Assembly (NCBI GenBank): GCA_945907065.1
Contig: CAMDSC010000003.1
Location: forward strand, 62,001 to 126,000
Reading direction: 5' to 3'
DNA length: 64,000 nucleotides
Source: Chitinophaga pinensis
GTDB lineage: Bacteria; Bacteroidota; Bacteroidia; NS11-12g; UBA9320
Shown here: positions 1 through 64,000 of the stretch, in pieces
Layout of the letters: the number at the start of each line of letters is the position of its first letter
Numbering within the stretch: position 1 is the stretch's first letter
The notes under the pieces: generated by a model
What the model was told of the DNA's origin: nothing
Database searches by the model: none
The model's input: the letters and a program-made list of their open reading frames with translations, nothing else
Translations under genes and position numbers: made by a program

Positions 1-1
1 T

Positions 2-769
2 GGCGAAGATGTAGAAAGTATAATCACCCGACTTTTGCAAGCTGCTAATTACAATGTTGAAGCTGCCCAAAGGGGTATTATTTATATTGATGAGATGGAT
101 AAAATATCAAGAAAATCAGATAATCCATCTATCACTCGTGATGTATCTGGCGAAGGTGTTCAGCAGGCTTTATTAAAATTATTAGAAGGAACCATTACAA
201 ATGTTCCGCCACAAGGAGGAAGAAAACATCCCGACCAAAAATATATAGCTGTGGATACTAGTAATATATTATTTATCTGTGGTGGTGCTTTTGAAGGAAT
301 TGACAGAATAATAGAACGACGACTTAATAAACAAACAGTTGGCTTTAAATCTACTAATGAAAGGAAATCAACTGAAAATATCCTTGAAAATGTTTCAGCT
401 ACGGATTTGCGAAAGTTTGGTCTTATTCCTGAAATTTTAGGTCGGTTGCCAGTTTTGGCTAATCTTTCTCCATTAGATAAAGCTACCTTAAAACGAATAC
501 TATTAGAACCTAAAAATGCATTATTAAAACAATATAAAAAATTGTTTGAACTTGAAAATAAGGAATTGGTGGTGTCGCATGAAATTATTGAACTTATTGT
601 AGATACAGCATACGATTGCAAACTAGGAGCACGTGGATTAAGAAGTATTTGTGAATCTATTTTTATGGATGCAATGTATGATGCGCCATCAAATAATGAC
701 GAGAAAGTTGAAATCAAAAAATCATTTGTTCAGGAAAAAATTGCAAAGTTTTTTGAGCAAGCGGCCTAA
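2..769 (+). CDS. clpX: ClpX, ATP-dependent Clp protease ATPase subunit (5' truncated by window)
   Basis: Carboxy-terminal ~255 residues of the AAA+ unfoldase that feeds substrates into ClpP. The reading frame is open from the first bases of the window, so the start, the zinc-binding domain and the Walker A motif lie outside. The fragment begins at the last Gly of what should be the GYVG pore loop (GEDVES follows). Visible landmarks are Walker B (IIYIDEMDK), the RKH loop (GGRKHP), a VGF tripeptide at the place of the ClpP-binding IGF loop, and the sensor-2 arginine context GARGLRSI near the end. It converges on udk, with only 12 bp between the stop codons. Identification is firm. Confidence 0.96.
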
Positions 770-795
770 ATAAATTAGGGATTACAATTTATTTA
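767..795. terminator. Weak AT-only hairpin between clpX and udk
   Basis: Perfect 10-bp inverted repeat (767-776 against 786-795) spanning both convergent stop codons. The stem is entirely A/T, so it is only a weak candidate for a shared bidirectional terminator. Confidence 0.3.
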
Positions 796-1387
796 TTCGT
801 TCAATTACTGAATTTAATCCTACTTCAAAATCATAGTTATTGGTTATCAAAATATCAGCTTTTTCCTTGTAAGGAAGTAAGTATTTCTTAAATGAGGGAA
901 CAACCTGACTGTGCCACTGATAATGAATTTCAGAAATATCCATTCCTCTTTCTTCTGAATCCCGTTTTAGTCTTCGGTTATATTTTATTTCTTCATCCGC
1001 ATCAATAAAAATTTTTAAATCCAGTTTATTTGAAATATCACTGCGGTTCATAATAAATAAGCCTTCTACTATAATTATTGCAGCAGGCTTGATTGTGATT
1101 ATGTTTGGTATTTTATTAAAATTGTTAAAATGATATTCATCAATAACTAATTCATTTCCAGATTCCAAAATTTCAATATCGGCTAAAAATTTATCAAGAT
1201 TAAGACTTTCCGGTTCATCAAAATTTATTTCACCATTTTTATCTATTAGCTGCAAATGCAAAGGTTTGTAATAATGGTCTTGAGATAAAACTGATAAATC
1301 TGTATCGCTAAAAACCTCCTTTAATTTTTTAATAAACGTTGATTTGCCCGAAGCACTTCCACCTGAAATACCTATAATATAAGCCAT
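782..1387 (-). CDS. udk: Uridine kinase
   Basis: Phosphorylates uridine and cytidine to UMP and CMP in pyrimidine salvage; cytoplasmic. The 201-residue length fits the family. The P-loop GGSASGKST lies at residues 9-17, followed by the SQDHYYKPL segment and NFDEPESLNLDKF typical of nucleoside-binding uridine kinases, and the lid-like region RRLKRDSEERG. It lies 17 bp downstream of a large T9SS cargo gene on the same strand, but no functional link is apparent. Phosphoribulokinase-family relatives share the fold, but the length and the DHYYKP motif favour Udk. Confidence 0.93.
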   Translation of the reverse strand: MAYIIGISGGSASGKSTFIKKLKEVFSDTDLSVLSQDHYYKPLHLQLIDKNGEINFDEPESLNLDKFLADIEILESGNELVIDEYHFNNFNKIPNIITIKPAAIIIVEGLFIMNRSDISNKLDLKIFIDADEEIKYNRRLKRDSEERGMDISEIHYQWHSQVVPSFKKYLLPYKEKADILITNNYDFEVGLNSVIERINKL

Positions 1388-1404
1388 CCGGAACTACTGA
1401 ATTT

Positions 1405-4400
1405 TTATTCTGATTTAATAAATGCTATTGAAACTGTTCCTACTTCTGTAGTATATTTTAAATAATAGGGGCCTGGTTTCAAATTCAGTAAGTCAATTTG
1501 TTCTTCCTTGCTTTTTGTGATTCCACTTATTACTTTTATACCCAATACATTAAATATTTCAAACGTCGAAGGTACCCAAGTGTCTAACTGTTTGAGAACT
1601 AGAAAAGTGTTCGCAGGATTGGGATAAACCTCAATTTTAGACGATTTTATTTTTGATATTCCCAAGGTATTCATAATAATGGTGGTGTCTTTTGTGCATC
1701 CAATATTATCTGTAAGTTCAAGTCGTATAGGTTGCATGTGAGCAAAAGTTCTACTTATAGCCAATGAATCATCGGTTGAATATAAAATATTATTAATAAA
1801 CCATTTTCGGCTTTTAATATTGGTGCTAAAGTCTTTAAATATTACAGATGGATTTCTGAAGGTTACTGTTATAACAGGTTTGGGCAACTGCAAGGCATTG
1901 ATAATTAAAGAATCACTTACTGTGCAAATTTCTATAGTTGCTTCCAACTTTATTTTGTAAGAACCTGGTTTTGTAAATGTACCTGTTAATAATGAATCCC
2001 CTTTCGGAGCGGATGTCCAAGTTGCAAAACCATTACGATTAATTGGAATCCATTTGTGAGTGCCATTGGAATTGCCATATAAATTCATGTCCAATGCTTG
2101 GTTCATACACTTGGTAATTATTGAACTTACAATACTCACAAATGGTTTTTTAATTATAGTGATAGTCATTGTATCTGTATTAAAGCAACCGTTGGTATCA
2201 ATTGCAGTTGCTTTTAAAACTAAAGAATCTTTATTGGTAAACTGAATAAAAATCCTTGAATCGTCAAACCTGATATTATAATCATATTTTGAAGTTGGGT
2301 CATTATCAAATAACAAATCCGATATAAAATTTGAATTACCTGTTGGTTTTGGTAGTGTTTTTAGTAATGACCAATTTATATATGTAAATTTTTCGTTGGG
2401 ATTGAACTTGAAAATTTCAGATTGATTTATTTCTTTCTTTTCCTGACAATATACTCTAGATATTAAATCAATATTTGTAAGTTTATAATTTGTTAAAACA
2501 ATAGTATCGAAGGTTGTGCACCCATTTGCATTAGTTGCACCAGTAATATAAGTTCCTGCTGTATAAGTGTCAATGGAATCAGTACTTCCTATGTTTTTGC
2601 TGTCTTTATACCAATTCCAGGATAAAATTCCGGTATTACTGTTTTTTCCTTTTAATTTGGTGAGTACATCTGGGCAAACTATTTTATCTAACCCTGAAGA
2701 TATAGCTGGGTTGCTCAATACTTTGATGGCCCTATAGGTTGAATTTGTATTATTGTTAGCATCTTTTATACTCAAAAATAAAGTGTCATCCTTTGCAAAT
2801 GACTGATCATAATAACCCATTGTATCAGTTAAAGTATTGGTTTTTGTTTTCCAATTATAAGTAACAGGCCGTTTAGCATTTATAACTTTGGCTCTTAGTC
2901 TAGTTTTTAAATTTTGACATAAACTAGTATCGGTATAAATACCTTGAGCATCTATTCCTAAATTTAATTCCAAAATATTTGAAATTTTTATTGTATCCTG
3001 AACCGTTGTAGAATTGCACTCTGTTTCAGATATGAACGAGGTATTGATAACATAAGTTCCATTTTTCTTAAACACGAAAGTATCGTTTTCTAATGATGAA
3101 TAAACATTGTTAGAGGATTTAAAATAATAGTTGCGAGTGTCTTCTTGATTTGAGGAAGTGATGAATATTCCTGATACATAATTGTATTTTTTATTACTAA
3201 CATTAATTCCTGCTGTATAAGTATAATTATTAACCTTTTTGATGGTACTGCTAACATTTATTTTTGGGTAAACTGTTAATGAAAATGTTTTAATAGTAAT
3301 GCCATTTCTTGGGCAGGCATTATCGGTTGCTATTACACTAAACATAAACGGAAGTTTTTTTGAATCGCCGGTAGCAGGTGTCCACGAAAATCGCCCAACT
3401 GGTAATTTAACACTTGAGTTTGCAATCGTATAGCTAGCATTTTTAATGCCTTTATCCCAGGTGATTTTTACGGTATCGTTTAAAATATTAGCAGCCGGCG
3501 GAACTTGATTAAATGGGTAATCATCTGGTGTAATATCTATGGTAAAATTTTGCCCTTCGCATATTTTATGATTTACTTGCTGGTTGATACTTGGCTGATG
3601 ATTATAACCTGTGATTGAGTAGAACATCTGATCTATAATTATTTCACCAATCTGAATATACTTTCCGGTATTATCTTTTCGCCATTCTTTTACAGAAATA
3701 GCCAAAATTGTTGCCTCTGACGCATTGATAAAAGTCCCAATAAGATTACCTGTTATTGGATTTAAATAAATTCCAATTGGAGGATTATTATCAGGTTTTG
3801 GGCCTTTGGTTTTGTTATACCCGCTGGGGTAATAGGCTGTAAAAGGATTTTTTGAATCCAAACCACTTGTCCAACTTGTTTTGGTGTTCCAATCTTGCAT
3901 TGGGTCTGTAAAACTATAAGATAATGAATCGTTGTCAATGGTGTCTTTTGCAATATAGCTTAGCATTAAAGGCTCATTTGTATAATGAATATAGAGCGGT
4001 TTAAAACTAAATACCGGAGATGAATTGGTGGCAGCGTTGCATAAATCTAAAGTACTAAATACCCAGAAATTTTGATTACCAGAACCTGTTGTAATCCCCC
4101 CATTTCTGCAACATTCCCCAATCCCAATCTGAATGATACAACAACTTTTAAAGGCGGACTCAGTTCCATTAAAATCCAGTGTATCCAAATAGGTGTGTTC
4201 TTCAAAGCCATTGCCAGCTGTTGTATTGGAAGGGTTACACGGTTTGCCAGCTGAGGTGCAAAAGGGTGTAATATCTTCAATACTTATTCGAGTACTTTTG
4301 AGTGTTTTGGTAGCATTTGTGCTAGCACATCGAATTGTGTAACTGCTTAAATTATTTGGTATTCCTCTACAATCTCTATATACCTTATATTTAACCTCAA

Positions 4401-4515
4401 ATTTATAATTACCCAGATATCGATATGTAACTTGACCGCCAGCAGATTGGCCAGCAATTGCTGTGAATATGAAAAGAAAACAGCCTAGCAATGTTAAAGT
4501 TAGTTTTTTTAGCAT
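1405..4515 (-). CDS. Large secreted T9SS cargo protein, type A sorting domain; paralogue of the genes at 51242 and 55095
   Basis: 1036-residue secreted protein with a signal peptide at about residues 1-21. Residues ~25-420 form a Cys-rich region with landmarks YRDCRGIP, KPCNPSNTTAG, EEHTY, CCRNGGITTG, DPMQD and DNACPRN, all shared with the 1553-residue protein at 55095. A second shared block carries LPKPTGNSN. The middle consists of repetitive PKD/Ig-like beta-sandwich sequence. The last ~75 residues (EVYPNPANTF ... GPYYLKY ... IKSE) are a type A 'Por secretion system' C-terminal sorting domain, normally cleaved during outer-membrane export and surface attachment. The function of the mature protein is unknown; surface adhesion or matrix is plausible. 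The sorting-domain class differs from its paralogues. Confidence 0.88.
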   Translation of the reverse strand: MLKKLTLTLLGCFLFIFTAIAGQSAGGQVTYRYLGNYKFEVKYKVYRDCRGIPNNLSSYTIRCASTNATKTLKSTRISIEDITPFCTSAGKPCNPSNTTAGNGFEEHTYLDTLDFNGTESAFKSCCIIQIGIGECCRNGGITTGSGNQNFWVFSTLDLCNAATNSSPVFSFKPLYIHYTNEPLMLSYIAKDTIDNDSLSYSFTDPMQDWNTKTSWTSGLDSKNPFTAYYPSGYNKTKGPKPDNNPPIGIYLNPITGNLIGTFINASEATILAISVKEWRKDNTGKYIQIGEIIIDQMFYSITGYNHQPSINQQVNHKICEGQNFTIDITPDDYPFNQVPPAANILNDTVKITWDKGIKNASYTIANSSVKLPVGRFSWTPATGDSKKLPFMFSVIATDNACPRNGITIKTFSLTVYPKINVSSTIKKVNNYTYTAGINVSNKKYNYVSGIFITSSNQEDTRNYYFKSSNNVYSSLENDTFVFKKNGTYVINTSFISETECNSTTVQDTIKISNILELNLGIDAQGIYTDTSLCQNLKTRLRAKVINAKRPVTYNWKTKTNTLTDTMGYYDQSFAKDDTLFLSIKDANNNTNSTYRAIKVLSNPAISSGLDKIVCPDVLTKLKGKNSNTGILSWNWYKDSKNIGSTDSIDTYTAGTYITGATNANGCTTFDTIVLTNYKLTNIDLISRVYCQEKKEINQSEIFKFNPNEKFTYINWSLLKTLPKPTGNSNFISDLLFDNDPTSKYDYNIRFDDSRIFIQFTNKDSLVLKATAIDTNGCFNTDTMTITIIKKPFVSIVSSIITKCMNQALDMNLYGNSNGTHKWIPINRNGFATWTSAPKGDSLLTGTFTKPGSYKIKLEATIEICTVSDSLIINALQLPKPVITVTFRNPSVIFKDFSTNIKSRKWFINNILYSTDDSLAISRTFAHMQPIRLELTDNIGCTKDTTIIMNTLGISKIKSSKIEVYPNPANTFLVLKQLDTWVPSTFEIFNVLGIKVISGITKSKEEQIDLLNLKPGPYYLKYTTEVGTVSIAFIKSE

Positions 4516-4544
4516 ATGTTTTATTGTTTGTTTTTTTAATAGAC

Positions 4545-4552
4545 CAAAAATA
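4545..4552 (-). promoter_or_regulatory. -7 promoter element of the 1036-aa T9SS cargo gene
   Basis: TATTTTTG on the minus strand fits the Bacteroidota -7 consensus TAnnTTTG and lies about 30 nt upstream of the ATG at 4515. No convincing -33 TTTG is found at the usual spacing. Confidence 0.45.
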
Positions 4553-4686
4553 AGTGAATGGTTGCTAAAAAATATCTAATCAATAAAAAATGACGATGAT
4601 TTGGATAACCAACCCAATTGGTTATAAACAGTTAATAAGTATACTTTTTTTATGAACGGTAAGTTTTAAAAAATATAGATTTCGTA

Positions 4687-4694
4687 TACCTTTG
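4687..4694 (+). promoter_or_regulatory. -7 promoter element of gap
   Basis: TACCTTTG followed by CA matches TAnnTTTG and lies 39 nt before the gap ATG. A TTTT at 4664-4667, 19 nt upstream, is an imperfect -33 box. Confidence 0.55.
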
Positions 4695-4733
4695 CAATCT
4701 AATTAAATTTTAAAATTTTTAACGTCAATTTTA

Positions 4734-6209
4734 ATGAATACAAACACTTTACAAATTAAAAAAGATGCTTACGACAAGGAACTTGAATCGTGGGTAGAAA
4801 AAGAAAAGGCGAGTGCTGATCTTATCAACGCCGTAAGTAAACTCATATACGAGAAGTCGGTAGAACTCGTTTTTTTTAGAAACAACCTAATTGACGTAAG
4901 TAGTTCTGAGGCTCAAAAACTTCATAAATATGCTGAAGATATCATCAGTAAAACAATTGATATTTATGCCACTTCCAAATTAGCAAATGAATTATTGCTA
5001 ATTGAACATTTGGCTCCTTCAAAAATTGATATAGGTAAATTGAGTGATGAATGGACCAATGAAAAAGGTAACTTTTCAGATATGTCTTCTTTTTTAATGG
5101 ATAAATTAAAAGGATTTATAGGCCAGGATATGGCAGCTCTTGCACCAACCGATGTGGTCTTATATGGTTTTGGAAGAATTGGAAGATTGGTTGCCCGCGA
5201 GTTGATCAAATTATCAGGAAAAGGGCAGCAGCTAAAATTAAAAGCTATTGTAACCCGCTCCAGCAGTGATGCCGATATATTAAAACGAGCAGCCTTGTTG
5301 AAAATGGATTCTGTTCATGGTGAATTTAAAGGTACCATTGTTGAAGATTTAGCCAATAAAGCTTTAATTATAAATGGACAGATTGTAAAAATGATTGAAG
5401 CTAGTAAACCCGATGATATTGATTATGAATCGTATGGAATTACTAATGCTGTTTTGATTGATAATACCGGAGCTTTTAGAGATAGAGAATCTTTGGCTTT
5501 GCATTTAAAATCAAAAGGTATTAGCAAGGTTATGCTAACTGCCCCAGGTAAAGGCGATTTGCCAAATATTGTTTATGGTGTAAATCATGAGCAACAAGAT
5601 ATTATTAATGAGAAAATTTTTACAGCGGCATCATGCACTACCAATGCAATTGTACCGATTTTAAAAGTAATTGAAGATAATTTAGGGATAGAACATGGTC
5701 ATATCGAAACCGTCCATGCCTATACCAACGACCAAAACTTGTTGGATAATATGCATAAAAAATTCCGTCGTGGCCGTTCAGCAGCTGTAAACATGGTAAT
5801 TACTGAAACTGGTTCGGCTTCGGCCATTGCTAAAGTAATACCGGGTTTAGCAGGCAAACTTACTGCTAATGCCGTTCGTATTCCTATACCGAATGGTTCG
5901 TTAGCTATTATGAGTCTTAATGTTAAAAAGGCTACCACTATTGCCGATGTAAATGCGATTATGAAAAAAGCAGCTTTGGAAGGTCCTTTGGTAAGCCAGA
6001 TTAAATATTCAATTGATCAGGAATTGGTCTCAAGCGATATTATAGGTAGTTCAACTCCATCGGTTTTTGATAGTCCGGCTACCATCGTTTCGCCTGATGG
6101 AAAAAGTATTGTTTTATACGTTTGGTATGACAATGAATTTGGATATACCAAGCAAGTTATTCGCTTGGCTAAGCACGTTTCTAATGTTAGAAGGAACGTA
6201 TATTTTTAG
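4734..6209 (+). CDS. gap: Glyceraldehyde-3-phosphate dehydrogenase, N-terminally extended form
   Basis: Converts glyceraldehyde-3-phosphate, NAD(P)+ and phosphate to 1,3-bisphosphoglycerate in glycolysis or gluconeogenesis. At 491 residues it is about 150 longer than classical GapA. The extra part is an N-terminal, mostly helical, charged segment (1-~138). The dinucleotide-binding motif YGFGRIGR is at 144-151, the catalytic Cys301 lies in AASCTTNA, and the His328 context is HAYTND; WYDNEFGY closes the catalytic domain. After the second beta strand the sequence reads IVTRSSSD, where NAD-specific enzymes carry an Asp, so NADP or dual use is possible (inference). A promoter element precedes it. 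Extended GAPDHs of this size occur in Bacteroidota beside the short form; no short form is in this window. Confidence 0.93.
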   Translation: MNTNTLQIKKDAYDKELESWVEKEKASADLINAVSKLIYEKSVELVFFRNNLIDVSSSEAQKLHKYAEDIISKTIDIYATSKLANELLLIEHLAPSKIDIGKLSDEWTNEKGNFSDMSSFLMDKLKGFIGQDMAALAPTDVVLYGFGRIGRLVARELIKLSGKGQQLKLKAIVTRSSSDADILKRAALLKMDSVHGEFKGTIVEDLANKALIINGQIVKMIEASKPDDIDYESYGITNAVLIDNTGAFRDRESLALHLKSKGISKVMLTAPGKGDLPNIVYGVNHEQQDIINEKIFTAASCTTNAIVPILKVIEDNLGIEHGHIETVHAYTNDQNLLDNMHKKFRRGRSAAVNMVITETGSASAIAKVIPGLAGKLTANAVRIPIPNGSLAIMSLNVKKATTIADVNAIMKKAALEGPLVSQIKYSIDQELVSSDIIGSSTPSVFDSPATIVSPDGKSIVLYVWYDNEFGYTKQVIRLAKHVSNVRRNVYF

Positions 6210-6243
6210 TAAATATATTTTTAAAAAAATAATTTTCAATAAT

Positions 6244-6335
6244 CAATGCTCAATTTTCAATGTTCATTTGGCTTCGCAATATTAAATTTTTGTAAGTCCA
6301 GAAATTGATAATTGAGCGTTGAAAATTGCGTATTG
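6244..6335. repeat. Imperfect inverted repeat of the ATTGAAAATTGA type between gap and ruvC
   Basis: Arms 6244-6266 and 6313-6335 are complementary at about 18 of 23 positions and centre on CAATTTTCAA/TTGAAAATTG. The element sits between the convergent 3' ends of gap and ruvC. Related unpaired fragments (TTGAAAATTG) occur at 17227-17238 and near 34537, which suggests a dispersed intergenic repeat. It may also act as a shared terminator. Confidence 0.55.
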
Positions 6336-6344
6336 AACATTCCT

Positions 6345-6926
6345 TTATTTTTTTACTCTTTCATCATTATCCTTAATAAATGCATCCCAGCCCGTATATT
6401 GTTTACTCAATCCTTCGGCTGAATTACCCGATTGAAAAAAGTGACATAAAGCCACAGCCACAGCATCGGTTGCATCCAAAAATTTGGGTAAATCCTGAAA
6501 ATTGAGCAACGATTGAAGCATTGCCGCTACTTGTTCTTTACTGGCATTTCCATTTCCGGTTATTGATTTTTTAACCTTTTTTGGGGTATATTCAAAAATA
6601 GGTAGTCCCCGGTGCAAAGCTGCTGCCATTGCTACTCCTTGTGCCCTGCCAAGTTTTAACATGGATTGTACATTTTTGCCAAAAAAAGGTTCTTCCAAAG
6701 CTACTTCATCTGGGTTATACATGTCAATCAGGCTAAGGCTTCGTTCATGTATTTTTTGAAGTTTAAGAGCATGATTTTCAAGTTTGGCTAAATGAATAAT
6801 ACCAAGGGTTATCATCTCAAATTTTTTGCCGGTAATACCAATTACTCCGTATCCCATTATGTTGGTTCCGGGGTCAAACCCTAAAATAATCCGGTCGTAT
6901 TCTCTGTCAATTGGCCTGTCGGTCAT
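6345..6926 (-). CDS. ruvC: RuvC, Holliday junction resolvase
   Basis: Endonuclease that cuts four-way junctions released by RuvAB at the end of homologous recombination. The acidic active site is visible: Asp in GFDPGTN near the N-terminus, Glu in ALEEPFFGKN, and the C-terminal Asp pair in LDATDAVAVALCH. K-K-S-I-T-G-NGNASKEQV is the usual substrate-binding stretch. An ATG four codons upstream (6938) is in frame, but a -7 promoter element (TATGTTTG, 6932-6939) overlaps it, so the ATG at 6926 (MTDRP) is the better start. It is divergent from the membrane-protein gene at 7039. Confidence 0.94.
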   Translation of the reverse strand: MTDRPIDREYDRIILGFDPGTNIMGYGVIGITGKKFEMITLGIIHLAKLENHALKLQKIHERSLSLIDMYNPDEVALEEPFFGKNVQSMLKLGRAQGVAMAAALHRGLPIFEYTPKKVKKSITGNGNASKEQVAAMLQSLLNFQDLPKFLDATDAVAVALCHFFQSGNSAEGLSKQYTGWDAFIKDNDERVKK

Positions 6927-6931
6927 GGTTA

Positions 6932-6939
6932 CAAACATA
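6932..6939 (-). promoter_or_regulatory. -7 promoter element of ruvC, overlapping the annotatable upstream ATG
   Basis: TATGTTTG on the minus strand matches TAnnTTTG and ends 5 nt before the ATG at 6926. This implies a very short or absent leader. No clear -33 box was found. Confidence 0.4.
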
Positions 6940-6949
6940 GACGGATTTT

Positions 6950-6994
6950 TGTTAAATTGTTAAATTGTTCTTGTGTTAAATTGTTTTTATTGAT
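6950..6994. repeat. Short direct repeats of GTTAAATTGTT upstream of the flippase-like gene
   Basis: Three near-copies of GTTAAATTGTT in about 45 bp of the ruvC/7039 divergent intergenic region: two run together and a third follows after about eight bases. No function can be assigned. Confidence 0.5.
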
Positions 6995-7038
6995 TGTAGT
7001 TAATGCATTTTTTGTAGTTGATTTGCATTTACTAAAAA

Positions 7039-8022
7039 ATGCCGAGTATTGATATAAAATCACCCAAATTTAAATCCACTTTCTATTGGCTTTTAAAAAT
7101 AGGAATAGCTGCATTATGTGGTATTTTTCTGTATAAGCGGCTCTTTGGTTTTGATATTTCAGGGTATAAAGATTTATTTAATAATAGTCTCCAATCCAAT
7201 TGGTGGATGCTATTATTAGCGGTTTTGCTTATTTTTATTAATTGGGGAATTGAAACAGTTAAGTGGAAATTTTTAATAATAAATATTGAACCTCTATCTT
7301 TTCTTAAGGCTTTTTCTGCTGTAATGGGTGGCGTGGCAGTTAGTTCATTTACACCAAACAGGGCAGGAGAGTTTGCAGGTAGAATACTTTTTTTAAAAAA
7401 TAAATTGGATACTCGGGTTATAGCTTTAACCATTATTGGCAGTATGAGCCAGCTGCTTATAACTTTTTTTATAGGTCTTCCTGGTTTTTTTCTTTTTATT
7501 GCTAGTGATCCATGGGTAGGAGCAATGTTAGGAAAATGGACGAAAATTTCATTTGTAGCTATTCCCGTAATTTATCTCTTTATTTTTTGGAACTTACCTT
7601 TCTTGTTTCGTAAGTTAAAGGTTTGGTTCAATGGGAATAAGCATATTAATTATTTTATAGAGGGAATTTCTATTCTTAATATTTCTGGATTAAAGTATAT
7701 ATCCTTGCTTTCTTTTTTTAGATATTTAATTTTTTTGAGCCAATATATTTTGGTGCTTTCATTCTTTAATGTAGGTATGCTTTGGTGGCAATACATAGTT
7801 TTTATTCCGGCCATTTTCTTTGTACAAACCGTTATTCCTACTTTTTCTATTTCTGAGATAGGAATTAGAATGACTGTAGCCATGGCAGTTTTAAGATTTA
7901 CTAATGTGCCTGAAATACAGATTGTGGCAGCAAGTATTTTAATTTGGGGAATTAATTTGATGATACCTTCTGTTATCGGTGCTTTTACTTTATTGTTTAC
8001 AAAGTTTAATAACAAAGAATGA
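7039..8022 (+). CDS. Flippase-like integral membrane protein (lysylphosphatidylglycerol synthase TM / UPF0104 family)
   Basis: 327-residue polytopic membrane protein with about eight hydrophobic segments. The motif around SSFTPNRAGEFAGR matches the conserved 'TPGRAGE' signature of the LPG-synthase-TM/AglD-like family, whose members flip or modify lipid-linked substrates. No catalytic synthase domain is fused. The stop codon overlaps the start of the downstream GT2 glycosyltransferase by 4 bp (ATGA), so the two are translationally coupled and probably cooperate in making and moving a glycolipid or carotenoid-glycoside-like product. The substrate cannot be read from sequence. Confidence 0.78.
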   Translation: MPSIDIKSPKFKSTFYWLLKIGIAALCGIFLYKRLFGFDISGYKDLFNNSLQSNWWMLLLAVLLIFINWGIETVKWKFLIINIEPLSFLKAFSAVMGGVAVSSFTPNRAGEFAGRILFLKNKLDTRVIALTIIGSMSQLLITFFIGLPGFFLFIASDPWVGAMLGKWTKISFVAIPVIYLFIFWNLPFLFRKLKVWFNGNKHINYFIEGISILNISGLKYISLLSFFRYLIFLSQYILVLSFFNVGMLWWQYIVFIPAIFFVQTVIPTFSISEIGIRMTVAMAVLRFTNVPEIQIVAASILIWGINLMIPSVIGAFTLLFTKFNNKE

Positions 8023-9131
8023 TATGGTACTTGGTTTTAATACCACTTTTGGTTTATGTATGCCTCGTAATTTGGTTTATAAAAGGCTGGGTTGGGATTA
8101 GGGAATTAGGAATTAGGAATCAGGAATTAGGAATTATGGTTTCAGTTATTATTCCTTGTCGCAATGAAGCCAATACTATTCAAACTATCCTGAAATCATT
8201 AGACCAACAAAAATTTGATTTCAAAAATTTGGAGGTAATAATTGTGGATGACCATTCAACTGACGATACTTTGGGGGTAATTACGAATTACGAATTACGA
8301 ATTAGGAATTTTAAACCTTTGGTGGTTAAATTATCTGAAAACGAGTTTGGCAAAAAATCGGCTATCAATAAAGCTTTAAAAAATACAAAAGGTGAACTCA
8401 TTGTATGCACTGATGCGGATTGTGAGTTTGGTGTTGATTGGCTAAGTATAATGACTTCTGCTTTTCATTCTTCCGAAATAAAAATGGTAACGGGGCCTAT
8501 AATGTTTTTTGAACGACCAGGTTTTTGGAACCAAATGATGCAATTGGAATTTTTAAGCCTTATTGGAATTGGGGCGGCTTCGGTCCAAAACAGCCATCCT
8601 AATATGTGCAACGGAGCCAATATTGCCTACCGAAAATCTGCTTTTTATGAGGTAAATGGATTTGAAGGAAACGAGCATATCCCCAGTGGCGACGATGAAT
8701 TTTTGATGCATAAAATTTATGATAAATTTCATGGAGGTGTTCAATTTGTAAAAAACCATGAAGCTATTGTTTATACTGAACCGCCTCAAAATTTTAATGA
8801 ATTTGTAAACCAACGCATCCGTTGGGGCAGTAAGGCGGGGCATTATAAAAGTTTTAAATCAAAACTGCTTCCGGCTTTCATGTATCTGTTTAATGTTATG
8901 TTATTTTTAACCCCGGTTTTTTATTTTGTTGGAATGTCTTGGACATTGATTGCCACTTTATGGCTTGCTAAACTGAGTATTGAGATTGCCTTTTTTGCCT
9001 CCATCCTTCCGTTTTTCCGTAGTTCAAAAATCCTAGATTTGGTAATTCCGGCTCAGATTTTTCATGTGGTGTATATTTCGGTTATAGGTGTGTTGTCGGT
9101 AGTGAAAAATTATAATTGGAAAGGAAGATGA
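8019..9131 (+). CDS. Membrane-bound GT2 family glycosyltransferase with heptanucleotide-repeat inserts
   Basis: 370-residue processive-type glycosyltransferase: TM helix at ~3-22, GT-A domain from residue 40 (VSVIIPCRNEA), metal-binding D-A-D at 132-134, SGDDE at 223-227, the QRIRW (QxxRW) motif at 265-269, and C-terminal TM helices. Transfers sugar from a nucleotide-sugar to a lipid or polymer at the inner membrane. Two stretches, residues ~27-39 and ~90-97, are encoded by repeats of a 7-bp unit and read like inserted low-complexity peptide. The first ends exactly at an in-frame ATG (8136) that opens the catalytic domain. The gene is coupled to the flippase-like gene by a 4-bp overlap. Confidence 0.88.
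   Translation: MIWYLVLIPLLVYVCLVIWFIKGWVGIRELGIRNQELGIMVSVIIPCRNEANTIQTILKSLDQQKFDFKNLEVIIVDDHSTDDTLGVITNYELRIRNFKPLVVKLSENEFGKKSAINKALKNTKGELIVCTDADCEFGVDWLSIMTSAFHSSEIKMVTGPIMFFERPGFWNQMMQLEFLSLIGIGAASVQNSHPNMCNGANIAYRKSAFYEVNGFEGNEHIPSGDDEFLMHKIYDKFHGGVQFVKNHEAIVYTEPPQNFNEFVNQRIRWGSKAGHYKSFKSKLLPAFMYLFNVMLFLTPVFYFVGMSWTLIATLWLAKLSIEIAFFASILPFFRSSKILDLVIPAQIFHVVYISVIGVLSVVKNYNWKGR
8095..8138 (+). repeat. Heptanucleotide repeat tract 1 inside the GT2 gene
   Basis: About six imperfect copies of GGAATTA in coding sequence, including variants GGGATTA, GGGAATTA and GGAATCA, ending at the ATG at 8136. A change of one 7-bp unit would shift the reading frame. Confidence 0.85.
8279..8310 (+). repeat. 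Heptanucleotide repeat tract 2 inside the GT2 gene
   Basis: Three consecutive copies of the unit CGAATTA followed by GGAATT, within the catalytic-domain coding sequence. The unit is close to that of tract 1, 140 bp upstream, so the two probably share an origin. Confidence 0.85.
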
Positions 9132-9135
9132 TTTA

Positions 9136-9161
9136 AACTTTGTAAAAGTTAATACAAAGTT
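9136..9161. terminator. Hairpin between convergent GT2 and mutS2 genes
   Basis: Perfect 9-bp stem (AACTTTGTA, 9136-9144, with 9153-9161) and an 8-nt loop in the 28-bp gap between convergent genes. It could end both transcripts, although no strong T-tract follows on either strand. Confidence 0.45.
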
Positions 9162-11520
9162 ACCCCAACTCCACAATCGTAATTCCATCGCCACCAAAGT
9201 CTGCATGTTCGCTTTCCAGTTTTTTTATGTGGCTTATTTTTCTGAGGTTTTCGCGTATCATTTTGCGAAGGATGCCGTCGCCTTTGCCATGCAATATCCA
9301 AAGTTTGTCGATGCTAAGTACCAAAGCATTATCCACTGCAGTAATAACTTTTTGTAAAGCTTCTTCGGCACTCATGCCACGCACATCCAGTCGTGGACTG
9401 AAATCCTGACTTATTTGGCTGTAATTATAACCGCTAATTTTGGTAGTTGGTTTGGGGGCTTTGGATTGAGGAATAATTTCTATCTGGTCAAAATTAAGCC
9501 GCGATTTTATTAGGCCCATTTCTACCAATACTTTTTCTTTACCTACTTGCAATACTTTGCCTAAGGAGTCGTAGCCTTTTATTTTTACTAAGGTTCCAAT
9601 TTCTATGTTTAGCGCAAGTTGAGGTTTAGGCTGAGGTTGAGGGTCAGGTTTGAGTTCTTTTTCGGCTTCCACCAGTTTACTGCGAATGGCTTTGGTTACC
9701 AAAGGGTCAGCATTGGCGGTTTTTATATCACGAATGGTTTTTTCAATCAGCTTGTTTGTATTATTCAATAAATCTTTGGCCTGCTGTTTGGCTTGATTCA
9801 TAATATCGGCTTTTTGACCGGATAGTTTGATTTTCAGTTCTTCATAATCCGCCATCAGTTTGTCCAATCGGGCCTCTTTTTCTATCACTCGTTTCTCCGT
9901 TGAACGCACATTTTGGATATCTTTTTCATACTCCGAAAGAATTTCTTCCATGCGATGCTGGCTTTTACCGGCCTTGGATTTAGCCCGTTCTATAATGTCT
10001 TTGTTGAGACCTGTTTTCTTTGCCAACTCAATAGCAAACGAACTTCCGGGTTTGCCGCTAACCAAAGTATAAAGCGGTTCGTACTTTTCCAAATCATACA
10101 GCATGCTGCCGTTGATAAAACCTTCCGTTTGCCCTGCATAATTTTTAATATTGCTAAAATGAGAAGTCACCACCCCAAATGCCTTGTTTGAATTTAAGCG
10201 TTCCAAAACGGCTTCCCCAATGGCTCCGCCAAATTGCGGGTCGGTGCCACTACCAAGTTCATCTATAAAAAAGAAGGTGTTTTTATCGGCAAAATTCACA
10301 AAGTGTTTCATGGCCGTAAGGTGGCTGCTGTAGGAACTCAGGTTATTATCAATGCTTTGTCCGTCGCCAATATCCACCATCATATCTTTAAATAGGGTGT
10401 ATTTTGAATCGGGATAACTGCACACCAACATGCCGCATTGAAGCATGTATTGATTAAGGGCAATGGTTTTTAAAGCCACTGATTTTCCTCCGGCATTGGG
10501 CCCTGATATTACCATAATACGGTTTTCAGTATTCAGTGATAAATCCAAAGGCACCGGAGTTTGTCCTAGTTTTTTTAGTTTTAAATATAAAAGCGGATGA
10601 AAGGTTTGTATAAGGCGAAGTTCGTTGGTTGTATTAATAATTGGTTTTACTGCATTCAGTCGAATGGCCAGTTGAGCTTTGGCTCTTATAAAATCGGTAA
10701 CGGTTATTTTCTTTAAGTATTCCTCTAAGTTGGGCAACCAAGGCATTATTTTTAAGGTAATTTCCCGAAGTATTCGTTCGGTTTCACGTTGCTTTTCGAA
10801 ATACAGATGCCTTAAATTATTATTGGCTTCTACAATTTCGGTAGGTTCGATATACAGAATATTTCCGCTGTTGGATTCATCGTGAACTAACCCTTTAATT
10901 TTTCGTTTATGCTCCGCAATGATAGGGATTACAAGCCTTCCTTCACGTACAGAAATATCCGTTTCACCTGCCCAGCCTTCGTCTTTCGCTTTTTTGAAGA
11001 TAGAAACTAAACGCTTGTGAATATCTCGCTCGGTTTTGCTAATGTCACCTGAAATTTTAAGCAATTGGGGCGAAGCCGAAGGTTTAATTTTTCCATTTTC
11101 ATCGATGACGGCATCAATGAGTTTAAGAATATCTTTTTTAATTTCGACACCTGTATACAGTGCAAAAAGTGTTGGGTATTTTTCTTCCCGTTTTTTAAAG
11201 TAAACAGTTATCTGCTCAATCAAGCGACAAATTTGCCGGATATTATGCAGCTCCATTTCGGTAAGATGCATTCCTTCAATAGTTAGTTTATGAAGGGTGC
11301 TCGAAATATCAAGGTAATTATCGGAAGGAAAGGTTTCGTCTTCGGTAATCAGTTGTTTAAACTCAGATGTTTGGTTTACCCAAAGCTGAATGGTTTTAGC
11401 ATTAAATGAAAACGCCATTTTTTCAACCATTGCTTCGCCCATTGGGCTTAAACAATGCTCAGCCAGCAATTGGCGAATGGTATCAAAACCTATTTTTATT
11501 TCTATGTCTTTGGGATACAC
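9160..11520 (-). CDS. mutS2: MutS2, DNA mismatch-repair ATPase paralogue with Smr nuclease domain
   Basis: 786 residues, the normal length for MutS2, which in other bacteria suppresses recombination or rescues collided ribosomes rather than repairing mismatches. Core and lever helices occupy ~1-320; Walker A GPNAGGKS is at 340-347, followed by IDELGSGTDP (Walker B) and the TSHF switch. A long charged coiled coil follows (~500-620), then a KOW-like region and a C-terminal Smr domain from ~711 with LDVRG and the catalytic HGKGDG. The start is GTG at 11520: the upstream frame offers no better codon, and VYPKDIE aligns with the usual family N-terminus. Confidence 0.95.
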   Translation of the reverse strand: MYPKDIEIKIGFDTIRQLLAEHCLSPMGEAMVEKMAFSFNAKTIQLWVNQTSEFKQLITEDETFPSDNYLDISSTLHKLTIEGMHLTEMELHNIRQICRLIEQITVYFKKREEKYPTLFALYTGVEIKKDILKLIDAVIDENGKIKPSASPQLLKISGDISKTERDIHKRLVSIFKKAKDEGWAGETDISVREGRLVIPIIAEHKRKIKGLVHDESNSGNILYIEPTEIVEANNNLRHLYFEKQRETERILREITLKIMPWLPNLEEYLKKITVTDFIRAKAQLAIRLNAVKPIINTTNELRLIQTFHPLLYLKLKKLGQTPVPLDLSLNTENRIMVISGPNAGGKSVALKTIALNQYMLQCGMLVCSYPDSKYTLFKDMMVDIGDGQSIDNNLSSYSSHLTAMKHFVNFADKNTFFFIDELGSGTDPQFGGAIGEAVLERLNSNKAFGVVTSHFSNIKNYAGQTEGFINGSMLYDLEKYEPLYTLVSGKPGSSFAIELAKKTGLNKDIIERAKSKAGKSQHRMEEILSEYEKDIQNVRSTEKRVIEKEARLDKLMADYEELKIKLSGQKADIMNQAKQQAKDLLNNTNKLIEKTIRDIKTANADPLVTKAIRSKLVEAEKELKPDPQPQPKPQLALNIEIGTLVKIKGYDSLGKVLQVGKEKVLVEMGLIKSRLNFDQIEIIPQSKAPKPTTKISGYNYSQISQDFSPRLDVRGMSAEEALQKVITAVDNALVLSIDKLWILHGKGDGILRKMIRENLRKISHIKKLESEHADFGGDGITIVELG

Positions 11521-11541
11521 TTTAAATTATTTTACAATTGC

Positions 11542-11620
11542 TGTCATGCGGAGGTATGAAGCATCTGTGCAAGGAAGGGTGCTTTTTTTAAATAAAGATG
11601 CTTCGTACCTCCGCATGACA
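11542..11620. repeat. Palindromic intergenic repeat (GTCATGCGGAGG type)
   Basis: 25-bp arms (11542-11566 and 11596-11620) match at 24 of 25 positions around a 29-nt spacer. The arms start with TGTCATGCGGAGG and end with GAAGCATCT. The element lies between mutS2 and the DUF4296-type lipoprotein gene and is more G+C-rich than its surroundings. It resembles the dispersed small palindromic units of many bacterial genomes that begin 'GTCAT-GCGGAG..GAAGCATCT'. No coding potential. Confidence 0.8.
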
Positions 11621-11644
11621 AATCGCCCAGTGTTTTCCAGATTC

Positions 11645-11980
11645 CTAATTTTCTAAGCGGTTCAAATTCTCAATCACCTCATCCATCATTTTAGTAAAAT
11701 CATTCGGATGGCTACTGTAATATTTAACACTCGAATCCATTTGCCATTTTTCAATATTTTGTTTTTTGTAAATAAATTGGTAGGTACTATCAATTAAAAT
11801 TTTGGTGTTATAACCATATTTATGCAATACTTTTTCATTTCCTTCAGCCAAAACGATATCGGTAAGTATTGTTATCATTTTATTTCTTGGCAAGTGATAG
11901 CCCGAGTATGCTTTTACTTGTTTTTCTTTGCAGGCAGCAAAAGTTAGTATTAAAATTAATAAACAACCTATAAATTTCAT
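11645..11980 (-). CDS. Small lipoprotein, DUF4296-like
   Basis: 111-residue exported lipoprotein. The lipobox TFAAC lies at the end of a hydrophobic signal (residues 1-~17), then an acidic/helical domain with ILTDIVLAEGN, YGYNTKILIDSTYQFIY, and SSVKYYSSHPNDFTKMMDEVIENL. This pattern (an 'M..iL.D..laE' helix, then 'S..YYs.np..f..i.d.V...L') is that of the Bacteroidota DUF4296 family, whose function is unknown. The ATG at 11980 is preferred over the in-frame TTG at 11989 because it opens the signal peptide directly and a TACTTTTG promoter element lies 6 nt before it. Divergent from yggS with a 16-bp gap. Confidence 0.75.
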   Translation of the reverse strand: MKFIGCLLILILTFAACKEKQVKAYSGYHLPRNKMITILTDIVLAEGNEKVLHKYGYNTKILIDSTYQFIYKKQNIEKWQMDSSVKYYSSHPNDFTKMMDEVIENLNRLEN

Positions 11981-11986
11981 TTGATA

Positions 11987-11994
11987 CAAAAGTA
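11987..11994 (-). promoter_or_regulatory. -7 promoter element of the DUF4296-like lipoprotein gene
   Basis: TACTTTTG on the minus strand, 6 nt before the ATG at 11980, in the 16-bp gap between the divergent starts. No -33 box at standard spacing; any upstream element would lie inside yggS. Confidence 0.4.
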
Positions 11995-11996
11995 CG

Positions 11997-12644
11997 ATGA
12001 TTAAGCAAAACCTTGAAAAAATAAAACAACAGTTACCGTCAAATGTTCAATTGGTAGTGGTTTCAAAATTTAGGCCAATTGAACAACTTTTGGAAGTATA
12101 TGAAACCGGGCAACGAGAGTTGGCCGAAAATCGGGTTCAGGAAATGGTAACCAAATATGAGGCCTTACCAAAAGATATCAATTGGCATTTAATAGGGCAT
12201 TTGCAAACAAATAAAGTAAAATACATAGCGCCGTTTGTAAGCCTTATTCATTCCGTTGATAGCCATGAACTGGCGCAGGAAATAAATAAACAAGCTATAA
12301 AAAATAATCGTACCATTCCAATATTATTGCAGTTTCATGTGGCTGAGGAAGATTCAAAATTTGGTTTAAAACCTGATGAAGCTGAAATAGTTTGTAAGCA
12401 GATTTTAGAGTTACCAAATATTGAAATATGCGGGATAATGGGAATGGCTACGTTTACAGATAACGAAACTCAAGTAAGAAAAGAGTTTAAATTATTGAAA
12501 GATATTTTTGATAATCTGAAGGAGAAATATTTTAATAATAAAGAAAACTTCAATACCCTTTCGATGGGAATGAGCAGTGATTATAAAATTGCAATTGAAG
12601 AGGGGAGCAACTTAGTTAGAGTAGGAAGTCTGGTGTTTGAGTAA
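11997..12644 (+). CDS. yggS: YggS/PROSC-family pyridoxal-phosphate homeostasis protein
   Basis: 215-residue single-domain alanine-racemase-like TIM barrel that binds PLP and buffers its cellular supply; no racemase activity is expected. The PLP-binding Lys24 sits in VVVSKFRP. AENRVQEM, WHLIGHLQTNK, FGLKPDEA and the phosphate-binding end LSMGMSSDY / GSNLVRVGS are all present. The gene abuts the peroxidase gene at 12645 with no intergenic base (convergent). Confidence 0.94.
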   Translation: MIKQNLEKIKQQLPSNVQLVVVSKFRPIEQLLEVYETGQRELAENRVQEMVTKYEALPKDINWHLIGHLQTNKVKYIAPFVSLIHSVDSHELAQEINKQAIKNNRTIPILLQFHVAEEDSKFGLKPDEAEIVCKQILELPNIEICGIMGMATFTDNETQVRKEFKLLKDIFDNLKEKYFNNKENFNTLSMGMSSDYKIAIEEGSNLVRVGSLVFE

Positions 12645-13739
12645 TTATTTACTGTAAATTTGGTTCGTATTTACTGATTCATCCACCAATCCATTTATAA
12701 AATTTATAATATCTTGTTTGTCCTGTTCAGTCCAGGTTCGTGGAGTTGGCTTATTGGTAGAATTATCAAAATGCTTTTTAAGATTAGGGTCTAAATAATA
12801 ATTAGTTTGAGGATGGAAATGAAAGCCTGTATCATAAAAATCTATTACTTCACGCAAGGTTTTGAAACGCCCGTCGTGCATATAAGGCGCAGTGTATTTT
12901 ATGTTTATTAAAGCGGGAACTTTAAATTTTCCAAGGTCTTCAGGATTTCTGGTAACAGCATATAATCCTGGGTCATTAATGGAATTAAGATTCAATCCGT
13001 TATTAGAAAATTTATAATTAGTCATAAAATTTCCCAATTCATGACAATGAAAACAATCTCCTTTTTTTTCATCTATAAAAACCAACAACCCCCGTTTTTC
13101 AGAAGCATTTAATTTTGAAGTATCTAAAGGTTTGGGAGTGTAAGCAATAATGGTTCGCATGAACTGGGCAATAGCTTTGGTTGTTTTATCAAAGGTTATT
13201 TCTCCTTGGCCAAACGCTGCAGTATACATTTTTTTATATTCGTCAGAATTATTCAGCTCGTCAATTAATACTTCCAAATCTTGATTCATTTCATTTTGAC
13301 TGGTAATTGGATGAAACACTTGTTCCTCTAATGTTTTGGCTCGGCCATCCCAAAACCAAGCTTTGGCGTAGCCTACATTATAAATTGGCATTGAATTTCT
13401 TCCTCCCAAAACCCCTGTTACCCCCTTACTAAATTTAACAGCCGAGTCAACAAAGGATACATTTTGCTGATGACAGCTACCACAAGCTTGTTTGTTATTA
13501 CTTGATAGCAAAGGGTCATAAAAAAGTTTTTTACCCAAAGCTACTCCTTCGTTGGTTAAAGGATTGGATGCTGGGATTTTCATTGGCGGAAAACTTTTAG
13601 GTAAATTTAATTTATATGCAGTTGGTTTGCTAGTTATAGCTATAGTATTTTCATTAACAAAGAAATCTTTTTTACATCCTGGTAGAAATCCCACTAGTAA
13701 TAATCCGTAAATAAATCCTGAAACTTTTAACCTGTTCAT
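12645..13739 (-). CDS. Di-haem cytochrome c peroxidase / MauG-like lipoprotein
   Basis: 364-residue exported haem protein that probably reduces hydrogen peroxide in the periplasm with electrons from a small cytochrome c. A signal peptide ends at FLPGC, a likely lipobox. Two c-type haem sites are clear: CGSCH at 86-90 and CFHCH at 229-233. The conserved stretches GRNSMPIYNVGYAKAWFWDG and APYMHDGRFKTLREVIDFYD are typical of CCP/MauG. The ATG at 13739 is chosen over an in-frame TTG at 13754 because it opens the signal peptide. It is divergent from the TonB receptor gene, with 104 bp between starts. MauG-type maturases share the fold, so the substrate is not certain. Confidence 0.88.
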   Translation of the reverse strand: MNRLKVSGFIYGLLLVGFLPGCKKDFFVNENTIAITSKPTAYKLNLPKSFPPMKIPASNPLTNEGVALGKKLFYDPLLSSNNKQACGSCHQQNVSFVDSAVKFSKGVTGVLGGRNSMPIYNVGYAKAWFWDGRAKTLEEQVFHPITSQNEMNQDLEVLIDELNNSDEYKKMYTAAFGQGEITFDKTTKAIAQFMRTIIAYTPKPLDTSKLNASEKRGLLVFIDEKKGDCFHCHELGNFMTNYKFSNNGLNLNSINDPGLYAVTRNPEDLGKFKVPALINIKYTAPYMHDGRFKTLREVIDFYDTGFHFHPQTNYYLDPNLKKHFDNSTNKPTPRTWTEQDKQDIINFINGLVDESVNTNQIYSK

Positions 13740-13843
13740 ATTAATAGAATACAATTTTACACATTAATGGTTAATTAAACATTGCCGCTCGTTAAATTAT
13801 GACCATCATTCCATAAATAATAAATAAATTGCGCCACTATTAA

Positions 13844-16156
13844 ATGAGGGTATTTTACACGATTTGTGCCGTATTGTTAAGTCTGTTTTCACTTGCACAA
13901 AAATCTGAACTGCGCGGGTTCGTTTTTAATAAAAAAACTGGGGATCCAGTAGCATTTGCTAATGTCTTTTTAAAAGAAACGTATCAAGGAACAACAACTG
14001 ACGAAGATGGATTATTCGTTTTATCAAAGATAAATCCTGGAACCTATAATTTAATTACTAAAGCCCTTGGTTATGATTCGATAGCCATAGAAATTATTCT
14101 TAAATCGGGAAAACTGGTAACTAAAAATATTTTACTTATTGAAACCGGTATTGATTTAAATGAAGTAAACGTATCAGCCGAAAGGCAAAAAAAGAAAAAG
14201 GATGTTTATATTTCTGTAACAAATATTACTTCAAAGGAGCTGAAAATGATACCTAGTATTGGTGGCGAGCCTGATTTAGTTCAGTTTTTGCAAGTTTTGC
14301 CTGGTGTTGTTTTTTCGGGTGATCAAGGCGGCCAGTTGTATATCCGTGGCGGTTCGCCTATAATGAATAAAGTTCTTTTAGACGGAATGACACTCTATAA
14401 TCCGTTTCACTCTATCGGTTTGTTTTCAGTTTTTGATTCTGATATTTTAAAGAGTACAGATGTCTACAGTGCAGGATTTGGTGCTGAGTATGGAGGTAGA
14501 ATTTCAGCCATTGTAGATGTTAAAACCCGTGATGGAGATAAAAATGAGGTAAAAGGAAAAATAAATATAAATACCTTTACTTCTAAATTTATGTTGGAAG
14601 GCCCTTTGAAAAAATTTAATCCAGAGGATGGCAGCAGCAGCACTTTTATTGTTTCTTATAAAAATTCATATTTAGATAAATCTTCCAAAATATTTTATAA
14701 CTACTTAGGGCCAAATAAGCTTCCATATTCTTTTGAAGATTTGTATGGAAAGATTTCATTCAATAGTTCAGCTGGATCAAAAATTAATTTCTTTGGATTT
14801 CATCATAAAGATAATGTTGATTTTAAAGATGCCTCTCAATATGGTTGGATATCAAAAGGATTTGGAAGTAAATTTTTCTTATTACCGCAAGGTTCAACTA
14901 CTTTAATAAATGCTACGTTTACTTGGAGTAATTATGAAATGACTCAAAAAGAATCGGGAGCAAAGCCTCGTAGTTCTGGTGTTAATGGATTTTATGCCTG
15001 CATGAATTTTACCAATAATAAAGGAGATGATGAATTTCAATATGGAATAGAAATAAACGGATTCAGTACCAATTTTAATATTTACAATTCGGCCAATAGA
15101 GCAATAGCCGATAATCAATATACAACAGAATTGAATGGTTTTGCGAGATATAAAATGCTGAGAATGGATAAAAAACTAATTCTTGAGCCAGGCTTCAGAT
15201 TTCAATATTACTCTTCATTTGGTGAATTTAGTCCAGAGCCACGATTGCGGGCAAAGTATAATATAAACAAAAGATTGAGATTGAAAGGAGCCACAGGTTT
15301 GTATTCTCAAAATTTAATGAGTGCATCTAGCGATAGAGATGTTGTAAATTTATTTTACGGTTTTTTATCCGGCCCTGAAGAATATCCAAAGCAGGTTGGT
15401 AAAAAAGATTTTACAAGTCGATTGCAAAAGTCTGCACATGCTGTATTGGGGGTTGAATATGATTTGAATTTGGAAAATGAATTTAATTTTGAAGTTTATA
15501 TCAAAGAATTTACCCAATTAACCAATGTGAATCGCGATAAAATATTTGATGATAATTTGGAAAATCAAAAACACCCTTGGTATTTGAGAAATGACTATAT
15601 CGGTGAAACTGGTAGGGCTTATGGATTTGATATTACCTATAAAGCTAGTTATAATAAATTATATTTTTGGGGAGTGTATTCATACAATAACGTTTCAAGA
15701 TATGATGGGATAAAAACTTATCAACCTCATTTTGACCGCCGCCATAATATCAATATCCTAGGAACCTATAAATTATTAAAGGACCAATCTTTCTCCATAA
15801 GCGCAAGATGGAATATGGGTTCTGGATTTCCATTTACTCAAACTCAAGGTTTTTATGAATACATTGATTTTAAAAATGGAGCTACTACTGATTATACTAG
15901 TACCAATGGTCAATTGGGAGTAGTATATGCCGGGCAAAATTTAGGTAGATTGCCTTATTATCACCGATTAGATGTGTCGGCTACAAAATTATTTAAGGTA
16001 AAACAAAGCAATGGTAACTTACGAAATATTGAAGCTATTTTTAGTTGTACTAATGTATATAACAGAGCTAATATATTTTACTTTGATAGAGTAAAATACA
16101 AGCGTGTTAATCAACTGCCAATACTTCCGAGCTTAGCCGTCAGTTATTCGTTTTAA
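13844..16156 (+). CDS. TonB-dependent outer-membrane receptor with carboxypeptidase-regulatory-like domain
   Basis: 770 residues: signal peptide to ~19 (SLAQ), CarboxypepD_reg-like beta-sandwich ~22-110 (GFVFNKKTGDPVAFANV, TTTDEDGLF), plug domain ~115-225 (PDLVQFLQVLPGVVFSGDQG, YIRGGSP, GMTLYNPFH, GAEYGGRISAIVDVKTRDG), then a 22-strand-type barrel ending in a terminal aromatic (SYSF). It imports an unknown ligand across the outer membrane with TonB/ExbBD energy. There is no SusD-like partner, so it is not a SUS pair. The divergent di-haem peroxidase gene may share regulation. An ECF sigma factor follows on the opposite strand, but no FecR-type anti-sigma protein is present. Confidence 0.92.
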   Translation: MRVFYTICAVLLSLFSLAQKSELRGFVFNKKTGDPVAFANVFLKETYQGTTTDEDGLFVLSKINPGTYNLITKALGYDSIAIEIILKSGKLVTKNILLIETGIDLNEVNVSAERQKKKKDVYISVTNITSKELKMIPSIGGEPDLVQFLQVLPGVVFSGDQGGQLYIRGGSPIMNKVLLDGMTLYNPFHSIGLFSVFDSDILKSTDVYSAGFGAEYGGRISAIVDVKTRDGDKNEVKGKININTFTSKFMLEGPLKKFNPEDGSSSTFIVSYKNSYLDKSSKIFYNYLGPNKLPYSFEDLYGKISFNSSAGSKINFFGFHHKDNVDFKDASQYGWISKGFGSKFFLLPQGSTTLINATFTWSNYEMTQKESGAKPRSSGVNGFYACMNFTNNKGDDEFQYGIEINGFSTNFNIYNSANRAIADNQYTTELNGFARYKMLRMDKKLILEPGFRFQYYSSFGEFSPEPRLRAKYNINKRLRLKGATGLYSQNLMSASSDRDVVNLFYGFLSGPEEYPKQVGKKDFTSRLQKSAHAVLGVEYDLNLENEFNFEVYIKEFTQLTNVNRDKIFDDNLENQKHPWYLRNDYIGETGRAYGFDITYKASYNKLYFWGVYSYNNVSRYDGIKTYQPHFDRRHNINILGTYKLLKDQSFSISARWNMGSGFPFTQTQGFYEYIDFKNGATTDYTSTNGQLGVVYAGQNLGRLPYYHRLDVSATKLFKVKQSNGNLRNIEAIFSCTNVYNRANIFYFDRVKYKRVNQLPILPSLAVSYSF

Positions 16157-16166
16157 TAAATAGAAA

Positions 16167-16403
16167 TCAAATAATTTCTTCCCTGTGTGATAAAGCCGAT
16201 TCTTCCATAATTATTTTTAAAGAAGTATCATGAGGCTCAAATTTTTCACTTTTCAATACCTTAATAGTTGACAATAAAGACTCGTGTCTTTTTCTTAAAT
16301 CATTGTCTTCAGATAATGCAATTTTGATTTCAGCTTCTAAAAATAGATTGGCTTCACCATAAATGAAAAGAATTAAATCGTTTTCAGTAAAAGTAGTGTT
16401 CAT
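16167..16403 (-). CDS. Small protein downstream of an ECF sigma gene, possible anti-sigma factor
   Basis: 78-residue, soluble, acidic protein (MNTTFTENDLILFIYGEAN...). The helical pattern, with a short leader, 'L.L.IYGEA', then 'EIKIALSEDNDLRKRHESL', resembles the cytoplasmic N-terminal helical domain of Bacteroidota anti-sigma proteins (ExxL...LseDpeL...), but it has no TM segment and no zinc-binding HxxxCxxC. It follows the sigma gene by 112 bp on the same strand, which fits a regulatory partner. The ATG at 16403 is preferred to the in-frame TTG at 16433. Function is inferred from position and pattern only. Confidence 0.55.
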   Translation of the reverse strand: MNTTFTENDLILFIYGEANLFLEAEIKIALSEDNDLRKRHESLLSTIKVLKSEKFEPHDTSLKIIMEESALSHREEII

Positions 16404-16515
16404 ATCATATATTATTATAAATTTTAACTTCAATTATTAAAACGACCGTTAAAGTCAGTTCGTATATAAAAGATGTAAATAATTTATAAATAGTTGAAAT
16501 GTAGTCATTTAAAAT

Positions 16516-17097
16516 TTATCGAAGACTCAAAGATTTTTCTTCAATCATTCTTCTTAAATTTTGTAAAGCATATCTCATCCTTCCAAGTGCTGTATTAATA
16601 CTTACTTTAGTGATTTCAGATATTTCTTTAAAACTTAAATCACCATAATGGCGAAGTACCAATACTTCCTGCTGTTCTTTAGGCAAAAGCTTTATTAATT
16701 CTCTTACTTTGGCTTCGTTTTGATTTTGAATTATTTGCTCCTCTCTACTATCGTCAAAAATTTGAAGATTTTTAAAAACATCTTCTCCTGATGAATTAAC
16801 CATTTTAGGCATTTTGCTAGTTTTTCTAAAATAATCAATGGACAAATTTCTTGCTATAGTCATTACCCAAGGTAAATATTTTCCTTCTTCGGTGTATTTC
16901 TCAGATTTTAAGGTTTTTAAAACTTTAATGAAAGTTTCCTGAAAAATATCTTCAGCAATATACCTATCATTAACGATTAGGAATATTGTAGTGAACACTT
17001 TTGATTTGTACCTTTTGAGTAACATTTCAAAACACGCCTCATTACCATTTCGGTAATTCTTAATCAACTGTTGATCGGAAATTTGATAATTTTTCAT
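16516..17097 (-). CDS. ECF-type RNA polymerase sigma factor
   Basis: 193-residue sigma-70 family member. Region 2 covers residues ~20-90 (LIVNDRYIAEDIFQETFIKVLK, then YLPWVMTIARNLSIDYFRK), and region 4 covers ~130-185 (LPKEQQEVLVLRHYGDLSFKEISEITKVSINTALGRMRYAL). Regions 1 and 3 are absent, as in extracytoplasmic-function sigma factors. ATG start. It heads a minus-strand pair with the small possible anti-sigma gene. The divergent region to 17411 contains two copies of a 14-bp motif that may belong to its regulation. Confidence 0.92.
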   Translation of the reverse strand: MKNYQISDQQLIKNYRNGNEACFEMLLKRYKSKVFTTIFLIVNDRYIAEDIFQETFIKVLKTLKSEKYTEEGKYLPWVMTIARNLSIDYFRKTSKMPKMVNSSGEDVFKNLQIFDDSREEQIIQNQNEAKVRELIKLLPKEQQEVLVLRHYGDLSFKEISEITKVSINTALGRMRYALQNLRRMIEEKSLSLR

Positions 17098-17410
17098 AAT
17101 ACCTGCTTTTTTAAAACGTAATAAAATCCTAATGGCCTATTGGTTTGGTCTTAAAAGATTTTGAGTAGATGTATTACGTATAAGCAGTGGTATTTTTTGA
17201 ATGCGAGTGCTAATTACGACTATAAATTGAAAATTGAAAATTTATTTTAATTTAATTATAAATTAATTACTAAATTCACCCCATTAAAATTTCATAATCT
17301 CTTTATTTATAAGTTCTAACAGTTATTGTCATGGTTGTGTCATTAAAGATTTTGAGTAATATATTTTATCGCCATTCACAGATATTAGCTAATATTGTAT
17401 CTCTACTAAG
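17098..17410. other. 313-bp divergent intergenic region with a 14-bp direct repeat
   Basis: Region between the divergent ECF sigma gene and the secreted-protein gene at 17411. It contains AAAGATTTTGAGTA twice in the same orientation (17154-17167 and 17345-17358), 191 bp apart, and a TTGAAAATTG repeat fragment near 17227. A clear TAnnTTTG promoter is not visible for either gene (TAATATTG near 17390 is the closest). No RNA gene was seen. Confidence 0.6.
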
Positions 17411-18802
17411 ATGAATATTATTAAATGTGTATTCTATATTTTTTGTTTTTCCTTTATAGTTAATTCTATATCTGCTCAAAGCCTTATTATTCCTACATCT
17501 GAAACTGGCCAAAAAATAGTAGCATTAGTTGATTTGCAAGAACACGGACAACTTTTGGTAACCCAACAAGATAATACAAGTTCCTTAAATTTAGTTCTTA
17601 TTGATAATGAATTGAATATTAAATGGGAAGCTATATATGATTATGAAGACGGAAATGGAAAAAAAGCAGCTAATTTTTTTACCTTTTTGCATGATGACAT
17701 TAAATTATACATTACCAATCAAAATATTAAAAATTATTATGGGCAGATAGATATTGAATCGGGTGATATTCTTTATGAGCAACTTATAATTGGAACATCA
17801 GAGTTAAGGCGAGGGGAGTTTTATGTTTCAAATAATCAATTATTACAAGCAAATATTGAAGGGGCGATATTAAGACTTCAAAAAATAACTAATAACAGGC
17901 TTGAGTCGATTAGTGAAATAAAAGCTCCAAGTTCAAATAGCAAAATTAAGAACACATCTATTCAAATAATTAAAATTAGTCATGATACGGTGTTTGCTTT
18001 TCAAACACTTCCTGAGCCAAATCATAGAAATTTAAATATTATTTTTTACCGATTTAATACTAATGGTCGTTTTATCGATTCTTCTATTAATAAGTTGAAA
18101 TTACCCAAATATGCATTTTCTTTTAATTCAGCAATGGATTTAAATTGTTCTTATGTTTTTGAGCATAAAAATAAAATCTACATGTTTGGAAATCTTGCAC
18201 CACGATTGGCCGATAATTATGGACAATTTCCCGCAAGTGATGACTCACGTGGATTTTGGTGGGCATCTTTTGATTCTAAAATGCATACTGAACATTTTAG
18301 TGTATATCCATTTAGTGCTTTATTTCAAAAAGATGAAGAGATAATTTATTGGCAAGCAAAGTATTGGGGAGTAAAGGCCGATGGTGACAGTGGTTTCTTT
18401 TTAAATATGAATTTGATACCAGGTGGCACTTATACAGGAAATCTTACCAGCTATATAAACATGCGAGGGGAGTTAAAAATGTTTACCACCACTGAAGACC
18501 GCGATAATTTTATGCGATACAATCCAATATTTACAAGAGAATATATTAAAAAATCAGATGTGTTGGTAACTAATGATGATTGGAATTTTTTCGCTAATCA
18601 TCAGTTTTCAAAACTAAATTATTACCCTGCTTTTCATTCCAAATTTACCAAGGCCATAACTGAAAGAGCTAAGAAACATGATGGTGAAGCACAAAAATCA
18701 GATGTTTCCTACACCATTCTTTACAAAAATGGGTTTGCTATTATAGCTGAATATTATTACAAGAAGAAAAAATTAGTAAAATTAGAGATAGTTCGTGACT
18801 AA
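17411..18802 (+). CDS. Secreted protein of unknown function
   Basis: 463 residues; not recognised. A signal peptide runs to about residue 22 (VNSISAQ). The mature part is rich in beta-strand-like sequence with alternating short segments such as 'LVDLQEHGQLLVTQQD...LVLIDNELNIKWEAIYD' that could form a propeller-like array comparing recorded values, but no repeat is clear enough to name. No lipobox, no C-terminal sorting domain and no TM helix after the signal, so it is probably periplasmic. Its stop lies 2 bp from that of prfC on the other strand. Divergent from the ECF sigma gene, so it may be a regulon member (inference). Confidence 0.72.
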   Translation: MNIIKCVFYIFCFSFIVNSISAQSLIIPTSETGQKIVALVDLQEHGQLLVTQQDNTSSLNLVLIDNELNIKWEAIYDYEDGNGKKAANFFTFLHDDIKLYITNQNIKNYYGQIDIESGDILYEQLIIGTSELRRGEFYVSNNQLLQANIEGAILRLQKITNNRLESISEIKAPSSNSKIKNTSIQIIKISHDTVFAFQTLPEPNHRNLNIIFYRFNTNGRFIDSSINKLKLPKYAFSFNSAMDLNCSYVFEHKNKIYMFGNLAPRLADNYGQFPASDDSRGFWWASFDSKMHTEHFSVYPFSALFQKDEEIIYWQAKYWGVKADGDSGFFLNMNLIPGGTYTGNLTSYINMRGELKMFTTTEDRDNFMRYNPIFTREYIKKSDVLVTNDDWNFFANHQFSKLNYYPAFHSKFTKAITERAKKHDGEAQKSDVSYTILYKNGFAIIAEYYYKKKKLVKLEIVRD

Positions 18803-18804
18803 TA

Positions 18805-20400
18805 TCACATGGCCACTTCCAGCTTAAAATCACTGGTTTCATGAAACGTAATATCAGGGTTATTGGTCTTAGCCATTTGCAATACAAAAGCAGTTTGGGC
18901 CAAAAATACCCGGTTGCCGTCTTTATCAAATACTACATCCTTTAAACGGAAACGGCAAAATTCATCTATTTTATTTGAGTCACCTGTCATCCAACAGGCC
19001 TTGAAATAACTTAAATGGTCGAACCGGCAACTAGCGTTGTATTCATTTTTTAATCGATATTGTATTACTTCAAACTGAAGTTCACCCACGGTGCCAATAA
19101 TTTTGCGGTTGCCTGGTTGTTGCGTAAATAATTGTGCAACTCCTTCATCGGTTAATTGTTCAATCCCTTTTTCCAATTGTTTGGTTTTCATAGGGTCAGT
19201 GTTTATAACTTCCTTAAATAATTCGGGGCTGAAACTTGGGATACCTTTGAACATATAATTATCCCCTTCGGTTAGGGTGTCTCCAATTTTAAAGTTACCT
19301 GTATCATACAATCCCACCACATCGCCCGGATAGGCTTCATCAATCACGTTTTTGCTTTGAGCCATAAAATTATAAGGATTGCTAAACTTATATTGTTTAT
19401 TTAACCTTACATGATGAAAAAATTTATTGCGTTCAAACTTGCCTGAGCAAACCCTTAAAAAAGCAATACGGTCACGGTGTTTTGGGTCAATGTTAGCATG
19501 AATTTTAAACACAAAACCGCTAAATTTTGGTTCATGGGCATCTACCATTCCAGCTGTGGTTTCGCGAGGTAAAGGACTTGGAGCTATTTCTACAAATGTG
19601 TCCAACAATTCTTTTATCCCAAAATTATTTACTGCGGAGCCAAAAAATACCGGAGCTAAATACCCTTCTCTGTATAAAGAAACATCAAAGGGCTCAAAAA
19701 CTTCATTTATAAGTTCAACATCATCTTTGAGTTTTTTTGTGTCTTTTTCACCGATAAGTTTCGGTAGATTTTCATCATCTAAATTTTCTATCTCAACAAT
19801 TTCGTCACTCAGTTTCGTTTTATTAGAGGTAAATAGGTTTAAAGAATGATTGTATAAAAGATAAACTCCTTTAAAATCTTTGCCCATATTTATAGGCCAA
19901 CTTAGCGGCCTCACTGCAATATTCAACTCTTTTTCTACTTCTTCCAATATATCAAAAGGGTCGCGGCCATCGCGGTCCATTTTGTTTACAAAAACAATAA
20001 CCGGAGTATGCCGCATTCTGCAAACTTCCATAAGTCTTCGTGTTTGCTCTTCCACACCTTTTACACTATCAATAACTAATATTACACTATCCACAGCTGT
20101 AAGGGTTCGGTAAGTATCTTCGGCAAAATCCTTGTGACCCGGAGTATCCAAAATATTTACCAAATAATTATTGTATTCAAATGCCATAACAGAAGTGGCT
20201 ACTGATATTCCACGCTGTTTTTCTATTTCCATAAAGTCGGAAGTAGCTGTTTTTTTTATTTTATTGCTTTTTACTGCTCCAGCTATTTGTATAGCTCCTC
20301 CAAATAATAGCAATTTTTCTGTAAGAGTAGTTTTACCAGCATCGGGGTGACTTATTATACCAAAATTACGACGTTTGTTTATTTCTGTATCTAATGACAT
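18805..20400 (-). CDS. prfC: Peptide chain release factor 3
   Basis: GTPase that removes RF1/RF2 from the ribosome after termination. 531 residues from the ATG at 20400, the usual RF3 length. G1 SHPDAGKTT at 17-25, DTPGHKDF and [11 protein letters not shown] are plain, followed by the RF3-specific [13 protein letters not shown] and the C-terminal [16 protein letters not shown]. An in-frame ATG at 20454 would add 18 residues but lies upstream of a complete promoter (20419-20450), so it is rejected. Confidence 0.96.
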
Positions 20401-20418
20401 TTCTTTTGAAAAGGGCTG

Positions 20419-20450
20419 CAAAGATAAATTTATACAAGGTGGTTCACAAA
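20419..20450 (-). promoter_or_regulatory. Promoter of prfC with both Bacteroidota boxes
   Basis: On the minus strand, TTTG (20447-20450), a 20-nt spacer and TATCTTTG (20419-20426), followed by CAGCC. This fits the -33/-7 consensus of the Bacteroidota housekeeping sigma factor. It lies 18 nt before the prfC ATG and fixes that start. Confidence 0.7.
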
Positions 20451-20459
20451 TCAAAGTCT

Positions 20460-20467
20460 TAATTTTG
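20460..20467 (+). promoter_or_regulatory. -7 promoter element of the cyclophilin gene
   Basis: TAATTTTG ends 4 nt before the GTG start at 20472, which implies a leaderless or nearly leaderless message. No TTTG -33 box at 19-21 nt. Confidence 0.4.
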
Positions 20468-20471
20468 CCAT

Positions 20472-21101
20472 GTGCTAAAAAGTATAGTCCCGAGTCTAGT
20501 TATTTCTTTGCTTTTATTATCATGCCTTTCGGCAAAACATAAAAAGAAAGATTCTCTTAAAAATGGAATTTATGCTGAAATTACTACCGAGAAAGGTGTA
20601 ATTATTGCTAAATTAGAATACGAAAAAGTTCCTGTAACTGTAGCTAATTTTATAGGTTTGGCTCAGGGGATAATACCAAATGATTTAAAAAAATTAGGAG
20701 AACCTTATTATGACGGACTGAAATTTTATAAGGTTTTTAAAGATTTTATGTTAATGACTGGTTGCCCGCAAAATGATGGAAGGGGGCAACCTGGTTATTA
20801 TTTTAGAGACGAATTTCATCCTGATTTAAAGCACAATTCTCCTGGAGTATTATCCATGCTAAGCAATGGACCTAATAGCAACGGAAGTCAGTTTATTATA
20901 ACGATGCGCCCAAGTGTAGTTTTGGATAATAAAAATCCAGTATTTGGTATAGTTGTAAAAGGTATGGAGGTAGTGAATGCTGTTCAACAGAACGAAACAA
21001 TTTTGAAAATTGAAATTTTAAAAATTGGAAAGAAGGCTAATTTATTTGACCCTTTGAAAGTCTTTGAAAAGAATGGTTTTAAAAATATTATGAAAAAATG
21101 A
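20472..21101 (+). CDS. Cyclophilin-type peptidyl-prolyl isomerase, exported lipoprotein
   Basis: 209 residues. Signal peptide with a likely lipobox LLLSC, so probably membrane-anchored in the periplasm, where it would help fold envelope proteins. Cyclophilin landmarks: [72 protein letters not shown]. The catalytic Arg of classical cyclophilins (FHRV) is replaced here by FYKV, as in several bacterial lipoprotein PPIases. Start is GTG. First gene of a three-gene run; overlaps the next by 4 bp. Confidence 0.88.
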
Positions 21102-21958
21102 GTATGGATAAAAAAAATTTGGTAAAAAATGAAGTAGCGATTGATGGAAAGCACACTCGGCCAATTACTCTGGATGTCAATTTTTTGGAGAAGAATGTTA
21201 ATCTTCCAATAGTTATATTCTGTCACGGTTTTAAAGGGTTTAAGGATTGGGGAACATTTAATTTAATGGCTGAAACTTTTGCACGAAGCAATTTCTTTTT
21301 TGTAAAATTTAATTTTAGTCATAACGGAACTTCAACATCTGATTATTCTGATATACATGACTTGGAAGCATTTGGAAGTAATAATTTTGAAATTGAAATG
21401 GATGATATTGACAGTGTAATTAACTGGCTGGAGAAATCTGATAATCCTTATAAGATTCATTATGATTTTAATGAAATAAATATCATTGGACATAGTCGTG
21501 GCGGCGGAATAGCTATGCTAAAAGCAACAGAAGACGGACGTGTTAAAAAAGTAGCCGCATGGGCCACTCTTAATGACTTTGAGAAGTACATGTATCTTAG
21601 TGACCCAGTTAAGTGGAAAGAAACTGGAGTGAGTTATGTTGAAAATAGTAGAACGGGCATTAAACTTCCTTTGTATTATCAGTTTTATGAAAATTATTAT
21701 AAAAATCAGAATCGATTTGATATTAAGGAAAACCTGATGAAACTAGATAAACCAATTTTGCTTTTGCATGGAACCAAAGATGAAACCGTTCCTATAGATG
21801 ATTCACAATGGATTTATGACAATTTAGACCATACCATTTTGGTTAAAATTGAACTTGCAAATCATACCTTCGGTGCATCTCATCCATGGCCAAAAGAAAA
21901 CTTGCCGGAAAACCTTAGTTTTGTAATAGAAGAAACTATAGAATTCTTTACATTTTAA
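21098..21958 (+). CDS. Alpha/beta-hydrolase (dienelactone hydrolase / prolyl-oligopeptidase-like fold)
   Basis: 286 residues, no signal peptide, cytoplasmic. HGFKGFKDWG forms the oxyanion loop; the nucleophile is Ser in GHSRGG; the acid is the Asp in LLHGTKDETVP; the base is His in LANHTFGASHPW. This is the usual order for a serine alpha/beta-hydrolase. Substrate unknown. Its start overlaps the stop of the cyclophilin gene (ATGA), and the FAD oxidoreductase gene follows after 12 bp, so the three are probably one transcript. Confidence 0.85.
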   Translation: MSMDKKNLVKNEVAIDGKHTRPITLDVNFLEKNVNLPIVIFCHGFKGFKDWGTFNLMAETFARSNFFFVKFNFSHNGTSTSDYSDIHDLEAFGSNNFEIEMDDIDSVINWLEKSDNPYKIHYDFNEINIIGHSRGGGIAMLKATEDGRVKKVAAWATLNDFEKYMYLSDPVKWKETGVSYVENSRTGIKLPLYYQFYENYYKNQNRFDIKENLMKLDKPILLLHGTKDETVPIDDSQWIYDNLDHTILVKIELANHTFGASHPWPKENLPENLSFVIEETIEFFTF

Positions 21959-21970
21959 TTAGCAACATTA

Positions 21971-23281
21971 ATGCCCGATTATAGTCATAAAATAGTAATA
22001 GCAGGAGCTGGTGTAGCTGGTTTATCGGCAGGAGTTTTTTTGAAGCGACACGGATATGAAAATATAACTTTCATTGAAGCCTCCGACTCAATTGGAGGAA
22101 GAATGAAAACTGAAAATATTGATGGATATACCTTGGATAAAGGCTTTCATGTTTTTTTTACCGCCTATCCCTATGCCCAAGATTTGTTAGATTTTAACAA
22201 ACTTAATCTTAAATACTTTGACTCAGGAGCATTAATATTTAAGGATGGGAGGATGAAAAAAATGATGGATCCCTTTCATCATCCTTTAGCTACTCTAAAA
22301 ACAATTTTTAATAATATAGGGACTTGGGGTGATAAAATTAATCTAGTAAAAAGAAGGATTGAATTAGGGCATGCAACCGAAAATCAAATTTTTGAGAAAT
22401 TTGAGGTTAAGACATTAAGTATTTTAAAGAAAAAACGATTTAGTAACCATTTTATTAAAGGCTTTTTACAGCCATTATTTTCAGGTATTTTTATAGAAAA
22501 CGAGCTTACAACCTCACGTCGGGTTTTTGATTACACTTTTAAAATGATGATGGAAGGCAAAACTGCTTTGCCTGCCGAAGGGATTGGAGCTATACCTAAC
22601 CAATTGGCGTCTCACTTTAATAAGAATAATTTTGTTTTTAATAAATCAGTAGTTAGTTTTTCAAATAAGAAGGTATTTTTGGATAATAGCGATGTAATAC
22701 CAGCAGATATTTTTATAGTAGCTACTGATCAAAATTCACTTTACAGTAAGATTAAAAATGAACCCGAAGTGAAAAACTATAGAAGTACAACCTGTTTGTA
22801 TTTTTCTTCAGATAAAAAACCGTATTCAGAACCATTGGTATGCGCTAATGGAAATGATTTGAGACTGGTAAATAATATTACTGTGCTTACCAATATTTAT
22901 AAAGGATTTGCGCCTAAAGGAAAAGAATTGATTTCTGTTTCACTTAATGGTTTTGCCAAGGCCGAGGATTCAGTTTTAGAAGAAGAAATAAAAATGGAAT
23001 TGAGAAAGATATTTGGCAAAGAAGTGTATGATTGGAAACTTTTGAAGGTTTATAAAATAGACTATGCACTTCCCAATCAGGACTATGTTTTAGGTAAACG
23101 TCAAGTAAATGAATTAAAGCTTGATACTAATGTATACGCCTGTGGCGATCATTTACTTTATGGGTCAATGAATGCCGCAATGAAAACCGGTAAAATGGTG
23201 GCTGAATTAATTCATAAAGATTTTAATAGGGGACATAGGTTGGAACAAAGAAAGAAATACGACAACCTTTTTGAACATTAA
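21971..23281 (+). CDS. FAD-dependent amine-oxidase-like oxidoreductase (phytoene-desaturase/PPO-like)
   Basis: 436 residues. An N-terminal Rossmann FAD-binding motif (IAGAGVAGLSAGVFLKRHG, then FIEASDSIGGRMKTE) and a C-terminal FAD-closing segment (VYACGDHLLYGSMNAAMKTGKMVAE) define the flavin amine oxidase/protoporphyrinogen oxidase superfamily. DGYTLDKGFHVFFTAYP is the usual substrate-side loop. The reaction is unknown; carotenoid desaturases and protoporphyrinogen oxidases are related, but no carotenoid or haem genes are adjacent. Third gene of the cyclophilin operon. Confidence 0.85.
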   Translation: MPDYSHKIVIAGAGVAGLSAGVFLKRHGYENITFIEASDSIGGRMKTENIDGYTLDKGFHVFFTAYPYAQDLLDFNKLNLKYFDSGALIFKDGRMKKMMDPFHHPLATLKTIFNNIGTWGDKINLVKRRIELGHATENQIFEKFEVKTLSILKKKRFSNHFIKGFLQPLFSGIFIENELTTSRRVFDYTFKMMMEGKTALPAEGIGAIPNQLASHFNKNNFVFNKSVVSFSNKKVFLDNSDVIPADIFIVATDQNSLYSKIKNEPEVKNYRSTTCLYFSSDKKPYSEPLVCANGNDLRLVNNITVLTNIYKGFAPKGKELISVSLNGFAKAEDSVLEEEIKMELRKIFGKEVYDWKLLKVYKIDYALPNQDYVLGKRQVNELKLDTNVYACGDHLLYGSMNAAMKTGKMVAELIHKDFNRGHRLEQRKKYDNLFEH

Positions 23282-23289
23282 GTTCAGAT

Positions 23290-23342
23290 TTTTGGAATTG
23301 ACCATTTGTTAAAATAAAGAATGAACTAAGTTAATTCCAAAA
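23290..23342. repeat. Inverted repeat downstream of the FAD oxidoreductase gene
   Basis: Perfect 10-bp arms TTTTGGAATT (23290-23299) and AATTCCAAAA (23333-23342) with a 33-nt spacer, just after the operon end. It may act as a weak terminator or regulatory dyad; the long loop makes either uncertain. Confidence 0.35.
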
Positions 23343-23394
23343 TGTTTATTCAAACAACCATTTAGTCACAATTTTTTAATTACAAAAAAAAATG

Positions 23395-23402
23395 TAGGTT
23401 TG
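23395..23402 (+). promoter_or_regulatory. -7 promoter element of the 1253-aa T9SS cargo gene
   Basis: TAGGTTTG matches TAnnTTTG and lies 14 nt before the ATG at 23417. No -33 box is evident. Confidence 0.4.
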
Positions 23403-23416
23403 GGTAAAATTTAAAA

Positions 23417-26400
23417 TTGATGCCATTTCGTTTTTTTCTAATTGTTATATTATTCCCTATTTTAGGATTCTCACAATCTGTTACGGTTGGTTCGGGTAGT
23501 TTTGGTGGTACTAATGTTTATGGCCCAATGCACTCAACTAATAATTATGATACTGCCTTTAGCCGTCATGCTTATATTTATCCAGCATCAGTGCTCTCAG
23601 GGTTAAAACACGGTGATACCATAAGCACACTTGAGTTTTATGCCGAAGCTGATTTACCTATGACAGGTAGCCCAAATTTTAAAATTTACCTTAAAATGGT
23701 AAATAATGATACTTTTCCTGCCACTAACATCAATTGGACCAATGAATCTAAATCCAGTGGAATGATATTGGTATATGATGCAAATCCAGTTTCAATAATG
23801 GATGGCAGCAATGGGTTTAAAAATTTTATTTTTAATGTCAATAAATTTAAGTTTGATACCACAGCTGGTAGAAATTTAGAGGTTTTATTTTCTTATAGTC
23901 AGACCACAAAGCAGCCTTCATCTACTAATTGGGTTTATGAAAGCAACTTTACTGTTTCAGCATTTAGAAGCCGCAACGAAGGAAAATTTATTTATGGGAG
24001 TGGCAAATTTTCAGATACTACTCGCTATTCGGATATACGCAAACCGTATATTAGAATCAATTTTCCCAGGTATAAAAATAATCTTAATTTAATAATGACC
24101 TATTGCCTTGGCAAAGTTCCTTTATTGGCTGGTGTGAATGATTCCATAAAGGTATTATTAGGCAATCATGGTAAAGAGAAAGTAACTAATGCTAAATTGT
24201 ATCTTCAAATTACAGGAGCCAACAAACATATCGATAGCATTAGCATCACTAATATTAAACCATGGATTGATCAAATTTATTCGTTTAGTAACTTCAAGCC
24301 CGATTCATCAGGAACCGATAATATTTTTATATCCTTAAGTAAAGATGATTTTAATAATGATAATTATGACACATTAAAACGTGAAATAAATTATAATGTT
24401 TTTTCTCATGCCGATCCATTTAAAGGTAATGCAGGAGGTATAGGGTTTAGTGGTAGCACTGGCGATTTTGTAGCTAAGTTTTTTGCCGATACCGGAGTAT
24501 ATATTAATCAGGTATCAGTTGATTTTAGTGGTTCAGGTCGCGGCTTTAGGGTTGGTATATGGGATGATGATGCAACGGGAGGATTTCCTGGCAAAGTATT
24601 GTTTATGTCAGATTCATTTACTTCTAAAGGAGGAACTTATATTTTACCTGTGCTGCCAAGAGTAAAAATTAGCGGTGGTTTTTATGTTGGCATTCGCCAA
24701 AATACAACGAGCAATGCGGCCTTTTCATTTCAGGATGAAGACCCTATAAGACCGGGCGCTTTTTATTTTACTTCACCAATGGGTAATACGGACTGGACTC
24801 CGTTTAGTCCAGGATTTCCTTATAAGTTTAATATACAACCCCGCATTCAAGTGGCCAATGATGTAGCACCACTAACTATTATTTTTCCTTCTGCCAATCA
24901 AGATATTGAATACAGTGTTAAGGATTCAATTGGCCCAAGGGCTACAATTGTAAATTATGGTTTTAAGGACCAAACAACGGCCTTTGAAGTGCAATGCGAA
25001 ATAATTAACGCATTTAGTATTGTAGAATATAAAAGTACCAAGAAAATTACACTTAATGCCGGCCAAACCAAAACCATATATTTTGATACTGCTTATCAAT
25101 TATATAATCTTGGAGACCATAAAATTAGAGTAACAACCAAGTTGGCTTCTGATAATATAATAGATAATAATAGTTTGGAACATCAGTTTAAAATATCGGT
25201 AAAAAATGATATTGGAGCCGATTTTATGTATATGCCCGATGAAGGAACCCTATTTGAATATAAAAAAGATACAATAACACCAACCGTAAGGATTGTTAAT
25301 TATGGGACAATTGATAAAAATAATTTTAAAGTTACATTTAGAATCAGAGATGGTAATTCAATTATCCATACAGAAAGTTTTACCAAATCATTAGCCGGAG
25401 GTAAGCAGCAAATAATTACTTTTAGTAAATATGTTCCTGTTACCATTGGTAATTATATAGCTGAATGTTTTACAACACTTAAAGATAGTATTCCATTTAA
25501 CGACACGGTAAGGCACAATGTGGTTTTTCAAAAATCAAATGACGTTTCGCCCAAGAAGATTTTAATTCCGTTGCCAACTGCTATTTATACAATGGGCGGA
25601 TTTTTCTTTCCTAAGTTAACAGTTATAAATTATGGAAGCAAAACTCAGGATACGGCTTTTAAAGTGCAGATGTATGTTTATGATACCAAAGGAAAGCAGT
25701 TTTTTTATGATTCACTTTTTACCACATTGGGTGGTTTTTCTGAAACGGATGTAACGTTTAAACGAATGAATATTCCCAATACTTTTGGTAAATATAAAGT
25801 GTTTTTCAAAACCGCTTTAGTTGGCGACCAAGAACCTAATAACGATACTTTAACCGGATTTTTTACAGTAATACCAAACCGTGATATTGGGGTTACTAAA
25901 TTATTGGTTCCAGCCTTGGACAGCATTATGTCGGCAGAGTTATTGCCTTTCAAACCAAGTGTGAAAATAAAAAACTATGGTTCTCTAACACTTACTAATC
26001 CTGGTCCTACAATTATTAAGATTTATAAAAATGCCGCTCTTGTTTATCAGGATTCCATATTTGCCACCGGTAATATTTCCTATAATTCAATCTTTAATCT
26101 TACGTTTAATAAAAATTTTACGAATACCGCTTTAGGAGATTATACCATTTTATCATACACACGGCTAACAGGTGATTTAATTCCTGCAAACGATACCTTA
26201 AAAAGTAAGTTTAGAATTACCCGAAACCATGATTTGGCCATAGATACTATCTCTAATTTTAATAATGGTCAAATTTTTACATATGACAAAAGTTATTTCT
26301 TGCCACAGCTGCTTGTTAAAAATTATGGCTCCAAAGCCTATCCCCAAACTTATAAGGTGCAATTGGATTTATATAAAAACCAAAATTTATTTAAATCCAT

Positions 26401-27178
26401 TATCCGAAGTTTTGATTCATTAGCCAAATCTGCCACCAACTCATGGTTTCAGGATAGTTTAATAAATCTTAAACAAACCGGAGATTTTAAACTGTGTGCC
26501 AAAATTGTAGCAGCATTGGATCAAAATAACGTGAACGATAGTTTTTGTTGGAATTTTAGTATTGTTAAGCCTAATGATTTAGCCGTGGATAGCATTATTT
26601 TTCCTGATAAATTGAATTACTGTTATAATAATATCACCTATCAACCGAGGCTTAAAACCACCAATTTGGGCAGCTCGCCAATCGTAAACACTTTGGTTCA
26701 ATTTAGGATATATCAAACCACCAATGTGTATTGGGAAAGCACCCGGTTAATTAATTTAGTACCTTCTGAATCGGTTTGGATAAAGCTGGACAGCACATTG
26801 CGTTTTGATTTTACTGGTGTGGCTTGGGCCCGTGCAGTGGGCAATTTATTTAATGATAACGATAAAGCTAATGATACCCTAATACGGGTGTTTAATGTGG
26901 CATCGGAATCGCATGTTAAATCCTTCAAAAAATCAAAAGTTACTATATATCCCAATCCTACCACCGGCCAGTTGGTAATTACGTTTAACGAAAACGCCAA
27001 ACAACAGCTGAGTATATGGAACACTGCCGGGCAAAAGGTATATGAAACCACCTATAAATCTGATGACAACATTCTGAAGTTGGATTTAAAAGAACAAATG
27101 GGATTAACCAAAGGCATCTATTTTATTAGGCTTCAAAATTCCACAGATAATCAATTGTTTAAGTTGGTGTTGTTTTAG
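23417..27178 (+). CDS. T9SS cargo protein with six tandem CARDB-like domains, type A sorting domain
   Basis: 1253 residues: signal peptide to ~20 (LGFSQ); an N-terminal beta-rich domain (~21-215); a second segment (~335-475) with VGIWDDDATGGFPGKVL resembling a jelly-roll; then six tandem ~110-116-residue domains at ~481-1160. Each repeat starts with N-D-[IVL] and carries an NYG (last copy NLG) at residues 513, 628, 738, 853, 969 and 1083. The pattern is that of CARDB/adhesin-like Ig folds. Residues ~1173-1253 are a type A sorting domain (VTIYPNPTTGQLVITF ... GIYFIRL ... KLVLF). Exported and surface-attached by T9SS; function unknown. Monocistronic by context. Confidence 0.86.
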   Translation: MMPFRFFLIVILFPILGFSQSVTVGSGSFGGTNVYGPMHSTNNYDTAFSRHAYIYPASVLSGLKHGDTISTLEFYAEADLPMTGSPNFKIYLKMVNNDTFPATNINWTNESKSSGMILVYDANPVSIMDGSNGFKNFIFNVNKFKFDTTAGRNLEVLFSYSQTTKQPSSTNWVYESNFTVSAFRSRNEGKFIYGSGKFSDTTRYSDIRKPYIRINFPRYKNNLNLIMTYCLGKVPLLAGVNDSIKVLLGNHGKEKVTNAKLYLQITGANKHIDSISITNIKPWIDQIYSFSNFKPDSSGTDNIFISLSKDDFNNDNYDTLKREINYNVFSHADPFKGNAGGIGFSGSTGDFVAKFFADTGVYINQVSVDFSGSGRGFRVGIWDDDATGGFPGKVLFMSDSFTSKGGTYILPVLPRVKISGGFYVGIRQNTTSNAAFSFQDEDPIRPGAFYFTSPMGNTDWTPFSPGFPYKFNIQPRIQVANDVAPLTIIFPSANQDIEYSVKDSIGPRATIVNYGFKDQTTAFEVQCEIINAFSIVEYKSTKKITLNAGQTKTIYFDTAYQLYNLGDHKIRVTTKLASDNIIDNNSLEHQFKISVKNDIGADFMYMPDEGTLFEYKKDTITPTVRIVNYGTIDKNNFKVTFRIRDGNSIIHTESFTKSLAGGKQQIITFSKYVPVTIGNYIAECFTTLKDSIPFNDTVRHNVVFQKSNDVSPKKILIPLPTAIYTMGGFFFPKLTVINYGSKTQDTAFKVQMYVYDTKGKQFFYDSLFTTLGGFSETDVTFKRMNIPNTFGKYKVFFKTALVGDQEPNNDTLTGFFTVIPNRDIGVTKLLVPALDSIMSAELLPFKPSVKIKNYGSLTLTNPGPTIIKIYKNAALVYQDSIFATGNISYNSIFNLTFNKNFTNTALGDYTILSYTRLTGDLIPANDTLKSKFRITRNHDLAIDTISNFNNGQIFTYDKSYFLPQLLVKNYGSKAYPQTYKVQLDLYKNQNLFKSIIRSFDSLAKSATNSWFQDSLINLKQTGDFKLCAKIVAALDQNNVNDSFCWNFSIVKPNDLAVDSIIFPDKLNYCYNNITYQPRLKTTNLGSSPIVNTLVQFRIYQTTNVYWESTRLINLVPSESVWIKLDSTLRFDFTGVAWARAVGNLFNDNDKANDTLIRVFNVASESHVKSFKKSKVTIYPNPTTGQLVITFNENAKQQLSIWNTAGQKVYETTYKSDDNILKLDLKEQMGLTKGIYFIRLQNSTDNQLFKLVLF
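24857..26897 (+). repeat. Six tandem ~115-codon repeats within the T9SS cargo gene
   Basis: Protein-level tandem array with repeat periods (from the NYG anchor) of 115, 110, 115, 116 and 114 residues. DNA-level identity is low, so the array is old and is maintained by selection on the fold rather than by recent duplication. Confidence 0.75.
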
Positions 27179-27497
27179 AATTTTGTTGGTTTAAAATACT
27201 CCATATTTTATTTTATGGTTGAACAAGTCAAACAAAGATTAAAGACATTTATGAAAATGTGGTTTTGTATTGATTGAAAACTTAGAAAAGATTTATGTGA
27301 TTAAAAGGAAGATTTATTAATTGAAATCTTATTAAAGTAATAACGGGGTTATCTCACGACCACCCCGTTATAAATTAACTAAACCTTATGAATAAACTTA
27401 TTGCAATGATAAGTTAATTATTTAAATCTGTAGCATAATTGTTCATGATTTTAATCACATAATGACATCTCATTTAAAAAGAGATAAAAAATACAGA
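27179..27497. other. 319-bp gap between convergent genes
   Basis: AT-rich spacer between the T9SS cargo gene and the convergent lipoprotein gene. The only structure seen is the GC-rich hairpin at 27341-27370. No convincing gene was found; the forward ORF at 27462-27776 runs antisense to the lipoprotein gene and is a shadow. Confidence 0.6.
27341..27370. terminator. Hairpin between convergent genes
   Basis: Perfect 9-bp stem TAACGGGGT / ACCCCGTTA around a 12-nt loop in otherwise AT-rich spacer. It could terminate either gene, but the flanks are A/T-mixed rather than a T-run. Confidence 0.5.
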
Positions 27498-28148
27498 CTA
27501 TTCAATCCGTTTGGTAATGATTTTAAATCCATTTTTAATATCATTATTGATTTTTACTTCGCTAAGTATTTTATAAACCAATCCCTTATTTTTACTATAC
27601 ACACGCTTATCTATCGATTCTTCAACGATATTAATGTCTTCTTTTACAAATACTTCAAGGCAATTGGTATACTCCATCCACGGTTTACTGACAAGCGTAT
27701 AAGTTGCATTTTGAGGTTCTTTATGATTATAAGAATTTATGTTCCATCTAATTCCTCTAGATATCGGAAAAACTAAATCGGTAGTAATAGAACCACCTCC
27801 GGTTACAAAATTAACATGGTATTTATTTGTGCTATAAAAATAATAAGAACTATAATTCCATCCTTTACTTGTATCCTTGGTTGAAAATAATTCAATTCTG
27901 TAAGTTGAGTCACCACTGCTATGTGCTTCAACACTGGTAATTATCTCTTTTATAAATTTTCTAACTGAATCTTTAGTGTTGCCAACAGCATTATATTTTA
28001 CAGAATCAATGGAGAACATATTAATTTGTCCCACTTTTAAAGGGAAATAAGCTTGCCCAACATCTGTGGTCACAGGTTCATATTCTGTTTTACGGCAGTT
28101 TGAAAAAAGGAGACTAAATGCAAATAGTATAGTTAGAGTTCTTAACAT
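27498..28148 (-). CDS. Lipoprotein of unknown function
   Basis: 216 residues. Lipobox FSNC after a hydrophobic signal (1-~17); the mature protein begins RKTEYEPVTTDVGQAYFPLKVGQ. The 'YFPLKVG' entry and beta-rich remainder (YRIELFSTKD, GWNYSSYYFYS, DLVFPISRGIRWN) recall small Bacteroidota outer-membrane lipoproteins described only as hypothetical. No enzyme motif. A fold with alternating strands is likely. It stands alone between the T9SS cargo gene and folD. Confidence 0.75.
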   Translation of the reverse strand: MLRTLTILFAFSLLFSNCRKTEYEPVTTDVGQAYFPLKVGQINMFSIDSVKYNAVGNTKDSVRKFIKEIITSVEAHSSGDSTYRIELFSTKDTSKGWNYSSYYFYSTNKYHVNFVTGGGSITTDLVFPISRGIRWNINSYNHKEPQNATYTLVSKPWMEYTNCLEVFVKEDINIVEESIDKRVYSKNKGLVYKILSEVKINNDIKNGFKIITKRIE

Positions 28149-28259
28149 GACTTGTAGTTATGCAAATAAACATTGTTTTTTTTGATTAAAATGAATCGTG
28201 CTTTCATTTTATGTTCAAAAAAGGAGGCAATAAATTGTAAATTCGCGCAAAATTAAAAT

Positions 28260-29150
28260 ATGCAATTACTAAATGGCTTGCAGGTTGCCAAAACAATAAA
28301 GGAGCAACTTTCGCAAGAAGTAAATAATTTAAAACTAAAGGGTTTAAGGGCTCCACATTTGGCTGCCATTTTGGTTGGTAGTGATGGCGCAAGTCAAACA
28401 TATGTTAATAGTAAAGAGGCAGATTGTAAACAAGTAGGGTTTGATTCATCGGTTTTTAGATACGATGAAAGCACAACAGAACAAGAGCTTTTAGATAAAA
28501 TTGAAGAAATAAATAATAATTCAAATATTGATGGGCTTATTGTTCAATTGCCTTTACCGAAACATATTTCAGAGCTTAAAGTTACTCAATTGATTAGTCC
28601 TGAAAAGGATGTTGATGGATTTCATACCCTTAGTTTGGGCAAATTATTGAAAAGTGAAGATACCTTTATTCCAGCCACACCTTATGGAATATTGATGATG
28701 TTGGAACTTTATGATATACAAACAACAGGCAAACATTGTGTTGTAGTTGGTCGTAGCAATATTGTTGGACGGCCTATGAGTGTGCTTATGTCGCAAAATA
28801 CCAAATATGGTAACTGCACAGTTACTTTAACACATAGCAAAACAGTAAACCTTGAATCGTATGTAAAACAAGCTGATATTGTTATAGCTGCTTTAGGCAA
28901 GCCTGAGTTTATTAAAGGAAATATGCTAAAGCAAGGGGCAATTGTTATAGATGTGGGTATCACCAGAGTGGACGATTCTGCAAATCCCAAAGGCTATGTG
29001 CTAAAAGGGGATGTGGATTTTGATGATGTAAAAGAAATAGCTTCAGCTGTAACTCCTGTTCCAGGCGGTGTAGGTCCACTAACCCGCATTGGACTTTTGA
29101 AAAATACATTTAAGTCCTATTTGAAATCTAATATTACTTCTTCGATTTGA
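28260..29150 (+). CDS. folD: FolD, methylenetetrahydrofolate dehydrogenase/cyclohydrolase
   Basis: Bifunctional one-carbon enzyme interconverting 5,10-methylene-, methenyl- and 10-formyl-THF in the cytoplasm. 296 residues. The catalytic Tyr/Lys motif YVNSKEADC lies near 45-53; DGLIVQLPLPKH, PEKDVDGFH, the Rossmann motif VVGRSNIVGRPM and the C-terminal PVPGGVGPLTR are all intact. ATG start. Its stop overlaps the TTG start of queE (TTGA). Confidence 0.96.
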   Translation: MQLLNGLQVAKTIKEQLSQEVNNLKLKGLRAPHLAAILVGSDGASQTYVNSKEADCKQVGFDSSVFRYDESTTEQELLDKIEEINNNSNIDGLIVQLPLPKHISELKVTQLISPEKDVDGFHTLSLGKLLKSEDTFIPATPYGILMMLELYDIQTTGKHCVVVGRSNIVGRPMSVLMSQNTKYGNCTVTLTHSKTVNLESYVKQADIVIAALGKPEFIKGNMLKQGAIVIDVGITRVDDSANPKGYVLKGDVDFDDVKEIASAVTPVPGGVGPLTRIGLLKNTFKSYLKSNITSSI

Positions 29151-29752
29151 GCCAGCAGAAATATCCAGTAATGGAAATTTTTTATACCATTCAAGGCGAA
29201 GGTACCTGGAGCGGAAAGGCCTCTTATTTTATAAGGCTGGCCGGCTGTGATGTTGGCTGTGTATGGTGTGATGTAAAAGAAAGTTGGGATGCTAGTAAAT
29301 ATCCTGCTTTTACAACTGAACAAATAATGGAAAAATTTGAACCTACTGATTGCAAAATGGTAGTGATAACAGGCGGCGAACCAGCCATGTATGATTTGAC
29401 GGATTTAACGGAAGGTCTAAAAAATAAAGGCTACAAGGTGCATATTGAAACATCAGGAGCCTATCCATTAATTGGTAATTTTGATTGGGTTTGTTTTTCA
29501 CCTAAAAAATTTAAAAGACCGATAGAGAATTTCGGTAATAAAGCGGATGAATTAAAAGTTGTGGTATTTAATAAATCGGATTTTGAATGGGCCGAAACCT
29601 TTAAAAAAGAAGTAACTGAAAAATGTGAGCTTTATCTTCAGCCTGAATGGGATAAGCGTGAATCAGTAAAAGAAATAATAGTGGATTATGTAAAAAATAA
29701 TCCAGAATGGAAAGTATCATTGCAAACTCATAAGTATCTTGATATTCCATAA
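29147..29752 (+). CDS. queE: QueE, 7-carboxy-7-deazaguanine synthase (radical SAM)
   Basis: Radical SAM enzyme forming 7-carboxy-7-deazaguanine in queuosine/7-deazaguanine biosynthesis. 201 residues. FYTIQGEG near the N-terminus and the cluster motif C-DVG-C-VW-C (CX3CX2C) are plain, with ITGGEPAMY and HIETSGAYP following. The start is TTG at 29147, overlapping the folD stop. The ATG at 29171 would remove residues that the family normally has before MEIFYTIQGEG, so TTG is preferred. No other queuosine gene is present. Confidence 0.93.
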   Translation: MSQQKYPVMEIFYTIQGEGTWSGKASYFIRLAGCDVGCVWCDVKESWDASKYPAFTTEQIMEKFEPTDCKMVVITGGEPAMYDLTDLTEGLKNKGYKVHIETSGAYPLIGNFDWVCFSPKKFKRPIENFGNKADELKVVVFNKSDFEWAETFKKEVTEKCELYLQPEWDKRESVKEIIVDYVKNNPEWKVSLQTHKYLDIP

Positions 29753-29803
29753 TTAAGTTATTGTTTAAAAAACTAAAATAGTAAATAAAAAATATAAAAT
29801 AGA

Positions 29804-30892
29804 ATGGCATTACAATGTGGAATAGTGGGCTTGCCCAATGTGGGAAAATCAACCCTTTTTAATTGTTTATCAACGGCCAAAGCTACAGCGGCCAATTTTC
29901 CTTTTTGCACCATTGAGCCAAATATTGGTGTAATAACCGTTCCTGATGAACGACTTTTTGCTTTGGAGGAAATAGTGAAACCTGAACGAGTTTTACCTAC
30001 CACAATTGAAATTGTAGACATAGCAGGATTGGTAAAAGGAGCAAGTAAAGGCGAAGGCTTAGGAAATCAATTTTTGGGTAATATTCGTAATACCGATGCT
30101 ATTCTTCATGTGTTGCGTTGTTTTGATGATAACAATGTAATACATGTTGATGGTTCAATTAATCCAATTCGAGATAAGGAAATAATTGATACAGAACTTC
30201 AAATTAAAGACCTTGAATCCATTGATTCTAAATTATCAAAGCTATCACGAGCTGCGGATACAGCTTCCAAAAAAATGGTTGAAGTTTTAAAGGTTTATAA
30301 AAATCATTTAGAATCGGGACAAAATGCCCGAACAGCGCAGGTTGAGGAAATAGATAAAGAAGCTATAAAGGATTTGCAACTGTTAACAGCCAAGCCGGTA
30401 ATGTATGTGTGCAATGTGGATGAGCAAAGTGTAATTAAAGGAAATGATTATACTAAAAAAGTAGAAGAAGCTGTTAAAAATGAAAATGCTGAAATACTGA
30501 TTATCTGTGCCAAAATAGAATCTGAAATTACCGAGTTGGAAGATCGTGACGATCAAGTAATGTTTTTAGAAGAATTGGGATTGAAGGAAAGTGGGGTAGG
30601 GCGATTGATAAAATCGGCGTATATACTTTTAAATTATGCTACTTATTTTACTGCTGGCAAAAAAGAGGTGAGAGCTTGGACAATCACCAAAGGAATGAAA
30701 GCCCCGCAGGCTGCAGGAGTTATTCATACTGATTTTGAGAAAGGTTTTATTCGTGCCGAGGTGATTCATTACAATGATTTTATTCATTATAAATCGGAGG
30801 CAGCGTGTCGCGATAATGGTAAACTCAATGTCGAAGGAAAGGATTATACAGTAGAAGATGGCGATGTAATGCACTTTAGATTTAATGTATAA
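29804..30892 (+). CDS. ychF: YchF (OLA1-type), redox-regulated ATPase
   Basis: 362-residue Obg-family P-loop protein that binds ribosomes and prefers ATP. Walker A GLPNVGKST, switch region DIAGLVKGASKGEGLGNQFLG, the NVDE motif in place of the NKxD base-recognition motif (a reason for ATP use), a coiled-coil insert (~130-195), and a C-terminal TGS domain ending VEDGDVMHFRFNV. Length is normal. A 51-bp gap follows queE; co-transcription with folD-queE is possible. Confidence 0.96.
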   Translation: MALQCGIVGLPNVGKSTLFNCLSTAKATAANFPFCTIEPNIGVITVPDERLFALEEIVKPERVLPTTIEIVDIAGLVKGASKGEGLGNQFLGNIRNTDAILHVLRCFDDNNVIHVDGSINPIRDKEIIDTELQIKDLESIDSKLSKLSRAADTASKKMVEVLKVYKNHLESGQNARTAQVEEIDKEAIKDLQLLTAKPVMYVCNVDEQSVIKGNDYTKKVEEAVKNENAEILIICAKIESEITELEDRDDQVMFLEELGLKESGVGRLIKSAYILLNYATYFTAGKKEVRAWTITKGMKAPQAAGVIHTDFEKGFIRAEVIHYNDFIHYKSEAACRDNGKLNVEGKDYTVEDGDVMHFRFNV

Positions 30893-30923
30893 CGATAAAA
30901 TAATAAATTATTAATTTATCAGT

Positions 30924-30964
30924 AACCTGTCAAAATACAAAACATGATTTTATTTTTACAGGTT
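30924..30964. repeat. Loose inverted repeat between ychF and the next gene
   Basis: AACCTGT (30924-30930) pairs with ACAGGTT (30958-30964), extended by A4/T5 runs with a bulged C. The long loop makes terminator function uncertain. Confidence 0.3.
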
Positions 30965-30975
30965 GTTAGTCCATA

Positions 30976-32229
30976 TTGCTTCAATATTCTAAATTGCCAG
31001 TCAATTTGAAACCAATTAAATCTCTTCATATAGTTGCATTTGATGTGCCATTTCCGGCCAATTATGGAGGAGTTATTGATATATTTTATAAGCTAAAAGC
31101 GCTTCAACAAGCCGGAGTAAGCATAACTCTTCATTGTTTTGAATATGGCCGAAAGCCTTCTAAAGAGCTTTCACTTCTTTGTAAAAAGGTATACTATTAC
31201 CCCAGAAAAACATTTATAAATTTTTTAAGTGGTAAAGTCCCATATATCGTTGCATCGCGCGGCAGTGATGAACTTTTAACCAATTTATTGAAAGATAATG
31301 CCCCTATTTTATTTGAGGGATTGCATTCTACTTTTTTCTTGAAGCATCCAGATTTAATACATCGGTTTAAAATTGTAAGGACACATAACGTGGAGCACGA
31401 CTACTATCATCATTTGGAAATGGTAGAAAAGGATTTTTTTAAACGTTATTTTTTTAAACTTGAATCTGATAAACTAAAAAAGTATCAATATGTGCTTAAA
31501 AATGCAGATTTGATTTGTGCCATTTCTCCTAACGATTACAATTATTTTCAAAAGAAGTTTGGTAAAACTCTTTTTATACCAGCGTTTCATAGCAATGAGA
31601 AAGTGGAGATAAAGGATGGTCGCGGCAATTATGTTTTATATCATGGAAATTTGGCCGTGGGTGAAAATCATGAGGCTGCTGTATATTTAATAAATCAAGT
31701 GTTTTCAAAGCTCGATCTTCCTTTTGTAATTGCCGGTAATCACCCAAAAAAAGAGTTAAAACAATTGGCCGCCAAGTATCCAAATGTGGAATTGATTGAT
31801 GATGGAAATTCGGAACAAATTGAGGAACTTATAAAAAATGCTCAAATAAATGTGCTGTATACCGAGCAAGATACCGGCATAAAATTAAAGCTTTTAAATT
31901 CTTTATTTACCGGAAGGTATTGTATTGTAAATCATAAAATGGCTGATAATACAGGCTTAGAAGGTTTTTGTCATATAGCCAACACTGCATCCCAATTTAT
32001 TAAATTGGTGAAAGAATATTGGGAAAAACCGTTTTCGGAACAAGAAAAAGTAGAACGAATTAAATTTTTTAATAATGAATTTAATAATACAATTACTGCT
32101 AACGAGCTATTAAAGGCAATACCTTTTGAGTATATCAAATCAGAGATAACTTTTAAACCTATACAAAAACCTACAGTTAAATCAAGGGTAGCCATTGGTC
32201 TTAGCTCATTGCTTGGGATTTTTACTTAG
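30976..32229 (+). CDS. Glycosyltransferase (GT4/GT-B-like)
   Basis: About 417 residues, cytoplasmic. N-terminal LHIVAFDVPFPANYGGVIDIFYKLKALQQAG and middle VLYHGNLAVGENHEAAVYL, then DTGIKLKLLNSLFTGRYCIVN, follow the GT-B order: acceptor domain, hinge, donor-binding domain with a 'G-x-G-K-L..L' loop. The EX7E-like region is degenerate, so the sugar donor is unclear. No ATG lies near the N-terminus; the frame could start at TTG 30976 or, matching homologues that begin just before 'IKSLHIVAFD', at TTG 31006. No genes of a polysaccharide cluster surround it. Confidence 0.8.
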   Translation: MLQYSKLPVNLKPIKSLHIVAFDVPFPANYGGVIDIFYKLKALQQAGVSITLHCFEYGRKPSKELSLLCKKVYYYPRKTFINFLSGKVPYIVASRGSDELLTNLLKDNAPILFEGLHSTFFLKHPDLIHRFKIVRTHNVEHDYYHHLEMVEKDFFKRYFFKLESDKLKKYQYVLKNADLICAISPNDYNYFQKKFGKTLFIPAFHSNEKVEIKDGRGNYVLYHGNLAVGENHEAAVYLINQVFSKLDLPFVIAGNHPKKELKQLAAKYPNVELIDDGNSEQIEELIKNAQINVLYTEQDTGIKLKLLNSLFTGRYCIVNHKMADNTGLEGFCHIANTASQFIKLVKEYWEKPFSEQEKVERIKFFNNEFNNTITANELLKAIPFEYIKSEITFKPIQKPTVKSRVAIGLSSLLGIFT

Positions 32230-32238
32230 TGGTTAAAA

Positions 32239-33165
32239 TTAAATTTTTACCATCTCGTCCCAACTCAAAACTGTATCAAATCCTTTTTTCTTAAAATAAA
32301 TTTTCGCTTCATTTCCTGTTACCAAAATAAAATCACCACCCCAAGCCCCTAATGATTTTATGGCTCCCGGATAATCTTTAAACCATCGGTTTTTAACAGG
32401 TTCTATTTTTACAATTTGAGCAAGAATAGTTTCGTGTTCAGTTATTAATTTTTCAAAGCTTTGCAAATTGTTGCATTCAAATATTTGCTGAGTTATAGTA
32501 TTGATTTGCTCAATTTGAACAGACGTTGGTTTCGGTAAAGTTTTATAATTAGCTATTTCATTTCGGCTATTTTGTTTTATACCAAGATGCACAAAAAATA
32601 ATCCGTTGGTAAATGAAGGTTTAAAATTTACAACTTCCCAAACCGGTTTTTCAGTTTCTAAATGATAAATAATAGGTTGGGCTTCCATAGCTACAGCCAC
32701 ATCGTAGCCACTGCCTTCCATTGAATTAAAGAACAATTTCATCGCATCTACTTCGGCCCATTTGGCAATATTAGCAATTAAAGTACTACTACTACCTAAG
32801 CCCCAATCCGTCGGGAATTCTAAATTGGTTATTACCTCATAATCTGTTTGGTTGTTCAAAAAATGAGGATTAAGATCTAACGCGTTTTCAAATATATTTT
32901 TTAAAATTATAACTTCAGGTGAAGTATCCAAAGTCCCCATTGCAACCGGTATCAAATGAACTTCTTGCAGAATAAAGGAAAAGTTTATCCAAATATTTCC
33001 ATTCACATCCTTTGCTGTCCAATGAATATTACCTGAACCTGGAAGCATATTCACCGTCATTTGTTGTCCTTTATTGGTGGGTAGGGCAAAAGCATTAGCT
33101 CCGTCCAAAACAAGATATTCTCCAGTTAATAATAGTTTGCCGTGGCTAAAGAAAGATTTTTTCAA
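32239..33165 (-). CDS. GHMP kinase, probable mevalonate-pathway kinase ('GYDIA'-type)
   Basis: 308 residues. GHMP motifs: GKLLLTGEY (9-17), the ATP-binding GLGSSS (122-127), and GSGYDVA (151-157), the motif the family is named after; motif 3 is degenerate. It overlaps the class II HMG-CoA reductase gene by 4 bp (ATGA), and the IPP isomerase gene lies upstream, so a role as phosphomevalonate or mevalonate kinase is the likely job (inference from context). Diphosphomevalonate decarboxylase and a second kinase are not in the window. Confidence 0.83.
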   Translation of the reverse strand: MKKSFFSHGKLLLTGEYLVLDGANAFALPTNKGQQMTVNMLPGSGNIHWTAKDVNGNIWINFSFILQEVHLIPVAMGTLDTSPEVIILKNIFENALDLNPHFLNNQTDYEVITNLEFPTDWGLGSSSTLIANIAKWAEVDAMKLFFNSMEGSGYDVAVAMEAQPIIYHLETEKPVWEVVNFKPSFTNGLFFVHLGIKQNSRNEIANYKTLPKPTSVQIEQINTITQQIFECNNLQSFEKLITEHETILAQIVKIEPVKNRWFKDYPGAIKSLGAWGGDFILVTGNEAKIYFKKKGFDTVLSWDEMVKI

Positions 33166-34499
33166 TTTTTCAAATTAATTTCACTCAAATCCTTAATTCC
33201 CCTCAATTTGCAAAAAATATCAACCGTTGCATAATGAGTTGGAACTTTATCCTTAAAATATTCAACAATAGCAGATTTTTCTTCTTCTGTAGCTTCCAAT
33301 TGATTTAGGATATTGAGCAAGTGCATTTTCATGTGCCCTTTTTGAATTCCAGTGGTAACAAGGCTTCGCAATGCTGAAAAGTTCTGTGCTAAACCTGCGG
33401 CGGCAGTTATTTCCATCAGTTCAGCAGCACTTGGTTTTCCTAATAATTCGTGCGAAAATTTAACCATAGGGTGCAGCGTGGTAATGCCGCCAACGGTTCC
33501 TAATGACAATGGCACATCTATCCAAAACCTAAAAATTCCGTCCACAACCTCAGCATGCGTAAGGCTGCTATATTTTCCGTTGCGGGAAGCATAAGCATGA
33601 ACACAGGCTTCCACCGCTCTAAAGTCGTTACCTGTAGCAAGTACCACTGAGTCAATGCCGTTCATTATTCCTTTATTGTGAGTTACGGCTCGATAAGGTT
33701 CTATTTCTGCAATTCTAACGGCTCTTAAAAAATTTTTAGCAAATTCAGTAGGTTCAATATCGTCATCGTTCAAATCCTGAACTGGGCAACTTACCTCGCA
33801 TCTTACCAAGCATTCGGGAGTGTAGTTGCTCAAAATGCACATAACAATTTGAATGTCTTTGTCGGTTAAATTACTTTCGGCAATTTTATGTTTTAGGGTT
33901 TGGGCAAAATCTTCTAACAATGAGTTTATAAAATTAGCACCCATACTATCGCAGGTATCAAAACGGGCTTCTAATTGGTAATATCCAGGTTCTTCGGAAG
34001 TTTTATTTTTTAATTGAATATCTAAAATTCCACCACCTCGAGTTCTCATATTTTTAGTAATAGGATTTGTACTTTCAATTAAATCAGCTTTAATATTTTC
34101 GAAAAATTCAATAAATCTATCGGTATCTTTTCCGCTCCAGATAAAGTGAACATGACCTATTTTTGTTTTTGAAATAACGCTAGATTTAAAACCACCGCGG
34201 TTTACCCAAAACTTTGCAGCCTTTGCTGCCGCTGCCACCACCGAACTTTCTTCAATGGCCAATGGCAAACAAAATAATTTTCCGTTTATTAAAAAATTAG
34301 GAGCTACCCCGTATGGAATATAAAAATTGGTAAGAGTATTTTCAATAAATTCATCATGCAATTTTTGAATATTAGAATCCAAGTGCCAGTAGCTTTTAAG
34401 CATTTGTAAAGCTTTTTCCGGCTGCTCAAAATAGTTGTCAATTAGCCATTCTATTTTGGCTTCTTTTGCAAGCTTGCTATATCCTTTGATTTGCTTCAA
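33162..34499 (-). CDS. mvaA: Class II hydroxymethylglutaryl-CoA reductase
   Basis: Reduces HMG-CoA to mevalonate. 445 residues. The class II catalytic set is visible: Glu in IENTLTNF, Lys in THNKGIMNGID, Asp in ATGNDFRAVEA, His in QKGHMKMHL; DSMGANFIN binds the dinucleotide/HMG and TVGGITTLHPM is present. Enzymes of this class are often labelled 'degradative' after Pseudomonas, but the adjacent isomerase and GHMP kinase show that this one serves isoprenoid synthesis. Stop overlaps the kinase start; 53 bp downstream of the isomerase gene. Confidence 0.95.
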   Translation of the reverse strand: MKQIKGYSKLAKEAKIEWLIDNYFEQPEKALQMLKSYWHLDSNIQKLHDEFIENTLTNFYIPYGVAPNFLINGKLFCLPLAIEESSVVAAAAKAAKFWVNRGGFKSSVISKTKIGHVHFIWSGKDTDRFIEFFENIKADLIESTNPITKNMRTRGGGILDIQLKNKTSEEPGYYQLEARFDTCDSMGANFINSLLEDFAQTLKHKIAESNLTDKDIQIVMCILSNYTPECLVRCEVSCPVQDLNDDDIEPTEFAKNFLRAVRIAEIEPYRAVTHNKGIMNGIDSVVLATGNDFRAVEACVHAYASRNGKYSSLTHAEVVDGIFRFWIDVPLSLGTVGGITTLHPMVKFSHELLGKPSAAELMEITAAAGLAQNFSALRSLVTTGIQKGHMKMHLLNILNQLEATEEEKSAIVEYFKDKVPTHYATVDIFCKLRGIKDLSEINLKN

Positions 34500-34552
34500 T
34501 TGCTATTTGGGTATAAAGTTTATTAGTTCCTAATCATTGAAAATTGAGTATT

Positions 34553-35554
34553 CTACCTAATTCTTAAAAAAGCTTTCGCCATTGCCAGACCTCGTATCTG
34601 CAATTCCAAATATTCGCATAGCATTTCAAAACTTTCTTTTGCAGGTTTTAGCAAAGCTGAGGCTTGACCATAAATAGCATTTGAATTAATTTTTTCAGTT
34701 AAATAATATCCATCCAAAAAGGTTTTTACACCTCCAGATATAATAAAATTTTGGCAGGAATATTTTTTTGAATCCTTTAATATTTCGTTTACAAATTCTA
34801 CCATTTCAATTGCAGTATGGCCAATATTGGCAACCGGTTCATAAACTTCTTTGCGTATTTCATTTCCTCGCAACATTTCCAACATTGCAAAATTAGTTCC
34901 ACCATGTGCCCCAAAATCTATAGCTTCTAAAGGCATTTTTATCAGACTTTTTAAACTTTCGGGTCCCATTCCTTGTCCTACTTCCTTTACTATTATTTTA
35001 AAATCAGCTTTATTTAATAATTCCTGAATCGTAATTAAAGGTGATTGACTAATTTGGTCTCCTTCAGGTTGCAGCCATTCCTGCAATGGATTGATATGAA
35101 CAATTAAACCTGTGGCTTCAGTTTTATCAATTAATACTTTAATTTTATCAATTTTGCCGGCCAACAAAAGTTCTTCAACCTGTGCTATACCTAGGTTGGC
35201 ATAAAGCGGCATGGCATCACCAATATATTTTCTTACTTTAAAATCTTCTAAAAATGTGCTGTCATCTAAAATAATTCGGCACGAGCCCAAACCCATACCC
35301 ATTTTATATTTTCCACAGGCTTTGGCTAAATTTTGATTAATAGTTTTAGCGTAATTGGTTCCACCGGTCATGCTGCTTACCCATATTGGAGCCCCTAATT
35401 CAGATTCCAAAAAATTGATTGGAGCTAATTTATTTTGAGGATGAGCTTGCAAAACAGGTTCGTAATAAAAACGATTATCCGTTTCCGACACTTGCGAAAG
35501 AAACGCCAAATCAATGTGATCGGCTTTGCGGGTTGAGGTTGTATCGGGGTGCAT
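34553..35554 (-). CDS. fni: Type 2 isopentenyl-diphosphate delta-isomerase
   Basis: FMN- and NADPH-dependent isomerase interconverting IPP and DMAPP. 333 residues from the ATG at 35554 (MHPDTTSTRKADHIDL). FMN/substrate motifs: SSMTGGTNYA, GLGSCR, HINPLQEWLQPEGD, VKEVGQGM, GAHGGTNFA, IISGGV. The open frame continues 64 codons upstream to 35746, but that part lies on the far side of a TAAATTTG promoter element and overlaps fabI, so it is excluded. First gene of the mevalonate group; divergent from fabI. Confidence 0.95.
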   Translation of the reverse strand: MHPDTTSTRKADHIDLAFLSQVSETDNRFYYEPVLQAHPQNKLAPINFLESELGAPIWVSSMTGGTNYAKTINQNLAKACGKYKMGMGLGSCRIILDDSTFLEDFKVRKYIGDAMPLYANLGIAQVEELLLAGKIDKIKVLIDKTEATGLIVHINPLQEWLQPEGDQISQSPLITIQELLNKADFKIIVKEVGQGMGPESLKSLIKMPLEAIDFGAHGGTNFAMLEMLRGNEIRKEVYEPVANIGHTAIEMVEFVNEILKDSKKYSCQNFIISGGVKTFLDGYYLTEKINSNAIYGQASALLKPAKESFEMLCEYLELQIRGLAMAKAFLRIR

Positions 35555-35569
35555 TTTTAATTTATGGTT

Positions 35570-35577
35570 CAAATTTA
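35570..35577 (-). promoter_or_regulatory. -7 promoter element of the mevalonate gene group
   Basis: TAAATTTG on the minus strand, 15 nt before the isomerase ATG at 35554; no clear -33 box. It supports the shorter protein start. Confidence 0.5.
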
Positions 35578-35641
35578 CTAATAAAGACAACTTTTTTGGT
35601 TCTTTGTTTTGACAAAACTTTAGAATACAACGACAATTGCT

Positions 35642-35649
35642 TAAAATTG
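35642..35649 (+). promoter_or_regulatory. Possible -7 element of fabI
   Basis: TAAAATTG followed by CAG, one mismatch from TAnnTTTG, ends 4 nt before the fabI ATG at 35654. Weak evidence alone; it fits the short-leader pattern seen at other genes here. Confidence 0.3.
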
Positions 35650-35653
35650 CAGA

Positions 35654-36469
35654 ATGGGAAATAATATTCTTAAAGGAAAGAGGGGCATCATTTTTGGTGC
35701 CTTGGACGAACGCTCGATTGCTTGGAAAGTAGCTGAAAGGTGCCACGAAGAAGGTGCAATATTTGTATTGACTAATGCACCTATTGCTTTGCGAATGGGT
35801 GAAATAAATAAACTCGCTGAGGCTACCAACTCTATTGTAATTCCTTGCGATGTAAGTTTGGATGCTGATATGAAAACCCTAGTGGAGCAAGCTACTGAAA
35901 AATTAGGAGGTAAGTTGGATTTTGTGCTTCATTCGGTAGGTATGAGTTTAAATATTCGTAAAAAAAATCCCTACACCGATTTGAATTATGATTTTATGCA
36001 TAAAACGCTGGATATTTCTGCTATCTCTTTTCATAGGTTATTGCAAACTTGTTTTAATATGGATGCTTTAAATGAATGGTCAAGCGTTGTTGGTTTAACC
36101 TATATAGCCGGCCAACGAGTATTTCCCGACTACAATGAAATGGCTGAGGCCAAATCTATGCTTGAATCTATTGCCCGCAGTATGGGCTACCATTATGGAA
36201 AAGCAAAAAAAGTGAGGGTAAATACTATTTCTCAATCTCCAACAATGACTTCAGCCGGTTCAGGTGTCGGTGGTTTTGATTCATTTGTAACCTATGCCGA
36301 TCAAATGTCGCCGCTTGGTAATGCCTCCGCCGATGATTGTGCAAACTATTGTGTTTCCTTATTTTCAGATTATACCCGCATGGTTACCATGCAAAACTTG
36401 TTTCACGATGGTGGTTTCTCATTTACAGGAGTAAGCAGAGAGGTGATGGATATGATGAAGCCAATTTAG
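35654..36469 (+). CDS. fabI: FabI, enoyl-[acyl-carrier-protein] reductase
   Basis: NADH-dependent last step of the fatty-acid elongation cycle. 271 residues, SDR fold. Nucleotide-binding GALDERSIAWKVAE; HSVGMSL; the FabI Tyr pair and Lys in LTYIAGQRVFPDYNEMAEAK (Tyr, 10 residues on another Tyr, then x6-Lys); ISQSPTMTSAG in the substrate loop. Monocistronic: a strong terminator follows at 36493. Confidence 0.95.
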   Translation: MGNNILKGKRGIIFGALDERSIAWKVAERCHEEGAIFVLTNAPIALRMGEINKLAEATNSIVIPCDVSLDADMKTLVEQATEKLGGKLDFVLHSVGMSLNIRKKNPYTDLNYDFMHKTLDISAISFHRLLQTCFNMDALNEWSSVVGLTYIAGQRVFPDYNEMAEAKSMLESIARSMGYHYGKAKKVRVNTISQSPTMTSAGSGVGGFDSFVTYADQMSPLGNASADDCANYCVSLFSDYTRMVTMQNLFHDGGFSFTGVSREVMDMMKPI

Positions 36470-36492
36470 AAATTTATAAGTTTTTAATATTT

Positions 36493-36525
36493 AAAAACCT
36501 CTAAATACTGTTTAGAGGTTTTTTT
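36493..36525 (+). terminator. Rho-independent terminator of fabI
   Basis: Perfect 13-bp stem (36493-36505 with 36511-36523; core AACCTCTAAA), 5-nt loop, and a T-run to 36525. Confidence 0.9.
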
Positions 36526-36613
36526 ATGAATAAGAAAGAAAAAGTAAAATTGTCTTTTCGTTATATCTCTAGTTCCCTTCGATATTACCTTAGAAGTTTT
36601 GTTATATAAATCC

Positions 36614-36621
36614 TACTTTTG
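36614..36621 (+). promoter_or_regulatory. -7 promoter element of yidC
   Basis: TACTTTTG followed by CAGCC, 22 nt before the ATG at 36644. This is the same extended element as at prfC and tetR. Confidence 0.55.
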
Positions 36622-36643
36622 CAGCCGTTTTTAAAAACACTCA

Positions 36644-38434
36644 ATGGACAGAAAATCGCTCATAGGTTACGTACTGATATTTATAATTCTAATCGTAACA
36701 TTTTATTTTAATCAGCAGAATGCAATAGAAATGGAAGCCAGTGTAAAAACTGAAGATTCCTTAAAAGTTGTTGCACGAAAAACTGATTCATTAAATGCTC
36801 CTACTGCTGCTATAGTTAAGCAGGATTCAACCGCTTCAATAGTTGCCAAAAAAGTTGACACTTTGCCTGAGCAAAAATATTCTATTGAAAATGAAAAGCT
36901 TAAAATTGCTATAAGTAACAAAGGGGCTAAAATTTCGGGAGCACTTTTAAAAGGTTTAAAAACATTTGATTCATCAGATCTTTATCTTTTAAATAATCCA
37001 AACGATACCTTTAACTATAAAATTTATTTTAAAGATGGGGTAGTAAATACTTCCGATTTAACATTTGAGCTTGCAGCAAATTCTAAGAGTGCAATTATTT
37101 TAGAAGCACAAACCAATGGGGGAATTATAAGAGTTTCTTATAAACTTAAACCCAAAACCTATAATCTTGAATATTCTATGGAATTGGTTAATTGTAATAA
37201 TCAGATTCCACAAAGCCAAAATTATATTGATTTTAAATGGGTAAGCAACCTTGAACTCTTGGAGCATACGGTTGAAGATGAACAAGCAACATCTACTATT
37301 TTTTATAAATATAAGTCAGATGATGATGTTGAAAATTTATCAGTTTCAGAATCAGAAGATAAGAAACTTCAAAAAGGAGTTCAGTGGATTTCATTTAAAC
37401 AGAAGTTTTTTAACACTACTTTAATTTCCAAAAACGGGTTTCAGGATGCTGTAAATATTAATGTTGAGAAACCAATTGATGAAACCACAAATAGTATTAA
37501 AAGAATGACTGCTTCAGCGGTTCTTCCTTATGACTTTAAACCAAATGAAAAATATGAATTTGAGTTTTATTTTGGCCCCAATCATTATCCCACACTTTCG
37601 GCACAAAATATTGGGTTGCAAAAAATTATAACTCTTGGTTTTTTTGGATGGGTGAGTAAATTCATGATTATTCCAATTTTTAATTGGTTGGCCTCAATCA
37701 TTAATAATTTTGGGTTGGTTATATTAATGCTAACCTTAATTATTAAACTTATATTATTCCCGTTGGTTTATAAATCGTATGTATCTTCAGCCAAAATGCG
37801 AATTTTAAAACCAGAGATTGATGAAATAAAAGAAAAGTATGGTACGGATATGACCAAAGTACAACAGGAAAATATGAAGTTGTATAAGCGTGCCGGAGTT
37901 AGTCCAATGGGTGGTTGCTTGCCAATGTTGATTCAGTTACCCATTCTTTTGGCAATGTTCAATTTCTTTCCTGCAAGTTACGAATTAAGGCAAAAAGCAT
38001 TTTTATGGGCACATGATCTTTCCACTTATGATTCTATTTTAGAATTAGGCTTTAATATTCCTTTTTATGGTACTCATATCAGTTTATTCACTTTATTGAT
38101 GACGGTATCTACACTTCTATATACCCGAATGAATAATCAATTAACGGGTGTTAGCGGACAAATGAAATGGATAAGTTATTTAATGCCAATATTGTTTTTA
38201 GGTTTTTTTAATAACTATGCGTCAGGTCTTACTTATTATTACTTTTTGGGTAATATGATAACTTTTGGCCAAAATGTTTTAATCCGTAAATTCTTTGTGG
38301 ATGAAAATAAACTTCATAAGCAAATTGAGGAAAACAAAAAGAAACCTGTAGTTATTAAAAAATCAGGATTTCAAAAACGCTTGGAAGACATGGCGAAGCA
38401 AAACGCCGCTAAGACTAAAAATATTAAGAAATAA
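36644..38434 (+). CDS. yidC: YidC, membrane protein insertase
   Basis: 596 residues. An N-terminal TM (~5-22) is followed by a large periplasmic beta-sandwich domain (~75-340), then the conserved five-TM insertase core with KMIIPIFNWLASIINNFG-type entry, the SPMGGCLPMLIQLPILLAMF signature, and a C-terminal basic tail (KKPVVIKKSGFQKRLEDMAK) for ribosome contact. Inserts proteins into the inner membrane with or without SecYEG. Single gene with its own promoter element and terminator; not next to rpmH-rnpA as in many bacteria, which is normal for Bacteroidota. Confidence 0.96.
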   Translation: MDRKSLIGYVLIFIILIVTFYFNQQNAIEMEASVKTEDSLKVVARKTDSLNAPTAAIVKQDSTASIVAKKVDTLPEQKYSIENEKLKIAISNKGAKISGALLKGLKTFDSSDLYLLNNPNDTFNYKIYFKDGVVNTSDLTFELAANSKSAIILEAQTNGGIIRVSYKLKPKTYNLEYSMELVNCNNQIPQSQNYIDFKWVSNLELLEHTVEDEQATSTIFYKYKSDDDVENLSVSESEDKKLQKGVQWISFKQKFFNTTLISKNGFQDAVNINVEKPIDETTNSIKRMTASAVLPYDFKPNEKYEFEFYFGPNHYPTLSAQNIGLQKIITLGFFGWVSKFMIIPIFNWLASIINNFGLVILMLTLIIKLILFPLVYKSYVSSAKMRILKPEIDEIKEKYGTDMTKVQQENMKLYKRAGVSPMGGCLPMLIQLPILLAMFNFFPASYELRQKAFLWAHDLSTYDSILELGFNIPFYGTHISLFTLLMTVSTLLYTRMNNQLTGVSGQMKWISYLMPILFLGFFNNYASGLTYYYFLGNMITFGQNVLIRKFFVDENKLHKQIEENKKKPVVIKKSGFQKRLEDMAKQNAAKTKNIKK

Positions 38435-38457
38435 TTTTTTATTGAATTTCATATAAG

Positions 38458-38490
38458 AAGCCTTTGCCTTAATAGGTAAAGGCTTTTTTT
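38458..38490 (+). terminator. Rho-independent terminator of yidC
   Basis: 11-bp stem AAGCCTTTGCC / GGTAAAGGCTT (one G-U pair) with a 6-nt loop and a T-run to 38490. Confidence 0.88.
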
Positions 38491-38571
38491 TAGTTTTACT
38501 TTGTAAAAAAAATAGAAATCGAAAATTTATTAATACCTTCAAATAAAAATAAATATTAAATTAATTATCAT

Positions 38572-39378
38572 ATGAAAAAGAATCAAATACTTCTGTTTTT
38601 AATATCATTTTCAGTATTTCAAAGTTGCGTCAAAGTTCCTATTACTGGACGTAGGCAAACCAATCTATTGCCTGAAAGTGACTTAATGGCCATGGCGCTG
38701 ACCAATTATAATCAAGTATTATCCGAAAGTAAAGTGGAAACTACCGGAGTAAATGCTGAGAATGTAAAAAGGGTAGGAGAAAGAATTTCAAAATCTGTTA
38801 CTGATTATATGAATTCTCACGGATTCTCAAAGCGAGTTGCTAATTATTCATGGCAATTTTCAGTTATTGATGACCCAACAATAAATGCATGGTGCATGCC
38901 CGGTGGAAAGGTTGCTTTTTATACCGGAATATTGCCATTGTGCAAGGATGAAAATGGTATAGCAGCAGTTATGGGTCATGAAATAGCTCATGCCATAGCT
39001 CGTCATGGAAACGAACGTATGAGCCAAGGATTATTGTTACAATTAGGTGGTGTGGCACTGGATGTGGCAACCAGCACTAAGCCTGAGGAAACTCGGCAAT
39101 TATTTCAATTGGCTTATGGTGTAGGGGCTAATGTTGGAGTAATGTTACCTTATTCACGTAAGCATGAAAGTGAAGCTGACAGAATGGGACTTGTATTTAT
39201 GGCAATGGCAGGATATGATCCTAATCAAGCACCATTATTTTGGGAACGAATGAGTAAATTAGGAGGGAGTAAACCTCCAATGATATTAAGTACACATCCA
39301 TCGGATGAAAAACGAATTATTGACCTTAAGAAAAATATGCCAGAGGCTATGAAGTATTATAAACCAAATGGGAAATAA
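38572..39378 (+). CDS. M48-family zinc metalloprotease lipoprotein
   Basis: 268 residues. Lipobox FQSC at the end of the signal peptide (residue 19), then PITGRRQTNLLPESDLMAMA, the BepA/LoiP-type opening. Zinc motif HEIAH at 136-140 and the third-ligand region HESEADRMG (~198-205). BepA-like periplasmic proteases act in outer-membrane protein quality control; no TPR domain is fused here, so LoiP-like is closer. ATG start; ends ~16 bp before a shared hairpin. Confidence 0.92.
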   Translation: MKKNQILLFLISFSVFQSCVKVPITGRRQTNLLPESDLMAMALTNYNQVLSESKVETTGVNAENVKRVGERISKSVTDYMNSHGFSKRVANYSWQFSVIDDPTINAWCMPGGKVAFYTGILPLCKDENGIAAVMGHEIAHAIARHGNERMSQGLLLQLGGVALDVATSTKPEETRQLFQLAYGVGANVGVMLPYSRKHESEADRMGLVFMAMAGYDPNQAPLFWERMSKLGGSKPPMILSTHPSDEKRIIDLKKNMPEAMKYYKPNGK

Positions 39379-39394
39379 AATCCTTTTTTTAAAT

Positions 39395-39435
39395 ATAAAA
39401 TCCTTCATAATTATTCTAATCATGAAGGATTTTAT
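39395..39435. terminator. Bidirectional hairpin between M48 and M42 genes
   Basis: Perfect 14-bp stem (39395-39408 with 39422-39435; core AAAATCCTTCAT), 13-nt loop, A-run before and T-run after, so it can serve both convergent genes. Confidence 0.8.
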
Positions 39436-39449
39436 AATATAATTTTTAT

Positions 39450-40520
39450 CTACTTAATGTATCTAAAATCGTGGCCTGCTTTTAATTGAAGCAAGGTTTC
39501 ATACATAAGTTTGATAACGTTGTCCATATCGTCTTTATGAATGGTTTCTACAGTGGTATGCATATATTTTAAAGGAAGAGAAATTAATGCAGAAGCTACC
39601 CCTTCCGATGAATAAGCAAACATATCAGTATCAGTACCTGTGCTGCGCGAAGTAGCGTGACGCTGGTATGGAATTTTGTTTTTATCAGCCACTTCTTCTA
39701 ACATTTTTAATACATTATTATGAACTGCAGGTCCAATAGTTAAAGTTGGACCTTTACCACAAGCTATATCTCCCTGATCTTTTTTGCTATACATCGGTGA
39801 GGTGGTATCATGAGTAACATCGGTTACAATAGCCACATCCGGTTTTAACCGACGTGAAATCATTTCAGCTCCACGTAAACCTATTTCTTCCTGAACAGAA
39901 TTGACAACGTAAAGAGTAAAAGGAAGTTTCTTTTTATTTTCTTTAAGCATTCGGGCTACTTCAGCAATCATAAATCCTCCGATGCGATTATCTAAAGCAC
40001 GGGCTACAATAAAATCTTTATTGAGTTCCATCATTTCATCCACAAAGGTTATTACCGAACCAATTTGAATACCCATTTCCAATACTTCATCTTTGTTTTT
40101 TGCACCGCAATCAATAAAAATATTTTTCAAGGTAGCGTGTTCTTCTTTTCCAGGTTCACGCACATGGATGGCAGGCCAACCAAATAACCCTTTTACAATA
40201 CCTTTTTTACCATGAATATTTACTCGCATACTTGGTGCAATCTGATGGTCGGAACCACCATTCCGTATAACATAAATATATCCTTCAGGAGTAATGTAAT
40301 TTACAAACCACGAAATTTCATCAGCATGGGCTTCAATGACTACTTTATAATTTTTTCCGGGATTAATAACTCCTACAGCCGTTCCATATGTATCAACGAT
40401 ATAATCATCAGTATAGGGTTTTATATAATCTAACCATATTTGTTGGCCTGAATGTTCATGCCCTGTTGGTGAGGCATTATTTAGATACTCTTTTAAAAAT
40501 TTCTTTGATTCTTTTCTCAT
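39450..40520 (-). CDS. M42-family metallopeptidase (glutamyl aminopeptidase type)
   Basis: 356 residues, cytoplasmic, of the TET/DAP-type aminopeptidases that clear short peptides. Metal ligands and catalytic residues: His in VVIEAHADEI, Asp in ARALDNRIGG, Glu-Glu in VQEEIGLRG, Asp in IVTDVTHDT, His in KYMHTTVETI. Complete length. A TATTTTTG-CAGC promoter element lies upstream on the minus strand (40546-40553). Confidence 0.93.
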   Translation of the reverse strand: MRKESKKFLKEYLNNASPTGHEHSGQQIWLDYIKPYTDDYIVDTYGTAVGVINPGKNYKVVIEAHADEISWFVNYITPEGYIYVIRNGGSDHQIAPSMRVNIHGKKGIVKGLFGWPAIHVREPGKEEHATLKNIFIDCGAKNKDEVLEMGIQIGSVITFVDEMMELNKDFIVARALDNRIGGFMIAEVARMLKENKKKLPFTLYVVNSVQEEIGLRGAEMISRRLKPDVAIVTDVTHDTTSPMYSKKDQGDIACGKGPTLTIGPAVHNNVLKMLEEVADKNKIPYQRHATSRSTGTDTDMFAYSSEGVASALISLPLKYMHTTVETIHKDDMDNVIKLMYETLLQLKAGHDFRYIK

Positions 40521-40545
40521 TATAATATAGTGCTTGAATTAGCTG

Positions 40546-40553
40546 CAAAAATA
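40546..40553 (-). promoter_or_regulatory. -7 promoter element of the M42 peptidase gene
   Basis: TATTTTTG followed by CAGC, 25 nt before the ATG at 40520; no -33 TTTG found. Confidence 0.45.
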
Positions 40554-40614
40554 CAATTGTGTCATGGTTAAATAAAGTTTAATCCAATAGTAACTAATTG
40601 TATTATTAGAACCT

Positions 40615-40622
40615 TATTTTTG
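40615..40622 (+). promoter_or_regulatory. -7 promoter element of lipocalin-like gene 1
   Basis: TATTTTTG, 24 nt before the ATG at 40647. Confidence 0.45.
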
Positions 40623-40646
40623 CCAAAAATATAAACTAAAAAAATT

Positions 40647-41072
40647 ATGAAATTAACAAAAGGAATTATTTTAATCACCATTGCAATGTTTGCAATTGCT
40701 AGTTGTAAAGAATCCACAGATGATTCAACCCCTACTGCCAAAACAAAAACTGAATTAATCACTTCAGGTTCATGGATGGTATCGGATATGTTGATAAATG
40801 GATCAAGTTTATATGCCTTGTTTGAGGCATGTGAAAAAGATAATTTTATGACTTTTAAGACTAACGGAACTGTTATTACTGATGAAGGAGCCACTAAATG
40901 TGATGCTGCCGATCCACAAACTGATTCTCAAAATTGGTCTTTTAGTGCGGATGAAAAGAAAATAACTATTGATGGCGATCTTGGCGACCTAACAACACTA
41001 AATGCAACTGATATGGTAGTGACTATGATGGATTCAACTGCTGTTGTAGTTTTAAAATTAAAGAAAAAATAA
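40647..41072 (+). CDS. Lipocalin-like lipoprotein, copy 1
   Basis: 141 residues. Signal peptide with lipobox AIASC (Cys20), a short Ser/Thr-Asp linker, then one beta-barrel-like domain: GSWMVSDM, CEKDNFMTFKTNGTVITDEGATKCD, W-S-F, ITIDGDL. This is the pattern of the Bacteroidota lipocalin-like (DUF4923/Lipocalin_4) outer-membrane lipoproteins; ligand unknown. Its tandem neighbour at 41179 has the same length and is clearly a paralogue. Own promoter element and a perfect terminator. Confidence 0.8.
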   Translation: MKLTKGIILITIAMFAIASCKESTDDSTPTAKTKTELITSGSWMVSDMLINGSSLYALFEACEKDNFMTFKTNGTVITDEGATKCDAADPQTDSQNWSFSADEKKITIDGDLGDLTTLNATDMVVTMMDSTAVVVLKLKKK

Positions 41073-41090
41073 GGAATTCAATTTTATTCA

Positions 41091-41124
41091 AAAAAGCCAG
41101 AATATCTATATTCTGGCTTTTTTT
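41091..41124 (+). terminator. Rho-independent terminator after lipocalin-like gene 1
   Basis: Perfect 14-bp stem (41091-41104 with 41109-41122; core GCCAGAATA), TCTA loop, T-run. Confidence 0.92.
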
Positions 41125-41178
41125 ATTCGAAAAAATGAAACCCAAATTTTTTGGGTACTTTTACAAAAAAATAAACAC

Positions 41179-41604
41179 ATGAAAAAAACTAAACAAATTA
41201 TGATTATTGCATCCACTCTAGTATTAATTGTAAGTTGCAATAAAAAAACTGATGACACAACTCCGGTTTTTAAAACAAAAACCGAATTAATTACCACAGG
41301 ATCATGGATGATGTCTGATCATATAGTTGATGGTATTAGCGATTGGTCAATGATAAACGCTTGCAGTAAAGATGATTTTATGACCTTTAGCAAAAATGGC
41401 ACAGTAATAGAAGATGAAGGAGCCATAAAATGTGTTAGCGGAGTCCCTCAAACGACAACAGTAAATTGGGCATTTACGAAAGATGAAAAGAAAATTATAG
41501 TGGATGGTGATACCAGTAATTTAGACTTGTTAAATGAAACGTCTATTGAAATTTCTTTTAAAAGTGGTCCAGAATTATTTGTAATAAAATATAAGAAAAA
41601 GTAA
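41179..41604 (+). CDS. Lipocalin-like lipoprotein, copy 2
   Basis: 141 residues, collinear with the gene at 40647: lipobox LIVSC, KTKTELITTGSWMMSDH, ACSKDDFMTFSKNGTVIEDEG, INW-type core, IIVDGDTSNL, and a basic C-terminus. Roughly half of the residues match copy 1, so the duplication is not recent. Each copy has its own terminator, so the two are expressed separately. Function unknown. Confidence 0.8.
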   Translation: MKKTKQIMIIASTLVLIVSCNKKTDDTTPVFKTKTELITTGSWMMSDHIVDGISDWSMINACSKDDFMTFSKNGTVIEDEGAIKCVSGVPQTTTVNWAFTKDEKKIIVDGDTSNLDLLNETSIEISFKSGPELFVIKYKKK

Positions 41605-41621
41605 TTTTTTGTGAACATCAT

Positions 41622-41655
41622 AAAAAAAGTCGAAACAAAGGTTTCGACTTTTTTT
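41622..41655. terminator. Bidirectional terminator between lipocalin-like gene 2 and the SBBP cargo gene
   Basis: Perfect 15-bp stem (41622-41636 with 41641-41655; core AGTCGAAAC), AAAG loop, A-run and T-run on both sides. It serves the convergent gene ending at 41676 as well. Confidence 0.92.
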
Positions 41656-41675
41656 TATAACATTATTTTTGTGGT

Positions 41676-44471
41676 TTAATTTTTTATAACTTTAATTCTT
41701 GAAATAGTATTGCCTTGATTTATTTCAATAAAATAAACTCCTTTAGAATGCTCAGTTAGATTTAGAATAAAATCATTACCGTTCAAAGATCTTTTTTCTT
41801 CTATGATTTGCCCAGTAACGCTAGTAAGTTTTAGAATTCCATTTCTTAAACTATTATCTAAATGTATATTTATTACTGCATTTGTAGGATTGGGAAATAC
41901 TTGAACTCTATTTTTTGAGACATTTTCTGTTTTTCCAACTTTTACACTGTAACAAATAGATGTATCTGAACAATTATTTTTAGTGACACTTACTGAATAA
42001 TCTCCTGTAGTTGTTGGTGTGTAGCTTTGATAAATTTCACCCAATACTGGTGAATTTGACTTTTTGCAATCTAACCATTGGTAGGATGCACCAACTTCAT
42101 CGGAGGTTAGTATACCTGCAATGTTGGTAACAGTTGTTATTACCTTATTCACCGTTAGGTTTAATGTAATATTACTATCGCATCCTTTCGTATTTGGAAT
42201 AGTTTGATTGTAAACACCGCTGTTAGTATAGGTTTGGCCATTAAGTGTATAGCTTTGGCAGCCTTCGGCAGTTACTGTACTTACAGTATTATTTATTGAT
42301 AAATTAAGCGTAATTAAACTATCGCATCCTCTTTTGTTTTTCAAGGTTTGAAAATAGATGCCACTTTTGGTATAGGTTTGAGCATTTAAAGTAAAGCTAT
42401 TACAAGCTCCTTTATTAATTGTTTCAGATGTGCTTTTATTTATAGTTAATTTTAAAGTTATAGTGCTATCACAACCTACATTGTTTTTTTCAATCTGAGT
42501 ATAGGTGCCAGAGTTTGTATAACTGGTTCCAAATAATTTATAACTATTGCAAGCTGTTATTGTAATTGTGCTCGTGGTACTTTTTAATATTGTTAAATTT
42601 ACAGTAAGTGTGCTATCACATCCTGCTTTATTTTTTAGGGTTTGAGTGTATTTTCCAGTTGCCGTGTAGGTTTGTCCATTAATAGTATATTTATTGCACC
42701 CTTTTGCCGTATAGGTTCCACTTGTATTCAGAAATTTTAATTCTATAACCAAAAAACTATCGCACCCTGCTTTATTTACCAATGTTTGCGTATAGCTTCC
42801 TTCTGTAGTATATGTTTGTCCATTTAGAGTATAGCTTTTGCAAGCTGTTGCACTCAAAGTGGCCAAAGTAGAATTATTTATTGTTAGTTTTAAGTTGACA
42901 ATACTATCGCAGCCAACTGAATTTTTTAAGGTTCGACTATAATTTCCACTGTTATAATACGTGTTACCATTATATGAATAACTATTACAGGCTGATACTT
43001 TAATATCGGTATAACTAGCCTTGCATTTACTTAATTTTAAAACAAAAATATCCTTGTCTCCAACATTTGAAAGATAATCTGTACCGGAGCCCGGATCAAA
43101 ATCAACCTTTTGGGATACAAAGGCTCCAGTAGTGTAAACACTATTTGATTTTTCTAAGGCAATTGCTAATCCTGCATCATCATCATAATCACCAACACTG
43201 GCGGCCCAATCATAAGCACCTGAAGTATTTAATTTGGAAATAAAAATATCCCAATATCCTGCTGAGGTAAGATTAGAAGTGCCTGATCCTGGATCAAAAT
43301 CCACGACATCTGCAAAAATTCCGGTAGTAAAGACATTATTTGAGGGATCCAAAGCTATTGATAACCCTGCATCATCATCATATCCTCCAATACCTTTAGC
43401 CCATGAAAATGAACCTGAGGCATCTAATTTCCAAACAAATATATCTGCATTTCCAACGGAAGTAAGATTATAAACTTGTCCTTTTCCTGTACCCGGATCA
43501 AAATCAACGGTATTATAATAATATCCGGTGGTATAATTATTTCCATACGAATCAACAACAATTCCTCTAGCTTCCTCATATCCAGATGATCCTGCAGAGC
43601 GGGCCCAAACAAAAGTCCCTTTTAGTGTTAATTTGGATACAAAAATATCTGCACTTCCACCTGAAGTAAGTATTGTACTGCTTTTTGGGGTAGGATCAAA
43701 ATTAGCTTGATCTATAAATGAACCTGCTGTAAAAATATTACCTATGGAATCTAAAGCGATGCTATAACCAACATCATCATATTTTCCTCCCATCTGTCCA
43801 GCCCATCCATAATTGCCTTTATTATCTAGACGTGACACAAAAATATCATAGGAACCATAAGAAACAAGTAGAGCTGTAGATTTTGGGTTTGCATCAAAAT
43901 CTACACTATCCATAAAATAACCTGTCGTATATACGTTTCCACTTGCATCCAAATCTATACCATTCCCACCATCATCATCTTTTCCTCCCATTTGAGTAGC
44001 CCAAACAAAATTACCTGAAGCATCAAATTTGCAAATAAAAATATCGGTTCCTCCCGCTGACACCAATGGGTATGAACTTTTTCCCGGATCGAAATCAACT
44101 TTGTCTTGAAAATAACCAGTTACATAAACGTCTCCAGATGCATCTAAATTAATTGAATGTCCCGCATCATCTAAGGCTCCTCCAATATTAATTGCCCATA
44201 CAAATTTACCCTTAGAGTCAAGTTTGGAGATATAAATATCAGAACCTCCATTGGAGTATAAATTAGTAACCGATTTTGGATCGGGGTTAAAATCAGCGCT
44301 ATCCATAAAAAAACCTGTGGTATATACATTGCCAGATTTATCTATAATAATTGAATTTCCTTGATCAGTACCTGCTCCGCCAATGGCTTTAGCCCATTCG
44401 TAATTAAGATTTTGAGCTTGTAAAATATTTCCTAAAGTAAGGAATAGCAATAAAAGAACTGAATTTTTCAT
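41676..44471 (-). CDS. T9SS cargo with seven-blade SBBP propeller and six Cys-x25-Cys repeats
   Basis: 931 residues. Signal peptide to ~20 (LQAQ). Residues ~23-485 hold seven SBBP-type repeats of ~64 residues, each with 'W-A-x-x-x-G-G...D-x-G-x-x-I-x-x-D-x-x-G-N-V-Y-T-T-G' and DFDP, as in a seven-bladed beta-propeller. Residues ~490-785 hold six tandem 48-49-residue repeats with two Cys at constant spacing (495/521, 544/570, 592/618, 641/667, 690/716, 738/764), probably one disulfide each. The last ~75 residues (VQVFPNPTNAVINIH ... GVYFIEI) are a type A sorting domain. Surface-exposed adhesin or matrix protein is likely; ligand unknown. Confidence 0.87.
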   Translation of the reverse strand: MKNSVLLLLFLTLGNILQAQNLNYEWAKAIGGAGTDQGNSIIIDKSGNVYTTGFFMDSADFNPDPKSVTNLYSNGGSDIYISKLDSKGKFVWAINIGGALDDAGHSINLDASGDVYVTGYFQDKVDFDPGKSSYPLVSAGGTDIFICKFDASGNFVWATQMGGKDDDGGNGIDLDASGNVYTTGYFMDSVDFDANPKSTALLVSYGSYDIFVSRLDNKGNYGWAGQMGGKYDDVGYSIALDSIGNIFTAGSFIDQANFDPTPKSSTILTSGGSADIFVSKLTLKGTFVWARSAGSSGYEEARGIVVDSYGNNYTTGYYYNTVDFDPGTGKGQVYNLTSVGNADIFVWKLDASGSFSWAKGIGGYDDDAGLSIALDPSNNVFTTGIFADVVDFDPGSGTSNLTSAGYWDIFISKLNTSGAYDWAASVGDYDDDAGLAIALEKSNSVYTTGAFVSQKVDFDPGSGTDYLSNVGDKDIFVLKLSKCKASYTDIKVSACNSYSYNGNTYYNSGNYSRTLKNSVGCDSIVNLKLTINNSTLATLSATACKSYTLNGQTYTTEGSYTQTLVNKAGCDSFLVIELKFLNTSGTYTAKGCNKYTINGQTYTATGKYTQTLKNKAGCDSTLTVNLTILKSTTSTITITACNSYKLFGTSYTNSGTYTQIEKNNVGCDSTITLKLTINKSTSETINKGACNSFTLNAQTYTKSGIYFQTLKNKRGCDSLITLNLSINNTVSTVTAEGCQSYTLNGQTYTNSGVYNQTIPNTKGCDSNITLNLTVNKVITTVTNIAGILTSDEVGASYQWLDCKKSNSPVLGEIYQSYTPTTTGDYSVSVTKNNCSDTSICYSVKVGKTENVSKNRVQVFPNPTNAVINIHLDNSLRNGILKLTSVTGQIIEEKRSLNGNDFILNLTEHSKGVYFIEINQGNTISRIKVIKN
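42119..43004 (-). repeat. Six tandem Cys-x25-Cys repeats encoded in the SBBP cargo gene
   Basis: Protein-level repeats of 48-49 residues with the frame 'C-x-S-Y-x-L-N-G-Q-T-Y-T-x-S-G-x-Y-x-Q-T-L-x-N-x-x-G-C-D-S'. Similar at DNA level to neighbours but not identical. Confidence 0.85.
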
Positions 44472-44559
44472 AGTGGTATATAATTTTAAACCTTAACAAA
44501 GCAAATTAAAATTTAACGAAAAACCTAATGCTATAATACTGTATTATTTGAAAAGTAAA

Positions 44560-44593
44560 AATCCTCCATGATTTAAAATAACCATGGAGGATT
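44560..44593 (-). terminator. Terminator of the RND efflux operon
   Basis: Perfect 11-bp stem (AATCCTCCATG 44560-44570 with 44583-44593), 12-nt loop, T-rich on the minus-strand 3' side; lies 20 bp beyond the RND stop. Confidence 0.75.
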
Positions 44594-44613
44594 GATGCAA
44601 ATATTAGATAAGA

Positions 44614-47600
44614 TTATGCGCTAAGTTTCTTAGCAAGTCGGCTTGCTCTTTCTTTGGTTTTTACTGAAATAAGATACATGGCGGGTACTAAAATAAGAGT
44701 AAGGAAGGTGGCAAAGCCAAGACCAAAAATCATTGTCCAACTTAATGGTCCCCAAAAAGCCACACTATCTCCTCCAAAGAAAAGATGAGGGTTGAGCTCG
44801 GTGAACATAGTAACAAAATCAATGTTTAAACCAACAGCAAGTGGCACTAATCCTAATATGGTAGCCGATGCAGTAAGTATTACTGGAGTCATTCGGATTC
44901 TTCCGGCCTCTATAATTGCTTCTTTGGTTTCCATTCCTTGTTCAATTAGGTGGTCGGTAAATTCAACTAGTAATATTCCGTTTCTAACCACAATACCTGC
45001 AAGTGCTACAATACCTATTCCAGTCATAACGATTGAAAATTCCATTTTGAAAATTGCAAATCCAAGGAAAACGCCAATTATGCTAAATATTATTTCGCTA
45101 AGAATTATTAAAGGCTTGCTTATAGAGTTAAACTGAACCACAAGTATAATAATAATTAAACCTATCGATATTAGCATTGCGGTACCAAGAAATGCACCAG
45201 TTTCTTTTTGTTGTTCCTGCTCACCACTCATTTTTATGGTTATAGTTTCTGATATAGGAAAACTGTTAACAGCTTCGGTAACTTGAGCCACTACTTCATT
45301 AGCGTTATAATCAGTTAATACGTTTGAAGATAATGTTACCAATCGTTTCTGATTTTTTCGTTTAATACTGCCGTATGTATTACTATAATGGATATTAGCC
45401 ACTGAACTTAAAGGTACCTGGCGAATTAATCCACCCATATTCATATCACGGTATGATATTTTAAGGTTCATTAATTGGTTTATATTGGCTCGCTGGCTTT
45501 CCTTAAATCTAAGTTGAATAGGGTAGTCATCGTTTTCATCCTTAAATTTTGATATTTCTTTACCATAAACGGCTGTTCGTATTTCCATACCTATTTGAGC
45601 AGTACTAATTCCTTCATGATTGGCTCTTTCGCGATCAATATCAACAACTATTTCTGGTTTAATATTGACCAAATCAGATTTTAATTCTTCTACCCCTTCA
45701 ATATTAATACTGTCGAGATAGCGCTTAATATGTGTGCTTGTATATATTAGTTCGGTAAAATCATCACCTGCTATTTCAATACTAATAGGTTTGCTTGTAG
45801 GAGGGCCATTTGCTTCTTTGCCAACAGTTATTGTTGCTCCTGGAATTCCTTTTACGGCCTCTCTAATTTTATTCAAATAGTCGGATGTAGATTCACCATC
45901 TCTCTTATCAAATGGAACAAATGATACTGATACTTTGGCTTTATTACTTGCTATACTTCGGTCATTTTCTTGAGGGTCGGTGGCACCTACTGCAACATTT
46001 GATATTACTGATTCAACAATAGGGTTAAGTTTTCCGTTTTTTGTTAATACCTTATAAATTCGTTTTTCAACTTCTTTAGTTACCTCATCCGTATATTTTT
46101 GGTCGGTACCCACTGGAAGAGTTATATAAGTGTAAACAAAATGTGGCTCCCCGTTTGGAAAAAATACGACACCAGGTTTTCGTACCATTAAAAACACAAT
46201 TGAAAATATCAACAATCCTATCGTTCCTGCAAGTAAACCTAAGGGACGCTTACCTTGTAAAGCCCATTGCAAAATATTGGCATATCTTGCTTGGATACTT
46301 GGCCAGGTCTTGGTTTGAAACGTTTTTATAACTTTACTTAAAACAAATTTATAAAATAGAAATACCAAAAGCATGGTTATAATAAAATTACCACCTCCAA
46401 AATTGCCTGCCAAATACATAAATATAGCAATGGTTAATAAAACAACGGACACTATTTTTATTCCTCTTTTACCCTTGCTTATAACTTTTGGGTCATTTAG
46501 GTCTTTTTCTGGTTTCATAAATTGAACAGCAAAAACCGGATTAAGAATATATGCCACAACTAATGATGCTAAAAGGGTTACAATAAGTGTTACGGGTAAA
46601 AAGAACATGAATTTGCCAATAATACCTTGCCAAAAAGCCAAAGGAATAAATGGTGCTAGTGTTGTTAAAGTGCCAGAAAGTACTGGTAAAAAAACCTCAC
46701 CGGCAGCTTGCTTGGCAGCTATTTTTATAGGTACTTTCCCGTTGTCAAAAATTCTGTGCGTATTTTCTACTACTACAATTGCATCATCTACAACTATTCC
46801 TAATGCTAATAGGAAGGCAAATAGTACAATCATATTGAGGCTAAAACCAATAACAGGAAAAACTAAAAAGGCTATAAAGCAGGATAATGGAACGGATAGA
46901 GCCACAAAAAATGCATTGGTAGCCCCCATAAAAAACATTAGTATAAATGTAACCAATATAAACCCAATAATAATTGTGTTTATTAAGTCATGCAAGGTAA
47001 CCCGTGTATCATTACTTTGGTCACCTGTTAATACTACCTTAAGGTCTTTAGGGAACTTTGTTTTTTGTAATTCGGTAATAATTGCTCGACTTTTATCACT
47101 AGCTTCAATCAAATTTTCGCCGCTTCGTTTAATAATGTTAAGTGTTATTACATTTTTATTATCTAGCCGGGCAAAACTTTCCTTTTCTTTAAATGCATCC
47201 TTCACAGTAGCTATATCTCGAAGATAAACAGCCGCGCCACTCATTCCACGAATCGTTAAGTTTTTAATTTGTTCAATATTTTCAAATTCGCCTGATATAC
47301 TCAAGGTGCGTTGCATATTTTCCATTTTAATATTACCACCTGATATTCGCATATTTTCAAAGGCAATTGCATTTTCAACATCACGAAGAGTAATACTAGC
47401 AGCTTCCATTTTATACATATCCACGTCCACTTGAATTTCTCTATCCAATGCACCAACCAAGTCTACACGGGTTATTTCAGGTAATCCTTCAATTTTATCC
47501 TCAGCTAATTCTGCATATTTTTTTAATTGGTTTAAATCATGATCGCCCGAAATATTTACAAAAAGAATAGGCATTTCACTAAAGTCAAGTTCCATTACCG

Positions 47601-48012
47601 TTGGCTCTTTAGGCAAATCATTTGGTAAATCAGCACGAGCTTTATCTACAGCATCTTTTACTTTTCTTTTTGCTTCTGTAACATCCACATCCGTATTAAA
47701 TTCAACCATTACCATTGAAAAATCCTGAACCGAATTACTAGTCAGCTTTTTTACACCGGTTATTGATTTTATTTGCTTTTCAATAGGTTTTGTTACTAAA
47801 TTTTCAATATCAGCCGGAGCCGACCCTGGATAAATAGTGTTTATCATTATAGTAGGAATTACTATATCCGGAAATTTTTCTTTAGGTAATGAAAAGTAGG
47901 AGGATATACCAATTAATGTTAGGATAATGGTAAATATAAATATGCTGGTCTTATTATCAATAGACCAACTACTGGCAAAAAATTCTTTTGGTCCTTTTTT
48001 CTTTTGTTCCAT
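44614..48012 (-). CDS. RND-family efflux pump permease (AcrB/CzcA superfamily)
   Basis: 1132 residues. N-terminal TM (~22-40), two large periplasmic loops, about twelve TM helices in the usual RND layout, and the proton-relay pair Asp409-Asp410 in GIVVDDAIVVVENTHR of TM4. The C-terminal region ends in basic residues. Pumps drugs, bile salts or organic solutes outward with the proton motive force through the adaptor and TolC encoded upstream. HAE1-type rather than metal-specific by sequence style (no His-rich loops). Last gene of tetR-tolC-adaptor-RND; 28 bp after the adaptor gene. Confidence 0.95.
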   Translation of the reverse strand: MEQKKKGPKEFFASSWSIDNKTSIFIFTIILTLIGISSYFSLPKEKFPDIVIPTIMINTIYPGSAPADIENLVTKPIEKQIKSITGVKKLTSNSVQDFSMVMVEFNTDVDVTEAKRKVKDAVDKARADLPNDLPKEPTVMELDFSEMPILFVNISGDHDLNQLKKYAELAEDKIEGLPEITRVDLVGALDREIQVDVDMYKMEAASITLRDVENAIAFENMRISGGNIKMENMQRTLSISGEFENIEQIKNLTIRGMSGAAVYLRDIATVKDAFKEKESFARLDNKNVITLNIIKRSGENLIEASDKSRAIITELQKTKFPKDLKVVLTGDQSNDTRVTLHDLINTIIIGFILVTFILMFFMGATNAFFVALSVPLSCFIAFLVFPVIGFSLNMIVLFAFLLALGIVVDDAIVVVENTHRIFDNGKVPIKIAAKQAAGEVFLPVLSGTLTTLAPFIPLAFWQGIIGKFMFFLPVTLIVTLLASLVVAYILNPVFAVQFMKPEKDLNDPKVISKGKRGIKIVSVVLLTIAIFMYLAGNFGGGNFIITMLLVFLFYKFVLSKVIKTFQTKTWPSIQARYANILQWALQGKRPLGLLAGTIGLLIFSIVFLMVRKPGVVFFPNGEPHFVYTYITLPVGTDQKYTDEVTKEVEKRIYKVLTKNGKLNPIVESVISNVAVGATDPQENDRSIASNKAKVSVSFVPFDKRDGESTSDYLNKIREAVKGIPGATITVGKEANGPPTSKPISIEIAGDDFTELIYTSTHIKRYLDSINIEGVEELKSDLVNIKPEIVVDIDRERANHEGISTAQIGMEIRTAVYGKEISKFKDENDDYPIQLRFKESQRANINQLMNLKISYRDMNMGGLIRQVPLSSVANIHYSNTYGSIKRKNQKRLVTLSSNVLTDYNANEVVAQVTEAVNSFPISETITIKMSGEQEQQKETGAFLGTAMLISIGLIIIILVVQFNSISKPLIILSEIIFSIIGVFLGFAIFKMEFSIVMTGIGIVALAGIVVRNGILLVEFTDHLIEQGMETKEAIIEAGRIRMTPVILTASATILGLVPLAVGLNIDFVTMFTELNPHLFFGGDSVAFWGPLSWTMIFGLGFATFLTLILVPAMYLISVKTKERASRLAKKLSA

Positions 48013-48039
48013 TATTTGAAAGATTGTTGAATTTTTAAA

Positions 48040-49179
48040 TTAAAATTTTATTTCATCTCCATCTTCTAATTCCTGATAACCAACTGTAATCAAACGGTCG
48101 CCAACCACAAGACCCGAAGTAATTTCAGTTTGACCATTATAAGTTCTTGAAGTTGTTACTTTACGTTTTACCGCATGAGGCACTCCATGTTGTTCCATTG
48201 CTATTATTACATAGCTTTCATCTCCAACAGTTCTTATTGTATTTACGGGAACAATAATGGCTTTATCTGTAGAATAATCAACAATTTTTATTTGAGCCAT
48301 CATATTCGGTTTGTAATCATTATTTGAAGCCAATGGGATTTCAACATTAAACGCACGGTTAATCGGATCGATAACTCGTGAGGTGTAACTAACTGTTCCT
48401 TCAGTTTCTAAATTTAAATCAGGGAAAAATAATTTTACTTTATTGCCTAATTTTATTTTTCCAGCAAATGATTCTGCAACATTTGCTTTAATTTTAAGCT
48501 TGTTTGAATTTACAATTCTAAAACATGGAACTCCGGGGGCTACTGTTTGACCAACTTTAGCAAATACTTCATCAACTATTCCTGTAATTGGCGATTTTAT
48601 TCGAGCCATTCCTAATTGCTGGTTCATTGTGGCCAGTTTTTTTTGCAAACCTTCATAATTATTTTTAGCTGTTAAGAATTGTACTTCGGAACCAATTTTT
48701 TGTTCCCAAAGATTTTTTTGTTTGTCGTAAATGGTTTTGGCAAAATCAATTTGTTGTTTCAGCTCATTCATAGCAATTTCCGAAACTGTATTATCAATTT
48801 CACCAAGAGTTTGACCAACAGAGACAGATTGGCCGGGTTGCACCATAATTCGTTGCACTGTACCAGGTATTTCAGTGCTCACATTTGTGTTTTGTTCAGC
48901 ATCTATTTTACCCATTATTTCAATATAATTAGTAAATGGTTGCAGTTCTATTGTTTTAATTGCAACTAGTTTTGCTTTGGAACGAGAGGCAGAGTTTGAA
49001 TCAAGTTTGGTTATTTCAATTTCAAGTTTGCTAATCTTTGTATTTAATGATTTGCGTTCTTCCTTTAATTTGGCCAGTTCTTCTTTTTTCTTGTTTAAGC
49101 TACTATTTTCAGAGTTACCACATGACGCCGCAATAGTTGCAATTACTAATAAAAGGGATATTGTTTTTAAATTTTTCAT
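48040..49179 (-). CDS. RND periplasmic adaptor (membrane-fusion) lipoprotein
   Basis: 379 residues. Lipobox IAASC near residue 20; a charged coiled coil (~28-62) precedes the biotinyl-lipoyl-like domain (VSTEIPGTVQRIMVQPGQSVSVGQTLGEID), the helical hairpin (~125-175), the second lipoyl half (MARIKSPITGIVDEV) and beta-barrel/membrane-proximal parts. Bridges the RND permease and the TolC-like channel. The early lysine-rich coiled coil is longer than in AcrA. Member of the four-gene efflux operon. Confidence 0.93.
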   Translation of the reverse strand: MKNLKTISLLLVIATIAASCGNSENSSLNKKKEELAKLKEERKSLNTKISKLEIEITKLDSNSASRSKAKLVAIKTIELQPFTNYIEIMGKIDAEQNTNVSTEIPGTVQRIMVQPGQSVSVGQTLGEIDNTVSEIAMNELKQQIDFAKTIYDKQKNLWEQKIGSEVQFLTAKNNYEGLQKKLATMNQQLGMARIKSPITGIVDEVFAKVGQTVAPGVPCFRIVNSNKLKIKANVAESFAGKIKLGNKVKLFFPDLNLETEGTVSYTSRVIDPINRAFNVEIPLASNNDYKPNMMAQIKIVDYSTDKAIIVPVNTIRTVGDESYVIIAMEQHGVPHAVKRKVTTSRTYNGQTEITSGLVVGDRLITVGYQELEDGDEIKF

Positions 49180-49222
49180 TTTATGTTTTAAGTTTTTTTT
49201 TGGGTTTGTTTATTTTAAAAAA

Positions 49223-50530
49223 TTATAGCTTTCCGTAGGCTTTTTTCAATTCAATCTGAGCATTAAGCAAATCATAAATTGCATTTAAATAATTGGTTTG
49301 TGATGTTTTTACTTCTTGTTGAGCATTGGTTATTTCAAGGTTTGAACCTACACCTTCCTTTAATTTAGCTGAACTTATTTTTAGTATTTCATTAGCCAGA
49401 GCCAAATTTTGCTTTTGGATTTCAATGGTTTGAATACTTCTGTTAAATTTGGCCAAAGCAGCACTCACTTCCATGTTTGCAGCATTTTCAAATGATTTGA
49501 TGGTATTGATAGTTTGTTCAATAGATATGTCTCTTTTAATTAATTGCGCCTTGTTACTAAAACCTGAAAATATAGGAACCCCAATTTTAAACCCCCAAAA
49601 TGAGTTTCCATACCACTTACTATAGTCTATTTTATCTGCAAAATTATTTTGCTGATAGTTTGCAAAAAAAGCAACATTTGGATATTTACCTACCTCATAT
49701 CTCTTTTTATCTAAATTACTAAGGGTTAACTGGCTTTGCAAAAGTTGGTATTCAATCCTTTGTTTTGGGTCAAAATTTTTATTCTTTTCTTCCATAATGG
49801 TTTTAAATAAAGTTTCTAAATTATCAGTTAGTTCTATTGAACTTTCCACTTCCATTCCCATATTAAGTTTTAAAAGTTTTTCTGTAATAGTGGCCTGGTC
49901 TTTCAATCCATCAAATTGTACTTTAAGGTTTGATATAGTAAGTTTAAGCCTGTCTACATCTAATTTTTCCGCAAATCCATTAGTATAATAACCTTCAGTT
50001 TGAAATAAGGCTGATTCTAAGGTTTTAATATTTTGCTCAAGTAAACTAATGTTTTCCTTTGTGATGAGCACTAAATAATAGGCTTTGGTAACATTTACTG
50101 CAACGTCTCTTTCATTAAGGTCGGTTTGTAATTTAGCCAAATCGGTAAATGCTTCAGCAGCTCTTAAACCTAAAAAATAGCTTGCATCAAAGGCCAGCCA
50201 ACTGGCTTGTATGGTTGCTGTGGTTGTGAAATTATTACCTACTCTAATTGGAGTATTTACTCCCATTTGGTTAGGAAATACAAATACTTGTTTTTGCGTA
50301 TTATTAATAAACTGAACATTCCCGTTCACCTGAGGTATCCCAATAGCTCGGGTTTCCATTACCTGAGCATCGGCATATTTTTCACCAAGCAATTTGTTTT
50401 TTATTTCAGGATGATTTTGCATGGCATAATCTACTGCTTCCTTTAATGAGAAACGTGTTGTTTGTCCATTGGCAAAAGGAATAATGCCAAGTGTAAGTGA
50501 TAGGATTAAAAATTTGAGTTTAGGATTCAT
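49223..50530 (-). CDS. TolC-family outer-membrane efflux channel
   Basis: 435 residues: signal peptide (~1-22, FANGQ), then two OEP repeats of long amphipathic helices (QMNHPEIKNKLLGEKYADAQV; LNERDVAVNVTKAYYLVL; ITNAQQEVKTSQTNYLNAIYDLLNAQIELKKAYG at the end). It forms the outer-membrane exit for the RND pump. Lies between tetR (8-bp gap) and the adaptor gene. Confidence 0.93.
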   Translation of the reverse strand: MNPKLKFLILSLTLGIIPFANGQTTRFSLKEAVDYAMQNHPEIKNKLLGEKYADAQVMETRAIGIPQVNGNVQFINNTQKQVFVFPNQMGVNTPIRVGNNFTTTATIQASWLAFDASYFLGLRAAEAFTDLAKLQTDLNERDVAVNVTKAYYLVLITKENISLLEQNIKTLESALFQTEGYYTNGFAEKLDVDRLKLTISNLKVQFDGLKDQATITEKLLKLNMGMEVESSIELTDNLETLFKTIMEEKNKNFDPKQRIEYQLLQSQLTLSNLDKKRYEVGKYPNVAFFANYQQNNFADKIDYSKWYGNSFWGFKIGVPIFSGFSNKAQLIKRDISIEQTINTIKSFENAANMEVSAALAKFNRSIQTIEIQKQNLALANEILKISSAKLKEGVGSNLEITNAQQEVKTSQTNYLNAIYDLLNAQIELKKAYGKL

Positions 50531-50538
50531 ATATAATT

Positions 50539-51132
50539 TTAAGAAATTTTAGTTTGAAAGTAATCTCTGCCTTTTTGGGTGCAAATGCCATTAAAATGAT
50601 ATCTAATCATTTCATGATAAACTGAACTGAAATCATAATCAATATTTGAAAATAATTCAGGATTTGATATGGTTTGTACTAATGAAATATAAAGTCGAGC
50701 CACAATATTAGCTTTAATATTATCTCGATAATAGCCTTGTTGTATACCTGTATTTAGGTTTTCTTTAATTTGAGAGTATATAAAAGTTTGGCTGTGATTT
50801 TCAAATAATAACCAAGCTTCGGGATGGTATTTTCTTAAATCATAAAAAACAGCGGGATTAATACCCTTCATCTGTTGAGACATGTTTCTCGAAATTAATA
50901 TTATCTCATCTATTGGGTTATCCGTCTCATCCTTAATGCATGTGCATTGATTTTCATTGTGATTAAGAATATGATTGAATGTTTTTTTTACAAGGTCATT
51001 TTTGTCGGTAACATATTGATATATTGTTTTTTTACTCATGCCCAATTCACGAGCAATGTCATCCATACTTAAGCTTTTAATCCCAAATTTTCTGAAAAGC
51101 TTATCACACCCTTCTAAAATTTTTTCTAACAT
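50539..51132 (-). CDS. TetR/AcrR-family regulator of the efflux operon
   Basis: 197 residues. An N-terminal helix-turn-helix at ~20-44 (SLSMDDIARELGMSKKTIYQYV) with the usual 'K-x-x-I-Y-x-Y' ending, then an all-helical ligand domain with a Cys-bearing segment (QCTCIKDE). It is the first gene of the operon with tolC, adaptor and RND genes, so it probably represses the operon and itself until a pump substrate binds. The promoter at 51141-51171 and two dyads covering it fit autoregulation. ATG start. Confidence 0.93.
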   Translation of the reverse strand: MLEKILEGCDKLFRKFGIKSLSMDDIARELGMSKKTIYQYVTDKNDLVKKTFNHILNHNENQCTCIKDETDNPIDEIILISRNMSQQMKGINPAVFYDLRKYHPEAWLLFENHSQTFIYSQIKENLNTGIQQGYYRDNIKANIVARLYISLVQTISNPELFSNIDYDFSSVYHEMIRYHFNGICTQKGRDYFQTKIS

Positions 51133-51140
51133 TTCGGCTG

Positions 51141-51171
51141 CAAAATTAATATTAATTACACAGGAAACAAA
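51141..51171 (-). promoter_or_regulatory. Promoter of the tetR-efflux operon with both boxes and overlapping dyads
   Basis: On the minus strand, TTTG (51168-51171), 19-nt spacer and TAATTTTG (51141-51148), then CAGCC; the TAATTTTG ends 8 nt before the ATG. A perfect 14-bp palindrome, AATTAATATTAATT (51144-51157), overlaps the -7 box, and a GGAAACA/TGTTTCC dyad (51163-51169, 51185-51191) covers the -33 box. Both are candidate TetR operators. Confidence 0.7.
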
Positions 51172-51241
51172 TAGTGCATCAAAATGTTTCCAAAGTTTTT
51201 TGAATATTGATTTTGGGCCTTAAAAATGAGGAGATTAAAAT

Positions 51242-54200
51242 TTATTTAATTAGAGTAATTGTACCACGATACAGGTACTTATGATTTGTAATACTGTTTA
51301 TTTTTATTGAATAAAAGTATACATCAGGGGTGCAAACAATGCTTCCTGCTTTACCATCCCAAGTTTCTTTTGGGTTTTCAGAAGTAAAAACTCTATTACC
51401 CCAACGGTCAAATATTTCAATAAAATAAGAGTTATAATTTTCTAGACTTACGCTAAAAACATTGTTTTTTTCTTCGTCTTTATTATTTGGTGTAAAAGCA
51501 TTTGGTATAAAAATCAGCAAATCTGGGCGTACTACAACCATTTTAGATACCAATGTTAAGCATCCAAAAATATTTGTTCCGTTAAGTAATACTTCGTAGT
51601 TACCTGTATCAGTGTAGCTGTATTTGGGGCTTTCCTCTATTGAGTAATTATCCTCATGTGTAGTTCCAAAATCCCATAACCAACTTAAATTAGGTTCGGA
51701 GTGATTTAGGAACCAAAAATAAGGCTGCATAATAGTTGTCCTATCTGATGGCTGAATACTGAAATTTACTAATGGTTTTGGATTAATATAAAGATTGAAT
51801 GAGATTGAATCTGTGCAAAATAAATTTCTGGTATGAAACGAAAGATTATGTTTGGATGCCTCTAATTGATTTGTGTTAAAATTAGTTTCATTTCCTATTT
51901 TATTTCCATTTTCAATCCATGAATTTATTAATTCATCATCACCAAGATACTTAATTATTGGGGTGATTATATAGTCTGAGTTTTGGCAAATAGTTGTATC
52001 CTTAAATGCCTCTATTTTTGGATTATCATAAACATTAATGCTGAATTCTTTTAATGTTTCACATCCTTCGGAATTCATAGCTTTTGCAAGCAAAGATTGA
52101 GAAATATTGCCTTTCTCAAAACTGCAATGAATAATATTAAGACTTTCAAAATTTTCAATTCTAGAGGTCTTAAGCTCAGTTGATTTGCCTGAATACAAAA
52201 AGTTGATAGAATTAGAATTAAGAACTGAACCTGAAATTAATATTGATTCAGAATTGCAGAAATTTAATTTGTTGGGCGAAAAATTTACATGTGGTGATGG
52301 TAAAATATTTACATTTTGTGTTTCAGTAAAATTGCAATTACCCTCTTTAATGATGTAGCTAAGAGAATGCTTTTGAGCTGTATTTAGTAATGGAGGATTA
52401 AATGAGTTACCCGAAGTATTGTTACCTTGCCATGAACCGCCCAATGGATTTGCTGATAATGTAACCGGAAGTTCAGAATCACAAATTGTATTTTTTAGTC
52501 CGTTAATTTTTATTTCAGGCTTACAAGCGATTTTAACTATTACAGTTTTTAAATCATAGCAACCATAATTATCATAAACATAACTTACTTCAAATTGCCC
52601 ACAAGTATCTGTTAATACTGAAGTTTTATCATTAAATAAACGAAAATCAATAAAAGACCAATTCCCATTATTGGGCTTCACACCTGATAATTTTGTAATA
52701 TCAATGACTCCTGATTGTTGACATAAATTTATTTCATTTTCAAATGTTATATGCACTGCAGGTGTAATTTCAATAAATGCAGTATCCCTATTTTTGCAGC
52801 CATTGGAGGCGGTAAGTTCCCCTTGATATTCTAGTTTCCCGAATCCAATTTCATTTGGGTAAAATAATTTATAGCCATTTTCTTCTTTTATCTTATCAGG
52901 GAATAATGGAAGTTCCCAAACAAAAGAGTAATCAGAAATTTTATAGGGTTTACTAATAAAATGTTCAAATAATACAGGTGTTTTAATTTCGCAAATGGAA
53001 ATTGAACTAAGTTCAAATTCAGGAACAGCTAATAGTACTAAAGGAATATCTTTGGATGCTGTACATCCTGATTGAGTAATTTTATAATTAAGAAGAATGG
53101 TATCGTTATAATAAAACGGGGTAAAATTTGTGTTAATAATCCCATTACTGAATGCTGGATTGCTCGATGACCATTGACCATCAGAAGGAATTATTGCAAA
53201 GTTTTTTAAATTAAAATTTTCTGATTTATGACAAATTTCAAATCTTTCATTACTTAATATTTTAGGTAACACTATTACTGAAATATTTTTTCGCAAAGTA
53301 TCAGTACAAATCCATTTACCCAAATGAAAAGTAAGGATTGCATTAAGTTGGCCATCTTTATCAAATCGATTCGTGATGGAATTTATATTACCAATATTTT
53401 CGCCACTATAAATCCACTTTGTTGTAAATTTAGTTAATGGGGCTTTACTTATGATAAACGAATAATCAGTTCCCTTACATAAACTATCTTTACCTGAAAT
53501 AAATGCAGATGTACCTAAGGTTAAATTATAAATTGTGTCAATCAGTATTGTTTCGCATCCGTTAAATGAGCTAAGGACAGATTTTAGGATAAATTTTCCT
53601 TGAGGCAATGAGCTAATAGTATCATGAGGTAAGTTTGTATAGAAGAGTTCTTTGTTAGGATTTTTTGCATTAAATAAAAGTATAGTGAGGTTGGATTTAA
53701 TATTAAAATTTGAGGCTTGCAATTCAAAATTTCCACATCCCAAATCAGTATATTTTACTTTTAATTCTTCTTTAGGCTTAACTTTTATCAAAATAATTTG
53801 AGAACTAACTGCATTTAAAGGACAAAAGTTATCAATTGCTGAAACAGAAAATGAATAAAATTGATTTGTTGAAGCACCTTTTGCAGGAGTCCACTTAAAT
53901 AAACCATAATTATATGGTGCGGTATTTTGAGTTATTTGACTAAATGAACTTCCATTTATGCTTGAACTTAAAAAATAATTAACGCTGTCATCAACCATTG
54001 TGAACGAATTTTTTGCATCTGTAGTTTCAACTTTTATAGTTAAAGGTTCTTCTTCACAAATTTCATAATAATCTTTGTTTAAAAATTTTGGAGAACTGTT
54101 GCCATCACTGGTTTTTACATATACTTGAATGTCACGTTTAATGTAACCTATGAGTTCCCATTTCCCAGATATTTTTCTGTATTCTTCTACTTTTACAGCT

Positions 54201-55042
54201 ACAATTCCAATTTCTGAATCTTTGGTAGGAATAAATACTGTTGTTCCATTTGATTGATCAAAATAAAAACCGGTTTCTTTAAATTTATCTGAGTTGCATG
54301 GAGTAATATCGGTACAATAAACAGTCAATGGATTTGAATAATTAAATCCACTATAATAATTCACTTCTTTATTAATATCAAATAAAGCAGGAGCTAGGCT
54401 ATATACTAAAGAATCTTTATCAGAATCGGTTGCAAAGTAACTTTGGTATTGAGTTTTGTTGGCATTAATTATAAAAGTTGGGGACGAAACAAAGTTGGGA
54501 GAATTATTTTTGCTGTCAAGACAAGTTTGAATAAATGCATCAATGCAAAAATTCTGCTTAGCGGCTCCGGTTGTTATAGCATTATTTCTTTCAGCAAAGG
54601 ATACATATAAATAGTAATTACAAAATCCTTTTATCTTGTAGTTATCTAAATCGATTATTGCCGAAAATTGCTGTAACTCAATTCCAAATATTGAATTTGA
54701 ACTAGAGTTGCAAACTGAAATCTTGCTTTTGCATAATGGAGTAACATCAGCTATTTTTTCACGGGTTAGTGTGAATTTTGTTTCTGCGGCATTTGTATTA
54801 TCTGTACCTTTTACATATAAATAATCTATTTCCGAACAATTATCTATAGTACTTCCTCCACCATTGCCATTTATTTTACAACCATTACAATCACGATAAA
54901 TATTTAAAGTTACTTTGTATTGGTTATCTTTTATGTGTTTGTAAAATAGTTCACCTCCAAGAACGTGTGAAGCATAAGTATATGATCCATAAAACAAGGA
55001 AAGGCATATTAAAATATGTCTGTAAATATGTTTCATAATCAT
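51242..55042 (-). CDS. Giant surface protein with gliding-motility-type (type B) T9SS C-terminal domain, 1266 aa
   Basis: 1266 residues. Signal peptide to about residue 24 (YTYAS), an N-terminal Cys-rich region distantly matching the other two family members (IYRDCNG, DVTPLCKS), beta-sandwich middle, a PKD-like domain near the C-terminus (WLWDFGTTHEDN..SPKYSYTDTGNYEV), and a final type B sorting domain (FIPNAFTPNNKDEEKNNVF...IFDRWGNRVF...WDGKAG...YFYSI...GTITLIK). Surface adhesin or filament-type protein by family; function unknown. ATG at 55042 or 55036. Follows the 1553-aa gene across a hairpin only 9 nt long from the start. Confidence 0.88.
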   Translation of the reverse strand: MIMKHIYRHILICLSLFYGSYTYASHVLGGELFYKHIKDNQYKVTLNIYRDCNGCKINGNGGGSTIDNCSEIDYLYVKGTDNTNAAETKFTLTREKIADVTPLCKSKISVCNSSSNSIFGIELQQFSAIIDLDNYKIKGFCNYYLYVSFAERNNAITTGAAKQNFCIDAFIQTCLDSKNNSPNFVSSPTFIINANKTQYQSYFATDSDKDSLVYSLAPALFDINKEVNYYSGFNYSNPLTVYCTDITPCNSDKFKETGFYFDQSNGTTVFIPTKDSEIGIVAVKVEEYRKISGKWELIGYIKRDIQVYVKTSDGNSSPKFLNKDYYEICEEEPLTIKVETTDAKNSFTMVDDSVNYFLSSSINGSSFSQITQNTAPYNYGLFKWTPAKGASTNQFYSFSVSAIDNFCPLNAVSSQIILIKVKPKEELKVKYTDLGCGNFELQASNFNIKSNLTILLFNAKNPNKELFYTNLPHDTISSLPQGKFILKSVLSSFNGCETILIDTIYNLTLGTSAFISGKDSLCKGTDYSFIISKAPLTKFTTKWIYSGENIGNINSITNRFDKDGQLNAILTFHLGKWICTDTLRKNISVIVLPKILSNERFEICHKSENFNLKNFAIIPSDGQWSSSNPAFSNGIINTNFTPFYYNDTILLNYKITQSGCTASKDIPLVLLAVPEFELSSISICEIKTPVLFEHFISKPYKISDYSFVWELPLFPDKIKEENGYKLFYPNEIGFGKLEYQGELTASNGCKNRDTAFIEITPAVHITFENEINLCQQSGVIDITKLSGVKPNNGNWSFIDFRLFNDKTSVLTDTCGQFEVSYVYDNYGCYDLKTVIVKIACKPEIKINGLKNTICDSELPVTLSANPLGGSWQGNNTSGNSFNPPLLNTAQKHSLSYIIKEGNCNFTETQNVNILPSPHVNFSPNKLNFCNSESILISGSVLNSNSINFLYSGKSTELKTSRIENFESLNIIHCSFEKGNISQSLLAKAMNSEGCETLKEFSINVYDNPKIEAFKDTTICQNSDYIITPIIKYLGDDELINSWIENGNKIGNETNFNTNQLEASKHNLSFHTRNLFCTDSISFNLYINPKPLVNFSIQPSDRTTIMQPYFWFLNHSEPNLSWLWDFGTTHEDNYSIEESPKYSYTDTGNYEVLLNGTNIFGCLTLVSKMVVVRPDLLIFIPNAFTPNNKDEEKNNVFSVSLENYNSYFIEIFDRWGNRVFTSENPKETWDGKAGSIVCTPDVYFYSIKINSITNHKYLYRGTITLIK

Positions 55043-55050
55043 TATTCAAA

Positions 55051-55085
55051 ATAAAAAGGAGCAGAAAATTTCTGCTCCTTTTTAT
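55051..55085 (-). terminator. Strong hairpin between the two type B surface-protein genes
   Basis: Stem AAAAAGGAGCAG (55053-55064) with CTGCTCCTTTTT (55072-55083), extendable to the A/T ends, 7-nt loop, T-run on the minus strand. It lies 9 bp after the 1553-aa gene stop and 8 bp before the ATG of the next gene, so it terminates or attenuates read-through. Confidence 0.88.
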
Positions 55086-55094
55086 AAAATTATT

Positions 55095-58000
55095 TTATCG
55101 AACCAAAGTAACGGTGCCGTTGTACTTATATAGTTCACCAGAAAAACTAGTAACATTAACCTGGTATACATAAGCATCCATTTGACAAATTTCTCCTTTG
55201 TATTTTCCGTCCCATGGTTTATCAAGCTCATTGGATTCATAAAGCCTTTCGCCCCATCGGTTAAAAATTAATATTTGGTAGGTTATATAACCACTTGCTT
55301 CCACCCAAAATTTATCATTTTTTAATGGGCCTGAACCGTCTGGCGAAAATACGTTAGGTATATAAACTAATATATCTGGATCAATAATTACAAGCCTTTC
55401 AGCAGTGTCACTGCATCCGTGATTTGTAACAACTATCAATCTAACCATATATTTTCCTGTATCACTTGTATAGTAATATTCTGGATTAGCTTTTGAAGAG
55501 GTATCAGTATCAATATTTAAATCGCCAAAATCCCAAAGATTACTTACTATTTTACTTCCTAAAATAAGCTGTTTTGTGCTACTTTCATTAGTAAATCTAA
55601 AGCGAGGCAATGCTGCTGTAGTTCTGTTATTAGGATTAGGAGTAAATCCGGCAACTGGTATTGGATAGGCTTCTATTGGCAGTGGGCCAAGCGTGGTATC
55701 ACATCCAAATTCACTTGTAATTTTCAGTTTCACATCAAATGGTCCTGCGTTATTATAGGTATGCGATGTGTTTTGAGTAGTGGCATCAGTTGGTTCGCCA
55801 AAGGTCCATAAAAATTTAGCTTTTGATGAATCAACACCGTTATTTATCCTACTTGTGAAATTTGTTATATGAGGTACGCAACCGTTTGGATCATCCACTG
55901 AAAATACAGCATGTGGTTTTGGACGAATAATAATAGTCATGGCATCCTGAGCGAATGGACAAACTCCTTCAGCTTCCGTGTAGCAAGTGATTAATATTGT
56001 GGTAGCACTATCGCTTCTTGGTCTGATAGTGAAAGTGGTAGGGTTAAGATTACTTAACTGATTATTACTTTCAAAACTAGCTCTTAACGGATCAGCACTG
56101 TGCACCCAATTTATTTTACTTGTAAATTTATAATCAGCAGTAAGTTTCATATCCATAACATTGCTTCTGCAAGTATCTTTATCTGGTGTAATAATATCTA
56201 CAACCGGTTTACTTTGTACAAATACTTTTAAGCTTTTAGCTGTATCGCATTTAGTTGTAGGATGTGTATAGCTATAAGTTAAAGTAATGTATTTATCCCT
56301 TTCGGTTGATGGAACTGCCGATGGCCTAAATTTATCAGAAAAGATAACTCCTGGAATTGAACTTGACCAAAAACCTCCAGCAGGACTTCCATTTAAAGTT
56401 ACTTCAGGGTCTATTTCGCAGAATTTTCCTTGGTCTCCAGTTGGTGATATACTAATAGTAACTTTAGGCAAAGGATTAATTCTTAAGTTGGTATCGCGCT
56501 GAACAGGGCAACCACTAGCTGTATGGATGTATCGCATCCTATACAGGCCGGGGCCATTTATTAAATTCAATTTTAAAGTATTTAAGCTGTCACAACCTAT
56601 CATTCCAGGTAATAGAAAATTTCTGCTCTTAAAACCTGAAGTATCAACTACTGTCCAGCAACCATCATCCGGTTGAACATTGGAAATGCTTTTTAAATCA
56701 ACAATACCTTTATCTATGCATAAATCAGGAAATATTTTGAAAGTTATTTTTGGAACTTTCCATATAAATATAGTCATAGTATCTTTATTAGAACAACCGG
56801 CTCCATCCATTACTGTTACTTCAAGTTTAATAGAATCTTTAGGTGATTTACCAATGTCAATAGTTCCTGAATCTACTTTTAATCTAAAATCATAACCCAT
56901 TCCAGGGTCAGCATCATATACCAAATCGGTAATAGTGTTACTTCCTCCGGATGGTTTAGGTAGAGTTCTTATTAATTTCCATTGCACATCTACCATTGAG
57001 TTAAGTTTCACAGGTGCCAAAATATGTGGTGCCATTTTAGCCTCAAGTACATCCTGACAATAGTAACCGCCTTTTAATACAATTGGAGGCAATGGATTTA
57101 CTGTGAATACTGTACTATCTTTATTTATACAAGTAGTACTTGGATCCTGATAAGTGTATACCATAGTAAAAACACCTGCTTTATTGGGATCGCATACTGG
57201 TCTTGTATCAAATGCACCACCAAGACCTTCTACATAGCCTGGTTTTTCTCTGCAAAGCCAATCGCCACCTGTTGGTGCCCCATAGGTGGCACTACCTAAT
57301 GCTATATTTCCATAATCACAGCAGAATTTTTGTGGGGCAATAAGCGTGAGCACGGGTAATGGAACTACTTTTATAAAGGTTGTATCAAAACCATAACATC
57401 GTGTAGTATCCTCTTGCACTTGCAACTCTAGTAAATAATTATCTGATTTTTTAGGAACAGAATACCATTTTTCCAAACGGCTTGCACCTGCTCCGGCCCT
57501 TGGCAAGCCTTTATACCAAATATAAGTACCACTTTTTCCATTTCCAATTGTATCTAATCCTGAAGCGTATAATAATAAAGTATCATTAAAACATATAGTT
57601 TGGTCAGGACCAGCGTTAGGATAAAGAGTATCGTTCACAAATAAGTTTAATGTATCTGTCCAAGTACAACCCAAACTGTCAGTAACAGTTGCATTATAAA
57701 CACCTCGCTCAGTAAAGGTAGCAAAAGTATCAGTGCTAAAATCAATGCCGTTTCTTTTCCAGTTCCACCAAAGTGTATCTCCTTGTGGTAAGGTATCACC
57801 TATTTGAGCGTCAATCCAATATGCATTTTTTGCATTTGGCCTTAAAGTTACACTTCCATACCAGCATATTCTTAAATCTGGCCCCATATCTACTTTTGGA
57901 TTTGGTTTTAAAAATACATTTACTGTATCATAAGCAAAACATGTATTATCGTCCCTTATTTCAACGCGGAATGTAGTGTCATGACTACTCATAAATACAT

Positions 58001-59717
58001 CAATATAATCCAATGTATCTTTCGGGTCAAAAGCGGTTGGAGTAAACCATTTATAACTAAATCTAGGCACACCATGTGTTGATTTAGCTCCTAATCTTAA
58101 AGTGGTTCCTGCACATACAAAGCTATCAGGACCAAGTGCTAGGTTAACCTCTAAAAGTGGTGGAACTATTAAGGTATCAAAATAATCTGTAGGACAGTTA
58201 AGCGGAGGATTATTTATTCGATGATGAATAATATATTTTCCGCCTTTTCTAAACTGAACTGTATCTATTGGCTTATTTGACTTTAAGGCATTGCTGGGCT
58301 TAAAGTAATAGTATCGTTTATCTAAAGACTGATTATTTGAATCTGAAATCTCCCACAAATAAGCCGGTGAACCCTTGAAATTGACGCTCACTTTGCTTTC
58401 AAATGTATATAATCCGCATATACCTTTTGTATAGGTTCTAACTGTTTCGGCTATTTGTTTTACTTTAACGGAATAGGATTTTACAGTTACCGCATTTCTA
58501 GGGCAGGCATTATCACGTGCAGTTACGGTAAATGTATACGGTAAATCACTGTATTGATTTTTCTTTGGGGTCCAACAAAATTTCCCCTTTTGAAGTCGTT
58601 CTTTTGGGTCAACAATATTAAAGGTAGCTCCAGGTATACCTCGATTCCATGTTAACCTTACGGTATCCGGTGGATTGGGTTTGGCAGGTGGTGGCGGTAT
58701 AAACTGCTTGTCATCAGAGGTTACCGTAAAACATATCTGACTGCCGGCACATACATCGTATTTATAAGGGCCATACAGCAAAGGTGGATTATTATCCGGA
58801 CAGGTTATTACCCAAAACTGAACATCACGATGGGTTATTCCAATATTAACATATTTGCCTGTTGAATCTTTTCGCCATTCTGTTACTTTTATACTGGCTA
58901 CTGTACTTTCGCTACAATCGGTTGGGGTAAAAATAATATCTCCAGTTTCTTTGTCTAAATAAGTTCCAATTGGAGGATTCACGTTAGGGTTTGGACCTTT
59001 ATTTTTGTCATAACCAATTGGCCAATAATCTTTAAACGGGTTTTGAGAAGTGTTTCCTCCTGACCAGGAGGTTTTTGAACTGAAATCCTGCATTGGATCA
59101 TCCCATGCATAGGATAATGAATCAAAATCAGTAGTATCTGATGCACCGTTGTTATAATAGTATGGCTGGTTGCAGCAAAGAATAGCTACAGGCTCTGAAG
59201 TTAATGAAGGAGATGAATTACAATTTTTTTGACAAATATCAATTTCAGCAGTGGTCCAGAAATTTTGGTTGGCAGCACCCGAAGTAATCGCACCATTTCT
59301 GCAGCATTGTCCACTACCAATTGTTACCCTGCAGCATCCGTTTTTTCTAATGGTTGAAAAATCGTAAGTTACTGTATATGTGTGTTCTTCAACCCCTTGT
59401 CCAGCTGTAGTATTGGGTGGGTTACATGGTTTTCCTCCTCCGGCACAAGTTGGAGTTACATCTCTTACCCTTATTTCGGTAGGGGTAAAGCTGGCTAACT
59501 GTGTTCCAGTGCTAGTACATCTGATAATAGAACCAGGAGCTCCAATAGGAACCCCTCTACAATCCCTGTACATTTTTATAGTAATTTCATACTTATTACT
59601 TCCCAAGCATTTGTAGCTAATGTCAGCCCCCATCATGTGTGTGGCCTGAACATTTTGGGTTAAACCCGCAACTGCCAAAACAATAAAAGCTAAACCTTTA
59701 ATAGCAAGTTGTTTCAT
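55095..59717 (-). CDS. Giant surface protein with type B T9SS C-terminal domain, 1540 aa
   Basis: 1540 residues from the ATG at 59717 (MKQLAIKGLAFIVLAV...), the better start because it opens the signal peptide; an in-frame codon 13 residues upstream is disregarded. After the signal (cut near QATHMM) comes the Cys-rich N-terminal region with YRDCRGVP, KPCNPPNTTAG, CCRNGAITSG, DPMQD and ACPRNAVTVK, then long runs of beta-sandwich/PKD-like domains. The C-terminus (YIPNVFSPDGSGPLKNDKF...ILIFNRWGERLYES...WDGKYKG...GTVTLVR) is a gliding-motility-type CTD. Closest relative in the window is the 1036-aa type A protein. Exported by T9SS; structural surface protein by family. Confidence 0.9.
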   Translation of the reverse strand: MKQLAIKGLAFIVLAVAGLTQNVQATHMMGADISYKCLGSNKYEITIKMYRDCRGVPIGAPGSIIRCTSTGTQLASFTPTEIRVRDVTPTCAGGGKPCNPPNTTAGQGVEEHTYTVTYDFSTIRKNGCCRVTIGSGQCCRNGAITSGAANQNFWTTAEIDICQKNCNSSPSLTSEPVAILCCNQPYYYNNGASDTTDFDSLSYAWDDPMQDFSSKTSWSGGNTSQNPFKDYWPIGYDKNKGPNPNVNPPIGTYLDKETGDIIFTPTDCSESTVASIKVTEWRKDSTGKYVNIGITHRDVQFWVITCPDNNPPLLYGPYKYDVCAGSQICFTVTSDDKQFIPPPPAKPNPPDTVRLTWNRGIPGATFNIVDPKERLQKGKFCWTPKKNQYSDLPYTFTVTARDNACPRNAVTVKSYSVKVKQIAETVRTYTKGICGLYTFESKVSVNFKGSPAYLWEISDSNNQSLDKRYYYFKPSNALKSNKPIDTVQFRKGGKYIIHHRINNPPLNCPTDYFDTLIVPPLLEVNLALGPDSFVCAGTTLRLGAKSTHGVPRFSYKWFTPTAFDPKDTLDYIDVFMSSHDTTFRVEIRDDNTCFAYDTVNVFLKPNPKVDMGPDLRICWYGSVTLRPNAKNAYWIDAQIGDTLPQGDTLWWNWKRNGIDFSTDTFATFTERGVYNATVTDSLGCTWTDTLNLFVNDTLYPNAGPDQTICFNDTLLLYASGLDTIGNGKSGTYIWYKGLPRAGAGASRLEKWYSVPKKSDNYLLELQVQEDTTRCYGFDTTFIKVVPLPVLTLIAPQKFCCDYGNIALGSATYGAPTGGDWLCREKPGYVEGLGGAFDTRPVCDPNKAGVFTMVYTYQDPSTTCINKDSTVFTVNPLPPIVLKGGYYCQDVLEAKMAPHILAPVKLNSMVDVQWKLIRTLPKPSGGSNTITDLVYDADPGMGYDFRLKVDSGTIDIGKSPKDSIKLEVTVMDGAGCSNKDTMTIFIWKVPKITFKIFPDLCIDKGIVDLKSISNVQPDDGCWTVVDTSGFKSRNFLLPGMIGCDSLNTLKLNLINGPGLYRMRYIHTASGCPVQRDTNLRINPLPKVTISISPTGDQGKFCEIDPEVTLNGSPAGGFWSSSIPGVIFSDKFRPSAVPSTERDKYITLTYSYTHPTTKCDTAKSLKVFVQSKPVVDIITPDKDTCRSNVMDMKLTADYKFTSKINWVHSADPLRASFESNNQLSNLNPTTFTIRPRSDSATTILITCYTEAEGVCPFAQDAMTIIIRPKPHAVFSVDDPNGCVPHITNFTSRINNGVDSSKAKFLWTFGEPTDATTQNTSHTYNNAGPFDVKLKITSEFGCDTTLGPLPIEAYPIPVAGFTPNPNNRTTAALPRFRFTNESSTKQLILGSKIVSNLWDFGDLNIDTDTSSKANPEYYYTSDTGKYMVRLIVVTNHGCSDTAERLVIIDPDILVYIPNVFSPDGSGPLKNDKFWVEASGYITYQILIFNRWGERLYESNELDKPWDGKYKGEICQMDAYVYQVNVTSFSGELYKYNGTVTLVR

Positions 59718-59782
59718 TCTGTTTTTAAAATTTGTTTGTTGTAATGATTTTATCATAACTGCGCTAAATTATATATATTAAT

Positions 59783-61282
59783 TTAAAATATTAGTATTTT
59801 TTTTGTAATAATTTGATTTTCAGATTTAAAAGTAAAATAATAGATTCCTTTGTTTTCCATTATCAACGTGTTATTCACTTTTGTATTTAATTCTCTAACT
59901 AATTGACCAAACTGATTAGAAATCGATAGCTCTTCAAAGCCACTCATCCAATTTTGGTAAATATTTTCATTACTTAAAGCTGGATTTTTTAACGTAAATT
60001 CTAATGATTCTAATTTTTTTGAAGTATTTAAAATCTGCCTAGCCCAATTGTTTTTTATTTCATCAGCTTTATTAGCTAAGAAAATATAAGGGTCACCATT
60101 ACTTTTATCATAGCCTGAAATGGCAATATCCAATTCGATATATTCTTTTGATACTAAAGTGGGATATGACATGTTTGCCAACATACTTCTTTCGCCGGCT
60201 GCTGTGTTTTCTTTCCATGTTTGGCCATTAAAATCAGGATCGGTATTGCCCGAATATATAAATTTTGCTTGCGATGTATTGCTCATTCCATCACTGCCAA
60301 AGGTTAATAATTTTGCAGTTTTCCAATTGCCCAACATCATATTTCTATGCTGATGAGGGGCTATTGGCATTCCGCTATTAATGGCGGTATCATTAGTAAT
60401 ATAGAGGGTTGACGATAGTTTTTTGTTTAAAATCATTAATGAAGCTAATGGTTGGGTAATGCCAAAATGATTGTCATCATTAGCATCTCCATTGTATGAA
60501 AAAATCATATTTTTTGGAACAATTGTTCCGCAATAATTGTCTTTATCATTCCCCAGTTGAAAACCGGCATGAAACGAAACATTGATATCTTTATAATTTG
60601 TATTGGTGCGGTTGATAATAAAATACTTTGCAAAAACGGTATTTGGAGCATCTGCCAAGGTATATGCCAATCCATATATTTCAATTTTCAAGGGTTGACC
60701 ACTCGAAGCTTTGTGCTCTGAATAATTATCATTTACTATAAAATAGGAAGCCTTAGTACCTAAAATTTCAGGATAATCACCTTTTGTAGGGTCATATTTT
60801 CCATCTTTATCAAAATCAATAAATGGTGCTAAATATTTATTAAAACGTTCGGTACCATTGGATGGCCAGTTTTTAATGGCATCACTCAAAATATAGTTTG
60901 TGTTTTGAAAGTTTTTTCTATGCTCTTGAATTTGGACTGCTGAAACCGACCAAACTTTATTCCACACTAATGGATCCGCTCCTTTATAGTTTAAACTGTC
61001 AATTGGCCCAGGGCTATAATCCGATTTATTAGTAAAACCATTTACACTGGTAATGTGCAATTTATTTGAGTCATCATTGCCCGAAATCCAGAGATTAATA
61101 AATTTGAAAAGATTATTATTGCTTCCGGCAGGTAGCTCGGAAGCAGCACTGTTATTGAATGTAGCCATTTCGCCATCGGCATTAACTCTAAGCTTCAGTT
61201 GGCCAGATTCTATCCAGTCACCATTTACCTGAGCAAAGGTATTAATGCTAATAAATAGTAATATGATGGCTGCTAATCTCAC
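59783..61282 (-). CDS. Secreted T9SS cargo, 499 aa
   Basis: 499 residues. Signal peptide to ~18 (NTFAQ). The mature part holds IDFDKDGKYDPTKGDYPEILG, a dockerin-like/thrombospondin-type calcium-loop pattern, then beta-rich sequence. The last ~80 residues (LEFTLKNPALSNENIYQNW..SGFEELSISNQFGQLVREL..NKGIYYFTFKSEN..KKILIF) follow the type A sorting-domain pattern, though the usual YPNP opening is degenerate. It starts 2 bp after the membrane-anchored barrel gene ends, so it is co-transcribed with the sigma factor unit. Confidence 0.78.
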   Translation of the reverse strand: MRLAAIILLFISINTFAQVNGDWIESGQLKLRVNADGEMATFNNSAASELPAGSNNNLFKFINLWISGNDDSNKLHITSVNGFTNKSDYSPGPIDSLNYKGADPLVWNKVWSVSAVQIQEHRKNFQNTNYILSDAIKNWPSNGTERFNKYLAPFIDFDKDGKYDPTKGDYPEILGTKASYFIVNDNYSEHKASSGQPLKIEIYGLAYTLADAPNTVFAKYFIINRTNTNYKDINVSFHAGFQLGNDKDNYCGTIVPKNMIFSYNGDANDDNHFGITQPLASLMILNKKLSSTLYITNDTAINSGMPIAPHQHRNMMLGNWKTAKLLTFGSDGMSNTSQAKFIYSGNTDPDFNGQTWKENTAAGERSMLANMSYPTLVSKEYIELDIAISGYDKSNGDPYIFLANKADEIKNNWARQILNTSKKLESLEFTLKNPALSNENIYQNWMSGFEELSISNQFGQLVRELNTKVNNTLIMENKGIYYFTFKSENQIITKKILIF

Positions 61283-61284
61283 TT

Positions 61285-62598
61285 TTATTTTGTTAAATTA
61301 TACCTTGCTCCAACACTCAAATTAATGCCAAAATTTCGTTGACGAACAATGGCATCATTATTTAATCGGTTGCTAATATTGGTATAGTAAGAAATTTCGG
61401 TAATAGCTATGCAATTTGGGTTTAAAGGATATTGCAAGGCGATGGCACTATAAATTGAAGTCTTAATTTTCGCTGATTCTTGATACTTTACCAAATTTAT
61501 ATCATTTCCTTCTCTAACTAAAACAGTAGCTATATTTTTTGAAGCAATATTTAATAGTGAACCCGCTGAAACCCGATATTGAAATTTGCCCAAACCAAAG
61601 GTATAACCCAATACTACAGGAATATTAAAAGTGGAGTAATGGTTGGTGGTATTAAATTTATAATTTACAGTTTCCTTTGAATATGTAGAATCAATTACTT
61701 TAATTATCTGTGGCGGTAATACCGGATGAAATACGTTTACCTGACGGGGAGTTTGAGTAAGTTTGTCATGAATTTCAGAACGATTGTAATTAACTTTTTC
61801 GTTTCTGTTTTCCCAAGTCAAACCCGATTGTACCGACCATCTTGGATTTACATGGTAATTAACTTTTAGGCCGGTTTGTAATGATAAATTAGCTTTTTCA
61901 GATTCATTTCTCAATTCACTTCCTAGGCCTGATAAGGAACGGAAAGCAAAGGATGGGCCACCAACCATTTCAATAGAATATTTATAACCCAACCCAACTT
62001 CTTCTTTTTCCTTGTTTTTAGTAAGGTATTTTTTTCCTAACCGTTTGGTGGTATAAACATACTGCATTAGTGATGGATAAATGAGATAGTGTAGTTTTAC
62101 AACATGTTTAGAAGCCATTATAAACGGCAAATTTTCGATATCATAATTTGAGTTTTCATGGGAGATAACGTCTTCGGTTATTTCAACTTCTTGTTTGGTT
62201 TTTACACTATTTGAAAGGGTATTCTTTTTGGCTTTTAAAACTTCAATTCTGGAAGTAGAATTGGAAATGTTCAAATTTTTATTAGATGTTACAGATTCAG
62301 AAATGACAGGATTTTCGGTATTCCTGTTTTTTAAATTACCCTCAATAATTGTGTTATTATCAGATGCTGGGGTATTCACTGAAGTAATAGTTTCATCCGT
62401 GTTAGTGGTAAAATAATAGGCAGATACTACCGCCATTGATAGCAATAAAATAGCAGAGGCTATTTTCCATCTATAGAAAAATAAACCTTTGCGTTTTTTC
62501 TTTTGGATATTGCTCCATACATGAGCAGGAGGGGTTTCTTCAAAATTTTGAAGTCCTTCCTGAAACATGCGTTCCATATCGTTAAATTCCGAATTCAT
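61285..62598 (-). CDS. Single-TM protein with anti-sigma-like N-terminus and beta-barrel-like C-terminus
   Basis: 437 residues with an unusual layout: a cytoplasmic N-terminus (~1-43) with the 'PPAHVWSNIQKKK' motif of Bacteroidota sigma-linked proteins, one TM helix (~44-62), a Ser/Thr/Asn-rich spacer (~63-200), then an outer-membrane beta-barrel-like domain (~205-437; SIEMVGGPSFAFRSL, GLTWENRN, NIPVVLGYTFGLG, NFGINLSVGARY). The gene overlaps the end of the ECF sigma gene by 17 bp and is followed after 2 bp by a T9SS cargo gene. It probably holds or releases the sigma factor from the inner membrane in response to a surface state (inference). No closer name can be given. Confidence 0.7.
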   Translation of the reverse strand: MNSEFNDMERMFQEGLQNFEETPPAHVWSNIQKKKRKGLFFYRWKIASAILLLSMAVVSAYYFTTNTDETITSVNTPASDNNTIIEGNLKNRNTENPVISESVTSNKNLNISNSTSRIEVLKAKKNTLSNSVKTKQEVEITEDVISHENSNYDIENLPFIMASKHVVKLHYLIYPSLMQYVYTTKRLGKKYLTKNKEKEEVGLGYKYSIEMVGGPSFAFRSLSGLGSELRNESEKANLSLQTGLKVNYHVNPRWSVQSGLTWENRNEKVNYNRSEIHDKLTQTPRQVNVFHPVLPPQIIKVIDSTYSKETVNYKFNTTNHYSTFNIPVVLGYTFGLGKFQYRVSAGSLLNIASKNIATVLVREGNDINLVKYQESAKIKTSIYSAIALQYPLNPNCIAITEISYYTNISNRLNNDAIVRQRNFGINLSVGARYNLTK

Positions 62599-63124
62599 CT
62601 TTTTTAATTTTATCTAATTTTTCTCTTAAAAATTGTCTTGCTCTTAAATATTGTGATCGCGAAGTTGCTTCTTGTATATGAAGCATTTCGGCAATTTCTT
62701 TGTGTGAATATCCTTCTACTGCAAAAAGGTTAAAAACTAATTTATAACCTTGTGGCAATTCGTTAACTAATTTCATCAAATCCATAAGTGATAAATTAGA
62801 AGTTACTTTTTCATCAGTGGATGGATGTTCAACCCCCTCGAAGCTATAAACCTCATGCGACCTAATGGTAACGTATTTATTTCTTAGCGCAGTGTGAATC
62901 ATAATTTTTCGTATCCAACCCTCAAATGAACCTGTAAATTTAAAAGTGTCGATTTTATTAAAAACCTTAATAAATCCATCTTGAAGAACATCTTCTGCTT
63001 CCATGCGGTTGGCGCAGTATCTAAGGCAAAGTCCAAACATCTTTGGTGAAAAGCGTTTGTAAACTTCATATTGGTACGATTCCTTGCCTTTAATACATCC
63101 TTTAATAAGCTCTTCATCACTCAT
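62582..63124 (-). CDS. ECF-type RNA polymerase sigma factor (head of surface-protein cluster)
   Basis: About 180 residues from the ATG at 63124 (MSDEELIKGCIKGKESYQ). An in-frame TTG at 63169 would add 15 residues. Region 2: YCANRMEAEDVLQDGFIKVFNK and GWIRKIMIHTAL; region 4: LPQGYKLVFNLFAVEGYSHKEIAEMLHIQEATSRSQYLRARQ. Its end overlaps the anchored-barrel gene by 17 bp, a strong sign of joint regulation. A -7-like AACCTTTG lies upstream at 63198-63205 (minus strand). The four genes after it encode membrane and T9SS surface proteins. Confidence 0.92.
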   Translation of the reverse strand: MSDEELIKGCIKGKESYQYEVYKRFSPKMFGLCLRYCANRMEAEDVLQDGFIKVFNKIDTFKFTGSFEGWIRKIMIHTALRNKYVTIRSHEVYSFEGVEHPSTDEKVTSNLSLMDLMKLVNELPQGYKLVFNLFAVEGYSHKEIAEMLHIQEATSRSQYLRARQFLREKLDKIKKDEFGI

Positions 63125-63422
63125 CAACTTTAAATGGTCATTGTTATTTTTTGGGTTATTCAAAATCAAGACTCTGCTTATGAGTAATTCGCTGCTTCAA
63201 AGGTTATAAATTTTATTATTTTATTATTAATATTTACTAAATATTTGATTTTTAGAAATTTAATATTTTAAAATGACTCTTAACCTTGAAAGTTTTTGGT
63301 TTGCAATTGTAACATTTATTTATATTTCAATTCAACATTAAATTTTAAGGACTTTAAAATAAAAATAGACAGAAAATTAAAAGATTATTTATAAGACATT
63401 TGCGGCAGACAAATTAATTAGT

Positions 63423-64000
63423 ATGAAAAAAATATTAGTTCCGACCGATTTCTCGCCATTATCAGATAATGCACTTGATTTTGCTTGCCAAATTGCTAAA
63501 CAAATGAAAAGTGAAATTATATTGATAAATATTCAAAGCTTGCCTGCTAATGATGATGCCAGCATGGCCATTGAATTAATAAAAACCATTGAGGATTCGG
63601 CCAAAAAGAGATTAAAAACTCAGCACGATGAGATTAAAATTGAACATGAAGGGCTTAAAATTTCAACTCATTTTTCATTTGGTATTCCTTCACTTGCCAT
63701 CAAAGAATATTTAGAAACTAAAGAATTTAATTTAGTGGTAATGGGTACTAAGGGAGCTACCGGAGTTGATAAATTTTTATTTGGCAGCGTGGCTGAAAGT
63801 ATTTCAAAACATTCTTCTTGCCCTGTTATAATTGTTCATGCAGAAAATAAATACAAACCTGTAAAACATATTGCAGTGCCAATGGATATTAATTACAAGT
63901 TTGGCGAATCGCACAAAATGATTCAAAAAATTGTGGAATATGCCGAAATGTTTACAGCAGATTTAAACTGGTTTTATGTAAATACATCAAAAAAAGATTA
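63423..64000 (+). CDS. Universal stress protein family, tandem-domain (3' truncated by window)
   Basis: First ~192 residues seen; the frame is open to the window edge. Begins MKKILVPTDFSPLSDNA; the Usp-type ATP-binding motif G-2x-G-9x-G-S is intact in GTKGATGVDKFLFGSVAES, followed by SSCPVIIVHAE. After the first domain a second one starts (HIAVPMDINYK), so this is the two-domain form common in Bacteroidota. Stress-linked regulation is the known family role; specific function unknown. Confidence 0.9.
   Translation, partial: MKKILVPTDFSPLSDNALDFACQIAKQMKSEIILINIQSLPANDDASMAIELIKTIEDSAKKRLKTQHDEIKIEHEGLKISTHFSFGIPSLAIKEYLETKEFNLVVMGTKGATGVDKFLFGSVAESISKHSSCPVIIVHAENKYKPVKHIAVPMDINYKFGESHKMIQKIVEYAEMFTADLNWFYVNTSKKD

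Follow-up and report, generated by a model that had tools for sequence, protein, structure and literature searches.

We consider it likely that the locus described here encodes a Dma/Das-type system, composed of an ECF sigma factor and an anti-sigma factor spanning both membranes, that is dedicated in this taxonomic order to T9SS surface proteins and expressed from an autoregulated operon. The locus belongs to a 64,000-nucleotide stretch of DNA that was analyzed as a whole and is referred to as the window. A sister system in the same genome, in which the anti-sigma factor ends in a T9SS sorting domain, is the more novel lead of the two. To our knowledge, the matching of huge T9SS cargo synthesis to the secretion machine in Bacteroidota has been partly worked out only for PorXY-SigP of Porphyromonas gingivalis.

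Organization and conservation of the operon

The sigma, barrel, type A cargo, GIANT1 and GIANT2 genes lie head to tail on the minus strand (Table 1), and their coordinates confirm the 17-bp sigma/barrel overlap, the 2-bp barrel-cargo gap and the two giants beyond that the preliminary description had reported. A longer sigma factor of 195 aa, starting from a TTG at 63169, was rejected because this TTG falls right at the conserved -10-like GTC of the promoter element. The 499-aa protein was assigned as a T9SS type A cargo on a C-terminal TIGR04183 match of 27.2 bits (NCBIfam cut-off, 23) and a hydrophobic, signal-like N-terminal segment ending in FAQ. Both giants possess PKD repeats and type B sorting domains (Pfam, NCBIfam), with TIGR04131 scores of 36.6 bits for GIANT1 and 41.5 bits for GIANT2 (cut-off, 35) and PF13585 matches above the cut-off. 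The host genome, a 2.7 Mb draft in 63 contigs, encodes the translocon SprA, and the T9SS is therefore present. The closest named relatives bearing the locus are uncultured environmental Bacteroidetes MAGs.

Table 1. Features of the locus, numbered by position in the window
Feature	Position	Strand	Remarks
ECF sigma gene	62582-63124	-	180 aa from ATG; Sigma70_r2 and Sigma70_r4_2 exceed Pfam cut-offs
Barrel gene, Dma-like anti-sigma candidate	61285-62598	-	437 aa; 17-bp overlap with sigma gene
T9SS type A cargo gene	59783-61282	-	499 aa; GTG start; 2 bp after barrel gene
GIANT1, giant T9SS type B PKD protein	55095-59756	-	1553 aa; 26 bp after cargo gene
GIANT2, second giant T9SS type B protein	51242-55042	-	1266 aa; 52 bp after GIANT1
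Terminator-like hairpin after GIANT1	55051-55085	-	16 pairs; palindromic, listed by the scan on the + strand, same reading on the operon strand
ECF-type promoter-like element	63170-63195	-	GCAGC-N18-GTC (GCAGCGAATTACTCATAAGCAGAGTC); ends 45 nt before sigma ATG

The transcription unit most likely comprises the sigma, anti-sigma, type A cargo and GIANT1 genes and stops before GIANT2, because a strong hairpin follows GIANT1 (Table 1) and hairpins, with sequences unrelated between distant genera, recur between the two giants at 14 of 16 loci. Both giants stand where the preliminary description had placed them, and GIANT2 is probably a conserved neighbor outside the unit.

Relatives were compared at 45 loci, one per genome, drawn from two families of the order. 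The gene order on which the preliminary description had built its regulatory module is retained among them far beyond chance. The sigma gene lies immediately upstream of the barrel gene in 43/45 loci, the exceptions being L074, where the contig stops, and L123, where no sigma gene was called. In 41/45, the barrel gene is directly succeeded by a type A cargo gene, which frequently overlaps it or starts only a few bases away, and in 34 of the 45 loci GIANT1 is the gene after that; for these counts the giants were told apart by BLAST labels, PKD and CHU_C domains being common to GIANT1 and GIANT2. Overlaps of 4 bp between sigma and barrel-type genes are common, suggesting translational coupling.

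The head-TM-barrel architecture was also recovered in other families of the class by a profile search covering 296 genomes of the phylum. In these distant loci an ECF sigma gene is immediately upstream of the barrel gene in 20/20, and cargo or giant genes, as judged by profiles built in this analysis, are downstream in 0/20. The sigma-barrel pair is thus general, and T9SS cargo attachment is seen in this order only. Pairs standing apart from T9SS cargo at every distant locus, together with a best-studied relative that responds to toxin-induced envelope stress (PMC9308784), favor an envelope-stress switch, in which, as has been proposed for the Phocaeicola pair, the barrel would report outer-membrane damage or failed barrel assembly, the T9SS cargos would form a protective coat and the T9SS would not be sensed. 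We rate this as a real possibility that falls somewhat short of an even chance. However, T9SS cargo makes up the output in nearly every case within this order, and a T9SS signal takes the place of the barrel in the sister system, which argues that secretion or surface cargo is part of the input.

The host genome possesses three sigma/anti-sigma-type pairs, each directly upstream of T9SS cargo-like genes. The third pair (L299, 1099-2912) consists of sigma and TM-barrel genes; the next gene encodes a T9SS type A cargo of 810 aa (TIGR04183, 42 bits), making this a second operon of the sigma-barrel-type A cargo kind in this genome. Its presence, and the close apposition of cargo and barrel genes in relatives, are consistent with feedback by the cargo: exported type A protein would dock on the barrel outside, or be held behind it, and the pair would report export success or block to the sigma factor. 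The CTD protein PorA of P. gingivalis does relay a surface signal to PorXY-SigP (PMC7712824), but a two-component system, not an anti-sigma factor, mediates its action. Across genera, conservation of the barrel is much weaker than that of the sigma factor. We consider such feedback unlikely.

Architecture of the 437-aa barrel protein

The 437-aa protein is composed of a head (residues 1-45), one TM helix (46-65), a disordered tether (66-202) and a predicted 8-stranded outer-membrane barrel (203-437). An AlphaFold2 model that drew on 45 aligned relatives (A3) reached a mean pLDDT of 72; single-sequence folding of the same protein gave a mean pLDDT of 34 and no usable model. In the alignment-based model, the barrel (residues 207-434) mostly exceeds a pLDDT of 90, and the tether (67-202) mostly falls below 50 and is essentially disordered. 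A short helix spans residues 4-17 and a long one residues 25-65, holding the hydrophobic segment from residue 46, within a weakly modeled head region (block pLDDT of 57-72 across residues 1-50). Fold comparison matches the barrel to the OmpA TM domain (rmsd, 2.2-2.9) and to other 8-stranded outer-membrane proteins (NspA, OprF and OmpW), with Z scores of 16-18 and rmsd values of 2.1-3.2 overall. Residues 203-437, which as a soluble periplasmic domain would have contradicted the preliminary description, are thus modeled as an OmpA-like outer-membrane barrel. By sequence, the protein falls under every Pfam family cut-off, and its only matches, all below the cut-offs, are to barrel families. A sequence-profile search of solved structures returned nothing relevant for the barrel family, and a viral fold search returned generic barrels only.

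A single strong hydrophobic segment (19 residues; mean hydropathy, 1.4-2.6) occurs within the first ~70 residues of all 45 relatives, and, together with the model, this agrees with the one TM helix, the ~140-residue spacer and the barrel-like domain originally proposed. Within the genus, identity is ~60% in the head and barrel and 31% in the tether, the least conserved part. The two-helix head is conserved and sits beside the sigma gene in 43/45 loci. Its 'PPAHVW' segment, singled out in the preliminary description, does lie in a conserved motif, of which it is a local form; the pattern across relatives is looser, roughly E-x(2)-P[PS]-x(2)-[LV][FW]-x(2)-I.

Because head, TM helix, disordered tether and barrel come in that order, the chain is predicted to be capable of crossing the inner membrane from the cytosol and reaching the outer membrane. 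The proposal of a single chain between sigma factor and outer membrane is right but not new, since this architecture is already known from Dma1/Dma2 (PMC13088901) and the Phocaeicola anti-sigma factor (PMC9308784). A FecR-type anti-sigma factor working with a TonB-dependent receptor was also considered and ruled out: the barrel protein has no FecR match in Pfam, and the operon neighbors are T9SS cargos with no adjoining receptor, in line with the original view that these parts are dispensed with.

Promoter-like element and sister system

Alignment of upstream regions revealed a two-block element, GC[AC]NC and GTC separated by 17-18 bases, which in most loci lies ~70 nt upstream of the sigma start and keeps the same distance in the 6/6 genus members readable at this locus. 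We take its block sequence and spacing to resemble those of an ECF promoter. The element precedes 39/42 sigma genes and 11/39 GIANT1 genes, the same loci from which the consensus was drawn, and is found upstream of 0/44 barrel, 0/41 cargo and 0/23 GIANT2 genes and of 2/207 unrelated genes of these loci; such controls guard against chance and not against another conserved function of the element. GIANT1 of the window has no copy of its own. In two other loci (L139 and L092), the element precedes a giant that other genes part from the sigma-barrel pair. Across the entire host genome, a longer, genus-specific pattern has a single match, at this operon; a sigma-70 promoter scan gave matches at chance level only. 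From the enrichment before sigma and GIANT1 genes relative to unrelated genes, it is reasonable to propose that the operon is autoregulated and the giant is under sigma control. The predicted promoter also offers a handle for finding regulon members.

A profile search of the host genome recovered a sister gene (L193, 4981-5841) right after another sigma gene. Its 286-aa product has a similar head and TM helix and then a linker, and its C-terminus is a CHU_C domain (53.7 bits; cut-off, 27), which is the type B sorting signal of the T9SS. Among the 20 proteins of the sister family (alignment A4), PF13585 and TIGR04131 match in 20/20 at E <= 0.01; scored singly, all exceed the PF13585 cut-off, and the host-genome member reaches 32 bits for TIGR04131, slightly below the cut-off of 35. 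The family terminates in a basic residue, as do the giants, outside the window's genus and in L, F or Y within it. A profile search of solved structures with this family gave weak matches only.

The sister neighborhood is nearly constant, with a YbjN-like gene, sigma, anti-sigma and then a giant of ~1830 aa that ends in CHU_C where scanned. A gene following the sister operon in one family had been taken for PorP/SprF; it is MnmE. The system is present in 7/7 genus genomes and many genomes of a second family, and was found once outside the order (L298), where it lacks the giant. Its sigma factors form one clade separate from all barrel-type sigmas (support, 99/98), and its promoter-like element differs, with a GGCAACC-like block and a second block before 17/21 sigma genes versus 1/143 other genes. 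A literature search for an anti-sigma factor with a T9SS signal turned up the PorA paper alone, which describes something else, and the sister system appears to be undescribed so far in the literature searched.

Comparison of the barrel-type and CTD-type head-TM profiles by hhalign gave a probability of 97, and the cytosolic parts alone gave 96; reversed, column-shuffled and linker controls gave <=2.4. This common head bears on a reading in which the 437-aa protein serves to tie both membranes together structurally and something else controls the sigma factor. TM-plus-barrel proteins without a neighboring sigma gene do occur, in the host genome (L300, 7878-9125) and in relatives (L086-L089 and L091), but they appear to lack the conserved head, which sits beside sigma genes. 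With knock-out genetics also favoring an anti-sigma role in the published relatives (PMC9308784, PMC13088901), a purely structural function is very unlikely.

The tethering of a sorting signal in the sister system suggests that the T9SS itself is read; alternatively, the sorting domain may be no more than an Ig-like module in the periplasm. A bolder reading, which we hold to be less likely than not, is that one anti-sigma head is combined with either of two interchangeable ends in the outer envelope, each serving T9SS cargo operons. The mock cargo of the sister system, tethered to the inner membrane, would be bound by the T9SS or taken up for attempted export and would thereby tell the sigma factor directly whether the secretion machine is free or blocked, leading to more giant cargo; the barrel system would perform this task at the outer membrane. 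Parallel sigma/anti-sigma systems coexist in one genome, each on a T9SS cargo operon; the anti-sigma terminus is an outer-membrane barrel in one kind and a T9SS export signal in the other. The two ends allow a direct and simple test, namely whether loss of the T9SS or of the sorting domain switches the sigma factor.

Proposed mechanism and comparison with known systems

For the barrel system, we infer a mechanism in which the cytosolic head would bind the sigma factor and, at rest, hold it at the inner membrane, and the predicted TM helix and disordered tether would connect this head to the 8-stranded outer-membrane barrel. The sigma factor would be released by a secretion event or by a change occurring in or at the outer membrane; by analogy with Bacteroides, the trigger may be envelope damage or a surface ligand. 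Freed sigma would transcribe its own operon from the GC[AC]NC-N17/18-GTC promoter, yielding more sigma, anti-sigma, type A cargo and type B giant adhesin-like protein, and in several relatives would also drive the giant from its own promoter copy. Anti-sigma factor made from the same transcript would close the loop. The barrel may take its input from the state of the envelope or from docked cargo, and the system may sense the surface or the T9SS specifically.

As in FecI-FecR and the Bacteroides PUL ECF systems, an outer-membrane event is proposed here to free an ECF sigma factor. Those systems, however, use a separate FecR-type anti-sigma factor and a TonB-dependent receptor, neither of which adjoins this operon. 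PorXY-SigP shares the link between an ECF sigma factor and the T9SS, SigP being autoregulated and controlling the T9SS machine (PMC4800418, PMC7712824), with PorA, a CTD protein, acting at an earlier step of signaling in P. gingivalis. It differs in relying on a two-component system, with no membrane-spanning anti-sigma factor described, and in controlling the machine and not a cargo operon.

The Phocaeicola vulgatus pair is closer. M0N98_03760, a periplasm-spanning anti-sigma factor with a C-terminal outer-membrane barrel, represses the sigma factor M0N98_03761, whose gene rises 33-fold on toxin attack; the regulon confers toxin resistance and a longer O-antigen, and the authors liken the pair to a sigma/anti-sigma pair of B. 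fragilis (PMC9308784). Here, too, the barrel anti-sigma candidate lies directly downstream of the sigma gene, whereas the Phocaeicola pair is described without T9SS cargo.

By architecture and gene neighborhood, and not by alignment, the locus is a Dma/Das-type system. In Bacteroides thetaiotaomicron, Dma proteins combine a sigma-binding domain, a TM helix, a disordered tether and a barrel beside an ECF21 sigma gene, Dma3 being a sigma-fused form; the main targets of Dma2 include its own operon as well as PULs and OMV production, and its description leaves the T9SS unmentioned (PMC13088901). The present protein shares with Dma1-Das1 and Dma2-Das2 the N-terminal head, TM helix, long disordered tether, C-terminal barrel and adjoining ECF sigma gene, and probably also the control of its own operon, but that operon includes T9SS cargos of type A and type B. 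This wiring of a Dma/Das-type pair to T9SS cargo appears to be new and broadens the scope of the Dma family, so far vesicles and the use of polysaccharides in Bacteroides, to secretion.

Neighbourhood of the operon

Residues 63-363 of the operon's type A cargo, a stretch with no Pfam family, resemble part of a ~1300-aa protein that is present in nearly all genomes searched within the order. Within the genus (loci L061-L065), the sigma gene is flanked by a UspA-type stress gene; no match to the latter adjoins the sigma gene in other genera. The type B gene GIANT1 occurs as a tandem duplication at one locus, with the promoter element of barrel-type operons at the first copy only.

Further TM-plus-barrel proteins

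The own genome holds a second sigma/TM-barrel pair, followed directly after the barrel gene by an 810-aa T9SS type A cargo. The likely start codon of this barrel gene is a TTG that overlaps the stop codon of the sigma gene. Six other TM-plus-barrel genes have no adjoining sigma gene. Their products, about 400-420 aa long and lacking an evident head domain, possibly act as tethers joining the inner to the outer membrane.

Features at the loci (L) of the own genome and its relatives
Feature	Locus	Position
Type A cargo	window	59783-61282
UspA-type gene, divergent from sigma gene	window	63423-63998
GIANT1 tandem duplication	L071	9603-19001
Second sigma/TM-barrel pair and cargo	L299 (G000:C43)	1099-5341
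TM-plus-barrel, no sigma	L300 (G000:C1)	7878-9125
TM-plus-barrel, no sigma	L086	1014-2261
TM-plus-barrel, no sigma	L087	8185-9381
TM-plus-barrel, no sigma	L088	7307-8551
TM-plus-barrel, no sigma	L089	539-1777
TM-plus-barrel, no sigma	L091	6672-7937
YbjN-like gene	L193; equivalent position in L195-L211	3866-4360 (L193)
ECF sigma and CTD-type anti-sigma-like pair	L193 (G000:C40)	4435-5841

The CTD-type sister system

The CTD-type anti-sigma-like protein, encoded beside an ECF sigma factor, is anchored in the inner membrane and has CHU_C, a T9SS type B sorting domain, at its C-terminus. Further loci of the pair are L195-L212, L085 and L298. Just before the sigma gene, nearly all loci carry a gene for a ~155-aa YbjN-like protein, with weak Pfam matches to both YbjN and CesT-like. 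The system, kept in about 20 genomes, usually has a giant CHU_C cargo downstream of the pair and possesses its own promoter element, GGCAACC...
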